From Oidiodendron maius Zn (lineage: Eukaryota > Ascomycota > Leotiomycetes > Myxotrichaceae), in contig KN832882.1 of assembly GCA_000827325.1 (NCBI GenBank), positions 756,689 to 820,688 on the forward strand: a DNA stretch of 64,000 nucleotides, given 5' to 3'. Every line of letters starts with the position of its first letter. Within the stretch, counting starts at the first letter, position 1. This document shows, one piece after another, positions 1-64,000 of the stretch. Below the pieces are notes generated by a model that saw only the letters and a program-made list of their open reading frames with translations, was not told where the DNA came from and made no database searches. A program made the position numbers and the translations under genes.

Positions 1-3000
1 CAGAAGAAGCGTGTTCGCAGGGCTTCGTGTCTCTGTATCACGACGTTTAAGACCTGTTCGAATGCCTGAACGCGCAGAGGACCATCCATGCGAGCAGAAA
101 ATGAGAAGTTGAATGGCGTCTTATCAGATAGAAAGTGATGCAAGAACCAGAATCTTGCTTGCCCAAATGACATTTCAACTTTGGTCTCTAAGGAACTACC
201 AATGAACAGATCGCGCCGAGTCTTCTCTAGGTCCTCTTTAGTCGGATCGTGTTGCCCAGAGAACGTTTTATCACCTGGGCTTGTCGATCGAGAATCGAGT
301 GATGCTGATCCCGTCGCGCTAGATGAATCGGCCGGTGTGGATATTGAAGTGGACACGATAGAGTTCTCGTTCATCACATACTTGGAAATGAACGATTTCT
401 CTGACAGAGTTGGCACTGACGAACTCTTCGGTGAACCACATCCCCCTTTCTCGAGCACATCTAGGTCAATAACAGACGTAGGGATTTTCCCAAAAGCAGT
501 GTCGAGCAGATCCAAAATAGAACTGCCACCGAGAACTTTCAAAACAGGGATATCGACATCGATCTCTTTGAGGAACCACGACCGAACCTCAACCGCAACC
601 AACGAATCCACCCCTTGCTCAACGAGAGCGAGTGATAAATCGACAGAGTCCTCTTGCGGAATTCGAAGGATCGTCTTGAGGCTCATTACGAAAGAGTCTA
701 TCCATTGATGTTAGTATTATGTCTTAGTCTTTCAGGTTAGGAAAACAATGGGGCGTGAAATTACGTTGAATGATGGAATAAACCTGATTTTTGGTTTTGG
801 CGCTCTCTAGTTGTGTCTTCACCCGAACAGTGGTATTGGTACCACTATAGCTCGACTTATTTTCTTGCTCAAGCAGGTAATGAGTGAACTTTAGGTCTCT
901 GCGATGTGTTTCCTTCACATGTAGGTCTGCAGGGATGAAATTGACGCCGCTGACGACCTCGGCCTTCTCGGGAGATGCTGGATGACCAGAGAGTACGGCT
1001 TCTGCAAAAAGAATACAAAAGTCTTGTTCAGAGATGTTTATGTATCCGATACTCGTGAAGTATTCAAAGTCGAAGTTGTTCCCCTGGGCGGCATAGCCAA
1101 TACCGGCAACGGCAGGAACCACCATGACTGAACCGGCAACTCCCCTCGCCTTACGTTGGTACGCAAGTGAAGTCATAAACATATTAGCTGCAGAGTAGTT
1201 GCTCTGTCCACTGAATCCAATGACAGCTGTAATTGAAGAGGTAACGACGAAGAAATCTAGATTTGTGTCATAGAACAGCTCATCGAGCAACTGAGTACCT
1301 TCAACCTTGGGTTTAATAACCTTGATAAATTGTTCACGAGTCATGTTATCAAAAAGGTCGTCTTGAAGGATCATTGCCCCGTTGATGACGCCAGCAATGG
1401 CTGGCATTGTGGAAGAAATAGCCTTGTGAGTTTCGCGGAGAGATTTTCGGCTTGTGATGTCCCTAGATGCTATTAGTAAGGGATGTACACGGCAAATGGG
1501 TAGGAGCAAGACCAACAATGAAAAGGTCCTGACTGTTGCACCTTGCATTGCCATTGACTCGACGAACTTCTGGCTGACCTTCGGTGTTCGACTACTCAAG
1601 ACGACGTGTCTAGCACCATGAGCCACCATCCATCGACAGAGGGATTGGCCGAGTTCACCCGCCAAACCGACAAAGAGGTACGTCCGGTCCGGCCTGAAAA
1701 TAATATCAGAGTCAATAGGCTGCACCTTGACGCTTACTGGCCCAGAAGTCCAATCTACGAGTGCTAGAGGCTCTCCAACGGCGGAGTGGGTCGAGATATC
1801 CGCAAGAGAGATATGGCTCGATTCGTTATTCGTGGCTTGAGACGCCGATGCTGTTAATGCACTATTGAGAAGAATAGTCATATCATCTGACTGTGCTCCG
1901 GGGAAGACATCCAATTTGTTGTTGAGTATAGAGGATTCCTGAATACGAATGCATTGTGGCGGGAGGCAATTCAAGATGAGTCCCTGGACGACTTCTGAAG
2001 CACTGCCTTTCGAAAAGTGTACGAAGACCGCGATGGAAGCAGGGATTAGCTCCCTAATTCTGTGCTGAGAGAAGTGTGGATGAAGAAAAACCCATTCATT
2101 GTCGTCCGCATGTTGTTGTTGACTGGTTGTGAAGAGAACTTCAATGTTTTTCTCGATGGCTTTACTCTTAAGGACAAACTTGAGAGCTTGGCTAGGCTCG
2201 TTCACAAGCAGTATCCCAGACTTCGGAACCACGCTAACAATGTGCTCGGCGACAATATTCACAGCGATGGAGATAAGTGACGAAGGGCTGTGAGCTTCAT
2301 CACCAAGTTGGACGCACCATTGTGATGGAACGATGGCAGGGGATTCTGCTGAAGCAGAGAGAGCCAAGACAGGTTGCGCCGAGGAAACATCCACGCCGTA
2401 ACAGAGTCTTAAGAATCCAGTGTCACCCACTCTCAGAGACTGAAGCAGCGAGTGGGTGATACGAATTATACGAGAGCCTGTCGCTGGGGCAGCAGCCAAT
2501 CGAAGGGGCGAAGCCTCAAGAACTGCAAAAGATTCTCCGGCACTAACGAGGCGTAATATGTCCTTTTGTGGCTCCGCATCCTTGAATATTGCTCGTCTTT
2601 GGGAGTTGTATCGGTTGTTCTTCTGCTCATCAGGCACGAGCCTTGTAACGAGCACATGCCCATCCTTCATCGAGATCTCGGGTTCTGCAGACCAAAGGAG
2701 GCTGGTATTATCGGATTCCCAAAGGCTCAGAAGTTGATTTTGAACTAGGGCCTCAGAAAGCGTACGAGCTGTTGAGTCCTGAATGCTCTCAATATCGAAT
2801 AGCTGCAAGTTCAGGTTGGGGTACTCGGTTTTGATCGTACGTCCGATACCCATCATCATATATGAATATGGCTCACCTTCTCTTGCGTTTCGAGTCACCC
2901 AAACAAGTGTTCCGGCGTTGTTCCATAGAATCTTGAGGGAATTGAGGTTTTCTCTCGTGATAGTCTTCATGAAGGGCTGGTCTAGGTCAGTAAGGTTCAA

Positions 3001-6000
3001 AATTGTCATTCTGGCAGTTATGAATTCCTCTTCAGCTACCAATTCCTCGATTGTCTCAAAAATTGAGACATTAGTAAAGTTGTGTGAAACAATTTCCGAA
3101 ATATCTTCAACAAGTTGAGATACTTGGCCGGTCGTCCCGCCGACAATGGCCAGACTTTCCATAGCAGTCTCTGGCGATGAAAAAGCCAGAGGGTTTCGGA
3201 GCAACATAATTCGGTCATCAATAGCCTGGGAGACGAACACAGTAACTGGCAGAGATGTGCTGACGTCTGGAGTTGTGGTATCGATGCCGGAAAACCCGTT
3301 CCTCTGGAGAGCCGAATCCCACTCGCTCAAGGTCAAGGCCGGGCCCCATGGTCTTCCAGTCTCAGCACCAAGCCACCAACCTGGCAGAGTTCCCACCGTC
3401 ATGCCACTGAACAAGAGCTCAGTGCTTGTCACCTCAAGGGTAATCAGATATCCACCAGGCTTCAACAACTGACGAACATTCGCCATTGACTTGTCCATGT
3501 CCGCGGAAACGTGAAGAACATTTGCTGCCACGATGACATCGTACTGACCCTCCACAAATCCTTGTTCGGTTGGCGAATTCTCCATGTTGAAAACTTTGAA
3601 GATCATGCGGTTTGAGTATTCCTTGAAGCGTTCCTCAGCAGCAGGAAAGAAGCTGCTGGAGATATCCGTGAAGGTATAACTAGAAAACGAAGACCGTATG
3701 TTAGGAAAAATTGACTTCGTTGTGGCACCCGTTCCGGCTCCTAGTGATCTGTCAGATACAATTACATATTTGGTGCTTGGTAAAAGATACCAATCTCAAG
3801 GATATTCATGTGGGGATAACGATGAGCGATCTGGCCCACAAGTCGGCCCAGCCAGCGATTATTAGGGCCTGCCGCTAAGCCATTCTCGTAGAACTCAAGC
3901 ATAAGGTTGCCCTGGTTCATGTACTCGAGCATACTCGAGCCCTCACGAATGACCTTCACCAGGTTGTCACCGACTACCTCGACGAAGCGGATATCATCAC
4001 GCCCTTCGTATCTGAAAAACACAAACCATGTTAGCGGTAGGGAGTCAAAAAGATCACCGTGAGTTTCAAGAATTCTTATCTGCTGTGACTACTTACTTCT
4101 TCAAGAGTTTAGCAATATCCTCGCGAGTATCAGTCTCACACTCGGATGACACCTTTGGATGCTTTCCTCGAGATACCATCTCCACTATGCGGTCACACCA
4201 CTTGAGATAATGCTTGAAGTGAGAAAGCAGATTCTCTATTTCCTCCGGTTTGATCGTTTGAGCTGCATGTCGTATGTACCAGTATGCAATTCTATCAATA
4301 TCTCGGTAGACCTGAACGTCGTACTCCGACATGGTCTCGCCCATTGCTGCCAGTTCTCCGTTAGGACTAGCAACTTTGTACTGGAAGCTTGAGAAGAGGG
4401 GTGTATCATTAACAATAGAAGCAGGTGAGAATGGCATGAGGGATGCGCCCTCAATTTGCACGAATGAATTGATGCCATCTGGCGTATAAAGGTGGATATC
4501 GGCGCAGAGGGTCGATGGGCCCTCAGTGCGAATAAACGTCTCATATTTCGCAGTCTTCTGCTTACCCAGTCCCAAAGGGCTAAAGTAAGGATTGAGAGTA
4601 ATAGAAGCGATGTAAGTGGGAATGTGGAGAGACCACAATCTGCCATCCCCTGGGAAAGACCATGCTGCAAAGGTAGTTTGCAGGGCAGTGTCAAGCACGC
4701 CCGGATGGAACACCAAGTTGTCTTCCCATTCGGATTCGGATTGGTCTTGGATGAGACCGGTTGAATAGTCTGGATGACGATGGATGTGTGTCACTCCTTG
4801 GAATGGACTTGAGTAATCATATCCGATCTTTGAAAGGTTTGCGTAGAAGTGGCTGTCCTCAACTTTGACGAGATTGAAAGAGTCCGACGGGTAAGCGGGA
4901 AGAATGTCTGGAGTCGCGATGGCAAGGTGGAGTAGTACTCGCCCTTTAGCGTTCAAACATGCAGCTGAATCCTGAGAGACAATTGAATGGCATGCGAATT
5001 CCGCAGTAATCATCTCGTCCGTTGACTCCACTGAGCTCATGCTGAAGAGGGTCTCGACACTATCTCCCTCATCATTAAAGGCGATGGCGCGGCTGATCTC
5101 AAGATCATGGATCTTGAAAAGGTTGATTTCTGATTGTCCAGCCAGTGACTTCATTGCTTCCACCGCCATAGAGACATATCCTGTAGCGGGGAATACGACC
5201 TGACCCTGCAGCTTATGCCCATTCAGCCACGAGATCTCTTTCGGGCGGAGTATGTTTCTCCATTGCATGTCTCGAGAAGTAGCTCCCTCGGAGCACAGTG
5301 TTCCAAGAATTGGATTAGGGGCACCTTGGCGATGCTTGTAATGGCTTGAGACACGAGAGCCAGTCCAGTAAGTGCGTTGATGGTCAAAAGGGTAAGCTGG
5401 CAGATCCGTCAATACGGATCTTGTGCCGTCTATCCCAGACAGAAGTCTGTCGACGGCGTCAAAGTTCACATTATCGAATCCCAGATGCGTCCAGATGAAG
5501 CCGAGAGCTGATGAAAGCTCATCAATGTCGTTCTTGTCCCGGGTCAGACAGCTGGTGTATGGAATCCCGGGTCCAAGTTCTTCGATAGTCGCCGTTGCCG
5601 GCCCTTTGAGTGCTGCATGGGGACCGATCTCAAGAGCAATGTCAAAAGGCCCACATTCCAACATAGCACTTGACACTGCACTGGAGAACAGGACAGTGTT
5701 GCACATGTTGTCTACCCAGTACTTCTCGGTGAGGGTGTCTTTCGACATTTGGACGCCTTCCATCACACTCGAAAACCATATTGGTCCATTACTATCGTGC
5801 TTCTCCACAGTGCACGATTTCATGGATTCCAGGTATGGCTCTGCACAAGGCTGCATGTGTGCAGAATGATAGGCGGTGTCGACCTTGAGCTTTCGAGCGA
5901 ACTTCTGCTCGTCCTTCCATAGACCAAGAGCTTCATCAATGGCATCTTCATCCCCAGAAACTGTGATGCTGGATGCAGAGTTGACAGCTGCAATCTGGAT

Positions 6001-8226
6001 ACGGCCTCGGAACATCTCAAGTTGACAAAAATTGACGGCGTCTTCATAAGACGTACCCACAGCTATCATAGCTCCCTTTGATCCGTTGGGAGAGGCTGCC
6101 CGCTTGGCATGCAAGCCCCGGTAGTATGCAATACTTACAGCATCATAGGCAGAAAGAAGTCCCGCGGCATAAGCGGCACCGATTTCACCAGAGGAGTGGC
6201 CCACGACGGCTGTGAACTTGACGCCAGCAGCACGAAGAATATCCACCAGAACAACCTGGACAGCCAGGCACAGCGGCTGTGACACAACTGCCTCCCCAAT
6301 GCGAGATATCTCCCGTCCAGCGAGAAGCTGGTCCTTGATGGTCCAGTCGGGACGATCGTTTACAGGCAGACTTTGAAGGGCCATATCCATCTCAGCGATT
6401 CTCACCCGGGCGAAGACAGACGATTCAATCAATCGCGCGCCCATCCGGGGCCACTGCGCTCCTTGGCCTGTAAAGATGCCGAGAATTTTAGGGCTCTCCA
6501 CGTTCGAGTTGCGAGCCCTGAGATCTTCATCCTGCCTCAAGGAGCCGTTCACTTGCTCATCTAGCTTCGCGGAAAGGGCATCAAGCGTTGGCGCAACAAT
6601 GGCTGTTCGAAAAGGCAGCGTGGACCGTCGTGTCTGCAGTGTCCACGCAAGGTCACGGAGGCTCACAGATGGGTTTTTTAAGATGTACTCCAAGTACGTG
6701 GATAGTGTTTTTTGGAGGGCCTTGTCGGATGCTGCTGAGAAGACCAGGGGTGTGAAGATCGGAGCATCACTCACCTTGACAATGGACATCGATGTGGCTT
6801 CTGGTTCGTAGGCTTCAATGATTGCATGGGCATTCGTTCCACCGAATCCTAAATAATAGTAATTAGCAGGTGTAGAGTAGGTAGTTAGAAGTGGTCCTTT
6901 TACCAAAACTGTTGATGCTGGCTCGCTTGACCCCACCTGGTGCCGGCTCTGGCCATGCTGTGGCAACCGTAGGAATTTCCAGATGTTCACAGAACGGGGA
7001 AATCTTCGGGTTTAGTTTCGTGAAGTGCAAGTTCGGCGGGATTGTGTTATGCCGCAGTGCCAATGAAGTACCGATTAGAGCAGCCAGGCCTGCAGTGCCT
7101 TCGGTGTGACCGATCACAGTCTTGATGGAACCGACGTACAGCTTCCTCCCATCCGCCGAGCCATTTGAGAAAAAGGCTGTGGAAATTGCTTCAGACTCCT
7201 GCGGGTCACCGGCCTGCGTTCCGGTGCCGTGGGCGTGAAAAAACTGGGGTCGGTCACAGGGGTCGTTGATGTCTAGACCGGCTCGGCGATACGTATCACG
7301 AACCAGTGCGGCTTGTGCAATGTTACTCGGCATAGTCAAACCGGTGGTACGTCCATCTTGATTGACACCAGTCTCTCGAATGATGCATTCAATAGGGTCG
7401 CCATCGTTGATGGCCTGGCGAAGAGTCTTCAGAACAACGGATGCAACGCCCTCGCCCCGTGCGTAGCCGTCGGCGTCAACGTCCCACATTGCGCAACGTC
7501 CAGAGGGAGAAAGCATACGGAGGTTACTCTCAGAAATATACATGGCTTGATATTGTTAGCAAGGTCCGTCTTCAAGTCCGGGCCACTCATACCAGGACTG
7601 AGAATAAGATTAGTGCCAGTAGCAACAGCAACCGTGGATTCACCACTTCGGAGGGTTTGCACAGCGTGATGAACCGCAACAAGACTGGACGAGCAAGCAG
7701 TATCGATTGTCATGGATGGTCCGTTCCAGTCGAAGAAGTACGAGATCCTGTTAGATACAATGCTTCGAGCGAGCCCAGTTGCAGCATATGTTGGCAGCGT
7801 CTCCCAGTCACGGGATATCATAGTAGACCAGTCATCACACATCATACCGACGTACACAGCTGTAGGTGAGCCGCGGAGCTTCTCAATGGGGAGACCAGCT
7901 GCACACAGAGAATCATAGACAGTCTCGAGAAGCAGGCGTTGTTGGGGGTCAGTTGCATCACTTTCCATCGGCTGGATGTTGAAAAAGGCAGCATCAAAGT
8001 TAGCAATATCTTCCTGCAGAAAGTAGGACTTCGTGTTATTGGTGGTGCCATGGTGAGTAGCCTCGGGGTGATAGAAGGCGTCGACATCGAAGCGGCTGTG
8101 CGGCACTTTCTGAGAGAGATCACGAGGCTCTCTCAAGAGTTTCCAGAGCTTCGATGTGCTGTCGGCGCCACCCGGGAAGCGGCAAGCGCTTCCAATTATG
8201 GCAATTGGCTCGGACTTATATGGCAT
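1..8226 (-). CDS. Highly reducing polyketide synthase with C-terminal condensation domain (PKS-NRPS or LovB type), partial at left edge
   Basis: Seven exons in one continuous frame: 8226-7593, 7545-6904, 6848-4097, 4011-3791, 3740-1517, 1462-765 and 697 to beyond base 1; about 2,622 residues are visible. Order: KS (Cys178 in DTACSSS, His317 in HAHGTGT, His358), AT (Ser644 in GHSSG), DH (His970 in [12 protein letters not shown], Asp in HPGVLD), C-methyltransferase ([10 protein letters not shown] near 1415), a degenerate ER region without a nucleotide motif, KR (SNYSAAN), ACP (Ser2422 in GVDSL), a Ser/Thr-rich linker, then the start of a condensation domain ([11 protein letters not shown] near 2562). 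By family knowledge it builds a reduced, C-methylated polyketide. An inactive ER usually implies a separate trans-acting enoyl reductase; none is seen here. Whether adenylation and reductase domains follow lies outside the window. No premature stop is visible. Confidence 0.93.
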
Positions 8227-9025
8227 GTCGCCGGTGGTAAAGACAGGTATTGGTGTTCTGGGAAACGACTGGCTGTTGGTATTCTGGAAAGGAAATGCCT
8301 TTTACAGATGTGGTTGACACACCAAGGCAAGAGAAAGTGAAAGAAAGATTAAGCTAGTAGTAAGTCCCTATAGAAGGCAGAACATGCTGGAATGTAGTTG
8401 ATACTTATTATAGCCGTGAGTATATCCTACCGATGATGTGACACCAACATATGCGTTACATGTGGATATTGATGCTGAAAGGTTCTGAATATTTGTACAT
8501 GCAGATGTAAGAAACGTCATTCTTACACCAGGCCAGTGCCATGAGAACGCAGGGTTTTCTAGCATCGAATTGGGAACAGATGGGCCAGCTCTGTAGAGCT
8601 AATACCTAGACAGGAACTCTGTCTCTTTCGCTGTAGGTATGATGTGACTTTTGAGTGCCGTCTCAATTTCTTCCTCTCGATCAACGCCCATCTCATGAAG
8701 AAACAGTTTCAGCCTACGGTGCACTGCATTATTGCCACTGTGATGAGCTCATCCTTCTAATTTCTGAGCAATAACACTCCAACGCGTGGTATTGAGATGA
8801 CTGGTGTAGGGGGTCTCCTCAAACGTGTGCTAAATTTGCTGTATGCCGAGATACGACTTGAGGGTCCCACTATTGTGATCGACCTGTGTTCAAATAGCGG
8901 CAATAGAGCTTTTTTCGGTCCTTATAAAGCATGATTTACATGTCAATGATAGCACTAAGCGCTTCAAATATCCCATGTTCTTACCACGACTATAGCGGTC
9001 ATTTCAGTTTCTGGCCTCGATGGCT
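8227..9025. other. Intergenic, upstream of the polyketide synthase
   Basis: This 0.8 kb lies 5' of the synthase start codon at 8226. It contains short T-rich and pyrimidine-rich stretches but no reading frame I can support and no recognisable RNA gene. It presumably carries the synthase promoter. Confidence 0.5.
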
Positions 9026-9525
9026 CTAGCCAGTACCTTTATCAAAGTTCGCATCGTTAAGTCTGAGACGCTCTACAGTGTCGCACGGCCAGTCAGTAAT
9101 CTTGCGCGGCATGCTCATCTGAGGATTATCATCCCGGCCGATCTTTACCCCAGCTCTCCGTCGCATCTCCCGAACGAACGGAGAGATTTCTAGGAATGGA
9201 GACGGGTCTCGGTGAGAGCCCGTTCGAATAAACAGGTGGAAAGAGAACTCTATTTCCAGGTAGTGATACACCGTTTCAATCCAGAGTACTTGCTGAGATG
9301 CGGATAATGCACTATCTTCCCACAATATGTACTTATCTAGTAGATGGTAACGTTCTTCCTCGAGCGAAGTGACCTCAGCGCCTAAGGCAACAGATCCCGA
9401 CATAGGCATATAGTTCGAGTCATGGTAGTGGCAAATTCGGACCCAGTAATTCGCATTGGAATGCCCCTTTCGGAAATAGCACGCTGTATCTTGCAGCTCA
9501 ATTGCGACGGCTGTCTCTTGTCGCT
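9026..9525 (-). CDS. Unrecognised protein, 3' portion of a gene (start unresolved)
   Basis: A frame open for about 166 codons on the minus strand, roughly 9525 to 9026. It is rich in aromatic and acidic residues, with motifs such as NYWVRICHYHDSNY and LEEERYHLLDKYILWED, and looks like real protein rather than chance sequence. There is no convincing ATG at its upstream end. A different frame is open from 9669 to about 9390, so the gene probably has an upstream exon or a frameshift near 9525. I do not recognise the family. It sits between the polyketide synthase and an MFS transporter, so it could belong to the synthase cluster, but nothing in the sequence shows a role. Confidence 0.4.
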
Positions 9526-9669
9526 GGATAACAATAGCGTACAGTCAACGTCAGGGTCCTTCCGAAGTGGCGGCGATTTGTTCCCGTAGCGTGAGACGAT
9601 CTTGCACCGTCGTCCGGGAGCGAGGTGCCGACGACTCCCGCCCGCATATTGCCGGGATACATGCATCAT

Positions 9670-10221
9670 AGAGACATGATCGGACTACGTTGGAATGGGC
9701 GACAGGATGAGATTGATTGAGCGCAACGATCGATCTGTTGGGATGAAAAGGGCCGCCGGGATCCGGACTGGGCTAGGAATACGCCTCCTGTCCCAACCTG
9801 GTCGAGGCGAGGGTTAATTGGGTTACGAACATGAGTTTGAAATGCTTCTTTGCAGGCAACCCCAACTGCTGTGCCCTATCTATTTGGATTTTCCATCCCT
9901 TTGCCGTTCGAGGCCTAGGTCAGGTGATGAGCGTACGCCTGATCTGGAACAACGCCACAAAACTCTACATATAGAAGGTGGAGGAGAGGGCACAGTCTCT
10001 GCAGCGGCAGATGGCATAGGGATAGTACATTATTGGCACCGGAATTGATGTTGGCATTACCATTAGCACCAGCTCTAGAACTTCCGCCAGCCTCTCGCCC
10101 TACATTCCTCCCCTCCAGAAGATACTCTCAAGAGCCCGCGCCTCCCACACAGTCCACCGTGTTACTCTTTCGATGCCACTCTCAGATATATTCAAAATCA
10201 AAGCACGTCTGACTACCTGCT
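9670..10221. other. Intergenic, upstream of the MFS transporter
   Basis: A 550-bp stretch with pyrimidine-rich sequence just before the MFS start, typical of fungal promoter and leader regions. No gene or repeat is recognised. Confidence 0.5.
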
Positions 10222-12012
10222 ATGGCGTCTAATACGTCACCTTTAGCCACATCCGTGGTGAAGCCATCCGGCAGTGATACTTCGGACCCTGGACCACCGA
10301 CCCAGCCCGGTATGGACTGTATTTCCGCCAGGCTCGACGGTGATGCGCCCTGGCAGGATGGCAAAGAGGCGGTGGGGGATAACATTGTTGACTGGGACGG
10401 CCCAGACGATCCTGACAACCCCCTTAACTGGCCGGGAAGGAAGAGCTTTGGCCATGTTATCATCGTCGCCGTGCTATCCATGGTCGTGTAAGAGATCTCT
10501 CCTTCAGGCTCATATGCCATCATTATCCATCTTTTTAACATTTTGCTATGAAGCAACATCACCGCCACCGTCATCGCTCCTGGTATCCTAGACCTCGTCG
10601 TTGAGTTCAGAGTCACGAGCGTAACGATCGGCACTCTTGCTGTCAGTATCTACCTTCTCGGCTTTGGCTTAGGCCCTCTGATCATTTCGTCGTTCTCGGA
10701 GATGTACGGGCGATTGGTGGTCTATCATACCTGTAACGTTATCTTTGTCGTCTTCCTTGTTGGCTGCGCTGTGAGCAAAAACATCAGCGAGTTTATGGTT
10801 TTCCGTTTCATCTCGGGCTTCGCGGGAGCTGCTCCACTTACCATCGGTGGAGGTACCATCGCAGATTGTATCCATGTAGAAAAGCGTGGAATGGCCGCCG
10901 CCTTGTTTGGGCTTGGTCCTCTTCTGGGCCCGGTGGGTTCGCCTCTATCCCCTCGAACTATCAGATACTGAATGGTGTGCAGGTCATTGGTCCTGTCATC
11001 GGCGGATTTCTCGCAGAGCACAAGGGCTGGAGGTGGACATTCTGGCTTGTCGCTATTTTGGTGAGTTGCACAATTCCCCTCTGTCACACAGCAAGAGAGG
11101 CACTGCTCACACGTTTCTAACAGGGCGGTGCGGCCACCATTGGAGCGTTCATCTTCATGCGCGAGACACACCCTCAAAGTATACTCGGGCGCAAAGCCGC
11201 GCGCCTCCGACGAGAAACCGGAAACCTTGATCTCGAGTCCAAGTTAGACAGACATATCAGCCCGCATCAGATTTTACTCGCCTCATTCATACGCCCTATG
11301 AAGTTGTTGATCTTCTCACCCATCGTCTTGATCCTGTCGATTTACGTCGCTCTCATTTACGGTCTTCTATACCTGCTCTTCACGACCTTCTCGACCGTCT
11401 TCGAAGGCCAGTACGGTTTTAGCACAGGAATCTCGGGCTTAGCATATTTGGGGATTGGAGTCGGCGAGTTGGTCGGGCTTTTTGTCTTCGGTGCCTTGAG
11501 CGACAGGATTTTGAAGGTGAAAATGGCCGCTGAAAACCTGACTCGGCCCAAGCCCGAGTACAGACTGATCCTGATGATATGGTTCGCACCTATAATCCCC
11601 GTAGGCCTTTTCATCTACGGCTGGACCGCTTACTATAAAGTTCATTGGTTCCTGCCTATCTTTGGCACTTTTTTTGTCGGCTACGGCTCGTTTTTCGTTA
11701 TTGTGAGTACTCGCCCATCGACTAAGCCGCCTATGGAACTGACCTTTGTAACTTTGACAGATGCCATCACAACTTTATCTTGTGGATCTCTTCGGCTCCG
11801 AAGCTGCCGCTTCTGCTCTTGGAGCAAACATCTTACTCCGATCCCTCGCCGGTACGTTCCTGCCGCTCGCCGGTCCGCATATGTACAGCAAATTGAACTA
11901 TGGGTGGGGCAACACATTGCTTGGCTTCCTAGCTCTGGCATTTATACCGGCACCAATTCTCTTCTATAAGCATGGACAGTGGCTGCGCGAGAAGACTCCA
12001 GTAAAGTTGTGA
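10222..12012 (+). CDS. MFS drug:H+ antiporter (DHA1-type multidrug transporter)
   Basis: Five exons join in frame: 10222-10487, 10554-10932, 10983-11060, 11124-11702 and 11761-12012, giving 517 residues, the usual length for 12-helix fungal DHA1 transporters. A hydrophilic N-terminus carries the family signature DPDNPLNWP just before helix 1. The loop after helix 2 has the SEMYGR element, and [18 protein letters not shown] and [12 protein letters not shown] are also typical. It should sit in the plasma membrane and export a small molecule by proton antiport. It is the nearest intact gene behind the polyketide synthase, so self-protection or product export is a reasonable inference, but the substrate cannot be read from sequence. 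All introns are GT-AG and 50-66 nt. Confidence 0.9.
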
Positions 12013-12583
12013 TTATATAGTCAACCTATCTCGCGATCCGAGGGCATTCATTCAATTTGCAAAACCTGGTCCTTACAGAGATTAGCGAAGAAATGGGGAA
12101 GTAGCTTTAGTTGTTCTAGAAGGTTGTGATAGCAGTCAACTGGGGATAGAAATGTTGTAAGGTTATATTTCTTAATTTTGCACAGAACGATGGAACAAGG
12201 CTGAGGGCGGTTAAACAATTCTTCATATGAATCTCAGGCTTCGGAATCCAAACATGAGTTCTAATAAGCTAGCTTTATTTTATATAATTAGGAAATAATT
12301 TCAAGAGAATAGCAAATTATTCTATTCAGATTCATAGTGACAGTCTTGGCTATCGATCATGCCTAGGAATTCTACCTTACAGCTGCAGCACACACTTAAA
12401 AGGTGATATACAGGCCTTCAACAGATCTGTCCGCTTTGACTAGATTTCCTGAAGTATATTATGGACCGATGATATAAAGGCTTGTTGAACTGTACGGAAT
12501 CAATATACAAGACTTCCACATATCAATGACGGGTAAATAACAATAAGTAAGTGGCTACTGATTATCGATCCTTACTCTGCGCT
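12013..12583. other. Intergenic
   Basis: The 3' flank of the MFS gene, AT-leaning, with no supported gene. Confidence 0.5.
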
Positions 12584-12960
12584 TTACATTCCCATATTCT
12601 GTCGTAAGAGCTCCTTGACCTCCGCCACCTTCTTCCCTAGAGCATTAAAGTCCTGGCTATAAAGAACACTCGTCGGCATCTCTAGTTCCTGCTAAGTCGG
12701 TGCTCCGGTAAGATTACGCTCTATTAACAGTCTAGACAAGACTTCTATGTTTGCATAGTTGCCATTCTTACTGTTTCCGGGACTCCTCACGTTGCTTTGT
12801 TTTCTCTGGGGCCCACTAGTGGCAGTAGCACCGGAGGCTGGTAGGGCGGACCAAACGCCTCCTTAACTTGACTTAGCACATCAATGACTATGTAAAGCAG
12901 CGTAGATGCGGCTGTAGGTCTCATGTTTTGCGTCAGGACTGGAACTCTGTGCATAGAATA
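12584..12960 (-). pseudogene. Decayed reading frame with three RIP-type stop codons
   Basis: One minus-strand frame reads about 120 plausible residues from near 12960 to a stop at 12584, broken by exactly three stops: TGA at 12881-12883, a TAA about 18 bases downstream, and a TAG just before QELEMPTSVL. Each is one C-to-T change from CGA, CAA or CAG, the changes RIP produces. The remnant has a Ser/Gly/Asn-rich half (PQRKQSN, PGNSKNGN) and a helical, possibly coiled-coil end (KKVAEVKELLRQNMGM). No family is recognised. The match between lesion type and frame is what supports calling it a dead gene rather than noise. Confidence 0.45.
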
Positions 12961-13868
12961 TTGAGGAATGGGTTGGTCTAGTTTTTTATAGTGTCATACT
13001 ATTCTCGGCTTTTATGCAAGAAGCATCGCTAATATAGGTCTTAATATACCCTATAATGTTAGCAAATGCAGGACAGTGGTTGATCGCTATTTCAGCTCGT
13101 CCACTAATCAAGCAGATGTCTGCTCTCTCGTAGAGATGTGATGATCCATCACAATATTATTTCTACAGCGACGTCTTTTCAACTTCACGGGATAAGCTAG
13201 TATATGCAGGTTCGTCACTGCATATATCGTGTCGCATAATCGCATAATTAGGCTATGCTGATCTACTGATCCATCATACATATGTACGTCGGAGTTGACC
13301 ATAACCCCTGTTGCTGGGGATCGACACGGAGGTCGGTGATTAGGGTCTTTAAGTACTAGTTTGACTCTTAGAATTTGGTTACGGTTTCTACGGTCTGCTA
13401 GTATCACGGCTGTGAGGGGTGGAAGATTAAGGGGCTAATACAAGTGACATAATGAGGCGAGTACGTCCGCAAGCTTAGGATTTCACTTCCAGCCGATAGC
13501 GAGGCAGCTTGTAGACAGTAGGTACTATATTTGCAACTATATAGATATCCAACTACAGCTGAAACTATTGGCGAAGCAGGCTTTTGCGCACAATATAGAG
13601 TAAAAGCGAGGGGTCCCAGCGCCTGGCTCAAGACGAAGCCAAAGAGATGGATCTGGTCTATTTAACCCCATTTAATGAACACGGAGCCAGAATAGAATTG
13701 AAAATATTGTACCTCAAGAATAGAATGTCTTCCATCATTAAGGTAACGTAAACCCCCACCGATCTTTAACTTTCAGGCACTCGAACTGAGCCAAGGGCGG
13801 GTAGACCGGCTCGAGAGTAGCAGCACTGATCAAAGCCCTTTTGCCGCCTGTGAATATTAGCTGGTACA
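12961..13868. other. Intergenic, no supported gene
   Basis: Minus-strand open frames of 75-99 codons occur here, but their predicted residues show no domain, signal or credible splice structure. I treat them as chance. Confidence 0.4.
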
Positions 13869-14129
13869 CTAGTGACTCAGAGATATAGGAGGATCACTGA
13901 CACCCAGAATATCAAGACCAAGCGGGCTGTGCGTTATACTATCGCCACTGCCATCACCATCACCATTGCCATCACCATTACCATTTCCATCACCATTACC
14001 ATCACCATTCAAAAAGTCAAGGCTCAGTCCCGGAGGGGAAGGATATTGCTGAGAGGCCGGTGTTTCGACAGGCAACGCGGCAGCTGTGAGCGCTGTAAAG
14101 GCTGCAAGAGCAATGAGTTGGAGCTTCAT
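13869..14129 (-). CDS. Small secreted protein with Gly-Asp-Gly-Asn repeats
   Basis: An 86-residue intronless frame. The start chosen is the ATG at 14129 because it begins directly with a signal peptide (MKLQLIALAAFTALTAAALP); an upstream in-frame extension lacks this. After cleavage near ALP-VE, the mature peptide is about 68 residues, with a Pro/Ser-rich stretch, then a run of GDGN/GDGD units over roughly 20 residues, then a hydrophobic tail (LGLDILG). There are no cysteines, so it is not a classical disulphide-bonded effector or hydrophobin. The Asp/Asn/Gly run could bind calcium or be disordered. It is encoded by a trinucleotide-like imperfect repeat that could vary in length. A TATATATA stretch near 14275 may be its TATA element. 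Confidence 0.5.
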   Translation of the reverse strand: MKLQLIALAAFTALTAAALPVETPASQQYPSPPGLSLDFLNGDGNGDGNGNGDGNGDGDGSGDSITHSPLGLDILGVSDPPISLSH

Positions 14130-17100
14130 CGTTTCGAGTCTGTGGACAGTGGCAAGACGATAGATTAGATAATTAAGAACAAGTAGCACAGGGTAGGTAC
14201 CGTGTGGAACTGTTGCCTTGGATAATAGAGAACGGATAATAGTAGAAAGAGAAACCCCCTTGAGGTCTGAGTCTGCTATATATACTAATTTCCCTCTCTA
14301 TCTCTAGTAATGACTGTAACTCATAGGGTGCTGCCCGTGCCATTTTTCTCTACCTCGGCTTACGAAGCACGAAATTATTACAGAGTCTAGAGCGGTACAT
14401 GCGGGTTATAATGCGATGCATGCCAATGATCGACCGGGACAGATAGAGTAATTGAGCTTCATTTAAATAGACAGCTCATTTAATGCATCATAATCTCAGC
14501 AGTAAAGTCTCAGCTTTCGCGAGGCCGATATTAATTCATATCGTGAGATCTACTGTCTATCCACATATATTCTTGTTCTCTGCGTGGTGCTGTACGACTA
14601 GGCTATACAGCTTGCCACATCTGGGGGTTTGGCAGGTTGGGGGCTAGCTTTATAAAATACATCTCTTGTGAAAAGAAGGCGCAGCTTTTACCCACCTCCT
14701 CCCACCCCAGTGGATATCCTATCCGTGGCTCCCGGTATAACAAAATTCAAAGGAGAAGCATAAACTTCTAGAATTAACTCATAGATCTAGTTTAATAGTT
14801 ATCATCTCTTTGAGGTGAGGTCCGTGCATAGGGGAGTAGTCTGGGATTGTCGGGTTTAATAGCTGCTAGAGAGCATCACGTAGCTAATTCGGGATTTCTT
14901 CAATATAAGTGCTCTGATTCTCTAAGTCCTGGAAATATCCACGACTTTATACTAGCTAAGGAGTGATATGTTGCTAAATACAGACTGTAATCAGGATTCT
15001 AAAGAATTGTATAGCCTCATCCTTAAAGATAAAGTAGTAAAGGAGTCTCTTTAGTGAGTGCGCCGACTGGTTGTCGTGACGGGGTGGCGCGTCCACCAAC
15101 AAAACACTGACAAGCCTAACCAGCCCTGGTTTAGCCTCTTAGTCTTGTAGCTTCTCTTTTGCACGGCTCCAAATCGTCTGCAAACATAATAAATCTATAA
15201 GATAGTGTACTCTCACTAGAAATTTAAGCTAATCGGATGACTAATGTACACACCGCATTTGGCCAAAAAGGGTAAATGATATGTGATTGTACTATAGACG
15301 GAGGTAAGGAGGCAAGCAGAGAGGGAGTAATATGCATGATATATCATCAATATATCAGCCAGATAGTCTACTAGATGCTGCAACTGCGGCTATATCACTT
15401 ATTGAGAGTGAGGTATTTGGCTGTATTGAGGTAAACACTAGTATTTAGGTAGGTTTAACAAACTGGGGGTACATGCAACCACGGAGAAAAAGGCACAGTG
15501 GCGCAGGTACACGTGATGCAAATCCTAGAGGGGAAAGGTCAACAGCGATTTAGCTAAGTACGACAGCGATTTGGCTGATCTAACCCTTTGGTAAATACCT
15601 GCAGCTTAAGATTTGCTAGCTATACCATGCCAGCTCATTGGATTGTGACGGAAAAGTAATCAAATCTGCTTGCAAAGTGCGCCGCCTTTCTACTCCGCTG
15701 TGCACATTATGTCTCACGGTATGGGGCAATATCGAATTCCCGCCGGAGCTGCATGCGGCATATATCGAAATAGGGCCTTTCCAAAGTAAGCAGAAATGGA
15801 TGAAGATCTGTTTTCTAGGGTCAATGGCACAGTTGGTATTCCTTTATCTGGTCATATACTCTTGTGGGGTCTATGACGTCGCATTATCATTCAGCTATCA
15901 TCGCATGTTCACGAATATTGTCTTTATCGATTACCTGACTTTAAAAAGGGTCCAGCTAAATCCCGTCCGCAGCGTGAACCTCATTACCTACTAATCCTAA
16001 CCCATCCTAACCACTAGCCCCTAACCTTTGTATGAAAAGTGCCTTATACTTCGAGGCTTAGTCTATTATAGAGTTGGTGTCATAATAATATTATATAGTA
16101 ATTGGCCAAAAATATCGTGATATTATTGGTAGATCATTCTGAAGAGGAAAGGTGGACGGGATTTAGCTACTAGCGTAAGGGATATATTAGTAGCTAGTCC
16201 CTTAAAATTTACTAGCAGCGCTCGAACAATGACGGTCTGGGAAAGTAGACAATGCTCTAGCGGCGTGCAGCAACACGCCATTGTATGTAAGTGGCAGAGC
16301 TATACAGTAGATTCAGTATGGATCAACAAAATTTGAAACACCTCCTTTAAGTCAGGAGCACGGCATTTGTACCGTCTGAAGCTCGATTTCTATAGGATAT
16401 TGATGGAACTGGAGAACAATGCCCGGTAGAGATCTTCTAATACTTTAGGTGAAATGAAGCACGTCTGCAATGGTAGGCGGTGACTTTGAACAGTGATCAT
16501 GAAAGAGACGGGCTCTAATTAAGGATGATTTATTCTGAATTCTTTGAGCGAAGTTATGTTCTAGTATAAGTGATTTAGGTTTGTCTTTTCTTTCTTATAG
16601 TGTTAAGTATAAATTAGATCTAGAACAATTTCCAGGGAGACATTCACATTATCAAATTGATTAGCATTCAATTCTCGGTCAATTTCTCTGCATGAGCTGT
16701 CTGCGCTTGTGTTAGTATACAATTGCCGCCTCTATGGATAGAGAGTAAATCGAAACATCCGGGAAGTGACGAACTACTATGCAGCTATATTCAGACTGCA
16801 CACATCTATGGTCTGCTAAGTTTGATACCTAGATTCTAGCCATAACCTTAGCACTCAACAACTGGGACAAGTACGATACAAAGATTAAGTGCCCATCATA
16901 GAGGATGACAGGTAAGGGGTGACAAGTGCCTAGGTTTTGGAACTCCTTTCGGCTAGAATTCATTTAATGCAGTACAGACGATGCTTGAATTTGATTTTCC
17001 ATTATCCCATTCTATTTATCTCTTCTTTACCTAGTAGTGCGATTCTTATTTTTTCTTTTCTGGTAGTCTTTGGTCTTCAGTATATGGCGCGTGTCGTGTT

Positions 17101-18698
17101 TGTGCCGGATCCAAGACAGATTCCTGACTCGGGGATGTTGCGTTGTCTGCTCGAGGAGACCCTTCTTTGACGCATGATATCAAGAGAGGCTGGGACTTGG
17201 ATGCGTACAGGAAAATTTGGTCCATTTGTTTCCCTTTTAGATCACTATTAGTCTTCGCTGCAGCACGAGCATCAACTGATCGGCATGCAAAGTAGAACGC
17301 CGCTAAACTAGCTATAGAAGGGATTAATATCTTCTGGGAACTAATTAACTTTTGAACAACATACTTGCGTATAGAGAGCTCCAGTAAGCCCTGCATGTAT
17401 CTGCTTAGTGTTTACCTTGGATAGCATATTAACCATCGGCGTCATACCAGAATAGTTTTGCCTGTAACGCATCATTAGCACACGTCTCTGATACAGGAGC
17501 TTTGACCCTACGTTTTTCATATTGTGATCATGAAAATTATGAGATTAATGATACGAACTTAATATGCTGTATGAAACTTATCCAAAGGGAGAGTAGTGCA
17601 GAGTGAAGATTCTGAAAGTCTAATAAACAGTCAGACCGTCTAGCTGAGAAGAAGAATGCTACTGCCAGCACAAAGGATAACCAAACCACAAAATGCAAAA
17701 TGAATAGCTACTAGTTGTATGGCTTCAAATATATTACAATAAAGAATAATGGGATGGTATTTTTGCTTGTTGAATTGTTTAATCAGCCGGCTGTGAACAC
17801 GAAGACATGCCGAAGCAGCATGCGCAAGACCAATTTGAGAGATCATATTCCTGATGACATTGATCACACGACGTATAATGGGGAGGCATTCGTGGTGGCG
17901 CCATATCGTCTGATTTTTAAAGACTAGGCTATACCTAAACGAGAGTCCGACCAAAAAGAACGACTACAACCTCAAGGATGAAACGCTCCCTGCTATGGAT
18001 GGGGCAAGGGTGGCAAAGTCAGTGATAGTGTTATCGTATTCCTAGATACGATTGCGTTATTTAAAATTAGCTTGGAGAATGACTACATATAATAAGCTGC
18101 ATTTGGAAAGGTAAACTGGGAAGTATAACCATTTGGCATTTTGATACATTACAATGAATATAAGTTTCAACCTCAGGCCTTTTGCTACCTTCACGCCTCC
18201 GCTAAGAGACAACAAACTAAAGAGCTTCATGTCTTTAAGGACATCTTGGCATTACATGCGCGTTGATGATCTTTGCATTGTCGCCTGGCTTCTTGACCGA
18301 CTCAAACCGCTCATAAATATATCTTGCGATGAGGGTGCCCCCATATCTTTGACTTCAATCAAGTTCCATGATATCCGTCGAGGGGGTGAAGGTAGCTTTC
18401 CTTACTACTTAGAGGGGGATATTTTGTGGGGCTCACAGCTCAGGGGGTGTTGTCAGAGTTTGCTTATATAATTGATACCCAATCCGGTGGATTGAAGCCC
18501 AACCCTAGAAGCATATAAACCCCTAAGCCAGAGGGTTATATCCTTAATTAATTGAAGCACTTATATACCCTTTACAGCCCTATTTACGTGCCCTTTTACG
18601 GTTCATTATTCTGCCAGTATAACCTGTAGAGGATATTACCGATACGTTGTAGTTGTAGCTGTATTAAGTTTAGCGCTGCATTGCTCGTAAACCTGACA
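14130..18698. other. Gene desert
   Basis: About 4.6 kb with no coding sequence I can support. Open frames of 70-118 codons, for example at 15638-15994 and 18154-18471, have no recognisable domain and are surrounded by stops in all frames. The sequence is stop-rich and AT-leaning, with scattered short repeats such as two ACAGCGATTT units near 15541 and 15562. It is probably old, mutated repetitive DNA flanking the AT-saturated block. Confidence 0.45.
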
Positions 18699-18743
18699 GG
18701 TGTCATAAAAAGTTCCGACCGTGTATTAAATCAGGCATCAACT
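18699..18743. repeat. Left arm of a degenerate ~45-bp inverted repeat
   Basis: The sequence beginning GGTGTCATAAAAAGTTCC matches the reverse complement of 24934-24979, including GTTCCRACCGTGTAT and GGCRTCAACT. Most differences are C/T or G/A transitions, as RIP would make. The pair frames the AT-saturated block and may be the terminal inverted repeats of a dead DNA transposon. Confidence 0.55.
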
Positions 18744-18745
18744 TA

Positions 18746-18774
18746 GGTCGGGGGGTGTAATGTCACCTCCGACC
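18746..18774. repeat. GC-rich palindrome
   Basis: GGTCGGGGGGTG and CACCTCCGACC are near-perfect reverse complements separated by six bases. The element directly follows the left inverted-repeat arm and shares its GGGGGGTGT core with the right arm near 24980. It may be an element end or a hairpin. Confidence 0.5.
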
Positions 18775-18829
18775 ATATGGCCACCTAAGGCATTAACAAG
18801 GCAGTAAAACACTAAGCCCAGCTTGAGCC

Positions 18830-21800
18830 TAGTATATGCTTAGTGTATAGTAGGAGTTAGCTAATAGAATTATGCCAAGTGTATAGGGTTTCTACCCTTC
18901 TATAGCGAATATATATACAGTATATACCCACTATATAAAGTATATAAGTCTTCTCTCTAATTCTCTAATTTCAGTTTTCTCTTCTAGATCTAATTAAAAG
19001 ATAAAGGAATTATATAATAGAATCTGCTTTAAGTAGGGAAATTGCAGCTATATTAAAGTAGCTAAATAGGATTACTATAAGTATAAGGCTAGTATAGGCT
19101 ATATATATACTCTTTATATACTAAGGCTATTAGGATACACTAGTCAAGTAGGATCCCTTTAAAGATAATAGTAATATATACTTATCCTATATTAAAGAGG
19201 ATAGTATAGATTCAGTATATAGTAATAAGTTAAACCCTATATAAATAGACTTTAAAAGAGTAAATAAGAAGGTATATAGTTAAGTTATACTAAGTATATA
19301 CTGACTATATATAGAGTATAATTCAAGAGTTTAGAGCTATTATAAGTTCTAGCAGAAATATAAGAATTAGTATATAAGGGATATAGGACTATATTAATAT
19401 TCTAGTATATCCAGAGATATATCTAGAAGGAATTGCTTACTTTATATACTTTATAGACCTATTAATTAGTATAGCTATACTACAGAAAGATATTCAGAAA
19501 ATAATAGTAGATCTTATATCTAAAGTATAGTTACTATATATTATATATATATAAATTATATATAAAGCTTAATTACTAACAAAAAGTAGGTATAATTCTT
19601 GATTACTATATTAAATATTAACCAAACTGATTTCCAGCTTTTATATAAGGATAGCTATAGTTGAAAGGTTTATTATATATAGTATTAAGCCTATAAGTAT
19701 AATAGGATCAAATATTGCAAATATACTTATCTGGATATACTATATATATACTTAATATATAATAAGGTATAGTTGGAGTATATTAATAACTTAAGATATA
19801 CCTTATATCTAGTATATACTAGCTTAATAGTGTTTTAATAACTTAAGCAGTTAATAAAGACTATATATAATAATTTTATAAAGAACTAGAATAAGGATAC
19901 TAGCCCTTATATATTTCTAGAGACTAATAAAAGGGTCTATTAGAACTAGAGTTCTATATACTTTATATATTCAGGGGTAAATATATATCTACTCTATATA
20001 TTATATATACTAAATATATTTAGGTCTAATATTTAGATTACTCTTTAAATAGTAACTTTAAGCCTTAATATAAAGCTATATTATTTCTAACCTTAACTAA
20101 TTAAATTAATCTAGATTATCTTAAAGCAATTATAGAGTATAGAGTATAGCCTATATAAGAGATATATATATATATTAGTTATATAATAGAATAATATATC
20201 AAGTATAGTTTGTATATATTATATATATATAAACTATATACTAATAATATATTAGACTTTGACTATCTATAAAGCTAAGGGGATATTAGAATCCAATAAT
20301 ATAATATACTACTAGACCTCTATATACCTCTAAATATAAAGCGATATCTATATATATATCTTATAGCTTATAGATTATATTTATATTACTTTCCTTATCT
20401 AATTTAGCTACTAGTATAAATTCAAGATAATATAATAAAGGTTATTTACTAGAGAGATGTTTTAATATTAACTATATATATATTTAGTATATACTCTATA
20501 TATATTATTTATATACTAACTATATACTAGACTAATTTCTTATATCTAATTAGTTTATTATACTATAGCAGAAGTATAGTATTAATATACTTTAGGCTAT
20601 CTATTAAAGCCTAAATATTAAAGATCAAGTAGTAGCCTTAATTTATAAAGCAAGAATACTTTAATATTCTACTAGTATAGACCTTGCTAGTATATTATAT
20701 ATAATATTATAATATATACTAGGCTTATACTATATAAGTATTTAGTATAAGTTCTTAATTAATTAATATAAGTCAAATAAGGACTAATAGATCTATAATA
20801 TTTAGTATCTTAATACAAAACACTATTTCATTATCTACTATATATATAAGTAAGCAAAGGCCTTTATAGCTAGTTAATATCTTGAAATAGATCTAGCCTT
20901 TAAGATAGTTTAAGGTAAGGTTAATCTATTTATAATTTCAGGATATAATAAAGATACTAAATATATATATATCTTATATATTATATATACTCCTTTAATA
21001 GTAGTAGAAATCCTTATATATATATATATCTTTATAAACATTAACTTATAAGCAGTATATAAAGCAATATTTATACAATTATTTGCAATTTTAGAATAGG
21101 TCTTATACTAGACTATTAAATTTCTATACCTCTACTATACTAAAAGAGAGATCTAAACAATTAGTCTTAATCTATATAAAAAGCAGGCAGGAGATATACT
21201 ATATATATATATAGTCTATACTATTAATATACTAACTATCTAGAGTTTAGGGACTACTTAGTCTTACTTAATTCAACCTATAAGTAGTTAGAGTACCTCT
21301 AGTATATATTAGTCTTCTATTAAGTTTATATTAAGTATAATTTCTAAAAACACTTTCTCTAATACCCTTTAACTTATATAATACAAGACAAGATATAGGC
21401 CTATAATACTAAGTCTAAGATCCTATAAAATATAGATAGTATATACTAGATATATCTAGAGTTTAAATCCTGGATTAAGAATAAATATATCCCCTAGATT
21501 ATTACTAGACTTGTCTAATTAGAGTTAAAGATACCTCTAGAATATTAGTTATTTACTTATAAATATACTAGAATCAGTAAAAGTAGTCACTTTAGTAATA
21601 ATAACTTTATAGGATAAAAGATATTACTTTTAAATATAATACTTAAGTATAATATATAGAGAATATATATATTATATATACTAATAATATATATAGACTA
21701 AAAGTCTATACTAGTAATATATTTAGCTGGATTAAGGCTTAAATATAGGATAGCATTATTAATATATAGCAAAATATAAGTATAGTATATAAGGAAGCAA

Positions 21801-24430
21801 CTAAACAAAGACAGAAAGAGTAATAGCTTAAACAATAAGCTTTATACTATCAGAAATATCTATAACTACCTTATAACCCAAACAATCTATATAATATATC
21901 TATTATATAAGCTAAGTATATATAGAATAATAGTATTAGTGTTAGTAGCTTATTAGTAGATATAGTATATATACTATATATATATTCTATAGCTAAGCCT
22001 TTAGTTATTAACCTTAATAATTTTAATAATAATATAATTATAGTTACTACTAGTCTTTAATTATAGCTATAGTTATCTAGATTATAGTAATCAAGATCTT
22101 TACTCTCTTCTTATAGATAGAGTCCTAATATAGCAAAGAGTATATACTTTAGGTATATATCTACTACAAGTTATATATCTAGACAATTAGAGATAAGATC
22201 TACAGATAATATAGAGTAGTATATCTAATCACTTAAGGAGTATATTACTGCTTTATAGAAGAGAAAAGAGGAGTATAAACTTAGAATAAAGGAACAAGAG
22301 CTTAAGAGAGAGCTTTAAAAGCTTCAGGAATAGAAGAGATCTATAGTATATAAATAGTATATACTTAACTTAAATATATATAAATAATTTCAAAGGTATA
22401 GTTAATTTATACTATCTAGTACTATTATATACTATATATATACTATACTTATTCTATACTTAAGTAATACTTAAGCTTCCTTATTAATAATAATAGAATT
22501 CTAGTAAATAGATTAATAAGCTATATAATATTAACTAAATATATATATAGTATAAGTTTAACCTATATAGAGTAATAGTCTTTGCTTTAGCCTTTCCTTT
22601 ACCTTTAATATTATATCCTATCAAATATTAGCTATATATATACCTAATATATATATTATATATACTAATAGAGAGAGAAGGCAGATCTTTACTTAGAAGG
22701 CAGCTATTATACTAAAGGGCATTAGTATATACTTAGTATAGGGAAAGAGAATATATACCTTATACTTAATAGAAGACAATAAAGTAGCTAGATACTAGTA
22801 TATAGTTAGTATATATATAATATAAGTATAAAATAATCTAATATAAACAAGTATATAAACAGGTAAAGAACTCAAATAATCAATTATAGAAGGGGCTAGA
22901 ATTAGTATAAAAGTAGAGGAATTATATTTTATAGGTTTAGAAGCAATAGAATCTAGTATAGAAACAGTAAGGATAAAGGAAGTATATACTAGAACTAAAT
23001 AGAATAAATATTCAGATAAAGCTAGGGATTCAGATTTAGATTCAGGACTAGGAATATCTGGGTTTTAAGGGGATATTTATTAAACTTAAGCTAAAGGAAG
23101 GCAGCAGTATATTTGATATTCCTATATAATAAGTATATATATATCTTATAAATAAAGGAAATATTAAAAGATATTATATATTACTAGTATATATATAATA
23201 TATTTTATAATAAAATCAAGTTCTAAACTATATAGTAAATTAAGGGTTATTAGTCCTATATATATTAACTAAGTATATATATTATATATAGAAAACTTAT
23301 ACAATTCTCTTATAGGCAGTTATATAAGTATCTAGTAGACTACTACCTATACTAGTTCTATCTAAGTATTAGCTATATATATATAGAGTAAATATAAAGT
23401 ATATATCTAGGCTTAATTATATAATAAGTATTATACTATCCTTAAGACAAGACAAAATACTTCAATATACTATAAATATCAGCTAGGTATATATAAAGGA
23501 TATAACAACAATATACTTCTAACTAATAATCTATTCTTAGATAGTAAGATTATAGTAATCAGGATTTATAGCTAATATATAATAAACATATATATAATAC
23601 AATCAAGATATATACTAACCTATACTAGGATAAATAGAGCAAATATAATAATAAAGCTAAAAGTATTAGTATAGCAGATAGTAAGTATATATAGAATATA
23701 TAGTAGGCTAAGATCCGAAAATCATTCTATATATTTGTTTACTATTTATATCGATATTATAGCTGTATATTATAAGTATATATATAGTATATATTAGAAG
23801 GATATATATCTTATATAAGACTATTAAGACTAGAGATTATAGTTATAGACTAGTTTAGTATAGCTATATATTATAAGTATATATATAGTATAAGGATAGT
23901 ATATACTTACTATTATTTTCTGTAGTAGTAATAGAAGGAGCTTGAAATATTATAAGCAGATATTAAGTATATAGCAAGGATATACTTACTATATATTCTA
24001 GTAGCAATAGCTGCCTGTTGCTTTAATAGGATCTATCTATCATTTGGGTTAGAAATAGAACCTGTATATACTTAGTATATACTTAAAGTATTGTATAATA
24101 AAGGTATAGTAGAGAGCTTAAGTTATATATATACTAAAGATATCTTACTATAATAGTACCTATATATAGACAGGTTAGTAGCATTAGCTACCTATAGATT
24201 ATCAAAATCAGCACAATTTATACTAGGTATATACCCCTTACTAAACAGGTATCAGATATATATAGAATTAATATAGGGCAGAGGCAAGGTATATACTTAT
24301 ATATTAGTGTTATATTGTTATTGATTTTGTTTACAGTTTAAGTTAAGGATATACTTAGTATATATATATATTAAGCTAAGCCTAAATCGGGTAAGCCTAT
24401 ATTATATAATAGCCCCCTATACCTAACCTA
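18830..24430. repeat. AT-saturated block, probably RIP-destroyed transposon(s)
   Basis: About 5.6 kb dominated by TATATA, TAGTATATAC and similar strings, with almost no CpG and stops every few codons in every frame. Extreme TpA excess and loss of CpA/CpG is the signature of repeat-induced point mutation in ascomycetes. The original element cannot be read by eye: no protease, reverse transcriptase or transposase motif survives. The flanking inverted repeat favours a DNA transposon, but an LTR element is possible. Confidence 0.7.
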
Positions 24431-24434
24431 AATA

Positions 24435-24858
24435 ACGTATATGATAAGCGAACGGTTAATACAAGCGAGCGGTTAGTTGAAAATTACACCAAAATTGATA
24501 AAATTTATCTCGACAACTATACTATAATATAGCTTAAAATTTTAATGGTATATATATCTAGTCTAATCAATTAAGTTTTGAAATTTTGATTTAATAGGAA
24601 GTAAGGGTTATAGAGATATTTTAGTTTAGCCTGAATTTTAAGGCCAAGTATCAATATTGCTTAATATCTTTATAAATCTTTACTTTTATATAGCTATAAT
24701 TCTAAAAATTAATTAAATAGGCAGTTAATATTTGCCATTAAATTTTAATACTATATTATATTATAGTTATAGAGATATTTCATCTAAAATTTTGCTAATT
24801 TTGGTGTTATTTGCAATTAACCGCTCGCTTATATTGACCGTTCGCTTATCATATACGT
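24435..24858. mobile_element. MITE, 424 bp, with ~72-bp terminal inverted repeats and TA target duplication
   Basis: The left end starts ACGTATATGATAAGCGAACG and the right end is its reverse complement; the outer 22 bases are identical and about 64 of the first 72 agree. TA dinucleotides at 24433-24434 and 24859-24860 flank it. There is no coding capacity. TA duplication and ACGTA-type ends fit a non-autonomous Tc1/mariner-pogo (Fot1-like) element. It lies between the AT-saturated block and the right inverted-repeat arm, so it probably inserted into the older element. Confidence 0.8.
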
Positions 24859-24933
24859 TAAGTCAAGATCCCTATATTATATAAGCCTTACATAATGTCT
24901 TTTCATAGCAATATGTGATGAAAATTTCCAAAT

Positions 24934-24979
24934 AGTTGACGCCTAAGGCCGATACACGGTTGGAACTTTTCATGACACC
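24934..24979. repeat. Right arm of the degenerate inverted repeat
   Basis: The reverse complement reads GGTGTCATGAAAAGTTCC and pairs with 18699-18743 over about 45 positions with mainly transition differences. Outside it lies CTCGGGGGG, resembling sequence near 18440 and 18746. Confidence 0.55.
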
Positions 24980-25252
24980 CCCCGAGCTGTAACCCGTATT
25001 TTGTGCGTCTAATGCTCTGACGTCCTGCTGCTCGATTGTACAGACAAGACTTGACACCACGTGACTAAAATATCACATGATATTACCCAAGCGTGCCGAG
25101 GAACTAGTCCATAAATAGCACTAGCGTTAAAAGAGAGAAGACTCCTTTAAAACAGATGACATATTTTAAGCTACATTGCCTTATTACTATTACATCCATT
25201 CACCTATTGTCCTACCTACGTTCTCGTCTCTCCACGCCATTGTCTCTCACTG

Positions 25253-26256
25253 ATGCTCAAGATGCCAGCCCTGCTCCCTCCCCTCCCATACACTCTGCAC
25301 ACCCGATACCGCTCGATAGCGATCGCGTGGACCATCATAATCATACCCCCGGTATTCATTAACCTCGGTCTCTTCTACGGTCTCTGGTATGGCACACAGC
25401 TGGATCGCATACTAGGTCTGGCCCCCCACTCCCCATCCTTTACCACTCATACAACACATGACCACGAAGCTCACTACAGCACCATGTAGTTTTGACTATA
25501 CCTACAGCCGTACTAGGCATCTTCACAGCTCTTGCAATAATCGAACGGATGTATAAATTAACAAAGCAGAGTCCGGAATTCAGACCACTTAATGGATCTA
25601 GATGGGCATTGGATGTCTTCCAATGGGGCTATTTCGGTGCTCTGATCCTTATCTCGGCACTCATTTCCTCCACGCTCGCAAGAGGCGACGCGGATCATGA
25701 TGAGCACGAGTTGCAAACGAGATTGGTGTCCTTGCCGGCAGCAGTGCTGATGTTCTTCCTTGCTACTCTGACTCTCCTATCCCTGATTCTCAACATGACG
25801 GGGATAAAATTACCGTTCCGATTTGGCAGTGTAGGGAAGAGGAATGTGCTTAGACCGGCTGTGTACTACATCGTTGAAGATGTCGTGGCGGTTGACGGGG
25901 ATGGCAGGATTGCGTATCGAGCAGCGTTTTCAGAGAGGTATGAGAACAGTGAGGTTTTTAGGAATATGATTTGGACGCTGAGTGTTGTGTGGATGCTGGC
26001 TTTTTATGTTCTTTCTGGGGGGGTTGCGGCGCTAGTGTGGGGATTGCCGAAAGAGGCGGTCTATGCCGTGGGGTGGGCAGGACCGTTTCCTATGGCTGGG
26101 TTATTAGCTCTTTGGACGATTTTTTATGTAAGGAGGGTTTTACAGGTGGAGGGCAAGGGTGAGGAGGATAGGGTTGAAGGACAGAATGAAGGGGGCAATG
26201 ATGAGAGAGCTCCACTGTTGGGGAATAGAGGTCAAGGCATAGATAGAGCGATGTAG
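25253..26256 (+). CDS. Multi-pass membrane protein of unknown function
   Basis: Two exons, 25253-25415 and 25490-26256, join in frame through a 74-nt intron with a GTCTGG donor, giving 309 residues. The junction restores a continuous sequence (QLDRILVLTIPTAVLGIF) across a predicted helix. Hydrophobic segments include AWTIIIIPPVFINLGLFYG, an AVLGIFTALAII helix, the FGALILISALIS stretch, an AVLMFFLATLTLLSLIL helix, MIWTLSVVWMLAFYVL and AGLLALWTIFYV, so six to seven membrane passes. The hydrophilic C-terminal tail is Glu/Gly-rich. It resembles uncharacterised ascomycete membrane proteins, but I cannot assign a transport or enzymatic function. It starts within 300 bp of the repeat block and appears intact, so mutation has not spread into it. 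Confidence 0.75.
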
Positions 26257-27491
26257 TTGTAGTTATAGCGATACAAAGAACTCTTTCCTATTGTCTATAC
26301 GAGGATTTTAGACTAACGAAGAAAGGTTTAGAATATAAGGGAAAAGCAGACAGCTATATGACCTAAAAAGTAATCTGCGCATAGGGGCTAACCGAAGCAA
26401 TATATGAGGAAATAGTATCTTCAGGATCCACTTGTTCTTATGAAGGTGGATCCTCGATTATCGAAGCAATCGCTACACTCCTTGTTATGGCTCTTACAAA
26501 GAATGGATCTTGCCGCCTTCACACCACCATGCATCTCATGACAGCTGAATCTTCTGGGCATTTGACATTTTGATCTTTGTAGGAAGGTGGCATTATGGTG
26601 ACATTTGCCAGAGCGGAATATTCGAAAACACTAGTGCCAGACATGTCATTTCAACCAGACCACTCTTTACTGGCACCTCACGCCGCGATATGTGATTATT
26701 CATGCAATTTGCTCAAGATTCTTTTCTCAGGAATTGTACCGGTCTATATTGTGATTAAATTAAAGCTATGCAAATTTATTATAAACATCAAGTGTATTCA
26801 TTTCGCAAAGTTGGGCACATTTACACCACAATTGGAGCCAAAGATGCTCTCTTCTCTTCTAATTTAGATACTTTATGTGGCGAAACCCCTCTTATACGGT
26901 TTATTGCAAACTTAGCCGTTAGTGGCCAAAGTAGCATAACTGCAAGTGCGGGGAGATAGCTATCAGAATTAGTGACCTTCTAGTAACAAGCTATTTATTC
27001 ACATTTACTGTGGGCTGAGCGAGAAAGGTTAAGAAAGAGGCACTTACAAAATGGCAGCCCCTCCTGCCTTTATCCAGTGTGAGGACCAATCAACATGTGC
27101 TGTTCGAGCCGTAGAATATTGTTTTTGAAGTCTAGATATAGGTTGTCGTAAATGTGCTCGGAAGAGTATTGACGAGGCGGGAAAACGAAGCAGCCGCGAC
27201 ATGATGTATAGTAGTTAAAATTGGTTGGGGGTTCAATAACGTTATAAAACAATTTTAATATATGCAGAGTACTGCAAGCGCCAAGGGACTGAGAAACTGT
27301 GCCGTTGATTTCATCACTCGTATTTATCCAAAGGCTAGCATCCGGTGAAGCCCGAAGGGCCACACATCATCAGATCTCACCCCACCTAATCATTCGAGCT
27401 ACCAGAGCCCTGACTCATCATAAATCTAGAAGATTATCCGAGTGTGTGACTAAAATACTCAGTTCGTAATTACGTTATAATCCTAAGGATT
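26257..27491. other. Intergenic, no supported gene
   Basis: About 1.2 kb. Short open frames at 26595-26867 and on the minus strand near 27070-27363 show no domain or start context. GGATCCACTTGTTCTT and AAGGTGGATCCTCG near 26428-26458 form a small imperfect inverted pair. Confidence 0.45.
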
Positions 27492-28529
27492 ATGTCTATA
27501 CCATCGGCCGTTCTCAGCATTGCCCTCGATCTCATCTTCTGCGGTTCCAGATTACTATACCGGGCATCTAATAACATGACCGACGCTAATCTTATGAATC
27601 TCTCCACTGATACATCAGGAAACACCAATTACACCCTGCAGAAATCTCACCTCATTCGAAATTTTCTCGAGGACAAGTTGGATGTTGAATGTCATGCCGA
27701 TGAGTGGGTGCTACTGAGCCCCGACTCGGCCGCATTCCCCCAGCCGAAATTAGCATCTCGTTCGGACCAGCAATTCACATGCAGGTTTCCATCGCCTCTT
27801 ATTCACAGCATGGATGAAGAGCCCGAAGCTCTGCTGTCCTCTGAAGCGAAACGCCGCTGCATCGAGAGCCTTGATGGAGGATTGCCACACATACCCATCC
27901 CAAGACGAGTTCAACAACACCGTCGATCTAATAGCGAAATCATACGAAATTTGACTGGAAGTAATATTGCTCTTGCACAGGTTGGCGATGTCTGGACATG
28001 CCGCAGTCAGTAAATACACTCGTTCACTTTCTCCGCTCGCAATATTCCCACTCATTCAAGGGGGTCAATGCCATATCCTACACATTTCTAGTGGGATCTG
28101 GTACCTGGAATCATTCCGAAGACCCCTGTTTCTTACGCAATGTCATGAGTTGCCTTGAGATAAACGTTACTCATCTCTAAATTTGGGTCACATAGAGCTA
28201 ACGAGTGAAAAGCCACCTGGGCAGGCCGCAATGATTTAGATGTCTCGAATCCTAGACCAGTGAAGGATGGGGCACTGCCAGCCTCATCTGCAGCTCTATT
28301 TTCCTCGTCTCCGTCGAGCTGGTCTAGTCCCGCGCGAAGCCACAGCTACTCCACTTTCATCTCGAAAGAGATACAAATGCGCGACAAGGTAAAAGAGCGC
28401 CTTGATCATTTGAAAAGAGACGAGGAAGGGAGTTCATTACTGAAAGGCAATGAGGCTTTACGGAGACTGAAGTGGGCGAAGGAAATGGCGGATATGTTCC
28501 CAGAGGAGTGTGACAGGGACTTCGCTTGA
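27492..28529 (+). CDS. Unrecognised, probably disordered protein, two-exon model
   Basis: Exon 27492-28005 is open for 171 codons from an ATG. A second open stretch to 28529 joins in frame if an intron 28006-28224 is removed; its 3' end has a good CTAAC branch point followed by CAG. The 272-residue product is Ser/Glu/Arg-rich with a basic patch (RRVQQHRRSNSEI), a Ser-rich segment (SSSPSSWSSPARSHS) and a helical charged C-terminus (MRDKVKERLDHLKRDEEG). A nuclear or cytosolic regulatory protein is possible, but no domain is recognised. The 219-nt intron is longer than others here and its GTCAGT donor is uncertain, so the model needs transcript support. Confidence 0.4.
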
Positions 28530-29208
28530 AACCGAAGAATGAAATCAAGATTGAGGCACTGTACTATTATATTGGAGATAATCTACCAAAAAAAAGTTAT
28601 GGCGTGTAGGAAGAACTTAACAATAATCGAGTATAATCTCAGTGGAGTGGGAATGATGGTAGTTTGTTGTAGGTTCATATTCAAATCGATATGTTTTAAA
28701 TCACGCCTATAGATTATTTGAGGTTGTTTGAGAAATGATTCAAAAGAATGAGTTCGCCAATTCAGCTGTTTGGGAGGCACTGCATCGCGGTGCATTAGAC
28801 TATCAACCAGCCAATATCTGGAGCGCAAGGATGCTGCCAAAAATTGCTCCGTGGTACAGTTTGTTCTAATGCAGTGTTCGAGGCCGTCAAAGCGAGCTGA
28901 CCATTAAAATTTGAATGTTGATCACGCCACTTGACGTATGTTCAGTGCATCGCTATTTCAAAGTCGTCACCCGATTCAATTGACTATGGAATGGAGTTAA
29001 ATCTGTCGGTGAAAAGTATCGTATGATGTACCAATGATTCGATTTAATTGCCGGATTGACATTTTGGGTTTATACTGGCATTCATAATTTCTACTCTGCA
29101 GTGTCTCTCTCAGCTATAGAAAGGCCGACTTGGACATGCTATAGCTTCGTATAGTAACCAAGCCCACAACCTCTTCAATCAAAATTGCCCATCCAAGCTA
29201 GTCTCACG
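28530..29208. other. Intergenic
   Basis: About 680 bp without a supported gene. The sequence from 29150 to 29208 is pyrimidine-rich and precedes the next gene. Confidence 0.45.
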
Positions 29209-29733
29209 ATGATTCTCTTCGAGACCGGCGCGTCTGTTTTCGAAGTAATGTGGGATGTTGCTCTTGCGTATTTTGTCATTCGAATATCATTTGTCTACTA
29301 CATAGTAACCTTTCTGTCCTCCTACCTTATTGCCCTCATCCCAAAGTCGATTTATTTCTCTCGAAATGTACTCTACCCCTCATCCTTTACGGCCAATCTT
29401 CTTACTATCGCCCTGATATCGCAATTTCTAATATCGTACTATAAGATCCCTCGGTTCGCAAGCTTCCGTCTCGGTATTGGACTCATGGCGATGTGTTTTA
29501 TGGTAGTGACAGAGATATGTACTTCTACATCGATGCACAAACAAGGATGGAGCTACAAACAGTGGTACGCCGAAAGTTTGAATTTGACCAAAGAAGCTCT
29601 GAGGCTATTAATCTTTACAGCGATGCCTACCATATGGATATTGGGTGAAAGCTTGTGGGATGAGGCGCGAAAGTTGCAGAAAAGTGGCTCCGTTAAAAAG
29701 AATATTACTGTCCCCGTGGTAGCAGAATTGTAA
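29209..29733 (+). CDS. Small four-helix membrane protein of unknown function
   Basis: Intronless, 174 residues from the ATG at 29209. Hydrophobic helices: VALAYFVIRISFVYYIVTF continuing into SSYLIALI, a FTANLLTIALISQFLI segment, LGIGLMAMCFMVVTEI, and LRLLIFTAMPTIWILG. The C-terminus is basic and hydrophilic (ARKLQKSGSVKKN). No family motif is recognised. Length, lack of internal stops and regular hydrophobic spacing support a real gene, though one this short could also be a fragment. Confidence 0.55.
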   Translation: MILFETGASVFEVMWDVALAYFVIRISFVYYIVTFLSSYLIALIPKSIYFSRNVLYPSSFTANLLTIALISQFLISYYKIPRFASFRLGIGLMAMCFMVVTEICTSTSMHKQGWSYKQWYAESLNLTKEALRLLIFTAMPTIWILGESLWDEARKLQKSGSVKKNITVPVVAEL

Positions 29734-31039
29734 GAACACTGAAGCCATGAAGATGAAAAATCGTGCAGGGGAAAGGAAGGGTGGCTAGATAAGAATTAAG
29801 GATAAGAAGCGATATTCATGTCTGTATTTTAACTACATTTCCCAAATAAAGTTTACCTGCGATATACAAATAACGTCCGTCCCTGCATAGCGAGACACCC
29901 ACCCTGCCGAGGATACCGATGGGTGCTTTAACTTCAGACCCTCTACATATATCGATATTCCCTATCATTTTATATAATTTGCGTGCTACAGCCACTCTTA
30001 AACATCGTAATCTACCCTAGCTAGAAAATTACTTTCACATCATCGTGTTCTCGTTTGCTCCATAGAGTCTTATTTAATGGGGTAATAAGATCTCCTCAAC
30101 CTAGCACTACTATCAAGCTTATACGACTACCCGAAGTCATAAAAGGCCTATATCCGGCCAATAGAGTGCTACAGCAATGGCAGAAAATTGCTATTAGCCT
30201 TGTTGCTGCTACAGCTCGCAAATTCATACTATATCGATACGTGGGTCGGTACTTGTAGAATATTTTCTTGGCTTTTTCTGCCATTTTTCGGATTTTAAAC
30301 CCTTATGCACGAAGATCGGCTGTGGCCTATGAAAGAGATTAAAATACCATTAAATGATCAGGAACAAATTATAATTTTAGAATTGTGAAAGACGTTGAAA
30401 TTGAAACCATTACTAATTGACGAAGGGTGTGGTGGGTTTCGTGGGGCATGGGGGTTGCTGGTGATGACCGGCACAGTTCCTAACGGACCTGCAGCTGCCG
30501 TACCCATTTATTCTGCTCGCATACTCTTCCCATCCATTTGTTCTCTCTCGTCTTTCCTCATCACTCTCTTAATTAGGTAGACGCCAATACACGCGCTGCC
30601 TATCGAAAGCTAATAGTGGTCAAAAAGTCTGAGCATCTCCATCGGTCAGAATTTTTAGCCAACGTAGCGCGAAAGAGTAAGCCGCTAACCCCTCTACTAT
30701 ACGACTCTTGAGAAACATCGAGCTTATTTAAAATTCAACTAGTGAGGTACTATCTACTAATCTAGAAGACGATCCATCAGATTTCCTGAGCACTATAGAT
30801 CGAAAGAAGGTGTATACTGCCCTTTCTGCTTATTCCTCTCTACTTCGGCTCTTCTACACTCGTTTGCAAAAATGGCTTCCCCTTGGCCTGGAATTTTAAC
30901 TTGACTGTGACAAGGGTTTCGGACGCAAGAGCTCCGTGGTATCTATATGCTCCATGTTGATACTTGATAAACGTCGCTCGCTAGGTTTGAACTTCAACGT
31001 TCAGTCAAGAACTCTAATCTCGCTTACCGGAGACGGAGC
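29734..31039. other. Intergenic, repeat-like debris
   Basis: About 1.3 kb with no supported gene. Frames around 30055-30284 and 30936-31139 are open but show no domain; the second is explained in part by the inverted HET fragment at 31040-31090. Confidence 0.45.
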
Positions 31040-31090
31040 AAATCGAAATCTCCTTCCACATGTAGAGATATCGTTCAAACCATTGTGCAT
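31040..31090 (-). pseudogene. 51-bp fragment of the HET-domain gene, inverted
   Basis: The reverse complement is identical over about 51 bases to part of the HET gene near 41464-41514, which encodes the region around QWFERYLYMWKEISIF. Similarity stops abruptly at both ends. It lies just downstream of the P450 pseudogene. Confidence 0.85.
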
Positions 31091-31174
31091 CGATTTCTTA
31101 TGTTGGGCTCATGCACAGACGACACACAAGCGTCCTTAACCTCGATGGGGATATAACACCAGTTGCTTATATAG

Positions 31175-33117
31175 CTACTGTACATATTTAAATTTCAAAG
31201 TGATATTATCGATATTAAGCAATTGGGTCTCGGCCTTCTGCATTGCGTCCCGCATTACTTTCTCATATGCGGGCCCTCGGCTACAGACATCAACCTCGTA
31301 CGGCTTTGGTTTGTTCACTAATCCAGCTGGTTGTTGCCGCGATCAGCTTGTATTTGATTGCAGAAGAAGACAGTTTTGAGTGCACTTACTGATTTTATCA
31401 TCCATATCCAACTTAAACCCAGGTTTGGCTTTAATATCGAACCCCCACAAGACCCGCGAGATAAAAATGAATAAAGAAGCCTCGGCGATTAGGATCCCTT
31501 GGCATAAGTATCTGCCAAACCCATAATGAAAGTGGTCTCGCTGCATATAATCCGTGCTCAAGGCAGAGGCGGCTGAGCCAACATCGTCATGCTTGAAACA
31601 ATCGGGATCAAAGACTTCCGGGTTCGGATAGCGTTCGGGATCTTTGCTCAGTGCAGTCAAATTCGGGAAGCAAATAGTCCCTTTAGGTATGAGCTTTCCT
31701 TTATATATATCGTCTTGAGTTGTGGTATGGGGGATGCCTAGCAAAATGTCAAGTTAGCGATGGATCTCCAATAACTTGGTTCTTAATTTTGCCGTAGGAA
31801 ACTCACCTAAGCTACCAATCACTCCCCATCGATGGACTTCTTTAATGAGGCTCCTGAGGTATGGCAGGGAGTCTTGATCTTCCCATGTAGGCAATCTATC
31901 ACAGCCTATAACACGATCCAGCTCTTTGCATTTCCAGTTAGCTATTGAAAATAGGCTCAAGAGGGAGGTAGTCACCTTCGTGGGCTTTCTTCACAGCTGC
32001 TGGTTGAAGCGCCATGATCTTGAAGAATGTCTGCAGGACACTACTTGTCGTATCCGCCCCAGCTCCAATGAGCATAGCCAAGATGTGTGTAACTTGTTCG
32101 TCATTAAGGGCCTCCTGAGACTGGACCTATACCGGGGGTCAGCCTGGACATGGAATATACAAAGACCAGACATTACGCCTAAGAGCATTTTTGCGAAGCA
32201 TTCCGGAGCCTCCTCCTTTGCTATCGCCTCTCGTAGGAGGTTTAGCACCGTCACGTGCAAGGAATTCTCTCTGACCTTCATTGCCATTGCCGAGTGATGC
32301 CATGGTTGGAGGAATAATGGTAATTTTTGCAACACCGGAATGAAATCTATGAGTAGGGAACCTGGAAGAATGACTGTTATGAGTGTTAGTAATCCCAACA
32401 CAGAACAGAGAACATTGTTCCTGACTCTTCAGATTATCCTCCCGGACGGAATAAAATTCGGCCAGTACAGGGTTGTCGTATCGGGGAATCCGTACTCCAT
32501 ACACGGCACTGAATATTATGCTCTTAACGAACCGTTCGGTATCATGCAGAAACGATTCGGGTCTGTCCAGCAAATCACATATGGTAGCTTTCGACTCATA
32601 GTCCTGGTATTATCGGAAGAGCATCGACTGTCGAGGGCCTAGGAAGGTATGGTAGAGCTTGCGCAAAAATCTAAATAACTCTCCAGAAGGCACAGAGACA
32701 ATTCGCCATGGCCATATCGAAGCATGGAAGTCATTTTGCTCGGGACGGGATGAATAAATCGTCCCTCGCTACCGGCATTTAGCTACCGAAACAAGCATTT
32801 GTTGCGAACGGGAGCTACTCACATCGTTCAGAAGCTCCTTTGCAGCCTTGGGCGTATTGATGACAATACCGGTCCCGGGCTGTGCCAAAGCATACAGATG
32901 TTTCCCCATCGGTGCCTGATGCGCGTGTGAGCTCTTTGTCCGGCTCCGATTGAAGAGTGATAAACGTCAAAACAATTCCAAGAAGCCCCAGAGGTATTGG
33001 TCCGTTTGGATATCTAGAACGGTCTGTGAAAGATGGGAGGATGAAGAGCAGAAGCACGAAACCAGCCACGCCTCAAAGTGCGAGTGATAGAAAGGGTCCT
33101 GGGAGCAGGACGTCCAT
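31175..33117 (-). pseudogene. Cytochrome P450 (fungal secondary-metabolism type), inactivated
   Basis: Reading from ATG at 33117 to TAG at 31175, nearly a whole P450 can be followed through several GT-AG introns: N-terminal membrane helix and proline-rich hinge (YPNGPIPLGLLG), PWRIVS and FLRKLYHTFLGPRQS, the ExxR helix (KEVHRW), PERYPNPEVFDPDCF, heme loop (YGFGRYLCQG, Cys present) and a C-terminal KPKPYEVD segment. It is broken by a TGA at 33073-33075 in the signal anchor, a frameshift near 32925, and a TAA at 32610-32612. Both stops are one C-to-T change from CGA and CAA. Fungal relatives oxidise polyketides and related metabolites. Neighbouring remnants include a UbiA prenyltransferase and an O-methyltransferase, so these may be relics of one pathway. 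Confidence 0.85.
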
Positions 33118-33321
33118 TTCTGCAGCAACAGATAGAATTCGGCCACTGTGTCACAAAACCATATCAATGGAGTCTGAAGTTAAGAGCGGTTCCAATAGAC
33201 AAGAGCTGATGGCTAAGAGCGGCACTGGCTGTGTTCATGTTGCACTCTTTTAAGGTTGGCGCTGATTCGTTGAGGGCTGGGCGGGGCAATTGTCAACTGG
33301 CGCTCAGCTAATGCACCCATG

Positions 33322-33416
33322 AAAAGCCAACAGCTAACAAAAGCCAACAGCTAACAAAAGCCAACAGCCAACAAAAGCCAACAGCCAACATAAGCCAACA
33401 GCCAACAGCCAACATA
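33322..33416. repeat. Minisatellite, 17-bp unit, about 5.5 copies
   Basis: Tandem AAAAGCCAACAGCYAAC units; the last copies carry AACAGCC duplications and ATAAGCC variants. It lies about 200 bp upstream of the P450 pseudogene start. Confidence 0.9.
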
Positions 33417-33928
33417 GGCCGACGCGCAATCAACCAGCTACTCTGCAGTATGCATGTCCGGCGTCCTATGTAAGCACTAAGAACGCCGCGCGATAGTGTC
33501 GGAGCTTTTGCACAAAATCGGCATTTGGGTTTGCGCTCCACGAGTAGTCGCGTTACGAGTATCTATGATCTACAGCGGGACTCTCCAACGCGAGCCGGTG
33601 AATGGGAGTTCGTATTGAAACATGGTCAAGCACTGTATTAATTGCATAAGATAAAGATAAATCTACTTAGGTATTATATATACTAGATTATATAACTATT
33701 ATACTCTCTAGACTTAAATCGGATTAGGTCTTATCTAGAATTAGATAAAGAATTAGATTTAGGAGGATTACTAGTATACTAGATATAGCTAGCCTATCTA
33801 AGGTTATACTATCCTAATCAAAGTAAATAATACTAGATACTAGAATATAGGACTAGACACTTATATTAAGAGAGTTTATAGCTCCTAGAGGGAGTTATAC
33901 TAGGTAGTTATTAATATAAATAATGTTG
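33417..33928. other. Intergenic with AT-saturated tract
   Basis: From about 33650 to 33920 the sequence is TA-rich and CpG-poor, resembling the RIP block at 18.8-24.4 kb. No gene is supported. Confidence 0.5.
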
Positions 33929-34574
33929 ACCGATATCAGGGCCTCAAGCATATGAAAGGCGATACAGCACTAATACGCGCACAGAGCCTATGCATTGAGT
34001 GCTCAGTCCTCTTGCATTGAGCTTGCGTATAGAGCTTACGAGTCCTACAGACTGTAAGCATGTATATAAGGACGGTATTGCATTCCTAAGGAGGTTCCTT
34101 AAGTTGTCTCTGCATCACTCACTTTACCCACTGCTTTCGGCATTCTGCTATGCCGAAAGCCTATAATATAACTGAGTTTCACCTTGATATCCAATTACAA
34201 CCTGTGCACTACTGAACCTCTGCTTCAAGAAATAATAATAATAATAATAATATTCTTACTACCTAGGCTATATAGCATACGGAGCCTCTAAATTATATTA
34301 ATTTATACGGTAAAACCCTACCCTAAGGCGGGATAAAAACCCATCTACTGCTGAGTTGCTTTCTCAACTTAACCTTCTAGCCTGGCGATACTTGGCAATT
34401 AGGATGCTAGTGAAGCGCCAGTAAAGCGCTAGTGGGGCGCTATCAAGGCACTTACTAGCTGCCGTCTTGGCCCTCAGCTCTGCAGCGCTCTGCTAGCGGG
34501 AACTCCAGGAACCGTCCTGTCGCTAGGGGTACCGTGTCGCCGTGCGAAAGTTACATCTTCTTTGCTACTCAATT
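33929..34574. repeat. Repeat, possibly LTR-type sequence, ending at an assembly gap
   Basis: It begins TGTTGACCGATATCAGGG, an LTR-like TG start, and contains TATATAAGGACG, an inverted pair (TGCTTTCGGCATTC and GCTATGCCGAAAGC), an (ATA)n run at 34231-34252, and a GC-rich stretch with AGCGCY units. Its last 340 bases recur exactly after the gap. No coding region is recognised. Confidence 0.5.
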
Positions 34575-35514
34575 NNNNNNNNNNNNNNNNNNNNNNNNNN
34601 NNNNNNNNNNNNNNNNNNNNNNNNNNNNNNNNNNNNNNNNNNNNNNNNNNNNNNNNNNNNNNNNNNNNNNNNNNNNNNNNNNNNNNNNNNNNNNNNNNNN
34701 NNNNNNNNNNNNNNNNNNNNNNNNNNNNNNNNNNNNNNNNNNNNNNNNNNNNNNNNNNNNNNNNNNNNNNNNNNNNNNNNNNNNNNNNNNNNNNNNNNNN
34801 NNNNNNNNNNNNNNNNNNNNNNNNNNNNNNNNNNNNNNNNNNNNNNNNNNNNNNNNNNNNNNNNNNNNNNNNNNNNNNNNNNNNNNNNNNNNNNNNNNNN
34901 NNNNNNNNNNNNNNNNNNNNNNNNNNNNNNNNNNNNNNNNNNNNNNNNNNNNNNNNNNNNNNNNNNNNNNNNNNNNNNNNNNNNNNNNNNNNNNNNNNNN
35001 NNNNNNNNNNNNNNNNNNNNNNNNNNNNNNNNNNNNNNNNNNNNNNNNNNNNNNNNNNNNNNNNNNNNNNNNNNNNNNNNNNNNNNNNNNNNNNNNNNNN
35101 NNNNNNNNNNNNNNNNNNNNNNNNNNNNNNNNNNNNNNNNNNNNNNNNNNNNNNNNNNNNNNNNNNNNNNNNNNNNNNNNNNNNNNNNNNNNNNNNNNNN
35201 NNNNNNNNNNNNNNNNNNNNNNNNNNNNNNNNNNNNNNNNNNNNNNNNNNNNNNNNNNNNNNNNNNNNNNNNNNNNNNNNNNNNNNNNNNNNNNNNNNNN
35301 NNNNNNNNNNNNNNNNNNNNNNNNNNNNNNNNNNNNNNNNNNNNNNNNNNNNNNNNNNNNNNNNNNNNNNNNNNNNNNNNNNNNNNNNNNNNNNNNNNNN
35401 NNNNNNNNNNNNNNNNNNNNNNNNNNNNNNNNNNNNNNNNNNNNNNNNNNNNNNNNNNNNNNNNNNNNNNNNNNNNNNNNNNNNNNNNNNNNNNNNNNNN
35501 NNNNNNNNNNNNNN
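34575..35514. other. Assembly gap, 940 N
   Basis: A run of unknown bases. The 340 bases before and after it are identical, so its estimated length is unreliable and it may not exist. Confidence 0.99.
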
Positions 35515-35854
35515 ATAATAATAATAATAATATTCTTACTACCTAGGCTATATAGCATACGGAGCCTCTAAATTATATTAATTTATACGGTAAAACCCTA
35601 CCCTAAGGCGGGATAAAAACCCATCTACTGCTGAGTTGCTTTCTCAACTTAACCTTCTAGCCTGGCGATACTTGGCAATTAGGATGCTAGTGAAGCGCCA
35701 GTAAAGCGCTAGTGGGGCGCTATCAAGGCACTTACTAGCTGCCGTCTTGGCCCTCAGCTCTGCAGCGCTCTGCTAGCGGGAACTCCAGGAACCGTCCTGT
35801 CGCTAGGGGTACCGTGTCGCCGTGCGAAAGTTACATCTTCTTTGCTACTCAATT
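35515..35854. repeat. Exact 340-bp copy of 34235-34574
   Basis: Aligned line by line with an offset of 1,280 and no difference seen. It ends at ...GCTACTCAATT and runs directly into the UbiA fragment. Either the two contig ends overlap and were not merged, or these are two copies of a recent repeat. Confidence 0.95.
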
Positions 35855-36449
35855 GATCCTCTGCCTCGGGATTCTTTGGCAGACATGCAGGCAAGGAATA
35901 CCCTATGCCATATTATATCACCCTGGGCCTCATCTACCCATACGCCAAACGCTTCACCAACTATCCGCAGCTCCTGCTAGGACTCACTGTTGCCTGGGGT
36001 CTCATCATCGGATTCGTCTCTATCCCTATTAATTCCCAGATCTGGGTTCGAACGAGGCTTCTGCGCTGGGCTGTCTCTTCGCTTCACAAGTCACCTGGGC
36101 AGTTATTGGAGATACAATATATGCTCTTCAAGATGCCGGCGACGACCCTAAAGCCGGCGTGAAACCCATGGCTGTGACTTACAGGAATAGTTTGAAAGTT
36201 CTACTGTCCTTCGAAGTGATGGTACACGTTGTGGCTCTGATGCTCGCAGGAAACTCGATAGGTGCAGGCATTTTCTATTTCCTGGTGGCTGGCGGAGGGA
36301 ATGCGGTAGTTCTGACCCTGATTGTGTGGAATATTGACGCGAGCAACCCAAAGGAATGCGGGTGGTGGTTTCGCAATGGCAACTGGCTCGTTGGAGGGAG
36401 CTTCTCAGCAGGCCTTCTTGGGGAGTACGTAACTAGGCTCACAATCTGA
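35855..36449 (+). pseudogene. UbiA-family prenyltransferase, 3' half only
   Basis: The frame from about 35870 reads YPYAKRFTNYPQLLLGLTVA, then shifts near 36040 and continues as VTWAVIGDTIYALQDAGDDP with KAGVKPMAVTYRNS following, ending at TGA 36447-36449 after four more membrane helices. The second Asp-rich motif (DTIYALQDAGDDPKAG) is the UbiA signature that binds prenyl diphosphate with magnesium. The first Asp-rich motif and start codon are missing because the 5' end abuts the repeat and gap. The frame change could be a one-base lesion or an unusually short 41-nt intron; comparison with COQ2-type spacing favours the lesion. UbiA enzymes prenylate aromatic rings in membranes. Confidence 0.8.
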
Positions 36450-37066
36450 CAGTAAAAATGTGTACCCCTTCTTCGTTTCTCGGGTCTCTCCACAGTGCAT
36501 GGAAGTTCCCGTATGGCGACACAAAAAGCCGCCCGCCACCAGCAGCTCCCTGCAACAAAACCGCTTGCACGAACTACAGTATGGTCATACGTAGCCAGTG
36601 CGCGGAGCTCCATGTTGAAGCGCTCCAATGCGCGATTCCAGCCCCGTAGCAGTGTAACATGGCCGCATGCGTGACAGCATGCATGGCACGCCCATGCTTC
36701 AAGTCTCCGCGGGGCACAGCAGGTCCGATAAGCCTCATTTACGGCGTGGTGCAGCAGGCAGTCCACTTATGCCAACCGCCGCTTTTACACGGCCCCCTTC
36801 CTCTCGACGCAAGGTTGGAGTGTGTATGGTCACAGGTGAGGCGCTGCTTGTACGGAGTATAGGCTGCTTGAATAGGCTGCCGTATACTGTGCAACATGCT
36901 GCAAGTTGGTTCCTGGATCCAGACTCTGATCTTACACTTACCCCACCAACAGTGAAATACATAACAGCCGCCAGAATTGTCTGGCTACTAACTGTCTCCC
37001 ATTTTTCAACCCATCCGAGTTTAGATTGCATTCTACGAGCTCAAGTCTACCTTTCAAAGTATCAAG
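36450..37066. other. Intergenic
   Basis: About 600 bp, relatively GC-rich, with GCATGC and CATGG repeats near 36665-36700. Open frames exist on both strands but have no domain content. The end should hold the O-methyltransferase promoter. Confidence 0.45.
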
Positions 37067-38463
37067 ATGTCCAAGACGGATGTGTCCAGGCTCATTGCTG
37101 AGCTCAAAGCTCTCAAGAGCGACACGTCCATTGATGAGGCTCAGAGAAAAGAGCTCTATGCCACTCTGAAGGAAACTAGTCTGGCAATTGAAACTCCACT
37201 GGAGTCTGTGAATCGTATTTCGTTTGCGGTATGTCTCCACTGCAGGCATCCTCTAAATGTTACTAACGCTAGGAATATTCCAGCCCCTCCAGCTTGCGGT
37301 TGCCAAGGTGGCTGCCGACTTGGGCTTGTTCGTGATAATCGATAAGAGCACTGCCGCGTCTCAGAGCTCCGAAGAGCTCGCACAGGCGACTGGGGCCAAA
37401 CCCGTCCTCTTAGGTTGGAGTTTCTCTGAGGAGTGCAAGTTATAGGTAACTGACTTAGTTTCCCCGAACAGTGCGACTATTGCGATACCTTGCCTCGGTT
37501 GGCCTGATTGATGAGGTCGCGGAAGACCAGTTCGCCGCTTCGAAATTAACCAAGACTCTTGCCCAGCCCGGTTTACAAGCCGGCATTATACATAGGTACG
37601 TATTTGTATCATTAGAAAAAACAATTAAACTGACCAGGTATTGTATTTAAGTTTTGGCAGTCTGCTGCCCTGCTGGCAGGCGCTCCCTGAATTCCTTGCG
37701 GGCAATAAGTACGACAACCCCATTGACAATGCGCACTGTGCCTTCCAGATTGCACATCACACCGACCTCCCAGCCTTCATCTGGGCTTTGCAGCAGCCCC
37801 CTTCACCGAGCAAAGAACTTCGGCCTGTGGATGCAAGCTAATAAGGCCGGCCTACCCACATGGTTGGACGTGGTTCCATTCGAAGAGATATCCTCCAACC
37901 AGGACCCGGAAACCCCGATTTTCGTTGACGTCGGTGGTTCCATAGGCCACCAGTGCGCTGCTCTCAAGGCCAGGCACCCTAACATTCCAGGACGTATCAT
38001 ATATCAAGATCTCCCACCCGTGATCCCACATGGACTGAAGATTCCCGGAGTTGAGCCCATGGTGCACGACTTCTGGCAAGAACAGCCAGTCAAAGGTAAG
38101 TCGATACTAGCCTTCTGAGCTCCCTTTCGCTGACGAATATTTCGTACAGGCGCTCGAATCTACTACTTCCGCAATATCCTGCACGATTACCCCGATGACA
38201 AGTGTGTCGCGCTACTGAAACTTACGACTGCCGCCATGACTGAGCAGTCCGTGATCTTCATCGACGAGCTCATCCTCGCAAACTCGAAAGCATACTACCA
38301 AGCTGCCGAGATGGACCTTACTATGATGATAACTCTGGCTGGTGCAGAGCGCACTGACAAGCAGTGGCGTGCTTTGATCGATGCTGCGGGGTTGAAGATC
38401 AAGGAGATCTTCACATATAACAAGGACGTAGGCGATAGTATCCTTGTCCTTGTTCCAAAATAA
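37067..38463 (+). CDS. O-methyltransferase (COMT/Methyltransf_2 type) with a one-base frameshift
   Basis: Five exons: 37067-37228, 37284-37413, 37472-37595, 37652-38095 and 38150-38463, about 400 residues. An N-terminal helical dimerisation part contains PLQLAVAKVAADLGLFVIID. The SAM site is PIFVDVGGSIGHQ, followed by PGRIIYQDLP, and the catalytic-His region is RNILHDYPDD. It should methylate a phenolic hydroxyl of a small aromatic. Within exon 4 the frame breaks at a run of five C at 37797-37801; with four C the reading continues as a normal family sequence (RAKNFGLWMQANKAG). This is either a sequencing error in a homopolymer or a real inactivating insertion. The rest looks intact. It lies 600 bp from the UbiA remnant, so the two may once have been in one prenylated-aromatic pathway. 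Confidence 0.85.
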
Positions 38464-38724
38464 TGTGCTCGAATATCTCAGCTAGTAGATATCAAAAGAT
38501 CGATATAGCCTAGATTTAATGTTTAGACTACCGTATAAATTACCATATAAGCCCTTGAAAGATATACGGATAGTAAGTAACGAAGCAAGCAGAAGCGAGT
38601 AATCGTTCGGTTATGGAACCAACCCACCAAATAAGCTAGCACACTTAGTAGGTGAGGGCCAGTAATACACACAGAACAGCAATACGCACAGCTTTTGCCC
38701 TGAAAAATCATCCCCCATCAGTCA

Positions 38725-38979
38725 ATGCTCAATATGCCGTCCAACGCCACGCGAATTGAGGCTAGAGTTAATGCTGCTTTAGTAGAAATAGATGCCGATC
38801 CCTTTTTAAAACTGTCGGTAGCTGCACACCAAGGACTCAACTGTCCTTATATCGGCGCACGTTCTGATGTCTCCACGCCCGAGTGTAATGACGTTCCATA
38901 CGGTTCTGACGTGCTCCAGGTATCGCTCTATCTCCTAAATAAATTAGCTTCCGAGGAAGAAGGAAGTTTGACGCTTTAG
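38725..38979 (+). pseudogene. Possible HTH fragment of a pogo/Fot1-like transposase
   Basis: An 84-residue frame whose start (MPSNATRIEARVNAALVEID then ADPFLKLSVAAHQ) resembles the N-terminal Psq-type helix-turn-helix of fungal DDE_1 transposases. The remainder loses the pattern and stops. Assignment is by resemblance only. Confidence 0.25.
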
Positions 38980-39000
38980 TATTACCTCGTCGCATTGCTA

Positions 39001-39490
39001 TATTTCAAACTGTCCGGACCCCACATGCCTGGGATATCAAGCAAAGCGTCTAAACAGGCCGTTAAGGCTCTTTGCTTTAGCAACTGGTGCTGGCAATTCT
39101 GCTCGGAATCTGAAAGATATGCGGTCAAGGTCTCCACTTGCGCCATATCGCCTGCTTCTTTATACGTCCTGACCTGGCGATAGATCTCGCCATCGCTTAA
39201 TACTGCTTTATAATAAAAGCTATTCCTCTAGGGCTGCAAGCTTTTCAAACTTATCTGCAGGTACAGTTAGCAGAGGGCTAAGATCAAAGCTAGCAAACGC
39301 TAAACCCTTAGACTTAACGAGAAAAATCTTGATGGTCCACCACTGATTATCCTTAAGAAGAAACTGCTTAGCTGCCTCTATATAATGCCTCCTATACACA
39401 TATAATAGAGTTTGCTTCTTTGCCGTCTTTAGGATATAAGGGAGTCCCAGCCTTTCTTTAGTAAATTCTTCGCCTTCATCAATAAATAGA
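39001..39490 (-). pseudogene. Unrecognised decayed coding fragment
   Basis: A minus-strand frame open from about 39490 to 39222 reads like protein (GLPYILKTAKKQTLLYVYRR, then DNQWWTIKIFLVKSKG), then continues with TAG, TAA and TAA stops into a plausible tail. The stops again fit C-to-T change. It lies among transposon debris; I cannot name the family. Confidence 0.35.
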
Positions 39491-39683
39491 TATATAGTAG
39501 CGGCCTAGATGAACAATCCGCTTAATTTTATACTAGTTGACTTAAAACTAGTTTGCCTAGCCAATCTACACCTAGACTCTACTCCTGTTTGATTGAGCCT
39601 AGATTATATTCTAGGAATAAAGAGATATTATGGTTAATAATAGCTAGCAGTATATTTTAGAGCATAAAGTCCCAGTACTTGGC

Positions 39684-40240
39684 TCATAGGATACGGTACA
39701 TGCCGTGTTGGATCAGAACTTTAGGTCTACTCGTCAGAATGACTTGAAGTCGTACTGTCTTTAATGATCGAGCCTTAGATAAGAGCTTTAGAATAGTCTT
39801 GGCATTCTCACTAACAACAAGAACATACGACTGGGGAGACCTCGCTACTCTTAATGTATTGTACAGGATCTTTGGTAGGAGGGTCTGTCTGAGCTCCTTC
39901 ATTTCTTGCTGTAGTTCAGGGCAGTAGAGTTCTACACGAGCTGGCATGTCCCCCGTGATGCCGCAGCGACAAAGCGGCGTCTTTATATCGGAGGCCCGTC
40001 TGAAAGAAGAACGTGTAGTCCTATCTTCTCCATTCGAATCTGTACTATGAGGGAGCTCTCATGTTTCTTGAAGCCCTGGTGCTTCTTGAGTGCCGTCTTG
40101 CTCTGGAACTCGGGATCTATGCCCGCTGGTTCCTTGCTGGTTTCTCCCCTAGACTTCGACCTAGCTTCAATCTTACGATTCCATCGTAGTTTCCAATCCC
40201 TCTCAACTGTTTCGTTACAGTAACATTTGAAACCAGCTTC
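39684..40240 (-). pseudogene. Non-LTR retrotransposon (LINE, Tad1-like) ORF2 3' fragment
   Basis: From about 40240 the frame reads ERDWKLRWNRKIEARSKS, then KTALKKHQGFKKHESSLIVQ, IRMEKIGLHV and, after one indel, DIKTPLCRCGITGDMPARVE with LYCPELQQEMKELRQTLLP. The KTALxxHxxFxxHESSLIVQ block and the C-terminal Cys cluster (LCRCG...LYCPE) are typical of the region after the reverse transcriptase in fungal LINEs. The reverse transcriptase itself is not present. It is a truncated, frameshifted remnant with no mobility. Confidence 0.65.
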
Positions 40241-40722
40241 AGTCTAAACTCTATATGGTTTTATAATTGGCTGTGAGTCATCATGCGGACTAGTACTGAT
40301 ACTAACAGAATTTTACACAGCATTCTGAATCGAACCCCTTCTTTATTTTTCTCCATTACCGAAAACAGAAACATGCGAAACCGGCTTCAATTTAGAAGAT
40401 TCTATGACTTCAAATTTACAAATAACTTTTAAATGTACTACAGTACCTTTGCGAGCTTATAGGCCATTTTAAACAAGGTCTTCTTCTCTCTTCTTAGTTG
40501 TTCCCCTATTTCTCAGAAATTTTAACCTCCATGGCCTAGACTAGGGAGCGAATCGCAAAGAGTGGAAGGTTGTGCCCTCTTATACTCACGAGCCAGGCCC
40601 CCAGCTCCTAATACTCTTACATAATTACAGGCGCACCACCCGACAATCACTTCCTTTTTTTTGTATACAGATCACCGCCTCTCGCACCGCCGCAGCGAGA
40701 CACACGTGGTGTTGGGCAGAGC
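40241..40722. other. Intergenic
   Basis: About 480 bp. GAAACCAGCTTCAGTCTAA near 40229 recurs as GAAACCGGCTTCAATTTAG near 40377. No gene is supported. Confidence 0.4.
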
Positions 40723-40730
40723 TATAAATA
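40723..40730 (+). promoter_or_regulatory. TATA box of the HET gene
   Basis: TATAAATA about 150 bp upstream of the HET start codon at 40883, in an otherwise GC-richer stretch. Confidence 0.45.
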
Positions 40731-40768
40731 GAACAAATCCGCCAGTTGATAACGAACAAATGCTACAG

Positions 40769-40801
40769 TAATCGTCAGCCGATTAAGCGAGCCGACGATT
40801 A
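40769..40801. promoter_or_regulatory. Hairpin or palindrome in the HET 5' leader
   Basis: TAATCGTCAGC and GCCGACGATTA are reverse complements at 10 of 11 positions, separated by 11 bases. It lies between the TATA box and the start codon, so it could be a protein-binding palindrome or an mRNA hairpin. Confidence 0.45.
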
Positions 40802-40882
40802 TCGCCGGTGTTGATCTCGTCCAAGAATAATTCCTGTCGACAGCTATCAATATTCCGCTCGCCATCCGACTTGCCGAACGAT

Positions 40883-42772
40883 ATGTGGCTACTGTCGAAG
40901 ATCAGAGGAAGTCTACTAGGGGGCTTCAAGGAAAAGGCTAGCGGAGCAGAAAAGTTGGCCGAAAATGACCCTGGTCATCCGATTTACTACTCCCCGTTAA
41001 ACCCTGACCAGCTTCGACTAGTTGCTCTTCAGCCTGGTCACAAACACGATAGCATCGAATGTAAGATAGAATGCGCAACGTTCAAGTTTGCGAAAGAAAA
41101 GTACAAGTACAAAGCCTTATCATACATGTGGGGCTCTCCAGACAAACTGCGACCTATTTCAATCAACGGCGATACCTTCCATGTCCGAGAGAATCTATGG
41201 TGGGCTTTGTATCACTTGAGGTCAACTGGATATGTTGTTATGCTCTGGATTGATGCGCTATGTATCAACCAGGCAGACATAGACGAGCGCAACTCTCAGG
41301 TTAGGCAGATGGATCGCATATACACGGATGCCGAGGAAGTAATAATCTGGGTTGGGCGTGAAAGTAGCAAGGACAAGAATGCTTTGAAATATCTACAGGA
41401 GATTTTTAAGAAAGGGAGGATACCGGATAGCTTCAATCCGGAAGTTGCTAATCCCCTCGGGAATGCACAATGGTTTGAACGATATCTCTACATGTGGAAG
41501 GAGATTTCGATTTTTTGCATGCGACCGTACTGGACACGACTGTGGATCGTTCAAGAGGCAGTACTGGGCACCAATCCAACTATAATTTGTGGCAACCAGC
41601 GCATGAACTGGCAGATCGTTCACGACGTGGTTTACTCAGCTCCTCTCGTCGACTACCAGTTCAAGGGGAAATGGAAAGATATCCGGGTAGAGATCGGATC
41701 TAGCCCACTTCGCGGAGTCATTACGCAAAGGGGTCGGTGGACTAGGGCGCCGGGATCGCTCCCAATTCTGGGGCTCATTGCGGTACACCGTGCCGCTAGG
41801 TGTTCAGAAACACGGGACAAGGTCTTCGGGTTACTTAGCATGTCTAGTCCCTGTTGCAGGGAAGCCATTCCTGTTGACTATTCGGAGCCGGATTATGTTT
41901 TGTTCGTCAAACTCATCGAGCATCATCTCCGCAAGCACGACGTATACAGATATAACTTTATGATGCAAAGCCGCCGTGCTCTGCGGTTATTTTTTGGGGA
42001 ACAGAGTGACAGTGACTTGGAGTCTTCCATTGGATACATAACCAATATGTCATCAGATGACAATGAACTCTTTGAAGTCCCCCCGCAAATTAATGACGTT
42101 GTATATTACTGCACACCGAGTTTGGATTCTCTGCCTCCTGATTACGACAAGACCTTCCTAGATGACAAAGACGATTGGTCACCGTCCGGAAATCTTGCGT
42201 TTGAAATCAACAAGCTGCATGATCGTCTACAGGCAAGATGGGAAACCTTACTTAGCGACTTGAACAATATTCAAACCTTTGACTGGAAAGCCTCTTTGCA
42301 AGACCCTAAGAAAATAGGCGGGCTCGAAAACGGTTCTCTACCACTCCATAAGGATAGCACATCAGCGATAGACAAGAGCCTTGTTCGGAAGACAGTAGTT
42401 CGCATGATTCGTGGCGCTGAGAAGATGTCCAGAGATTCACCTCTTAGTGCTAACTGCAAATTGTTCTTTGCGAAGGGAGGCAGGATCGGCTTTGGTCCCT
42501 CTACGCTCAAAAGGGGGGACTTTCTCTGTCACTTCAATGATTCGGGAATGGATATGATTCTCCGCCTTCTACCTAACGAAAAGAAGCTTATTACAGTAGG
42601 TAACGTACTACCTTACTTTGCTAGTGATTTGCCAGTGCAAGAGGATACGGCCGCCGCTCGCCCCATGGTGTCGTTTCATTTAGACATCAGAACCTTACTA
42701 CTTATCGGCCTCCCAGAAAATGCTGCACAGTACGGTTTCAATATCAGTCAATACGTCATATGTTCAGTCTAA
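40883..42772 (+). CDS. HET-domain (heterokaryon incompatibility) protein
   Basis: Intronless, 629 residues from the first ATG in frame at 40883; the frame is open slightly further upstream. The HET domain spans roughly residues 76-230 and shows its three conserved blocks: YKALSYMWG, MLWIDALCINQADIDERNSQ and PYWTRLWIVQEAVLG. The C-terminal 400 residues have no recognised domain and contain an acidic region and DKVFGLLSM, a common post-HET element. HET proteins trigger growth arrest or cell death when incompatible hyphae fuse; partner and allele specificity cannot be read here. A 51-bp piece of this gene occurs inverted 10 kb upstream. The gene sits beside transposon remnants, as HET genes often do. 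Confidence 0.9.
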   Translation: MWLLSKIRGSLLGGFKEKASGAEKLAENDPGHPIYYSPLNPDQLRLVALQPGHKHDSIECKIECATFKFAKEKYKYKALSYMWGSPDKLRPISINGDTFHVRENLWWALYHLRSTGYVVMLWIDALCINQADIDERNSQVRQMDRIYTDAEEVIIWVGRESSKDKNALKYLQEIFKKGRIPDSFNPEVANPLGNAQWFERYLYMWKEISIFCMRPYWTRLWIVQEAVLGTNPTIICGNQRMNWQIVHDVVYSAPLVDYQFKGKWKDIRVEIGSSPLRGVITQRGRWTRAPGSLPILGLIAVHRAARCSETRDKVFGLLSMSSPCCREAIPVDYSEPDYVLFVKLIEHHLRKHDVYRYNFMMQSRRALRLFFGEQSDSDLESSIGYITNMSSDDNELFEVPPQINDVVYYCTPSLDSLPPDYDKTFLDDKDDWSPSGNLAFEINKLHDRLQARWETLLSDLNNIQTFDWKASLQDPKKIGGLENGSLPLHKDSTSAIDKSLVRKTVVRMIRGAEKMSRDSPLSANCKLFFAKGGRIGFGPSTLKRGDFLCHFNDSGMDMILRLLPNEKKLITVGNVLPYFASDLPVQEDTAAARPMVSFHLDIRTLLLIGLPENAAQYGFNISQYVICSV

Positions 42773-43392
42773 CTCCTTTATAGAATTGCGAAGAAGATAC
42801 TTCCAAGAACCGGTCAAGAAGTGTCCTTTTTCTTGGGGAGTACCCGCTGGAAATGGAGACCATCATATGGCTCGGATGAGCTCATCGAACTAGATGACCA
42901 AGATTACAGCCTTCTTGTTTCGTAGGGTCTAATACGGAGGTCGCGGCAAAAGGTCTTCGGACTGCGCTAGTGACACTAGTGCCTAATTGTGCAATATGCG
43001 GTTCCACCTTAGATTCGATGGATCTGAGAGAGATAGGAGTTTCAGCACAATAACCGAGCATTTATGTTGCCCTTCTGTATTGAATCAGTATGAACTGATA
43101 CGGCTCCATCCTATGAAGGGAAGGCGGCACGACACGTTATAAAGTGGCTTTTTCTCAGCTTCAGAGTTTTCTATCCGAAATGATATTCTGGGTTCTGTGG
43201 CATCAGACCCTTAAATACTAGACGCGTGCTAAATTTGCGTTATCTCTGTATACGTTAACGGTCTGTCACAGTTGGTCGGAGTTGACCTTGGGCAATTATT
43301 ATCGAACTTCTTGTAACTTTTCACCATCGAGCTAACTTTACACTAAATTGAAGCCCTATCTCTCACCCCCAATCTCATATCTAAAGAGTCTC
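42773..43392. other. Intergenic
   Basis: About 620 bp with no supported gene. Confidence 0.45.
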
Positions 43393-43791
43393 TCATTGAA
43401 GTACCCTCCCGTGTGTCGCCAGATATGAGACAAATTCTAATATCAGATCAGGATATCTCTCTAACTCGTCATCATTGGTTCGAAATCCTACCGCATTTAA
43501 TTGAACTCCTCTGAGCATTGTAAATATAAATATCATCTCAATGGCATTGGTACCGCCCGGCCGTTGATCCCAATCCAAGTTTCGATTGATGGGTCGGTAG
43601 TTCGGAACCCGACGATGGTCGGTTGGCCACCATGTAGGGTTATCTTGCTGCTCTATATCATGCGCAAGGGTTCTATGAGATGCTGTGGGACCATCCGGCG
43701 ATGATTGGTGTCCAGAATGATGGATAATATAATCAGCTGGAACATCTGAGTTGTTCACTGTGACGGTGCTCGTGCCTCTTGCGACAGGCAT
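43393..43791 (-). CDS. Hypothetical protein
   Basis: A 132-residue intronless frame from the ATG at 43791. Composition is balanced and soluble, with Asn/Asp/Pro-rich segments (RRVPNYRPINRNLDWDQRPG) and a more hydrophobic C-terminal part (IEMIFIFTMLRGVQLNAVGF). No signal peptide, membrane segment or family is recognised. It lies about 300 bp from the divergent ALDH-like gene. It could be a small gene or an exon. Confidence 0.35.
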   Translation of the reverse strand: MPVARGTSTVTVNNSDVPADYIIHHSGHQSSPDGPTASHRTLAHDIEQQDNPTWWPTDHRRVPNYRPINRNLDWDQRPGGTNAIEMIFIFTMLRGVQLNAVGFRTNDDELERYPDLILEFVSYLATHGRVLQ

Positions 43792-44088
43792 TTTGACGTA
43801 CTCAAAAGGATGTCTTTATGAGTGAATAAGGCTCTCATAAGTAGAACAGAATAAAAGCCGATCCAATATGAGGTGGATGGAGATGGTCCGCGCGCGAAGG
43901 TAGGAGGGGGCTGATCTTACACGCTCGGCCGGACGTGGGGGAGGAGGAACCGACAACTCCGAAGCCGGGTTCCTTCACAAACAGCTGCATAATGCAGATT
44001 TATCATGAACTCTTAGAGAACTTATAAACTGATGTACACATATCTTCTGGCCATCATTCCGAGGAGGTTTATCTGCATTCTCTAAGCA

Positions 44089-45677
44089 ATGGATGGGCAA
44101 GTCCAACGAATATGTTCGGCTGCGATTGATGGGAGAGCAAATACTCCTCGATACATCCAGAAACAACTCGCTCAGCTCTACAAATCTTTACAGGACTCAC
44201 GACCGGCAATACGAGACGCGATCTGTCGGGATTCCGGCTACTCGTTAGCGGAAGCCGACACCGAAATCTTCCTGGCGATAAACGCAGTGAAGCAGCAATA
44301 TGAGAGCATTGACTTCCAAAAGTTCATCGATCAAGAGTATAGTATTGCTCATGGGAAGGATAACCCGCAGAAGCGAATTCCAATTGGATATGTATATATA
44401 ATTCCATCCAAGCACAGCCAACTGTATTCCATAATTTCGCCGGCTTGTGCGGCTATTGCTGCCGGAAACTGCATTGTAATCGAGGTTAGATACCGACTCC
44501 TCCCCTTTCCTTTAATGACCTAATATCTTCTAGATAAAACAGACAATTTCGCAATTAGGCTCCCTCCTCCGCAAAATTTTTGCGGAGTCCATGGACAAGG
44601 ACACATTTCTCGTAGTAGAGACTAGGCCCGCCACTGACGATTTCTTCTGGAAGAACTGCACTGTCGTAGATGGCGGAACCGAACCAACTTCAAGCCTTGG
44701 ACCGACCCTTTCCTCACCGACTTCGAGGTCAATTGCCATAGTAGACCGCACTTCGGCTGTTAGTGAGGCTGCACGGGACATTGTTCGATCAAGATTTGCC
44801 TTCTGCGGTCGATCACCATATGCGCCTGATCTTGTTCTTGTTAATGAATTTGTTCTCGATAAGTTCTGCACCGCTGCTGCAAAGTATGGAACAGAGCTCT
44901 TTGGTTCGAACTTGTCCAGCATAAAGAATAAGAATTCGGCACTTAACGGCAGTACAGGCCTTCAGAAGGATCTAGAGGCGTCCGGGGCAAGAAGCTTCAT
45001 CTCGGGATCTAACCAATGCATTGCCATTGTCAATGAAAGGTGATCTAAACAATATCGGCTGAGTCTCAGTTATTAACTTTAAGTCAGGGATTCGAATTTC
45101 TTGGTCCGGAAGATCACCGAGCCAGTACTTCTAGTACATCCAATACGAAGTCTTGATGATGCCATCGATACTGCAAATTCAGGAGTGCCTCTTCAAGCTA
45201 CATATTTATTTGGCACCTTACCTACAGCGAAATATTTGAGTCAGTTTATCCACACGCGGATATCTTTCACAAATCATATTCCAGTGGAGCTGCTAGGTTG
45301 GAGTTCTCTTTCCTTGATTTACTTCAGCTAATCCGCAAATAGTCGGTCCAGCAGCTCCGGAAGGCTCAATAACGAATGTGAAATTTCGATATACCAAGGA
45401 AATGTTCTCTTCTCCTAGTCCAGAATACATTACACAGTCGTCAGAACATCCGCTCCTCTCTCAGTTACTCGACGAGCATAGCAATGAGGCAACATCCAAG
45501 ATTAACGGCGCAACATCTGCTTCTTTGTTACCTATAAGTGAGCCAGCTGGCAAGGCTGTTGGTTTCTTCGAGCAAGGTCTTTTATCCGGTGCTGCTATCG
45601 CTGCAGTGTCTGCCATAACCGCTGTTGGCATTATGATTAAGCTTCTCGGTCCTGCTGTAGTTAGGCGGCTAGCATGA
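44089..45677 (+). CDS. Aldehyde-dehydrogenase-fold protein lacking catalytic Cys and Glu, with C-terminal membrane anchor
   Basis: Four exons, 44089-44484, 44534-45039, 45088-45296 and 45343-45677, give 481 residues. ALDH features include an N-terminal helical region, IGYVYIIPSKHSQL, SPACAAIAAGNCIVIE (from the ALDH core) and the later EPVLLVHPIRSLDDAIDTAN block. Where active ALDHs have GQxCxAP this protein has GRSPYAPD (222-231), so the nucleophile is replaced by Pro227; the ELGG glutamate motif is also absent. The last 30 residues are a hydrophobic helix followed by VVRRLA, a likely tail anchor. A dehydrogenase reaction is therefore unlikely. Similar short membrane-tailed ALDH-like proteins occur in fungi, but their function is not known to me. 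No stops interrupt it, so it looks maintained rather than decayed. Confidence 0.8.
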
Positions 45678-45874
45678 TGTCAAGTCACTGTAGCGTATAT
45701 GGACACTAGTCTTTACGGGAGGCTGAAATATACTCTATTATTAGCCAACTGATACTAAACCGTCAATTCAGTATCTTCCGACTAGCTGTAGATGCAACCA
45801 ATATTTATACCAGTCTGCTAGGTTATACGCTAGTTTAAGTTTATTGTAACATGAATATATTTTCGTGATAGACC

Positions 45875-46965
45875 TCATGTGGCCTGCGTAATACTTCTGT
45901 CCCATGCTCCAAAAGAATACTGTGAATTGCACATATTTGTCTATTTTAGAGTAAGAACTCCATGAATGCACGCTGGAGAAATCTAGTACTTACCAACTCC
46001 CAATCTTCTGCCATTAGCTGTCCATAACAGCCTTCATCTTCCACACTGCCTACGGCACCTGCTACGAACATCGCACTCATAAAATGGTCATCTGTCCCAT
46101 GAGCATCCCGATATTGAGGATGTTTCATCAATCGAGTCATCCCTCTGCGCAGTTTTGGCCCGCTGTTATTCGTAATGACATCCTGTACTGCCTGTCGAAA
46201 TTCCAGGGCCCACGCTTCAGGAGGGGTTTCCTGGGCGAAGTTATCTCGATACCGCAGCATAGGACCCCAGATATTCCTGTACAAGTTATGTACGGCTCCA
46301 CCAGAACCAATGATGAGATAGTTCTCGCTACGGAGAGGTCGTAGTGTTGCTCCAACTTTCATATGATAATGGGGATCAAAGCGAGCATTCATGGAAACAA
46401 TAGTAGTCGGAGGACAACCGTCTGGGAACATTCTGATGAGTATAAGATAGGTGTCATGTATCCAGTCGAAATTGGGGTTGGCTTCGGCGTTGAAGCCCTC
46501 CGCTTTGAGCATATCTATGCAACGATTTGCGGTAGGAATGTCAGGATTTAGTTTATAATTGGCGTACTTTGACGGGTGAACATATGCGACAGGGCTTTTG
46601 TTAGGCTTTGGATTTGTCGCGATCTGAATCTTATCGTACAAGCAGTCCCAGTGAGCACCCTTCGCTTTGGATTAGTATAAGCAATCCTATAATAAGTAAT
46701 AATATTATTCTTACCATTATTATGACGCCTTTGATGCCATGTGCTATGGCATCGTCTCCGCATTTCTTCCAGTACGCTGCAGATTCACATTGTTCACCTA
46801 GCATCATAGTTGAGCCATGCGAAAAGAAATGGACGGGTGTCAAGGTCTCTAGTCTAGATGTCAGCTATTTTCGTAATTACAAAGTTCATTGGCCGCTAAC
46901 TTGTTGTCGCCATAGTTCTTAGGGTTCAATTCTGAATCTTGCGTTTCATACAACTTGGATGACAT
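45875..46965 (-). CDS. LigB/DODA-type extradiol ring-cleavage dioxygenase
   Basis: Four-exon model: 46965-46952, 46853-46715, 46659-45994 and 45919-45875. The tiny first exon supplies the ATG missing from the main frame (MSSKLLETLTPVHFFSHGS), and a donor GTAAGT after AEDWEL supports a short last exon. All expected metal/catalytic histidines are visible: FFSHGS, GAHWDC, IIGSGGAVHNL and GTDDHFMSAMFVAGA. Enzymes of this class use non-heme iron (or zinc at the homologous site) to open catecholic rings or act on related dihydroxy substrates such as DOPA. It is convergent with the ALDH-like gene, about 200 bp away, and lies next to the oxidative cluster to the right, so aromatic catabolism is a plausible shared theme. 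Confidence 0.85.
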
Positions 46966-47364
46966 TGAAATTTAGACGGTCACTAGGAATTATAGCAATT
47001 AAGAAAGTGTTCCAGCTAAAGCTTAGAAGGCCCTGGCCCCTCCTCAGCTAGCATCCGCACAGCACACGATCTCCTCTGGCTCCCCCACATCGACCCGAGA
47101 ATTACATCACTCCCCCCCCGCCCAAAAAGCCCACTGTATTGAATCAGCAACCATAACTACATTTCATATTAATGTTGGATATAATTGACGGTTCTATATT
47201 GGTTATATATATTACAATGAATGGCACGATTACAAAGTGAGGTTGGGTGTGGAAATCATTTATGCTATAAGTTAGGCATTAGCCAAGGACAAGATTTTAT
47301 ACATAGTTGGCTGCGACATAATCCGATATTCCCATCAAGACACCAATGAAGCATTGCCATATAA
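46966..47364. other. Intergenic
   Basis: About 400 bp between the dioxygenase start and the end of the regulator gene. It contains a poly-C stretch near 47111. No gene is seen. Confidence 0.45.
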
Positions 47365-50300
47365 CTAAAGGCCCTTTGTAGCATCCCCCAGTCCTTTAAT
47401 TAGCTGACTTAAATTCTCAACCAGCAGTGGCGGAGGAAGAGGCGTGTCACTGTCCTCATCCGAAGGCACACGTCTCAAAATCTTAACAATCGCATTCATT
47501 ACGTTTTGTGGGTCGGATATCCTTGTGATTTCTTTCGCCGTAATCTCGGATCCTGCAGCCACTGTTGAGAAGCAAGGTATACCCCGCCCTAATGCGATGA
47601 ACGATCTCGTAGCAGGGCTTTCTTCGGCATCCAGCCAGACGATGTCATCTTCATGGTTGTCGTCGTATTCACCGGATCCATTTTGATTAGGCGTATCTAG
47701 TCGATGCAGATCTTGACCGAGCCTTGGCCCTAAGCCCAAGACTCCGAAAGCCCAGAATGTGAGTGCAGAGTGATACACGGCGACGGCGAAGAAGTCGCGC
47801 AGCCCGCCCTGTTGAGCACCACCATTCCCATTTAGCAGTTTTGCATGCCGTACAACTTGGCCGGCATGGTAAAGTGCTGTTCGAGCTTCATGGCTAGCAG
47901 CCCATTGTTGAAGAGCTGGATAGACGCGCCGTGCTTCTTCCTCGCCCTCCCGGCCTGCAAAGAGTTGGAGATTATCAAAAGAGACGTGCAGGTGGGTGAG
48001 AAGAAGCTCTGTCAGTAATTTAGACTGCAGTATTGTGCCCGATACTTCTTTTCTTCTAGGCTCTGCCTCGGATAACGATACAGAAAAAAGCTGTAGCATC
48101 TGGCAAAGCTCCTGATGGCGGTGTTCAAGCACCAACATACCAGGGGTAAGCCTAGAAGGTGGATACGACTTTGCAACCGAGTTAAGTTGGCGGTAGTCCT
48201 GAATTAGTCCCCAAATCCCGTATGCTATTATGGATAGAGATAGAGTAATATCGATACGACTTCTAATAGACGGATTGGTTAAGGGCCCGATGTCGAGAAG
48301 ACACTGCTGCAGCGAGGGAATTCGTTCGTTACGATTTCCGGAGGATGTCTGCGAGAAGTACATGGATTTCCACTCATTGGCGGTGCGGGCAAGAAAGAGA
48401 CTGCGGGATTCTGGTAGAGGGAGAGAAAGTTCCGCATAGGATATTATGGTAGGAACGATGAAAGAGATTGATGTCTGCGCATCACGCGTGAAGAGGGCAA
48501 ATATAAGTCTTGTAGAGGTTAGCCAATATATTATCAAGCTAGTTGTGCCACATACCTCTTCATAGACTCCTGATATGCCCAACTCTTCCATTTCTCTTCT
48601 AAGATCTCATCCTGATCGCTCTCGTGCGGGATGATAACTTTGTAATTTGACCTTAGAAATCGACTGGCACGTCGACACATCGTTGTGAGCACGCCCGAGT
48701 GGCTTTCTGCCAATTCCATCTTACGCTTATTACCGCTCCAGAGCCCAACGTCCAAGTTGAGCATCATGGCTTGGAGCAGTCCTAGGTCACGCGTCACGGA
48801 ATTATTTTCCTCGCACACCCTTGGAAGAGCCAGCCTTACAGCTTCGTTTATTGCAAAGCCTAACTTGCGAATAGTAGGAGACGTTGAAAGAATGGCGCCA
48901 GCGGAAATAAAGCTCCCTAATAACGCTGCTCTCTGTTTCCCAATCCTTAAAGTCGGCATGTGTATCCAAGTATCCGGCTGCGCACGATGCGATGCAAGAA
49001 AAGAGTGTACACAATTATTCAGCAAGTCAACTGGTGGAAAACTTGACATGACCTTTTCAAAGGATGATCTCGACGTCGTATTAAGCACCATAGCCATGAC
49101 TTTGTCCCGTGCTACGGAGTCGAGATTATCTGTGTTGACATGCGCAGCATGGGCAAATTGCGTGCCGGTGGTGACCATTTCCGACGGTTGAAGAGTGAGG
49201 TAATGCTCCTCAATTAATCCTGTATCTGCGTGAACAGGTGTCCAACACCATGGGGATGATCGGAATGCGTTAGCGCCTAGTGCGATACATTCTGAATTGT
49301 TTTGAGTAATTGTGTTAGATTGTAGTCCAAGCTGTTCGTTGCTCGAATATGGATTATCGGCGACATCTTTCGGACCGGCGTTGTCTGCAGGATCCCTTCC
49401 GTGATAGAAGCTCATGACATTATAATCTTCATCGTTCAGTTCTAGATCGGATTCTAGCCCAAATGAAAAAATGTCTATGAAAGCCGTATTCTGAGCATCC
49501 GTGTCGTAGGCAGGCAATGGCTGGCTGTTGAACTGTTCTAATGGCGTAGGCATCATGACCTCGCGTAGGAAATCGGCGAACATGTTTTCATCGCCCCCTA
49601 TCAGCTCTCCAGCCGAGCCATCCATTGGCAATAACAGTGATGGATCTAACTTATCAGTAATTATCATTGCTCCTCGGGCTATAAGAGACATACCATCTTC
49701 AATACGGGCTTGAGCTACATTAATAACATCTCGCGACGCTTTCACACCTAAGTCGTCGCGAATTCGACCACTGCTTGACAAGAATTCTGTATTGTTCTCG
49801 TCATGAACATGCACGTCTTCATCTCTGGGATATCCAGTTGGGTCGCTTTCAGATGTGGTACTTGTGATATTTTGCGGGACAGTACTACTACCAGAGATTA
49901 ATTGCGGGGTGGCACGCCAGTGGCCAGCAATTCTGTTATCTATGTCATTGTACTCGCAAGTGATACTTTTCTTTTCGCATCTTTGGCATGGTTTCTTTTC
50001 TTTGCATCTCAACTTTGCCGCTGCACATGCCTTGCAAGCTTGTGAGACGCGACGCGGGCGAGAAGCGTGACTTTTATCATATCGACCATTTTCCGGGTGT
50101 ATTAGTGCATGCCTCTTCAATAAATCACTATCTACTGATCAATAGAGTACATTGGGCTGCGGTTCCGGAGGTAATATGCTTAACATACGGTCTATTAAAT
50201 GCCTTGTAACAGACTTCGCACCGATATGGTCTCTCGGAGGTATCTGAACGGCCTATTGTTAGCACTCCAGTCTCATTCAGCGCTCTTGACAGGGTCTTCA

Positions 50301-50452
50301 CGTAGGCGGAAGTGTCGTGAGAGATGATCTATCCTTGCATAAGTCCGCTGACAGACGTTGCACTTGAATGGACCTGGCTGGGCCCTATCTTGGTGTCCAT
50401 GATTTGGGTCGGGATCCGATCGGGTCCCAGTGGAGATTTGGACATCCATCAT
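47365..50452 (-). CDS. RegA-like transcription factor with tandem C2H2 fingers and a Zn2Cys6 cluster
   Basis: Four exons, 50452-50302, 50243-50189, 50127-48556 and 48508-47365, encode 973 residues. Two C2H2 fingers (CNVC...HFRLH at 31-51 and CEVC...HALIH at 59-79) are followed by a Zn2Cys6 binuclear cluster (CKACAAAKLRCKEKKPC, about 100-126). Both finger-containing exons are split by introns whose removal restores the finger spacing, which strongly supports the model. The large C-terminal part resembles the fungal-specific transcription factor domain (PF04082). Such dual-finger proteins act in the nucleus as pathway or cluster regulators. It is divergently placed from the SDR across a 660-bp promoter, so it is the natural candidate regulator of the 51-64 kb cluster; that link is inferred from position. 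Confidence 0.88.
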
Positions 50453-51116
50453 GAAGGCAGTCCGACATGACTATGGTGATCTGACTTACAGTCGGCATGC
50501 CGTGGGGTTTATCTCCAATATAAGGCGATGATAGGAACGTGACTTTCCCGACATCCTTGCCATCGGGAAGGTGGGGGATGCGGGGAAGCTGTCCATATCG
50601 GCTCCACTCTAGGCCGAGGCCCTGAGACAGGAAATTATACGGAACATGCCTCAAGCCGTCCTTGGTTACATCTGCTATAGGTCAGAAGACAGGGAAAAAT
50701 ATTCACGTCTCGGGGCAATTCGTTTACATTGTTTTCCTCAGTGCGGTTAGCAAGTACTTGCTACCACCTACGATAGGTGATCAAAGCAGAGACTTAAAAT
50801 TACCCCATCCTGTCTAGTCTTCTGCCAAGACCGAAATAATTTGCGTTGAAGGAGGAATTCATAAAATGAATAGCCTGTAAGCTCTTTGACTACACACACC
50901 CGTCATTATCCTGATCAAATCTCTCTGCCGGTAGCCTCAATATTGTAGTTTTATTCACACCCGGCTGATCCCGAAATGTTAAATTAACCCTTGCACCTCA
51001 TAAAATTATAATGCTAACCCTATCGTGCTTCCCCAGAATCCGATAATCTGGAATCAGATCAAGCTCCTGTTTTGCCGGTATAAAAACATCTATCCTCACA
51101 GGACTTGTCATCAACC
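50453..51116. promoter_or_regulatory. Divergent promoter between regulator and SDR
   Basis: 664 bp separating two genes transcribed away from each other. A TATAAAAA box at 51079-51086 is 31 bp before the SDR start codon. Zn2Cys6 regulators often bind CGG-type repeats, but I see no convincing paired site. Confidence 0.5.
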
Positions 51117-51926
51117 ATGACTTCAAGCAGCAAACCTCTGTCGACTTCTATCGCTATTCCCCAGGCACTTCCCACACTCGCAGGGAAGGTTGCTATTATT
51201 AGTGGCTCATGCTCTGGTATAGGAGCAGCCATTGCCATAGAACTGTCCTCACGCGGCTGCAACGTGGTTATCAACTATCCTTCTCCGTCTCTCCAGCCAC
51301 AGGCCGTTGCTTTATCTAATAGTCTTATAACTCGAGCTATCACGGTGTGCGCCGATATTTCATCAATTGAGGGTCCCCAGACTCTAGTAAATGAGGCAGT
51401 AAAGGAGTTTGGGAAGGTTGATATCCTGGTAAATAATGCCGCCATAGCAATTAACTTGCCTCTTGAAGAGCAAACTATGGAGCACTGGGATTCCCTTGTG
51501 AACCTAAATGGCCGAGGAACATTCCTTCTCACACAAGCTGTACTCCCCCATCTCTCGAGAAAAGAGTCAAGGATCGTCAATATCGATAGCATATCTTCCC
51601 GGGCTGCTCCCGCCCTACAGACGATTTACGCTGGAACGAAAGGGATGGTAGATTCGTTTACACGATGCTGGGCAAAAGAGTTGCCACCGAAATACGGATG
51701 TACTGTCAACGCCGTTAGCCCTGGACCGACAATGACGGAAGGATTTGCAGCTGCAGGAGAACCTTTTATGAAAATGATGCAGCCAGTACTAGATCAAACT
51801 CCAGTGGGACCGCGCATGGCCAAGCCGGATGAGATTGCCTTTGCTGTTGGCTTTCTGTGTGAGCCTCGGGCTAGTTGGATCAATGGACTGAATTTGACCG
51901 CGAGTGGCGGTTTATTCATAGATTAA
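51117..51926 (+). CDS. Short-chain dehydrogenase/reductase (classical SDR)
   Basis: Intronless, 269 residues from the ATG at 51117. Cofactor motif SGSCSGIG (30-36), NNAA (106-109), catalytic Ser158, Tyr171 and Lys175 (YAGTK), and the PGPTMTEG motif after the active site are all present, as in fungal NADP-dependent SDRs. The TGxxxGIG motif begins SGS rather than TGS, which the family tolerates. It should oxidise or reduce a hydroxyl or ketone on a cluster substrate in the cytosol. It is convergent with the hydrolase gene, 256 bp away, and is the first gene of the cluster on the regulator side. Confidence 0.92.
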   Translation: MTSSSKPLSTSIAIPQALPTLAGKVAIISGSCSGIGAAIAIELSSRGCNVVINYPSPSLQPQAVALSNSLITRAITVCADISSIEGPQTLVNEAVKEFGKVDILVNNAAIAINLPLEEQTMEHWDSLVNLNGRGTFLLTQAVLPHLSRKESRIVNIDSISSRAAPALQTIYAGTKGMVDSFTRCWAKELPPKYGCTVNAVSPGPTMTEGFAAAGEPFMKMMQPVLDQTPVGPRMAKPDEIAFAVGFLCEPRASWINGLNLTASGGLFID

Positions 51927-52182
51927 CAACAATGGACAAGTTTTGGTATCTTCTTAGTATGCATACAAATACACAACGCAAAATATATGTGTGATTTTAA
52001 AACGTAGATACTCCTACCAGGAGGAAGTGGAATGTGTAGATTTATGTCTTAGGCGAAATTTCAAATACCTAAAAGCAGGCATCGAAGACAAGTTCAGCTG
52101 CATTTAAGACTCGGATAAATTAATTTTAATGAGATATGAAGTATTTCCTACGAGCTCCGAAGACCCATTTATTATCCACTCA

Positions 52183-54117
52183 TCAATTTATAATTGGGAG
52201 AACAATATAGTTCTCCATTTGACGTCCGAAATGAATATGGTTCTGTCCTGCAAACTTCCCCTTTGGTCGGTCCACCTCACTGTTATGTTGAAATACGCCA
52301 CATCCTTGCGTATCACCACTGGTCACCTCCAAGATCAGCTTCCCTCCAATTTCGACAACCACGTTCGTCGGCCAAACCTCAACATCGACAGCATATATAT
52401 CTCCAGGTTTCACCTTATCCACATCTGTTGAAAGATACTCTCTATGCGGCAAATAGCCCCTATGCCTGGGATGTTCTTCGTTTACTTTCCTCATCGAGCA
52501 TCGAAGCCAGCCTTTCGTTAGTGGCACTCCGTCACCGGCAGTGCCTGTGAACAGCACCTCCTTGCCACTCGGATCAATATATCTAAGGGTAAGAAAGATG
52601 TCTATGTCCTTTTCTATTTCCGTGTCATCTAAGACCTCGGGAGTCATACTGACATTTAGGTGTGCCACAATATGACCCGTTATCTCGGTCTCCTCAGTGA
52701 ATGGATCGGTTTGAAAATTGAAACCTTGAAAATTATCTATTGATCCTAGAGCGTTGTAAGTCAATTTCACATCTCTGATTTCCTTCTGACCAGCGACAGT
52801 AAGCTCTTTCTCCGGTGTCAGGAAGTATTTGGTGTACCGGGTGTCAGGGAGTGGCCAGGCCAGTTCAGTGCGTGTCTTGAAAGCAGATTCGGCTGCTGGG
52901 TTATTGAAGCCTACATTGCCTTTTCGAAGCGTTATAGTTACAGGTGGTACTTTACCAGGTATAGACCACCCGTAATTGTCTTCATCTTTGAGGAAAGCAT
53001 CAAGGAAGGACTTTTGAATGTCCACTTCGTTATGGTAGCTTTTTCAACATTACTACGATGATTCTTGTAGAATATGAAATGCAAACTCACTAGAAGGGAA
53101 GATCATGTCGACCAGTGATGAATCGCAGGTATTTGAATTTCGAGCCTGCCCAGGTGTATCCCTCCACATTTCCTCGGAGGTGCAAATTGATGCCACCCCA
53201 ATTGGCCACGGAGAGTAATGGGACCTCGATGTCTTCCAAATTGAACTCTTTGCTAGCATAATAGGCATCATCTCTGAACCTATTCACCACATTATCTTCT
53301 GTCTGATCATGGCGATTTTTGCTAAGGGCATCTGCTGATAAATCACCCTCAATAGTGTCCTCCTGGCCCCGCGCACCAGGTCCATCTGCGGGAAAGGTGA
53401 GCTTTGACCGCCCGGGCAGTCCATATTGATTTACAAGAACTTGGCGATTCCACCAGAAAGAGATGAATTTGTTGGATAAAATGCCGCCATGTCGACAGCG
53501 GTCGCGATAATAATCAGACATACCCTCCCAAGGTATAATAGCAGCCAGGCCCTTTGGTCGTCGGGCAGCAACTCTCCACTGGCTCCCTAACAAATGTCGG
53601 TAAACAGAAGGTAAAATCTTGACAGAAACACGGGATTACCTGCGTAGTAACTAATTCCTAGCAGTCCCACTTTTCCAGTGCTCCATTTCTGCTCTGCTGC
53701 CCATTCCACCACGTCAAAGAAGCACTCGCTTGTTCCCCTACTCATGGTATCCAAAAATCCGGGGCTCTGTCCCAGACCCCGTTCATCTGCACGTAAAATA
53801 ATATAGCCTCTAGCCGTCCAGTACACGGGATCGGGAGTCTCCCATGCACTGTACTTGCTCCGGTGCTCTGGATTCACTTCATTAAACGAGCCACTGAAAA
53901 ATTTGTCATACGGAATGTCCTTGCCATATGGCCCATAAGTGACAAGTACTGGGAATTTATTGCCATCTTCCGTGCTAAGAGGTAAATAGACATTACAACG
54001 GACTGGCAAACTAGAATTTCGGAGAGGAATGGAGACATTCTTTCGGAAAACAAGGCAGTTTTCCTCATCGCGATGTATTTCTTGGATGTCTCTGATAATG
54101 TTGGATTCTGTCATCAT
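52183..54117 (-). CDS. CocE/NonD-family alpha/beta hydrolase (X-Pro dipeptidyl-peptidase S15 type)
   Basis: Three exons, 54117-53640, 53586-53091 and 53038-52183, give 609 residues, normal for CocE/NonD proteins. The N-terminal hydrolase domain has the nucleophile elbow GLLGISYYAG (Ser about 156), with the exon 1/2 junction falling just after it, and the oxyanion-side motif ADERGLGQSPG. A cap region follows, then the C-terminal jelly-roll domain of PepX/CocE with the terminal His region NHIHFG. Family members cleave esters or amides such as cocaine, acyl peptides and lactone-like substrates. In this cluster it may release or remove an acyl group or open a ring. It shares a 320-bp divergent promoter with the cupin gene. 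Confidence 0.9.
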
Positions 54118-54437
54118 TTGCACGACCGAAGTTGTTTCGATAGTTTCCTTGCATAAAGGGACCTGCGAATATGCATGCTAGATATATGTAAATTTAAATT
54201 AGACTCCAGTTAGAGACTAATTTTAGTGCGTTGGGGCCAGAACACGGATTGCCTGGGCAATTCGGGAGGCGTGGAGGACGCCGCCCAATGTGGAGGTGAG
54301 TAGGTAGGGCCGAGCCGAACAAATTCGATAACGCAGACCATTTCTATCATCCATCACTGTTCCGGTCCTAAACCGTGTTACTGTCACCATTGATCCGAAC
54401 GAAATAATTTCTCTCAATCACATCAGTCTTCTTAACC
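54118..54437. promoter_or_regulatory. Divergent promoter between hydrolase and cupin
   Basis: 320 bp between two outward-facing start codons. No clear TATA or palindrome is identified. Confidence 0.5.
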
Positions 54438-55119
54438 ATGACTTCACCATCGCTCAACAAAGAGGACGTTTTACCTGCCGCTCGACGGGGCCTTTCTCAC
54501 CCAAAACGCTTCATTACTGGGCACGACAGCAAAGGAAATGCAGATTTTAACACTTCGCTGCCTGAATTAATTCCTTTCCAGCAAATACCTGGAGATGCCT
54601 TATTTTCTTTGTGTTATGCGACAAATGAATTTCCTGTGACTTTGGATGACGACGCTGATGTTAAAGTGTATTCGGGTATGCAATGCATCAGCACATGATT
54701 CTCCATTTACCTCACAGTATTGAATGGAAACTTGAATTTAACTTACTGATTAAAGTGTATCAGACTACCTTAATAAACTTCCTGGTGTAATGATCCCCGG
54801 AGGTACTGTTCTCCGCATGGTTGATATGCCACCCGGTGCTACATCACCTATGCACCGCACCGTCTCTCTTGATTACGGTGTAGTTCTTGAAGGAGAAGTG
54901 GAACTCATTCTTGACAACGGCAAATCGAGACTGATGAAACGGGGAGATATGAGCGTACAGCGAGGAACTATTCACGCATGGAAGAATGTGAGTGGGGAGG
55001 GAATTTGGGCTAGAATGCTCTATATTCTACAAGAGTGTAACCCCTTGAGAATTGATGGCCAAGAGTTAAAAGAAGATTATGGAGGCCTGCAAGTCCCAGA
55101 AAGCAGGGAAACATCGTAA
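54438..55119 (+). CDS. Cupin-domain protein
   Basis: Two exons, 54438-54675 and 54764-55119, encode 197 residues. A single conserved beta-barrel contains PGGTVLRMVDMPPGATSPMH (first cupin motif, His in MHRT), then DYGVVLEGEVELILDNGK and the second motif near RGTIHAWKN (His). The protein resembles small stand-alone fungal cupins often found beside SDR and monooxygenase genes in metabolite and degradation clusters. Possible roles are metal-dependent isomerase, dioxygenase or decarboxylation helper; sequence alone does not decide. Metal ligands are only partly matched (two His visible), so enzyme activity is uncertain. Confidence 0.85.
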
Positions 55120-55443
55120 AACCAATATTAGAGAGTACAAACAATATTCTCATAGTGTAGAATAATTGGCAAGATACATATACGAAGCCTGGAATATAGA
55201 GACTGTCATTTGCTATATTTTATTGACGTGGGGTTTGCTATTGATCATTTGCCTCAAGCCAGTCTCGAAAATCGGAAAACATGATTAGTAGCAAAATCTC
55301 AAAGTTAATGGAGCCTCGATTATCAATGGACAGCGAAGCTCTGCTAGAAGTTTCAATTATTTAATCAAAAGAAGAGTATGTAAATGCAGAAACTAATCAA
55401 CTATAATACCGCAAATGGTCAAATCTAACATCGTATGTAGCAT
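55120..55443. other. Intergenic between convergent genes
   Basis: 324 bp between the 3' ends of the cupin and the fusion gene. AT-rich, with no gene. Confidence 0.5.
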
Positions 55444-57850
55444 TTACTCGATTCTCCTGGCACTACTAACATCCGGGACACCGGTGCCTTCCACTACCTT
55501 CGCCTTCACAACCTCGTAGATCGGGACATCTGCCAGGACACTGACAATATGATGTAATGTAGGCAATGCATCCAAATCTAGCTTGTCAAATCTGACACCA
55601 GATTTTTCTGCTATTGTGACATATTTCACAGTCGACGGAACAACGCTTGACTCCTCCTCATGAGGAACTACAACAGGGTATTCGCAATCTGACTTGCCTC
55701 TCATATCTCTTCCAACCGCCGGAATATATTTATATACCAGGATCCCGTAGTCAGATTCCCCACCGATTGTTCCTTTTTCCGTTGCTGGATCAATCGAAGA
55801 GAGTCCTTCAAGGGTGAAGTCGCAAAATTTAGCTCCTTGCCATGAAGCTTGCATGCGATATGATTTTGACCTGCGGTGGATATCAATTGCACAGTATACT
55901 TTAGGCATTCCAAGCTCATCCCTGCCAGAGACAATCGGATCAGCCAAACTTTCAAATAGAAGAGGCATATAGGTGCCGTCAATTGTCGTCCCATCTTTCT
56001 TTGTGTATTGGACGCCGTGGATGTACAATCCAAAGTGATTGTATCCGCCACCGCCTAACCATACCATGTTGCCCAGTGTTGTAATTGAAAAACTGGCGTA
56101 TGCAACAGAGCCAGGAGATTTGAAAGAGAATGATTCGGTCGGAAAGAGGTTCTTAAGGAATGTAGCTGAGGTTTTGAATTTTATGGATGCGGTGACAAAA
56201 GTTTGCGCTAAACTTGGCCTAGGATTTCCCCAGATATCCTGTCTCGGGCCAGGAGCAGGGCCAAATGCGATAGGCATGCGGGAGTAGAGTTCTGGAGACT
56301 TGGCTCGTCGCCATTTCAGAAAAACATGCGACGAGTGATCGAACTCATCATGGCCAAAATTGTAAGCTGTGTATTTCATCACTGTGCATGATCAGCAAAC
56401 CATATAAAGCACTGGAAGCCATGTGACAGACTATCAATCGTAGGTTTCCCATCCACACAATCTGTACCGGCTTGTCTAGAATATTCTTGGATGTTATTGG
56501 CTCGCTCATATCGAATTTTCTCATAGAGTGCAAGACGCTCTGATATTTCTTCGGGTTTTGTGCCAAGAGGAAGGACCACAGTCAAAGTGGCGCTGTCTTC
56601 TATCGCAATGCCCCCGCCTTGCCCTTGATCTGTTCTGATTATTATGATGTAAGGTAAGTTCTCTCCATTTAAACTCACGAGGTAAGAAAGGATGTGCAGC
56701 ATCTCCCAGTAATGCGAGCCTCCCTTTAATCCACGTCGGCAAGATTTCCATGTCCATCAGCCTCCACGCTTTCAGACTACCCGGGTCTGCTTTTTGGAAG
56801 AGGGTGAGCAATTTCGGATCAAAATTCTGATATACCTTCAGGAGACTCTCCATTGAGGTTTGATTATTCCAGCCTTCTCGTCATTAGCAGGGGATTCAAG
56901 GGGAAGTAGAAATGATTCTGTACCCGTTGTGCCATCCTGAACTTCTCCTTCAGGATGAATGCATACAAAATTCAACAATTCGTTATTCTCGCACGGATAA
57001 ATTACTACCCGTCTGTCATTCCCATACCAAATGCATAATTCATTGTCATTTTCAAGCAACTTCTTCAACTCGGAATCGGCAACAGCGTCTTTTCTGGGGA
57101 TTAGGAATCTGAATGCAGCTTTCCCAGATCCGAATAACGTGATTGGATATCCAGTAACAAATTCTCTTGTCTTAGACTATACTTATATTCAGCAACACCA
57201 CGTGGAAATGACAAAAGACTTACATATATGCCATCAGCGCCAAGAACTAGGTCAGCCTGAATGATGTCGCCTTTCTCCAATGTGATCGTGGCATTATCTG
57301 TGTCGACAGCAGCTACTTTGCTAGATAGGTATAACTTTGCTGGCTTGCCAGGCCCCTCTGCCCCTGTTGCTATCTGCTTCAACTTGTCATGAAGTCTAAC
57401 ACGATGTACCAGCATCCACGGGTGCTGCCACATCTTGTTTTGTTCTGTTAAGTCGACACTTCTTGTTTCGGTACCCTTTTCGTCATATTCAACCAATCGA
57501 GACATTGTCACAGCACCGAAGTCCTCTGCCATAATATTATACCGCCTGAGGATACCGTTTGCATTTGGGGCGAGATGGATCGCAGCACCCACTTCAGATG
57601 CAAATTGAGATTGTTCATATAGCTGGGGATTATTAATGTGCGCCCTTAGTGAATTTTGGGTTGGGTGTTATACGGAAACATTATGTCCAGCCCTCCTCAA
57701 TCCGATCGCCGCCGCCAGTCCCCCAATCCCAGCACCAACAATCACCACTTCAAGGGGTTTCGGACCATTTATCCCATTGGCAATCTTCCTGTCTGGGTCC
57801 GTCAATGTACTTGAAAGGCCGTTTGTTGCCTGAGAATGTTCAATCATCAT
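55444..57850 (-). CDS. Flavin monooxygenase fused to an acetoacetate-decarboxylase-family domain
   Basis: Six exons, 57850-57674, 57622-57224, 57176-56924, 56873-56679, 56629-56432 and 56381-55444, read 719 residues without a break. Residues about 30-440 are a salicylate-hydroxylase-type FAD monooxygenase: VVIVGAGIGGLAAAIGLRRA, GADGIYSKTR, and GDAAHPFLPHQGQGGG (333 on). The last intron (56382-56431, GTCTGT donor) joins GKPTID to MMKYTAYNFGHDE, the normal monooxygenase tail, and the chain continues into an ADC domain from about 443 (MPIAFGPAPGPRQ) with Schiff-base Lys568 in GRDELGMPKVY. Read unspliced, the monooxygenase stop overlaps an ATG, which would suggest two genes; the family pattern favours fusion. 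Expected chemistry is FAD/NAD(P)H hydroxylation coupled to decarboxylation of a beta-keto or aromatic acid in the cytosol. Confidence 0.85.
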
Positions 57851-58440
57851 TCTGGTGATAATTATATCTAGTCGATGGGAGATAGGCTCTTTCAGTTACC
57901 GTGGCCCAATCCAAGAGAACAAAGGACAAGCACCTTAGGTTGTTTTCAATGTCATACATGCCGCGGCAACTATTCATATCTAAGCCCATGTCATGTGATG
58001 CTCTATTTGACATCGGGATTGTGGAGGAGGATTATGAGATTTAGGAAAGTGGAGGGATCCGAAGTGTAGAGTGCCGGAACATAGCCAGTCAATTGACGAC
58101 TGGCTTCCAATATTTATTCGCGGAAGGGTCCTGGAAATAAATAGCATGACATATATGATGAGCGCTACATGTCTATATTTCCGTAACCAGTAAAGTTAAT
58201 ACAGAAGCAAAATATATGTAAGGTAATAAATATCACATGTTCCTCCGCCATGCGACCCCGCCATAAACCCCACACCCCTCCCCCGCCGAAAGAGAAAGCT
58301 TAATATTTTTGAACGCAAATGTTTACCTCGCGAGATGCCGAGTTGTTGAGAGAGACTGCTGTATTCAATGTGTAATACCTGGACAAGAAGATCAATGATC
58401 GCCTACTTTCTGTTGGATGGTAAAAAGCAAGTAAATTTGT
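57851..58440. other. Intergenic, promoter of the fusion gene
   Basis: 590 bp upstream of the fusion gene and downstream of the BBE-type oxidase. Pyrimidine-rich and C-rich stretches near 58248-58290. No gene is supported. Confidence 0.5.
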
Positions 58441-60032
58441 TTAATAGTCTCTAATCCAGTTCTGGTTCTCTAGTCCTTTGACCCCAGACACATCACCATC
58501 ATCTAAATATCCGCACACAATCCCCTTTGGATCCCACGTCCTCCTCAGACTCATCAATCTATTGGCAGCTTCGTCTGTCCAAAACTTCGCTTTCCTAACT
58601 TGAAAATCGGAGTCGCCTAAGTAAGCTCCCTTAGACCATGGGACAATACTCTGCATGATATCTTTCAGCCACTCTTTACAACGTATGTCGTCTTCGACAT
58701 CTTCCCATACCGTATACATCGCAAAGTAATGATCGCTCTGCATGCTACAGGCCATATCAGGCATTGATCTTCTACTCCCGGGTGCCATCGAGAACCAGAG
58801 TGCGAAACTCTTCTCACTGGGAAGAGTTGTATATGCTTTCTGTAACACGCCAGTCACATCTGCATTATTGCTTATATAGGCATTATCAACACAATAGCGA
58901 TGATTTGCGGGGTTTGCATCAGCCTGATCTAAGCATTGTTCCGTCAAGCTTGTTGGCTGTGACAATACTTCAACCAAGGCACCATTTGGATGCGATTCGT
59001 CAAGTGGCCGTAGAGCCTCGCAGGCAGCGGATTCAGATTCTTGAAACGTAACAATGTGAACCATAATGCAAAGTTCTTTCATGCCCTTGGGAGTGAGGCC
59101 CACGGCTACGATTTCGTTGCCCGGATCAGAAGAAGGTGAGATCTGCTATAGTGTTAGGCCGTTTGTGTCTCCACATCATATATTTACGGTTGCATAAGAG
59201 TAAGATAAGGAAAGAATGGAAAGAATATTAGAGTACCCTGGTTATCCAATCCATCACGGTTTTGTACCGTGAGATTGGATAGATGAACGTTGATCGATAC
59301 ATGACCGCTGGTCTTTTGCGCGTTTTCAAATAGAATCGCGTGACAATTGCGGGGAATCCTGTGACTCGTAAGTACGTATAATCAGGAAGAATATTGAAAC
59401 TTGCCTGGCCCAGCTCCTCTGGCGCACCACAGTAGATCTGAGTTTTCAGTCTCGCTGCAGTGTAAAATCTCTCCAGAAGCAGTAACAACATCCAAGCCCA
59501 CTATTTGCTCACATGCCCACCCCCAATTCTTGACGACGTAGAGTTAGGTCTAATTAACTATCGAAGATGCCAACGAGGAAAATAATCATACCTTGCAGTT
59601 CCATCCCATGCCACCCTGCAGCAAAAAACCCCCAAGTCCAACATCTGGACAATGCCCTCCTCCAAACATCAATCCCTTCGGGTGTAGGGTATTGTTCAAC
59701 ATAGATCCCGTAGTACTGGGCGAAACTTTCACAATACCCTGACCCTCATCTACTTCGATTTCTTTGAAGTCTTTCAAGTCAATTAGAATGGCGTCGTCGC
59801 GAACACTCCAGGCCGCCCAGCTATGGCCCCCAGATCTTATCGAGACTCTGCATCCCAGTTCGTTGGCTAATTTAACAGCTCCTTGTACATGTGATTGGCG
59901 TGTGGCCTTTACTATGGCCCTTGGGTACCTCTTGGGCTTTATGGCGTTGAAAATCCGATGAACGCGTTCATGTTCATACGTAGCCTCATCCGACGATCCC
60001 CTCCAGACAATGGGCAGCGGTATAGAATCCAT
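58441..60032 (-). CDS. Berberine-bridge-enzyme-type FAD-linked oxidoreductase
   Basis: Four exons, 60032-59592, 59528-59405, 59358-59237 and 59145-58441, give 463 residues. The PCMH FAD domain shows VSIRSGGHSWAAWS, whose His is the covalent flavin ligand, and GGGHCPDVGLGGFLLQGGMG, followed by WNCKNWGWACE; the Cys there is at the second attachment position, so bicovalent FAD is possible. GAGPGFPAIVTRFYL and the C-terminal CGYLDDGDVSG motif are typical of fungal members. Intron 2 has a GC donor (GCAAGT) instead of GT. There is no signal peptide, so it is probably intracellular, although many relatives are secreted. Such oxidases dehydrogenate alcohols or couple and cyclise metabolites with oxygen. 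It shares a 450-bp divergent promoter with the MFS gene. Confidence 0.9.
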
Positions 60033-60484
60033 GCCGATGAAGTATATGGACGCTTAGATATCACGAAAAGGTTAATTAAGTCATACCTGATGAACCATTG
60101 TCCCTTAAGCTCTTTATTGTCCCATGATTGTTTTTGTCGCATGAACATACCACTCACAACCGCACGGGCATTTCCCCCACTTCCCGAAACTTGGGAAATT
60201 CGTTACATCCCCCTGCACGCACCATATTTTGTTGTGGGGTTACGTGTGTATCCCTGGCCCGCTTCCCAGATCCTGGTGATCCTGAGAGCTGCTTTTTTAC
60301 TCGTTGTCCAGGGGAAGCTAGCTTAAATGCTCATTGATTCCACGAGGCCGATACTGCCTTGGCTGGATCAACTGTTCTCTGGCAGTACAGATGTGCATTA
60401 CCAGCAATCCTTCTAATTCATATACAACCGAGCTGAGCACCATCACGACTACCTGTGCGACTTTGCAAACAGTACTCGAGATCA
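60033..60484. promoter_or_regulatory. Divergent promoter between BBE oxidase and MFS transporter
   Basis: 452 bp between outward-facing starts. No definite operator is seen. Confidence 0.5.
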
Positions 60485-62437
60485 ATGGCGGGCGCCATAG
60501 AACCTATCAATACGAATAATGGAGACAAAGAGCCGCTCAGGAAAATCCACACTCTAGGAAGTGTGCGGCATCGTCATGAGCACACGAATGAGATTATACT
60601 GATTCCGACCCCTTCGCAGGATCCCAATGATCCTCTAAACTGGTTAGTGCAAATGTTTAAATCTAGAAATACTCTCTAGCACCACATTGGAGGGCGATTA
60701 CTGACGTCTAACTCAGGAGCCAGGCCAAGAAGTACTACGTGGCGACTTTGATTTGCCTTGCCATGTTCATGTGCAACTTCCTTGCGGCCGGGCCAACAGT
60801 TGCTATCGTAGAAACTGCGATGTATTTCTTTCCAAACGCTGGCCAGGCTGGTTTAGCCGGTGCAATATCCAAGACGGCATATTTCTTCACTACAACCGCT
60901 CTCCTTCAAGGGGTTGGCAATCTCTTTTGGATGCCACTGGTCAACAAATATGGACGTCGACCCGTATACCTAGCAAGTTATACTTTGTATCTTGCTATTG
61001 CTTTTTGGCTGTCCTTCACGAATTCTTATTCCAGCTTCTTGGCGGCCCGCATACTGATGGGCATAGCCTCTGGTGCTGCTGAAGCCACCGCCCCTCTTTC
61101 GATTGCTGATAGTAAGTTACATTACCTGCCGTTCACTTAATTGAAGGCTCATAGCTGTAGTATTCTTCCTCCATGAGCGTGGAGCAGTAATGGCGTAAGT
61201 CCCTCGCTGCATTACTTCGGGAAATTGCTAAGAGTCACTAGAATGTATACCTCAGCCCTTTCATGTGGTGTCGCAGGAGGTATAATTATTGCTGGGTAAA
61301 TAACCATATCTCTTATGTCTTGTCAAATTCACTCACGGATATCTTGTACCACGAGACTATGTGCAACTTTCTTTGCTAACCAGAAAACACCAGATTAATT
61401 ACCATACACAACACCTGGCGAACGATCTACTATGTTGCAACTGCTTTAATTGGCGGCCTTCTCGTACTTGTCTTCTTTACCTTTCCTGAGACCGGTTTCA
61501 ACCGCGATATTACAAATGTTAATGGCTCCGATATATCACCAACACAAGAAAAGGCTAATATAACGGTGGACCATGTTGAGTCTGGAAGTAGCCCACCGGT
61601 GCCAAAACGCCGAGCATACCTGCAAAATCTCAAAATCATCTCCGGCACCTTTACGCACGAGAAGCTAATCAATCTTTTCGTCCGACCTATTGCATTGATA
61701 ATACTGCCTCCTGTCCTATGGGGATCTCTCGTGATGTCTGTGACAATTGGGTTTCTGGTGGCAGTGACATCCAACGTTGCGCCAGCGTACGCCACGGCGT
61801 ACGGATTCCAGGCTTGGCAGACTGGACTTTGTTTCTTCTCAGCCATAATAGGCTCTTTGATAGGTATATTTATTGGAGGGCATATGAGCGATAAAATGGC
61901 GGACTGGTTCACCAAGCGAAATGGAGGTATTAGAGAGCCTGAAATGAGGCTGCCTAGCATTGCGATAAGCTTGATCACTACGCCTCTTGGATTGATACTA
62001 TATGGGGTTGGAATTCAGAAGCAGCTACATTGGATGTGTCCAACAGTTGGCCTTGGCCTGCGTGAGTTTTTCCGTTGTCTTGATCTTGGATAACTGGCTG
62101 ACTTGTCACGATAATAGTGAACTTCTCGATTGTCCAAGCCACGAACGTCTCCCTTGTCTACACTATCGACTGTTACCGTCCAGTAGCAGGAGAAGTTACT
62201 GTTACATCTGTGGCTTTGAAGTCCTGCTTTGGCTTCTTGCTCTCCTTTTACACAAATCCTTGGGTTGACGAGTCAGGCTACCTAAATGCTTATGGAGCTA
62301 TGGCGGGTATATCTTCTGCGATTCTGCTGTGTTTTATTCCTATGTATATCTTTGGAAAGAAAATCAGACATACAACTTGGCGCTGGAGCGTGGTAAAGTT
62401 TGTGCGTTGGGATGATGATAGAGAAGTCGGCGAATAA
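60485..62437 (+). CDS. MFS transporter (fungal multidrug/HOL1-like group)
   Basis: Six exons, 60485-60642, 60717-61111, 61155-61194, 61242-61295, 61394-62061 and 62118-62437, encode 544 residues. Two very short internal exons (40 and 54 bp) restore helix 4-5 sequence VFFLHERGAVMAMYTSALSC. The N-terminus carries the signature DPNDPLNW, the loop after helix 2 reads NKYGRRPVYLAS, and a long charged central loop separates the two six-helix halves. It should be a plasma-membrane proton-coupled transporter, either exporting the cluster product or importing its substrate. It is divergent from the BBE oxidase and convergent with the P450. Confidence 0.9.
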
Positions 62438-62578
62438 AAGCCATGCGAGGCCTGCTTACCGGCATCAAATCAAACATTTTAATATATAATGTTGCACAGT
62501 TCGATTACTGATAACTTGAACTCAAGCTTATTGCACACTCTACGCGCATGCAGCTCCTTTACAGCTATATTTACCCTT

Positions 62579-64000
62579 TCAAGAAGTTTTGAATGCAACC
62601 TTGACCCCGTTGCGGCTCTCGAAAGACAATGAAAACCTCTCCACATACTCGAAAACGGGGTCACAATTCTCCATGCGTTCAAACTTCTGAGTCAGTCTTA
62701 CCAGAATGTAGATGGCATAAGTCAAGACCTGTTGTTGGGCTGGGCATATTCGGGGACCGCCAAAGAACGGGACAAACTCCCACAGAGGTTTCCGACCTAT
62801 CCAGCGATCGGGTTTAAACTCATGGACGTCGTCACCCCAAATGCCTTTGTCATGGTTCATAGACCAGGTCCCTAAAACCACCGGCGTGCCCCGACCGACA
62901 AATACTGGACTTTTTTGATCAGGACCACCGCCAAGTGGCAGGACAGTATCCCGAACAGCTACACGCCAGACGCGTGCAGCGGGACCACACACTCGAATGG
63001 TCTCATGTAAGACGTGTCTGAAATATACAAGGGACTTGAGCTTTTCGAACGTCAGAGGAGCATCACCCAACTCTAACGAGATCTGACGAAGTTTTGCCCA
63101 CACATCAGGGTGTCGAGCTAACTGAAAGAGGGTATTGCCAACTGCGATAGAGGTGGTGTCGCGCGCTGGGTTAAAGACGCCAAGGACATGATATCTTAGA
63201 GCGATGGGATCGCGTATTTCTTTGGCCATCTCATCCAGCAGGACATACCGCCTCCGAATCCCAGTGTCATCCGAGTCTGGCTTGAGGTCTGCGGTTTCTC
63301 GCAGAGCTCGTTCAACCTGCCCATCAACAAATCGGTGAACTTTGGTGTAGGCCTCCTTCCAGTCTTTGTCCTCATTGTAACGATGGAGGCGGAACTGGAA
63401 CCAGCCCGCCTCTCTTCGCTGGGTTACTCCCTTCTGAGCCTTCGTGAAGGCTTCACGGAATTCGGTGCAATCGGCTGGAACTTCAGGTTGGAGAGAATTT
63501 AAAGACTTTCCAAATAGAAAATCCATAGAGACGTCAAGAAACTGGAATTGTGATTTGTTAGCAGCAACGCGTATCTCCTGGTGCCGGGCTTGCATACCAG
63601 TCGATGTAATAGAGGTTGGACATCGATCATGCTTCCATCTTGCGGAAGAAGTTCCATAAATCGATCTGCGAACGACGCCAAGTGGTCAAGATCAGATATC
63701 TCTGCTCTCGCGAAAATCGGCTTCACCATCCCTCGTGCATGCTTCCAGATTGGCCCGTCCGAGAAGATACTCGGGCCATAGAAAGGCGATTGTGCCTTGA
63801 GTCTTTCAGGATCCTTGCCATAATCCTCAAAAGCAAGGGCCGCCACTTGCTGGACGTTGGCAGGCTCGGTGGTATTGATTAATGGCTTGCCGCGCCAGAT
63901 CTCTTCGAATGTTCTTCCATATTTTTCGAATTGAGACTCATACAGTTTGAAGAATCTACCTTCCTTCATTGCCTCCGTGCGCAGACGCACCATATCGGAG
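62579..64000 (-). CDS. Cytochrome P450 (CYP52-like), partial at right edge
   Basis: Two visible exons, 63541-62579 and from 63598 beyond 64000, join through a 56-nt intron to read QPLLHRLFLDVSMDFLFGKS. The visible chain is about 455 residues and lacks only the N-terminal anchor. Seen motifs: WKHARGMVKPIF (helix C), NPARDTTSI (I-helix oxygen-binding threonines), HETIR (ExxR), FKPDRWIG, and heme loop PFFGGPRICPAQQ with its Cys. The pattern resembles CYP52/CYP539-like P450s, many of which hydroxylate alkyl chains or fatty acids. It is convergent with the MFS gene (141 bp). The codon frame is still open at the window end. Confidence 0.9.

Follow-up and report, generated by a model that had tools for sequence, protein, structure and literature searches.

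A predicted fungal gene joining a class A flavin monooxygenase to an acetoacetate decarboxylase-superfamily domain, and its clustered bacterial relatives

Flavin monooxygenases of fungi can be fused to a second enzyme domain, as in CTB3 of cercosporin synthesis, which is a methyltransferase-monooxygenase fusion. Domain databases may list a further architecture in fungi, that of a monooxygenase with an acetoacetate decarboxylase (ADC) domain. No description of this architecture was found in the literature searched, a body with most subscription journals outside its coverage. Extradiol cleavage of aromatic rings, to which such proteins may be relevant, is regarded as chiefly bacterial. Here we describe a gene of the monooxygenase-ADC kind within a 64-kb stretch of DNA from Oidiodendron maius Zn (the window) and compare it with relatives in its own genome, in bacteria, and in archaea.

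The gene lies on the minus strand at 57850-55444 and is predicted to encode 719 residues and a stop in six exons, all read from that strand. Exon 1 (57674..57850) contains the start codon and the FAD-binding motif GAGIGG (residues 39-44), and is followed by monooxygenase sequence in exon 2 (57224..57622, with GADGIY at residues 187-192), exon 3 (56924..57176), exon 4 (56679..56873, with GDAAHP at residues 333-338), and exon 5 (56432..56629), in which the match to the FAD_binding_3 domain ends. Exon 6 (55444..56381) supplies the monooxygenase tail (YTAYNFGHDE), then the ADC-superfamily domain and the stop. The five introns are all of the GT..AG type and 47-51 bases long; the one that joins the domains is intron 5 (56382..56431, 50 bases, phase 1). 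The exons sum to 2160 bases, or 720 codons including the stop. As proof of splicing this exact sum was dropped: when 150 combinations of acceptors were tried with the donors fixed, 16 of them kept an open frame of 707-720 residues. The codon count is therefore weak evidence, and the strong evidence comes from a paralogue.

This diverged paralogue, P2, is located on another contig (L003, minus strand 5622-3171), has 749 residues, and is identical to the window protein at 410 of 687 aligned positions (60%). Introns 1, 3, 4, and 5 are common to the two genes, at equal aligned position and phase. P2 has no intron 2 and its frame runs on across that site, between exons 2 and 3 of the window gene, so that this acceptor is fixed independently in the window gene. 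The splice at intron 5 yields TIDMMKYTAYNFGHDE in the window gene and EINMMAYTAYNFGHDE in P2, which bears out the original prediction that the last splice restores the monooxygenase tail. Differences between the genes amount to 0.63-0.66 at third codon positions and 0.20-0.23 at second positions, alike in the monooxygenase part, the junction (a stretch of 35 codons only), and the ADC part. Third-position differences are thus about three times the second-position ones at the junction, which reads as coding. Both proteins contain FAD_binding_3 and ADC above the curated Pfam cut-offs, each pair in one predicted spliced frame. The fusion is confirmed at the level of gene structure, with splicing as predicted from sequence, and the earlier view of one gene with six exons and 720 codons holds. 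At 56377-56381, the stop that is reached when intron 5 is retained overlaps the next ATG (TGATG), an arrangement that would suit coupled translation; in P2 the stop on retention lies instead at a TAG within the acceptor.

The 45.9-Mb genome contains at least two copies of the ADC domain, and among the matches listed from searches with PF06314 and with the exon-6 protein these are only the two fusions. The monooxygenase half matches 52 stretches, with the exon pieces of the fusions counted in. One sibling monooxygenase, at C1:6535864-6537017, matches in three pieces (44%, 33%, and 61%), and directly behind them, up to 6537158, there is a 55% match to residues 1-29 of exon 6. This tail match has an E value of 0.08 alone and rests on its position; it is in the same open frame, judged by the length of the frame (136 residues) and a start spacing of 276 bases, a multiple of three. 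No ADC match was found behind the sibling, as a search with the exon-6 protein up to E 1 returned the two fusions and the tail stretch. A third related monooxygenase thus appears to carry the tail of the fusions without an ADC domain, suggesting that the tail belongs to the monooxygenase and that the ADC part has been either acquired or lost.

The N-terminal half has a nearly complete FAD_binding_3 domain at residues 34-388 (66.5 bits against a Pfam cut-off of 22, profile positions 3-345 of 349). Its GAGIGG, GADGIY, and GDAAHP are the GxGxxG, DG, and GD motifs of class A flavoprotein monooxygenases, and on both domain and motifs the protein belongs to that class. The predicted flavin monooxygenase is therefore present and apparently intact. 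Among sequences of solved structures, 31 are related to it at E 1e-10 or better, headed by a decarboxylative vanillate 1-hydroxylase (8x38, E 2.6e-53). Third among them is 8gsm, named 4-hydroxybenzoate decarboxylase (E 9.9e-44); SorC, which we take to be a dearomatising enzyme, is a weaker match than 8x38. The half does not reach the cut-off of the salicylate 1-monooxygenase equivalog TIGR03219 (127.4 bits against 446.35), that of the 3-hydroxybenzoate 6-monooxygenase equivalog NF006021 (172.9 bits against 459), or any other among the best 25 of 76 NCBIfam families. Its description as a salicylate-hydroxylase type is accordingly apt in a broad sense, but not in the strict one, given the shortfall against TIGR03219 and a vanillate 1-hydroxylase as the best relative.

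The C-terminal half belongs to the ADC superfamily, as was predicted, on the grounds of profile score, fold, and an aligned lysine. PF06314 (ADC) covers residues 443-632 (50.3 bits against 29.8 in the whole protein, profile positions 2-170 of 238). A phmmer search of the PDB with exon 6, up to E 1, found 3cmb alone (7.4e-17), and a profile of 26 relatives found 3cmb and three other ADC sequences. An AlphaFold2 model of exon 6 built on the 26-row alignment has a mean pLDDT of 74.2 and a pTM of 0.76, with pLDDT below 50 at residues 1-54 and 147-156 (the loop before Lys568); it was used in place of a two-row model with a pLDDT of 30.7. All 24 Foldseek matches at E 0.001 or better belong to the ADC superfamily, with 3cmb at the top (1e-20), followed by aldolase-dehydratase, ADC, Swit_4259, and MppR structures. 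The start P..FGP...PR is common to all nine aligned separate bacterial relatives, and the domain in the fusion therefore looks whole.

In the sequence alignment with solved ADCs, Lys568 (GRDELGMPK; codon 55900..55902, minus strand) stands at the Schiff-base lysine. The clostridial PKK is displaced by six columns there, and the register of the lysine was taken from two other solved ADCs with equal GRE-PK spacing. The residue before the lysine is A in two rows of a nine-row bacterial alignment, S in one, and otherwise P. In true acetoacetate decarboxylase (EC 4.1.1.4) Glu61 and Glu76 are catalytic. With positions numbered by the 3bh2 row, these correspond in the window protein to S506 and H523, and they are replaced in both fusions. 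In the 32 rows of the subfamily, glutamate occurs in none at the E76 column and in one (L032) at the E61 column. From the aligned sequences, Schiff-base lysine chemistry is likely and true acetoacetate decarboxylase chemistry doubtful; since the glutamates are replaced, the term ‘decarboxylase’ is not established, and Schiff-base chemistry of the aldolase type is as likely.

Relatives of the fusion were searched for in prokaryote and plasmid collections in addition to its own genome. A contig scan of genomes with linker peptides gave no match. A scan with core motifs gave at least 27 loci (L004-L030), 16 of them with methanogen titles among those listed. Eight plasmid records contain a relative, and six were examined. 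In Agrobacterium vitis and Rhizobium leguminosarum, a run of genes read in one direction comprises the ADC-like gene, a VOC extradiol dioxygenase, an MhpA-like monooxygenase, and an FAH-type gene, with an MFS gene between the monooxygenase and the ADC-like gene in A. vitis. Near the ADC-like gene in the other four examined plasmids, no monooxygenase homologue was found. Genome searches with the subfamily alignment matched 2 of 398 genomes in a draw by phylum, 5 of 297, and 19 of 298, with genomes G001 and G072 recurring across draws. This gave 59 loci (27 from core motifs, 6 from plasmids, and 26 from genomes), with L063 and L004 covering one and the same place and with short contigs among them.

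A monooxygenase homologue is found in eight of the 59 loci (none of the 27, two of the 6, and six of the 26, respectively). The same eight also contain an FAH-type gene and a VOC extradiol dioxygenase, in three arrangements; L072 has the VOC match alone. No such monooxygenase lies within reach in the remaining 51, among them all of L004-L030. The ADC domain thus has no general link to oxygenases, and the methanogen-titled loci show that members of the wider ADC family can also stand with no such monooxygenase close by. The order VOC, monooxygenase, FAH, ADC is identical in L070, L071, L074, L076, and L077. The full order in L074 is TonB receptor, VOC dioxygenase, monooxygenase, FAH, TetR (on the other strand), fumarylacetoacetase-like, ADC, a 167-residue ORF, and MFS; the segment at 6197-16783, with its TonB, VOC, monooxygenase, two FAH-type, ADC-like, and MFS genes, looks like an uncharacterised aromatic pathway. 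One strand of L075 reads ADC, VOC, FAH, monooxygenase, fumarylacetoacetase-like; four ORFs picked in this locus had no family, the VOC and FAH matches being on the strand opposite to them. A 584-residue ORF around the Sphingopyxis ADC was considered as a fusion and rejected, as the part before its YRMP start overlaps an ORF on the opposite strand that is LysR-like by eye.

The association of monooxygenase and ADC genes was noticed before it was tested. As a control, 16 of the 19 matched genomes were searched with the window monooxygenase; in the three that were excluded (G697, G805, and G842) the ADC match was weaker or partial. Eight genomes gave 12 monooxygenase matches at E 1e-10 or better, a limit of which the match in L077 falls short, and the eight others gave none. 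For five of the 12 the distance to the ADC gene is 3.6-6.2 kb, and for a sixth it is 11.4 kb. The chance expectation within 8 kb of the ADC gene is 0.05, with a Poisson value of 3e-9; this value is too small, because five of the six genome loci with the monooxygenase share a gene order, presumably by descent. Proximity of the two genes exceeds chance for this one monooxygenase type. The arrangement in Rhizobiaceae is a separate case because its monooxygenase is of another subfamily.

In the neighbourhood of the fusion, the main exon of a LigB-type extradiol dioxygenase is at 45949..46671 on the minus strand (PF02900; 4,5-DOPA dioxygenase chains in the PDB, best E 2.9e-12), about 9 kb from the fusion with at least four genes between. 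For the LigB gene as a whole (45949-46961), an additional exon with an HGS motif was seen by eye upstream of 46680, and the start is uncertain. Between this gene and the fusion are a Zn2Cys6 transcription factor (48537..50138, minus; PF00172), a short-chain dehydrogenase (51084..51923, plus; PF13561), a CocE/NonD (S15) hydrolase in three ORF pieces (52186..54177, minus; PF02129, PF08530, and TIGR00976), and a cupin_2 protein (54408..55116, plus), for which PF07883 matches 54754-55116 and the PDB cupins 8x0u and 3es1 are close. On the other side are an FAD-linked oxidase (58444..60053, minus) with PF01565 (FAD_binding_4) on 59589-60053 and no family for 58444-59145, an MFS transporter in two ORF pieces (60712..62090, plus; PF07690), and a cytochrome P450 (62582..63685, minus; PF00067). 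Further away, a single frame of 661 residues at 40787-42769 encodes a heterokaryon-incompatibility (HET) domain, and two minus-strand ORFs at 727-7011, far from the fusion, contain polyketide synthase domains (acyltransferase, dehydratase, methyltransferase, and ketoreductase). Homologues of the FAH-type, VOC, and ALDH genes of the bacterial clusters were not found within the 64-kb window, nor was a ring-cleavage gene among the four ORFs tested in the flanks of P2.

Taken together, we consider it rather probable that the gene encodes a bifunctional enzyme, with a monooxygenase and an ADC-superfamily part, of an aromatic and most likely ring-cleaving route. The basis in sequence consists of the gene structure, the paralogue, the two families, the aligned lysine, and the bacterial neighbourhoods; from these we infer expression, substrate, order of steps, pathway, and the kind of Schiff-base reaction. 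The N-terminal half (approximately residues 30-420) would act as a class A flavin monooxygenase that hydroxylates an aromatic acid, possibly with loss of a carboxyl group, and the LigB-type dioxygenase of the cluster would open the aromatic ring. The C-terminal half (approximately residues 437-719) would form a Schiff base through Lys568 with a keto acid of the same route, after which a C-C or C-O bond would be broken or made, by decarboxylation, retro-aldol reaction, or dehydration. A ring-cleaving dioxygenase lies beside both genes in the bacterial clusters, so the ADC-like step may follow ring cleavage. Against this explanation, the bacterial and fungal dioxygenases differ in type, VOC in the one case and LigB in the other. 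A precedent in its favour is Saccharolobus grown on phenol, in which two ADC-superfamily transcripts increased 77- and 82-fold in a catechol 2,3-dioxygenase setting; because these proteins resemble the aldolase MppR, the authors propose that both may have a role in breaking down phenol (PMC7820114).

Different models can be considered for how the two halves are related. The original prediction had them coupled on one substrate: in a single step the monooxygenase would produce a beta-keto acid, either dearomatised or hydroxylated on the ring, and exactly this product would be decarboxylated by the ADC-like domain of the same chain. Both domains are on one chain, Lys568 is retained, and among solved structures a decarboxylative hydroxylase comes closest to the monooxygenase, with the dearomatising SorC behind it. 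However, the replacement of both catalytic glutamates, which extends through nearly the whole subfamily, the aldolase-dehydratase titles among the fold neighbours, and the ring-cleaving dioxygenase that accompanies the gene pair in bacteria all speak against direct decarboxylation, and we regard this model as unlikely. What survives of the proposed coupling is that the monooxygenase and the ADC-like part possibly act in a common aromatic pathway, as the bacterial gene neighbourhoods suggest. The interpretation shifts from a decarboxylase acting on one intermediate to a Schiff-base domain of the ADC superfamily in an aromatic, perhaps ring-cleaving, route. Another model places the fusion in a secondary-metabolite cluster as a tailoring enzyme, with a dearomatising or epoxidising monooxygenase and an aldolase/dehydratase-like domain. 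An FAD-linked oxidase, a P450, an MFS transporter, and a Zn2Cys6 regulator are neighbours, polyketide synthase domains are within the window (at about 0.7-7 kb), and the modelled fold is near that of aldolase-dehydratases. Yet the polyketide synthase is more than 45 kb from the fusion, no core synthase is among the 16 longer ORFs scanned at 40-64 kb, and the genes associated in bacteria are of a catabolic type, so that this role is somewhat improbable, if conceivable.

Simpler accounts of the locus fare less well. The ADC-like domain could be a non-catalytic or structural passenger, with the monooxygenase alone at work, as the loss of both catalytic glutamates in the two fusions might suggest; the lysine, however, is kept in both and in every bacterial and archaeal row aligned, and between the window protein and P2 the ADC and monooxygenase parts are under equal constraint (identity of 61% and 59.5%, second-position differences of 0.20 and 0.22, respectively), making such a passenger quite improbable. 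It is hardly credible that two genes have been mis-joined, with the monooxygenase ending inside intron 5 and a separate ADC gene starting at 56379. The donor of intron 5 in the window gene is weak (GTCTGT), and the TGATG overlap is as such a reading would have it. P2, however, shares both this intron, there with a GTAAGT donor, and the tail, and retention of intron 5 would destroy that conserved tail, giving a 424-residue monooxygenase with an unrelated tail and a stop at the acceptor. Moreover, separate bacterial relatives begin near the YRMP motif, approximately 30 residues past 56379.

The preferred reading, that of a bifunctional enzyme of an aromatic route, has some wider significance. 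A fungal fusion of enzymes that have bacterial relatives in ring-cleavage clusters is a lead to a pathway that can be tested, and it offers a first functional guess for ADC-like proteins that are named acetoacetate decarboxylase though they lack the catalytic glutamates. Three fungal transcript studies list genes called acetoacetate decarboxylase (PMC6934579, PMC10960036, and PMC9100685), and the name may mislead if those genes are of this kind. We put forward, tentatively and with less confidence than the reading itself, that fungi and bacteria share an undescribed ring-cleavage route in which a Schiff-base enzyme of the ADC superfamily acts after extradiol cleavage in place of the usual C-C hydrolase, decarboxylase, or aldolase, and that in fungi this enzyme became fused to the monooxygenase at the entry of the route. 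One fungal chain would then perform both the first step and a later one.

Both parts of the enzyme are of known kinds, and the new points are their joined form and the bacterial association. In comparison with known systems, 8x38 and 8gsm resemble the N-terminal half, but their chains of 496 and 465 residues match over the monooxygenase part and are too short for an extra ADC domain. The closest solved relative of exon 6 in both sequence and fold is 3cmb, an acetoacetate decarboxylase entry from Methanoculleus marisnigri, which is a stand-alone archaeal protein of 283 residues, in contrast with the fused domain here. The ADC-superfamily fold is also found in the aldolase-dehydratase of Streptomyces bingchenggensis (4zbt and 6eej, titled as Schiff-base or covalent complexes), Swit_4259 (5upb), and MppR (4jmc), but these are single-domain chains with no monooxygenase and 10-14% identity to exon 6 in the fold alignment. 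Classical acetoacetate decarboxylase (3bh2 and 3bgt) has the same fold and Schiff-base lysine, whereas in the window protein E61 and E76 are replaced and a valine stands in place of the second lysine (K116 in the clostridial enzyme). The plasmid clusters of Rhizobiaceae (L033 and L034) and those of the Sphingopyxis family (L070, L071, and L074-L077) likewise bring together a FAD_binding_3-type monooxygenase and an ADC-like gene of the same subfamily, but as separate genes and with a VOC dioxygenase and FAH-type genes present. CTB3 resembles the window protein in that a flavin monooxygenase of a fungus is joined to another enzyme domain, and differs from it in the partner domain and the pathway.
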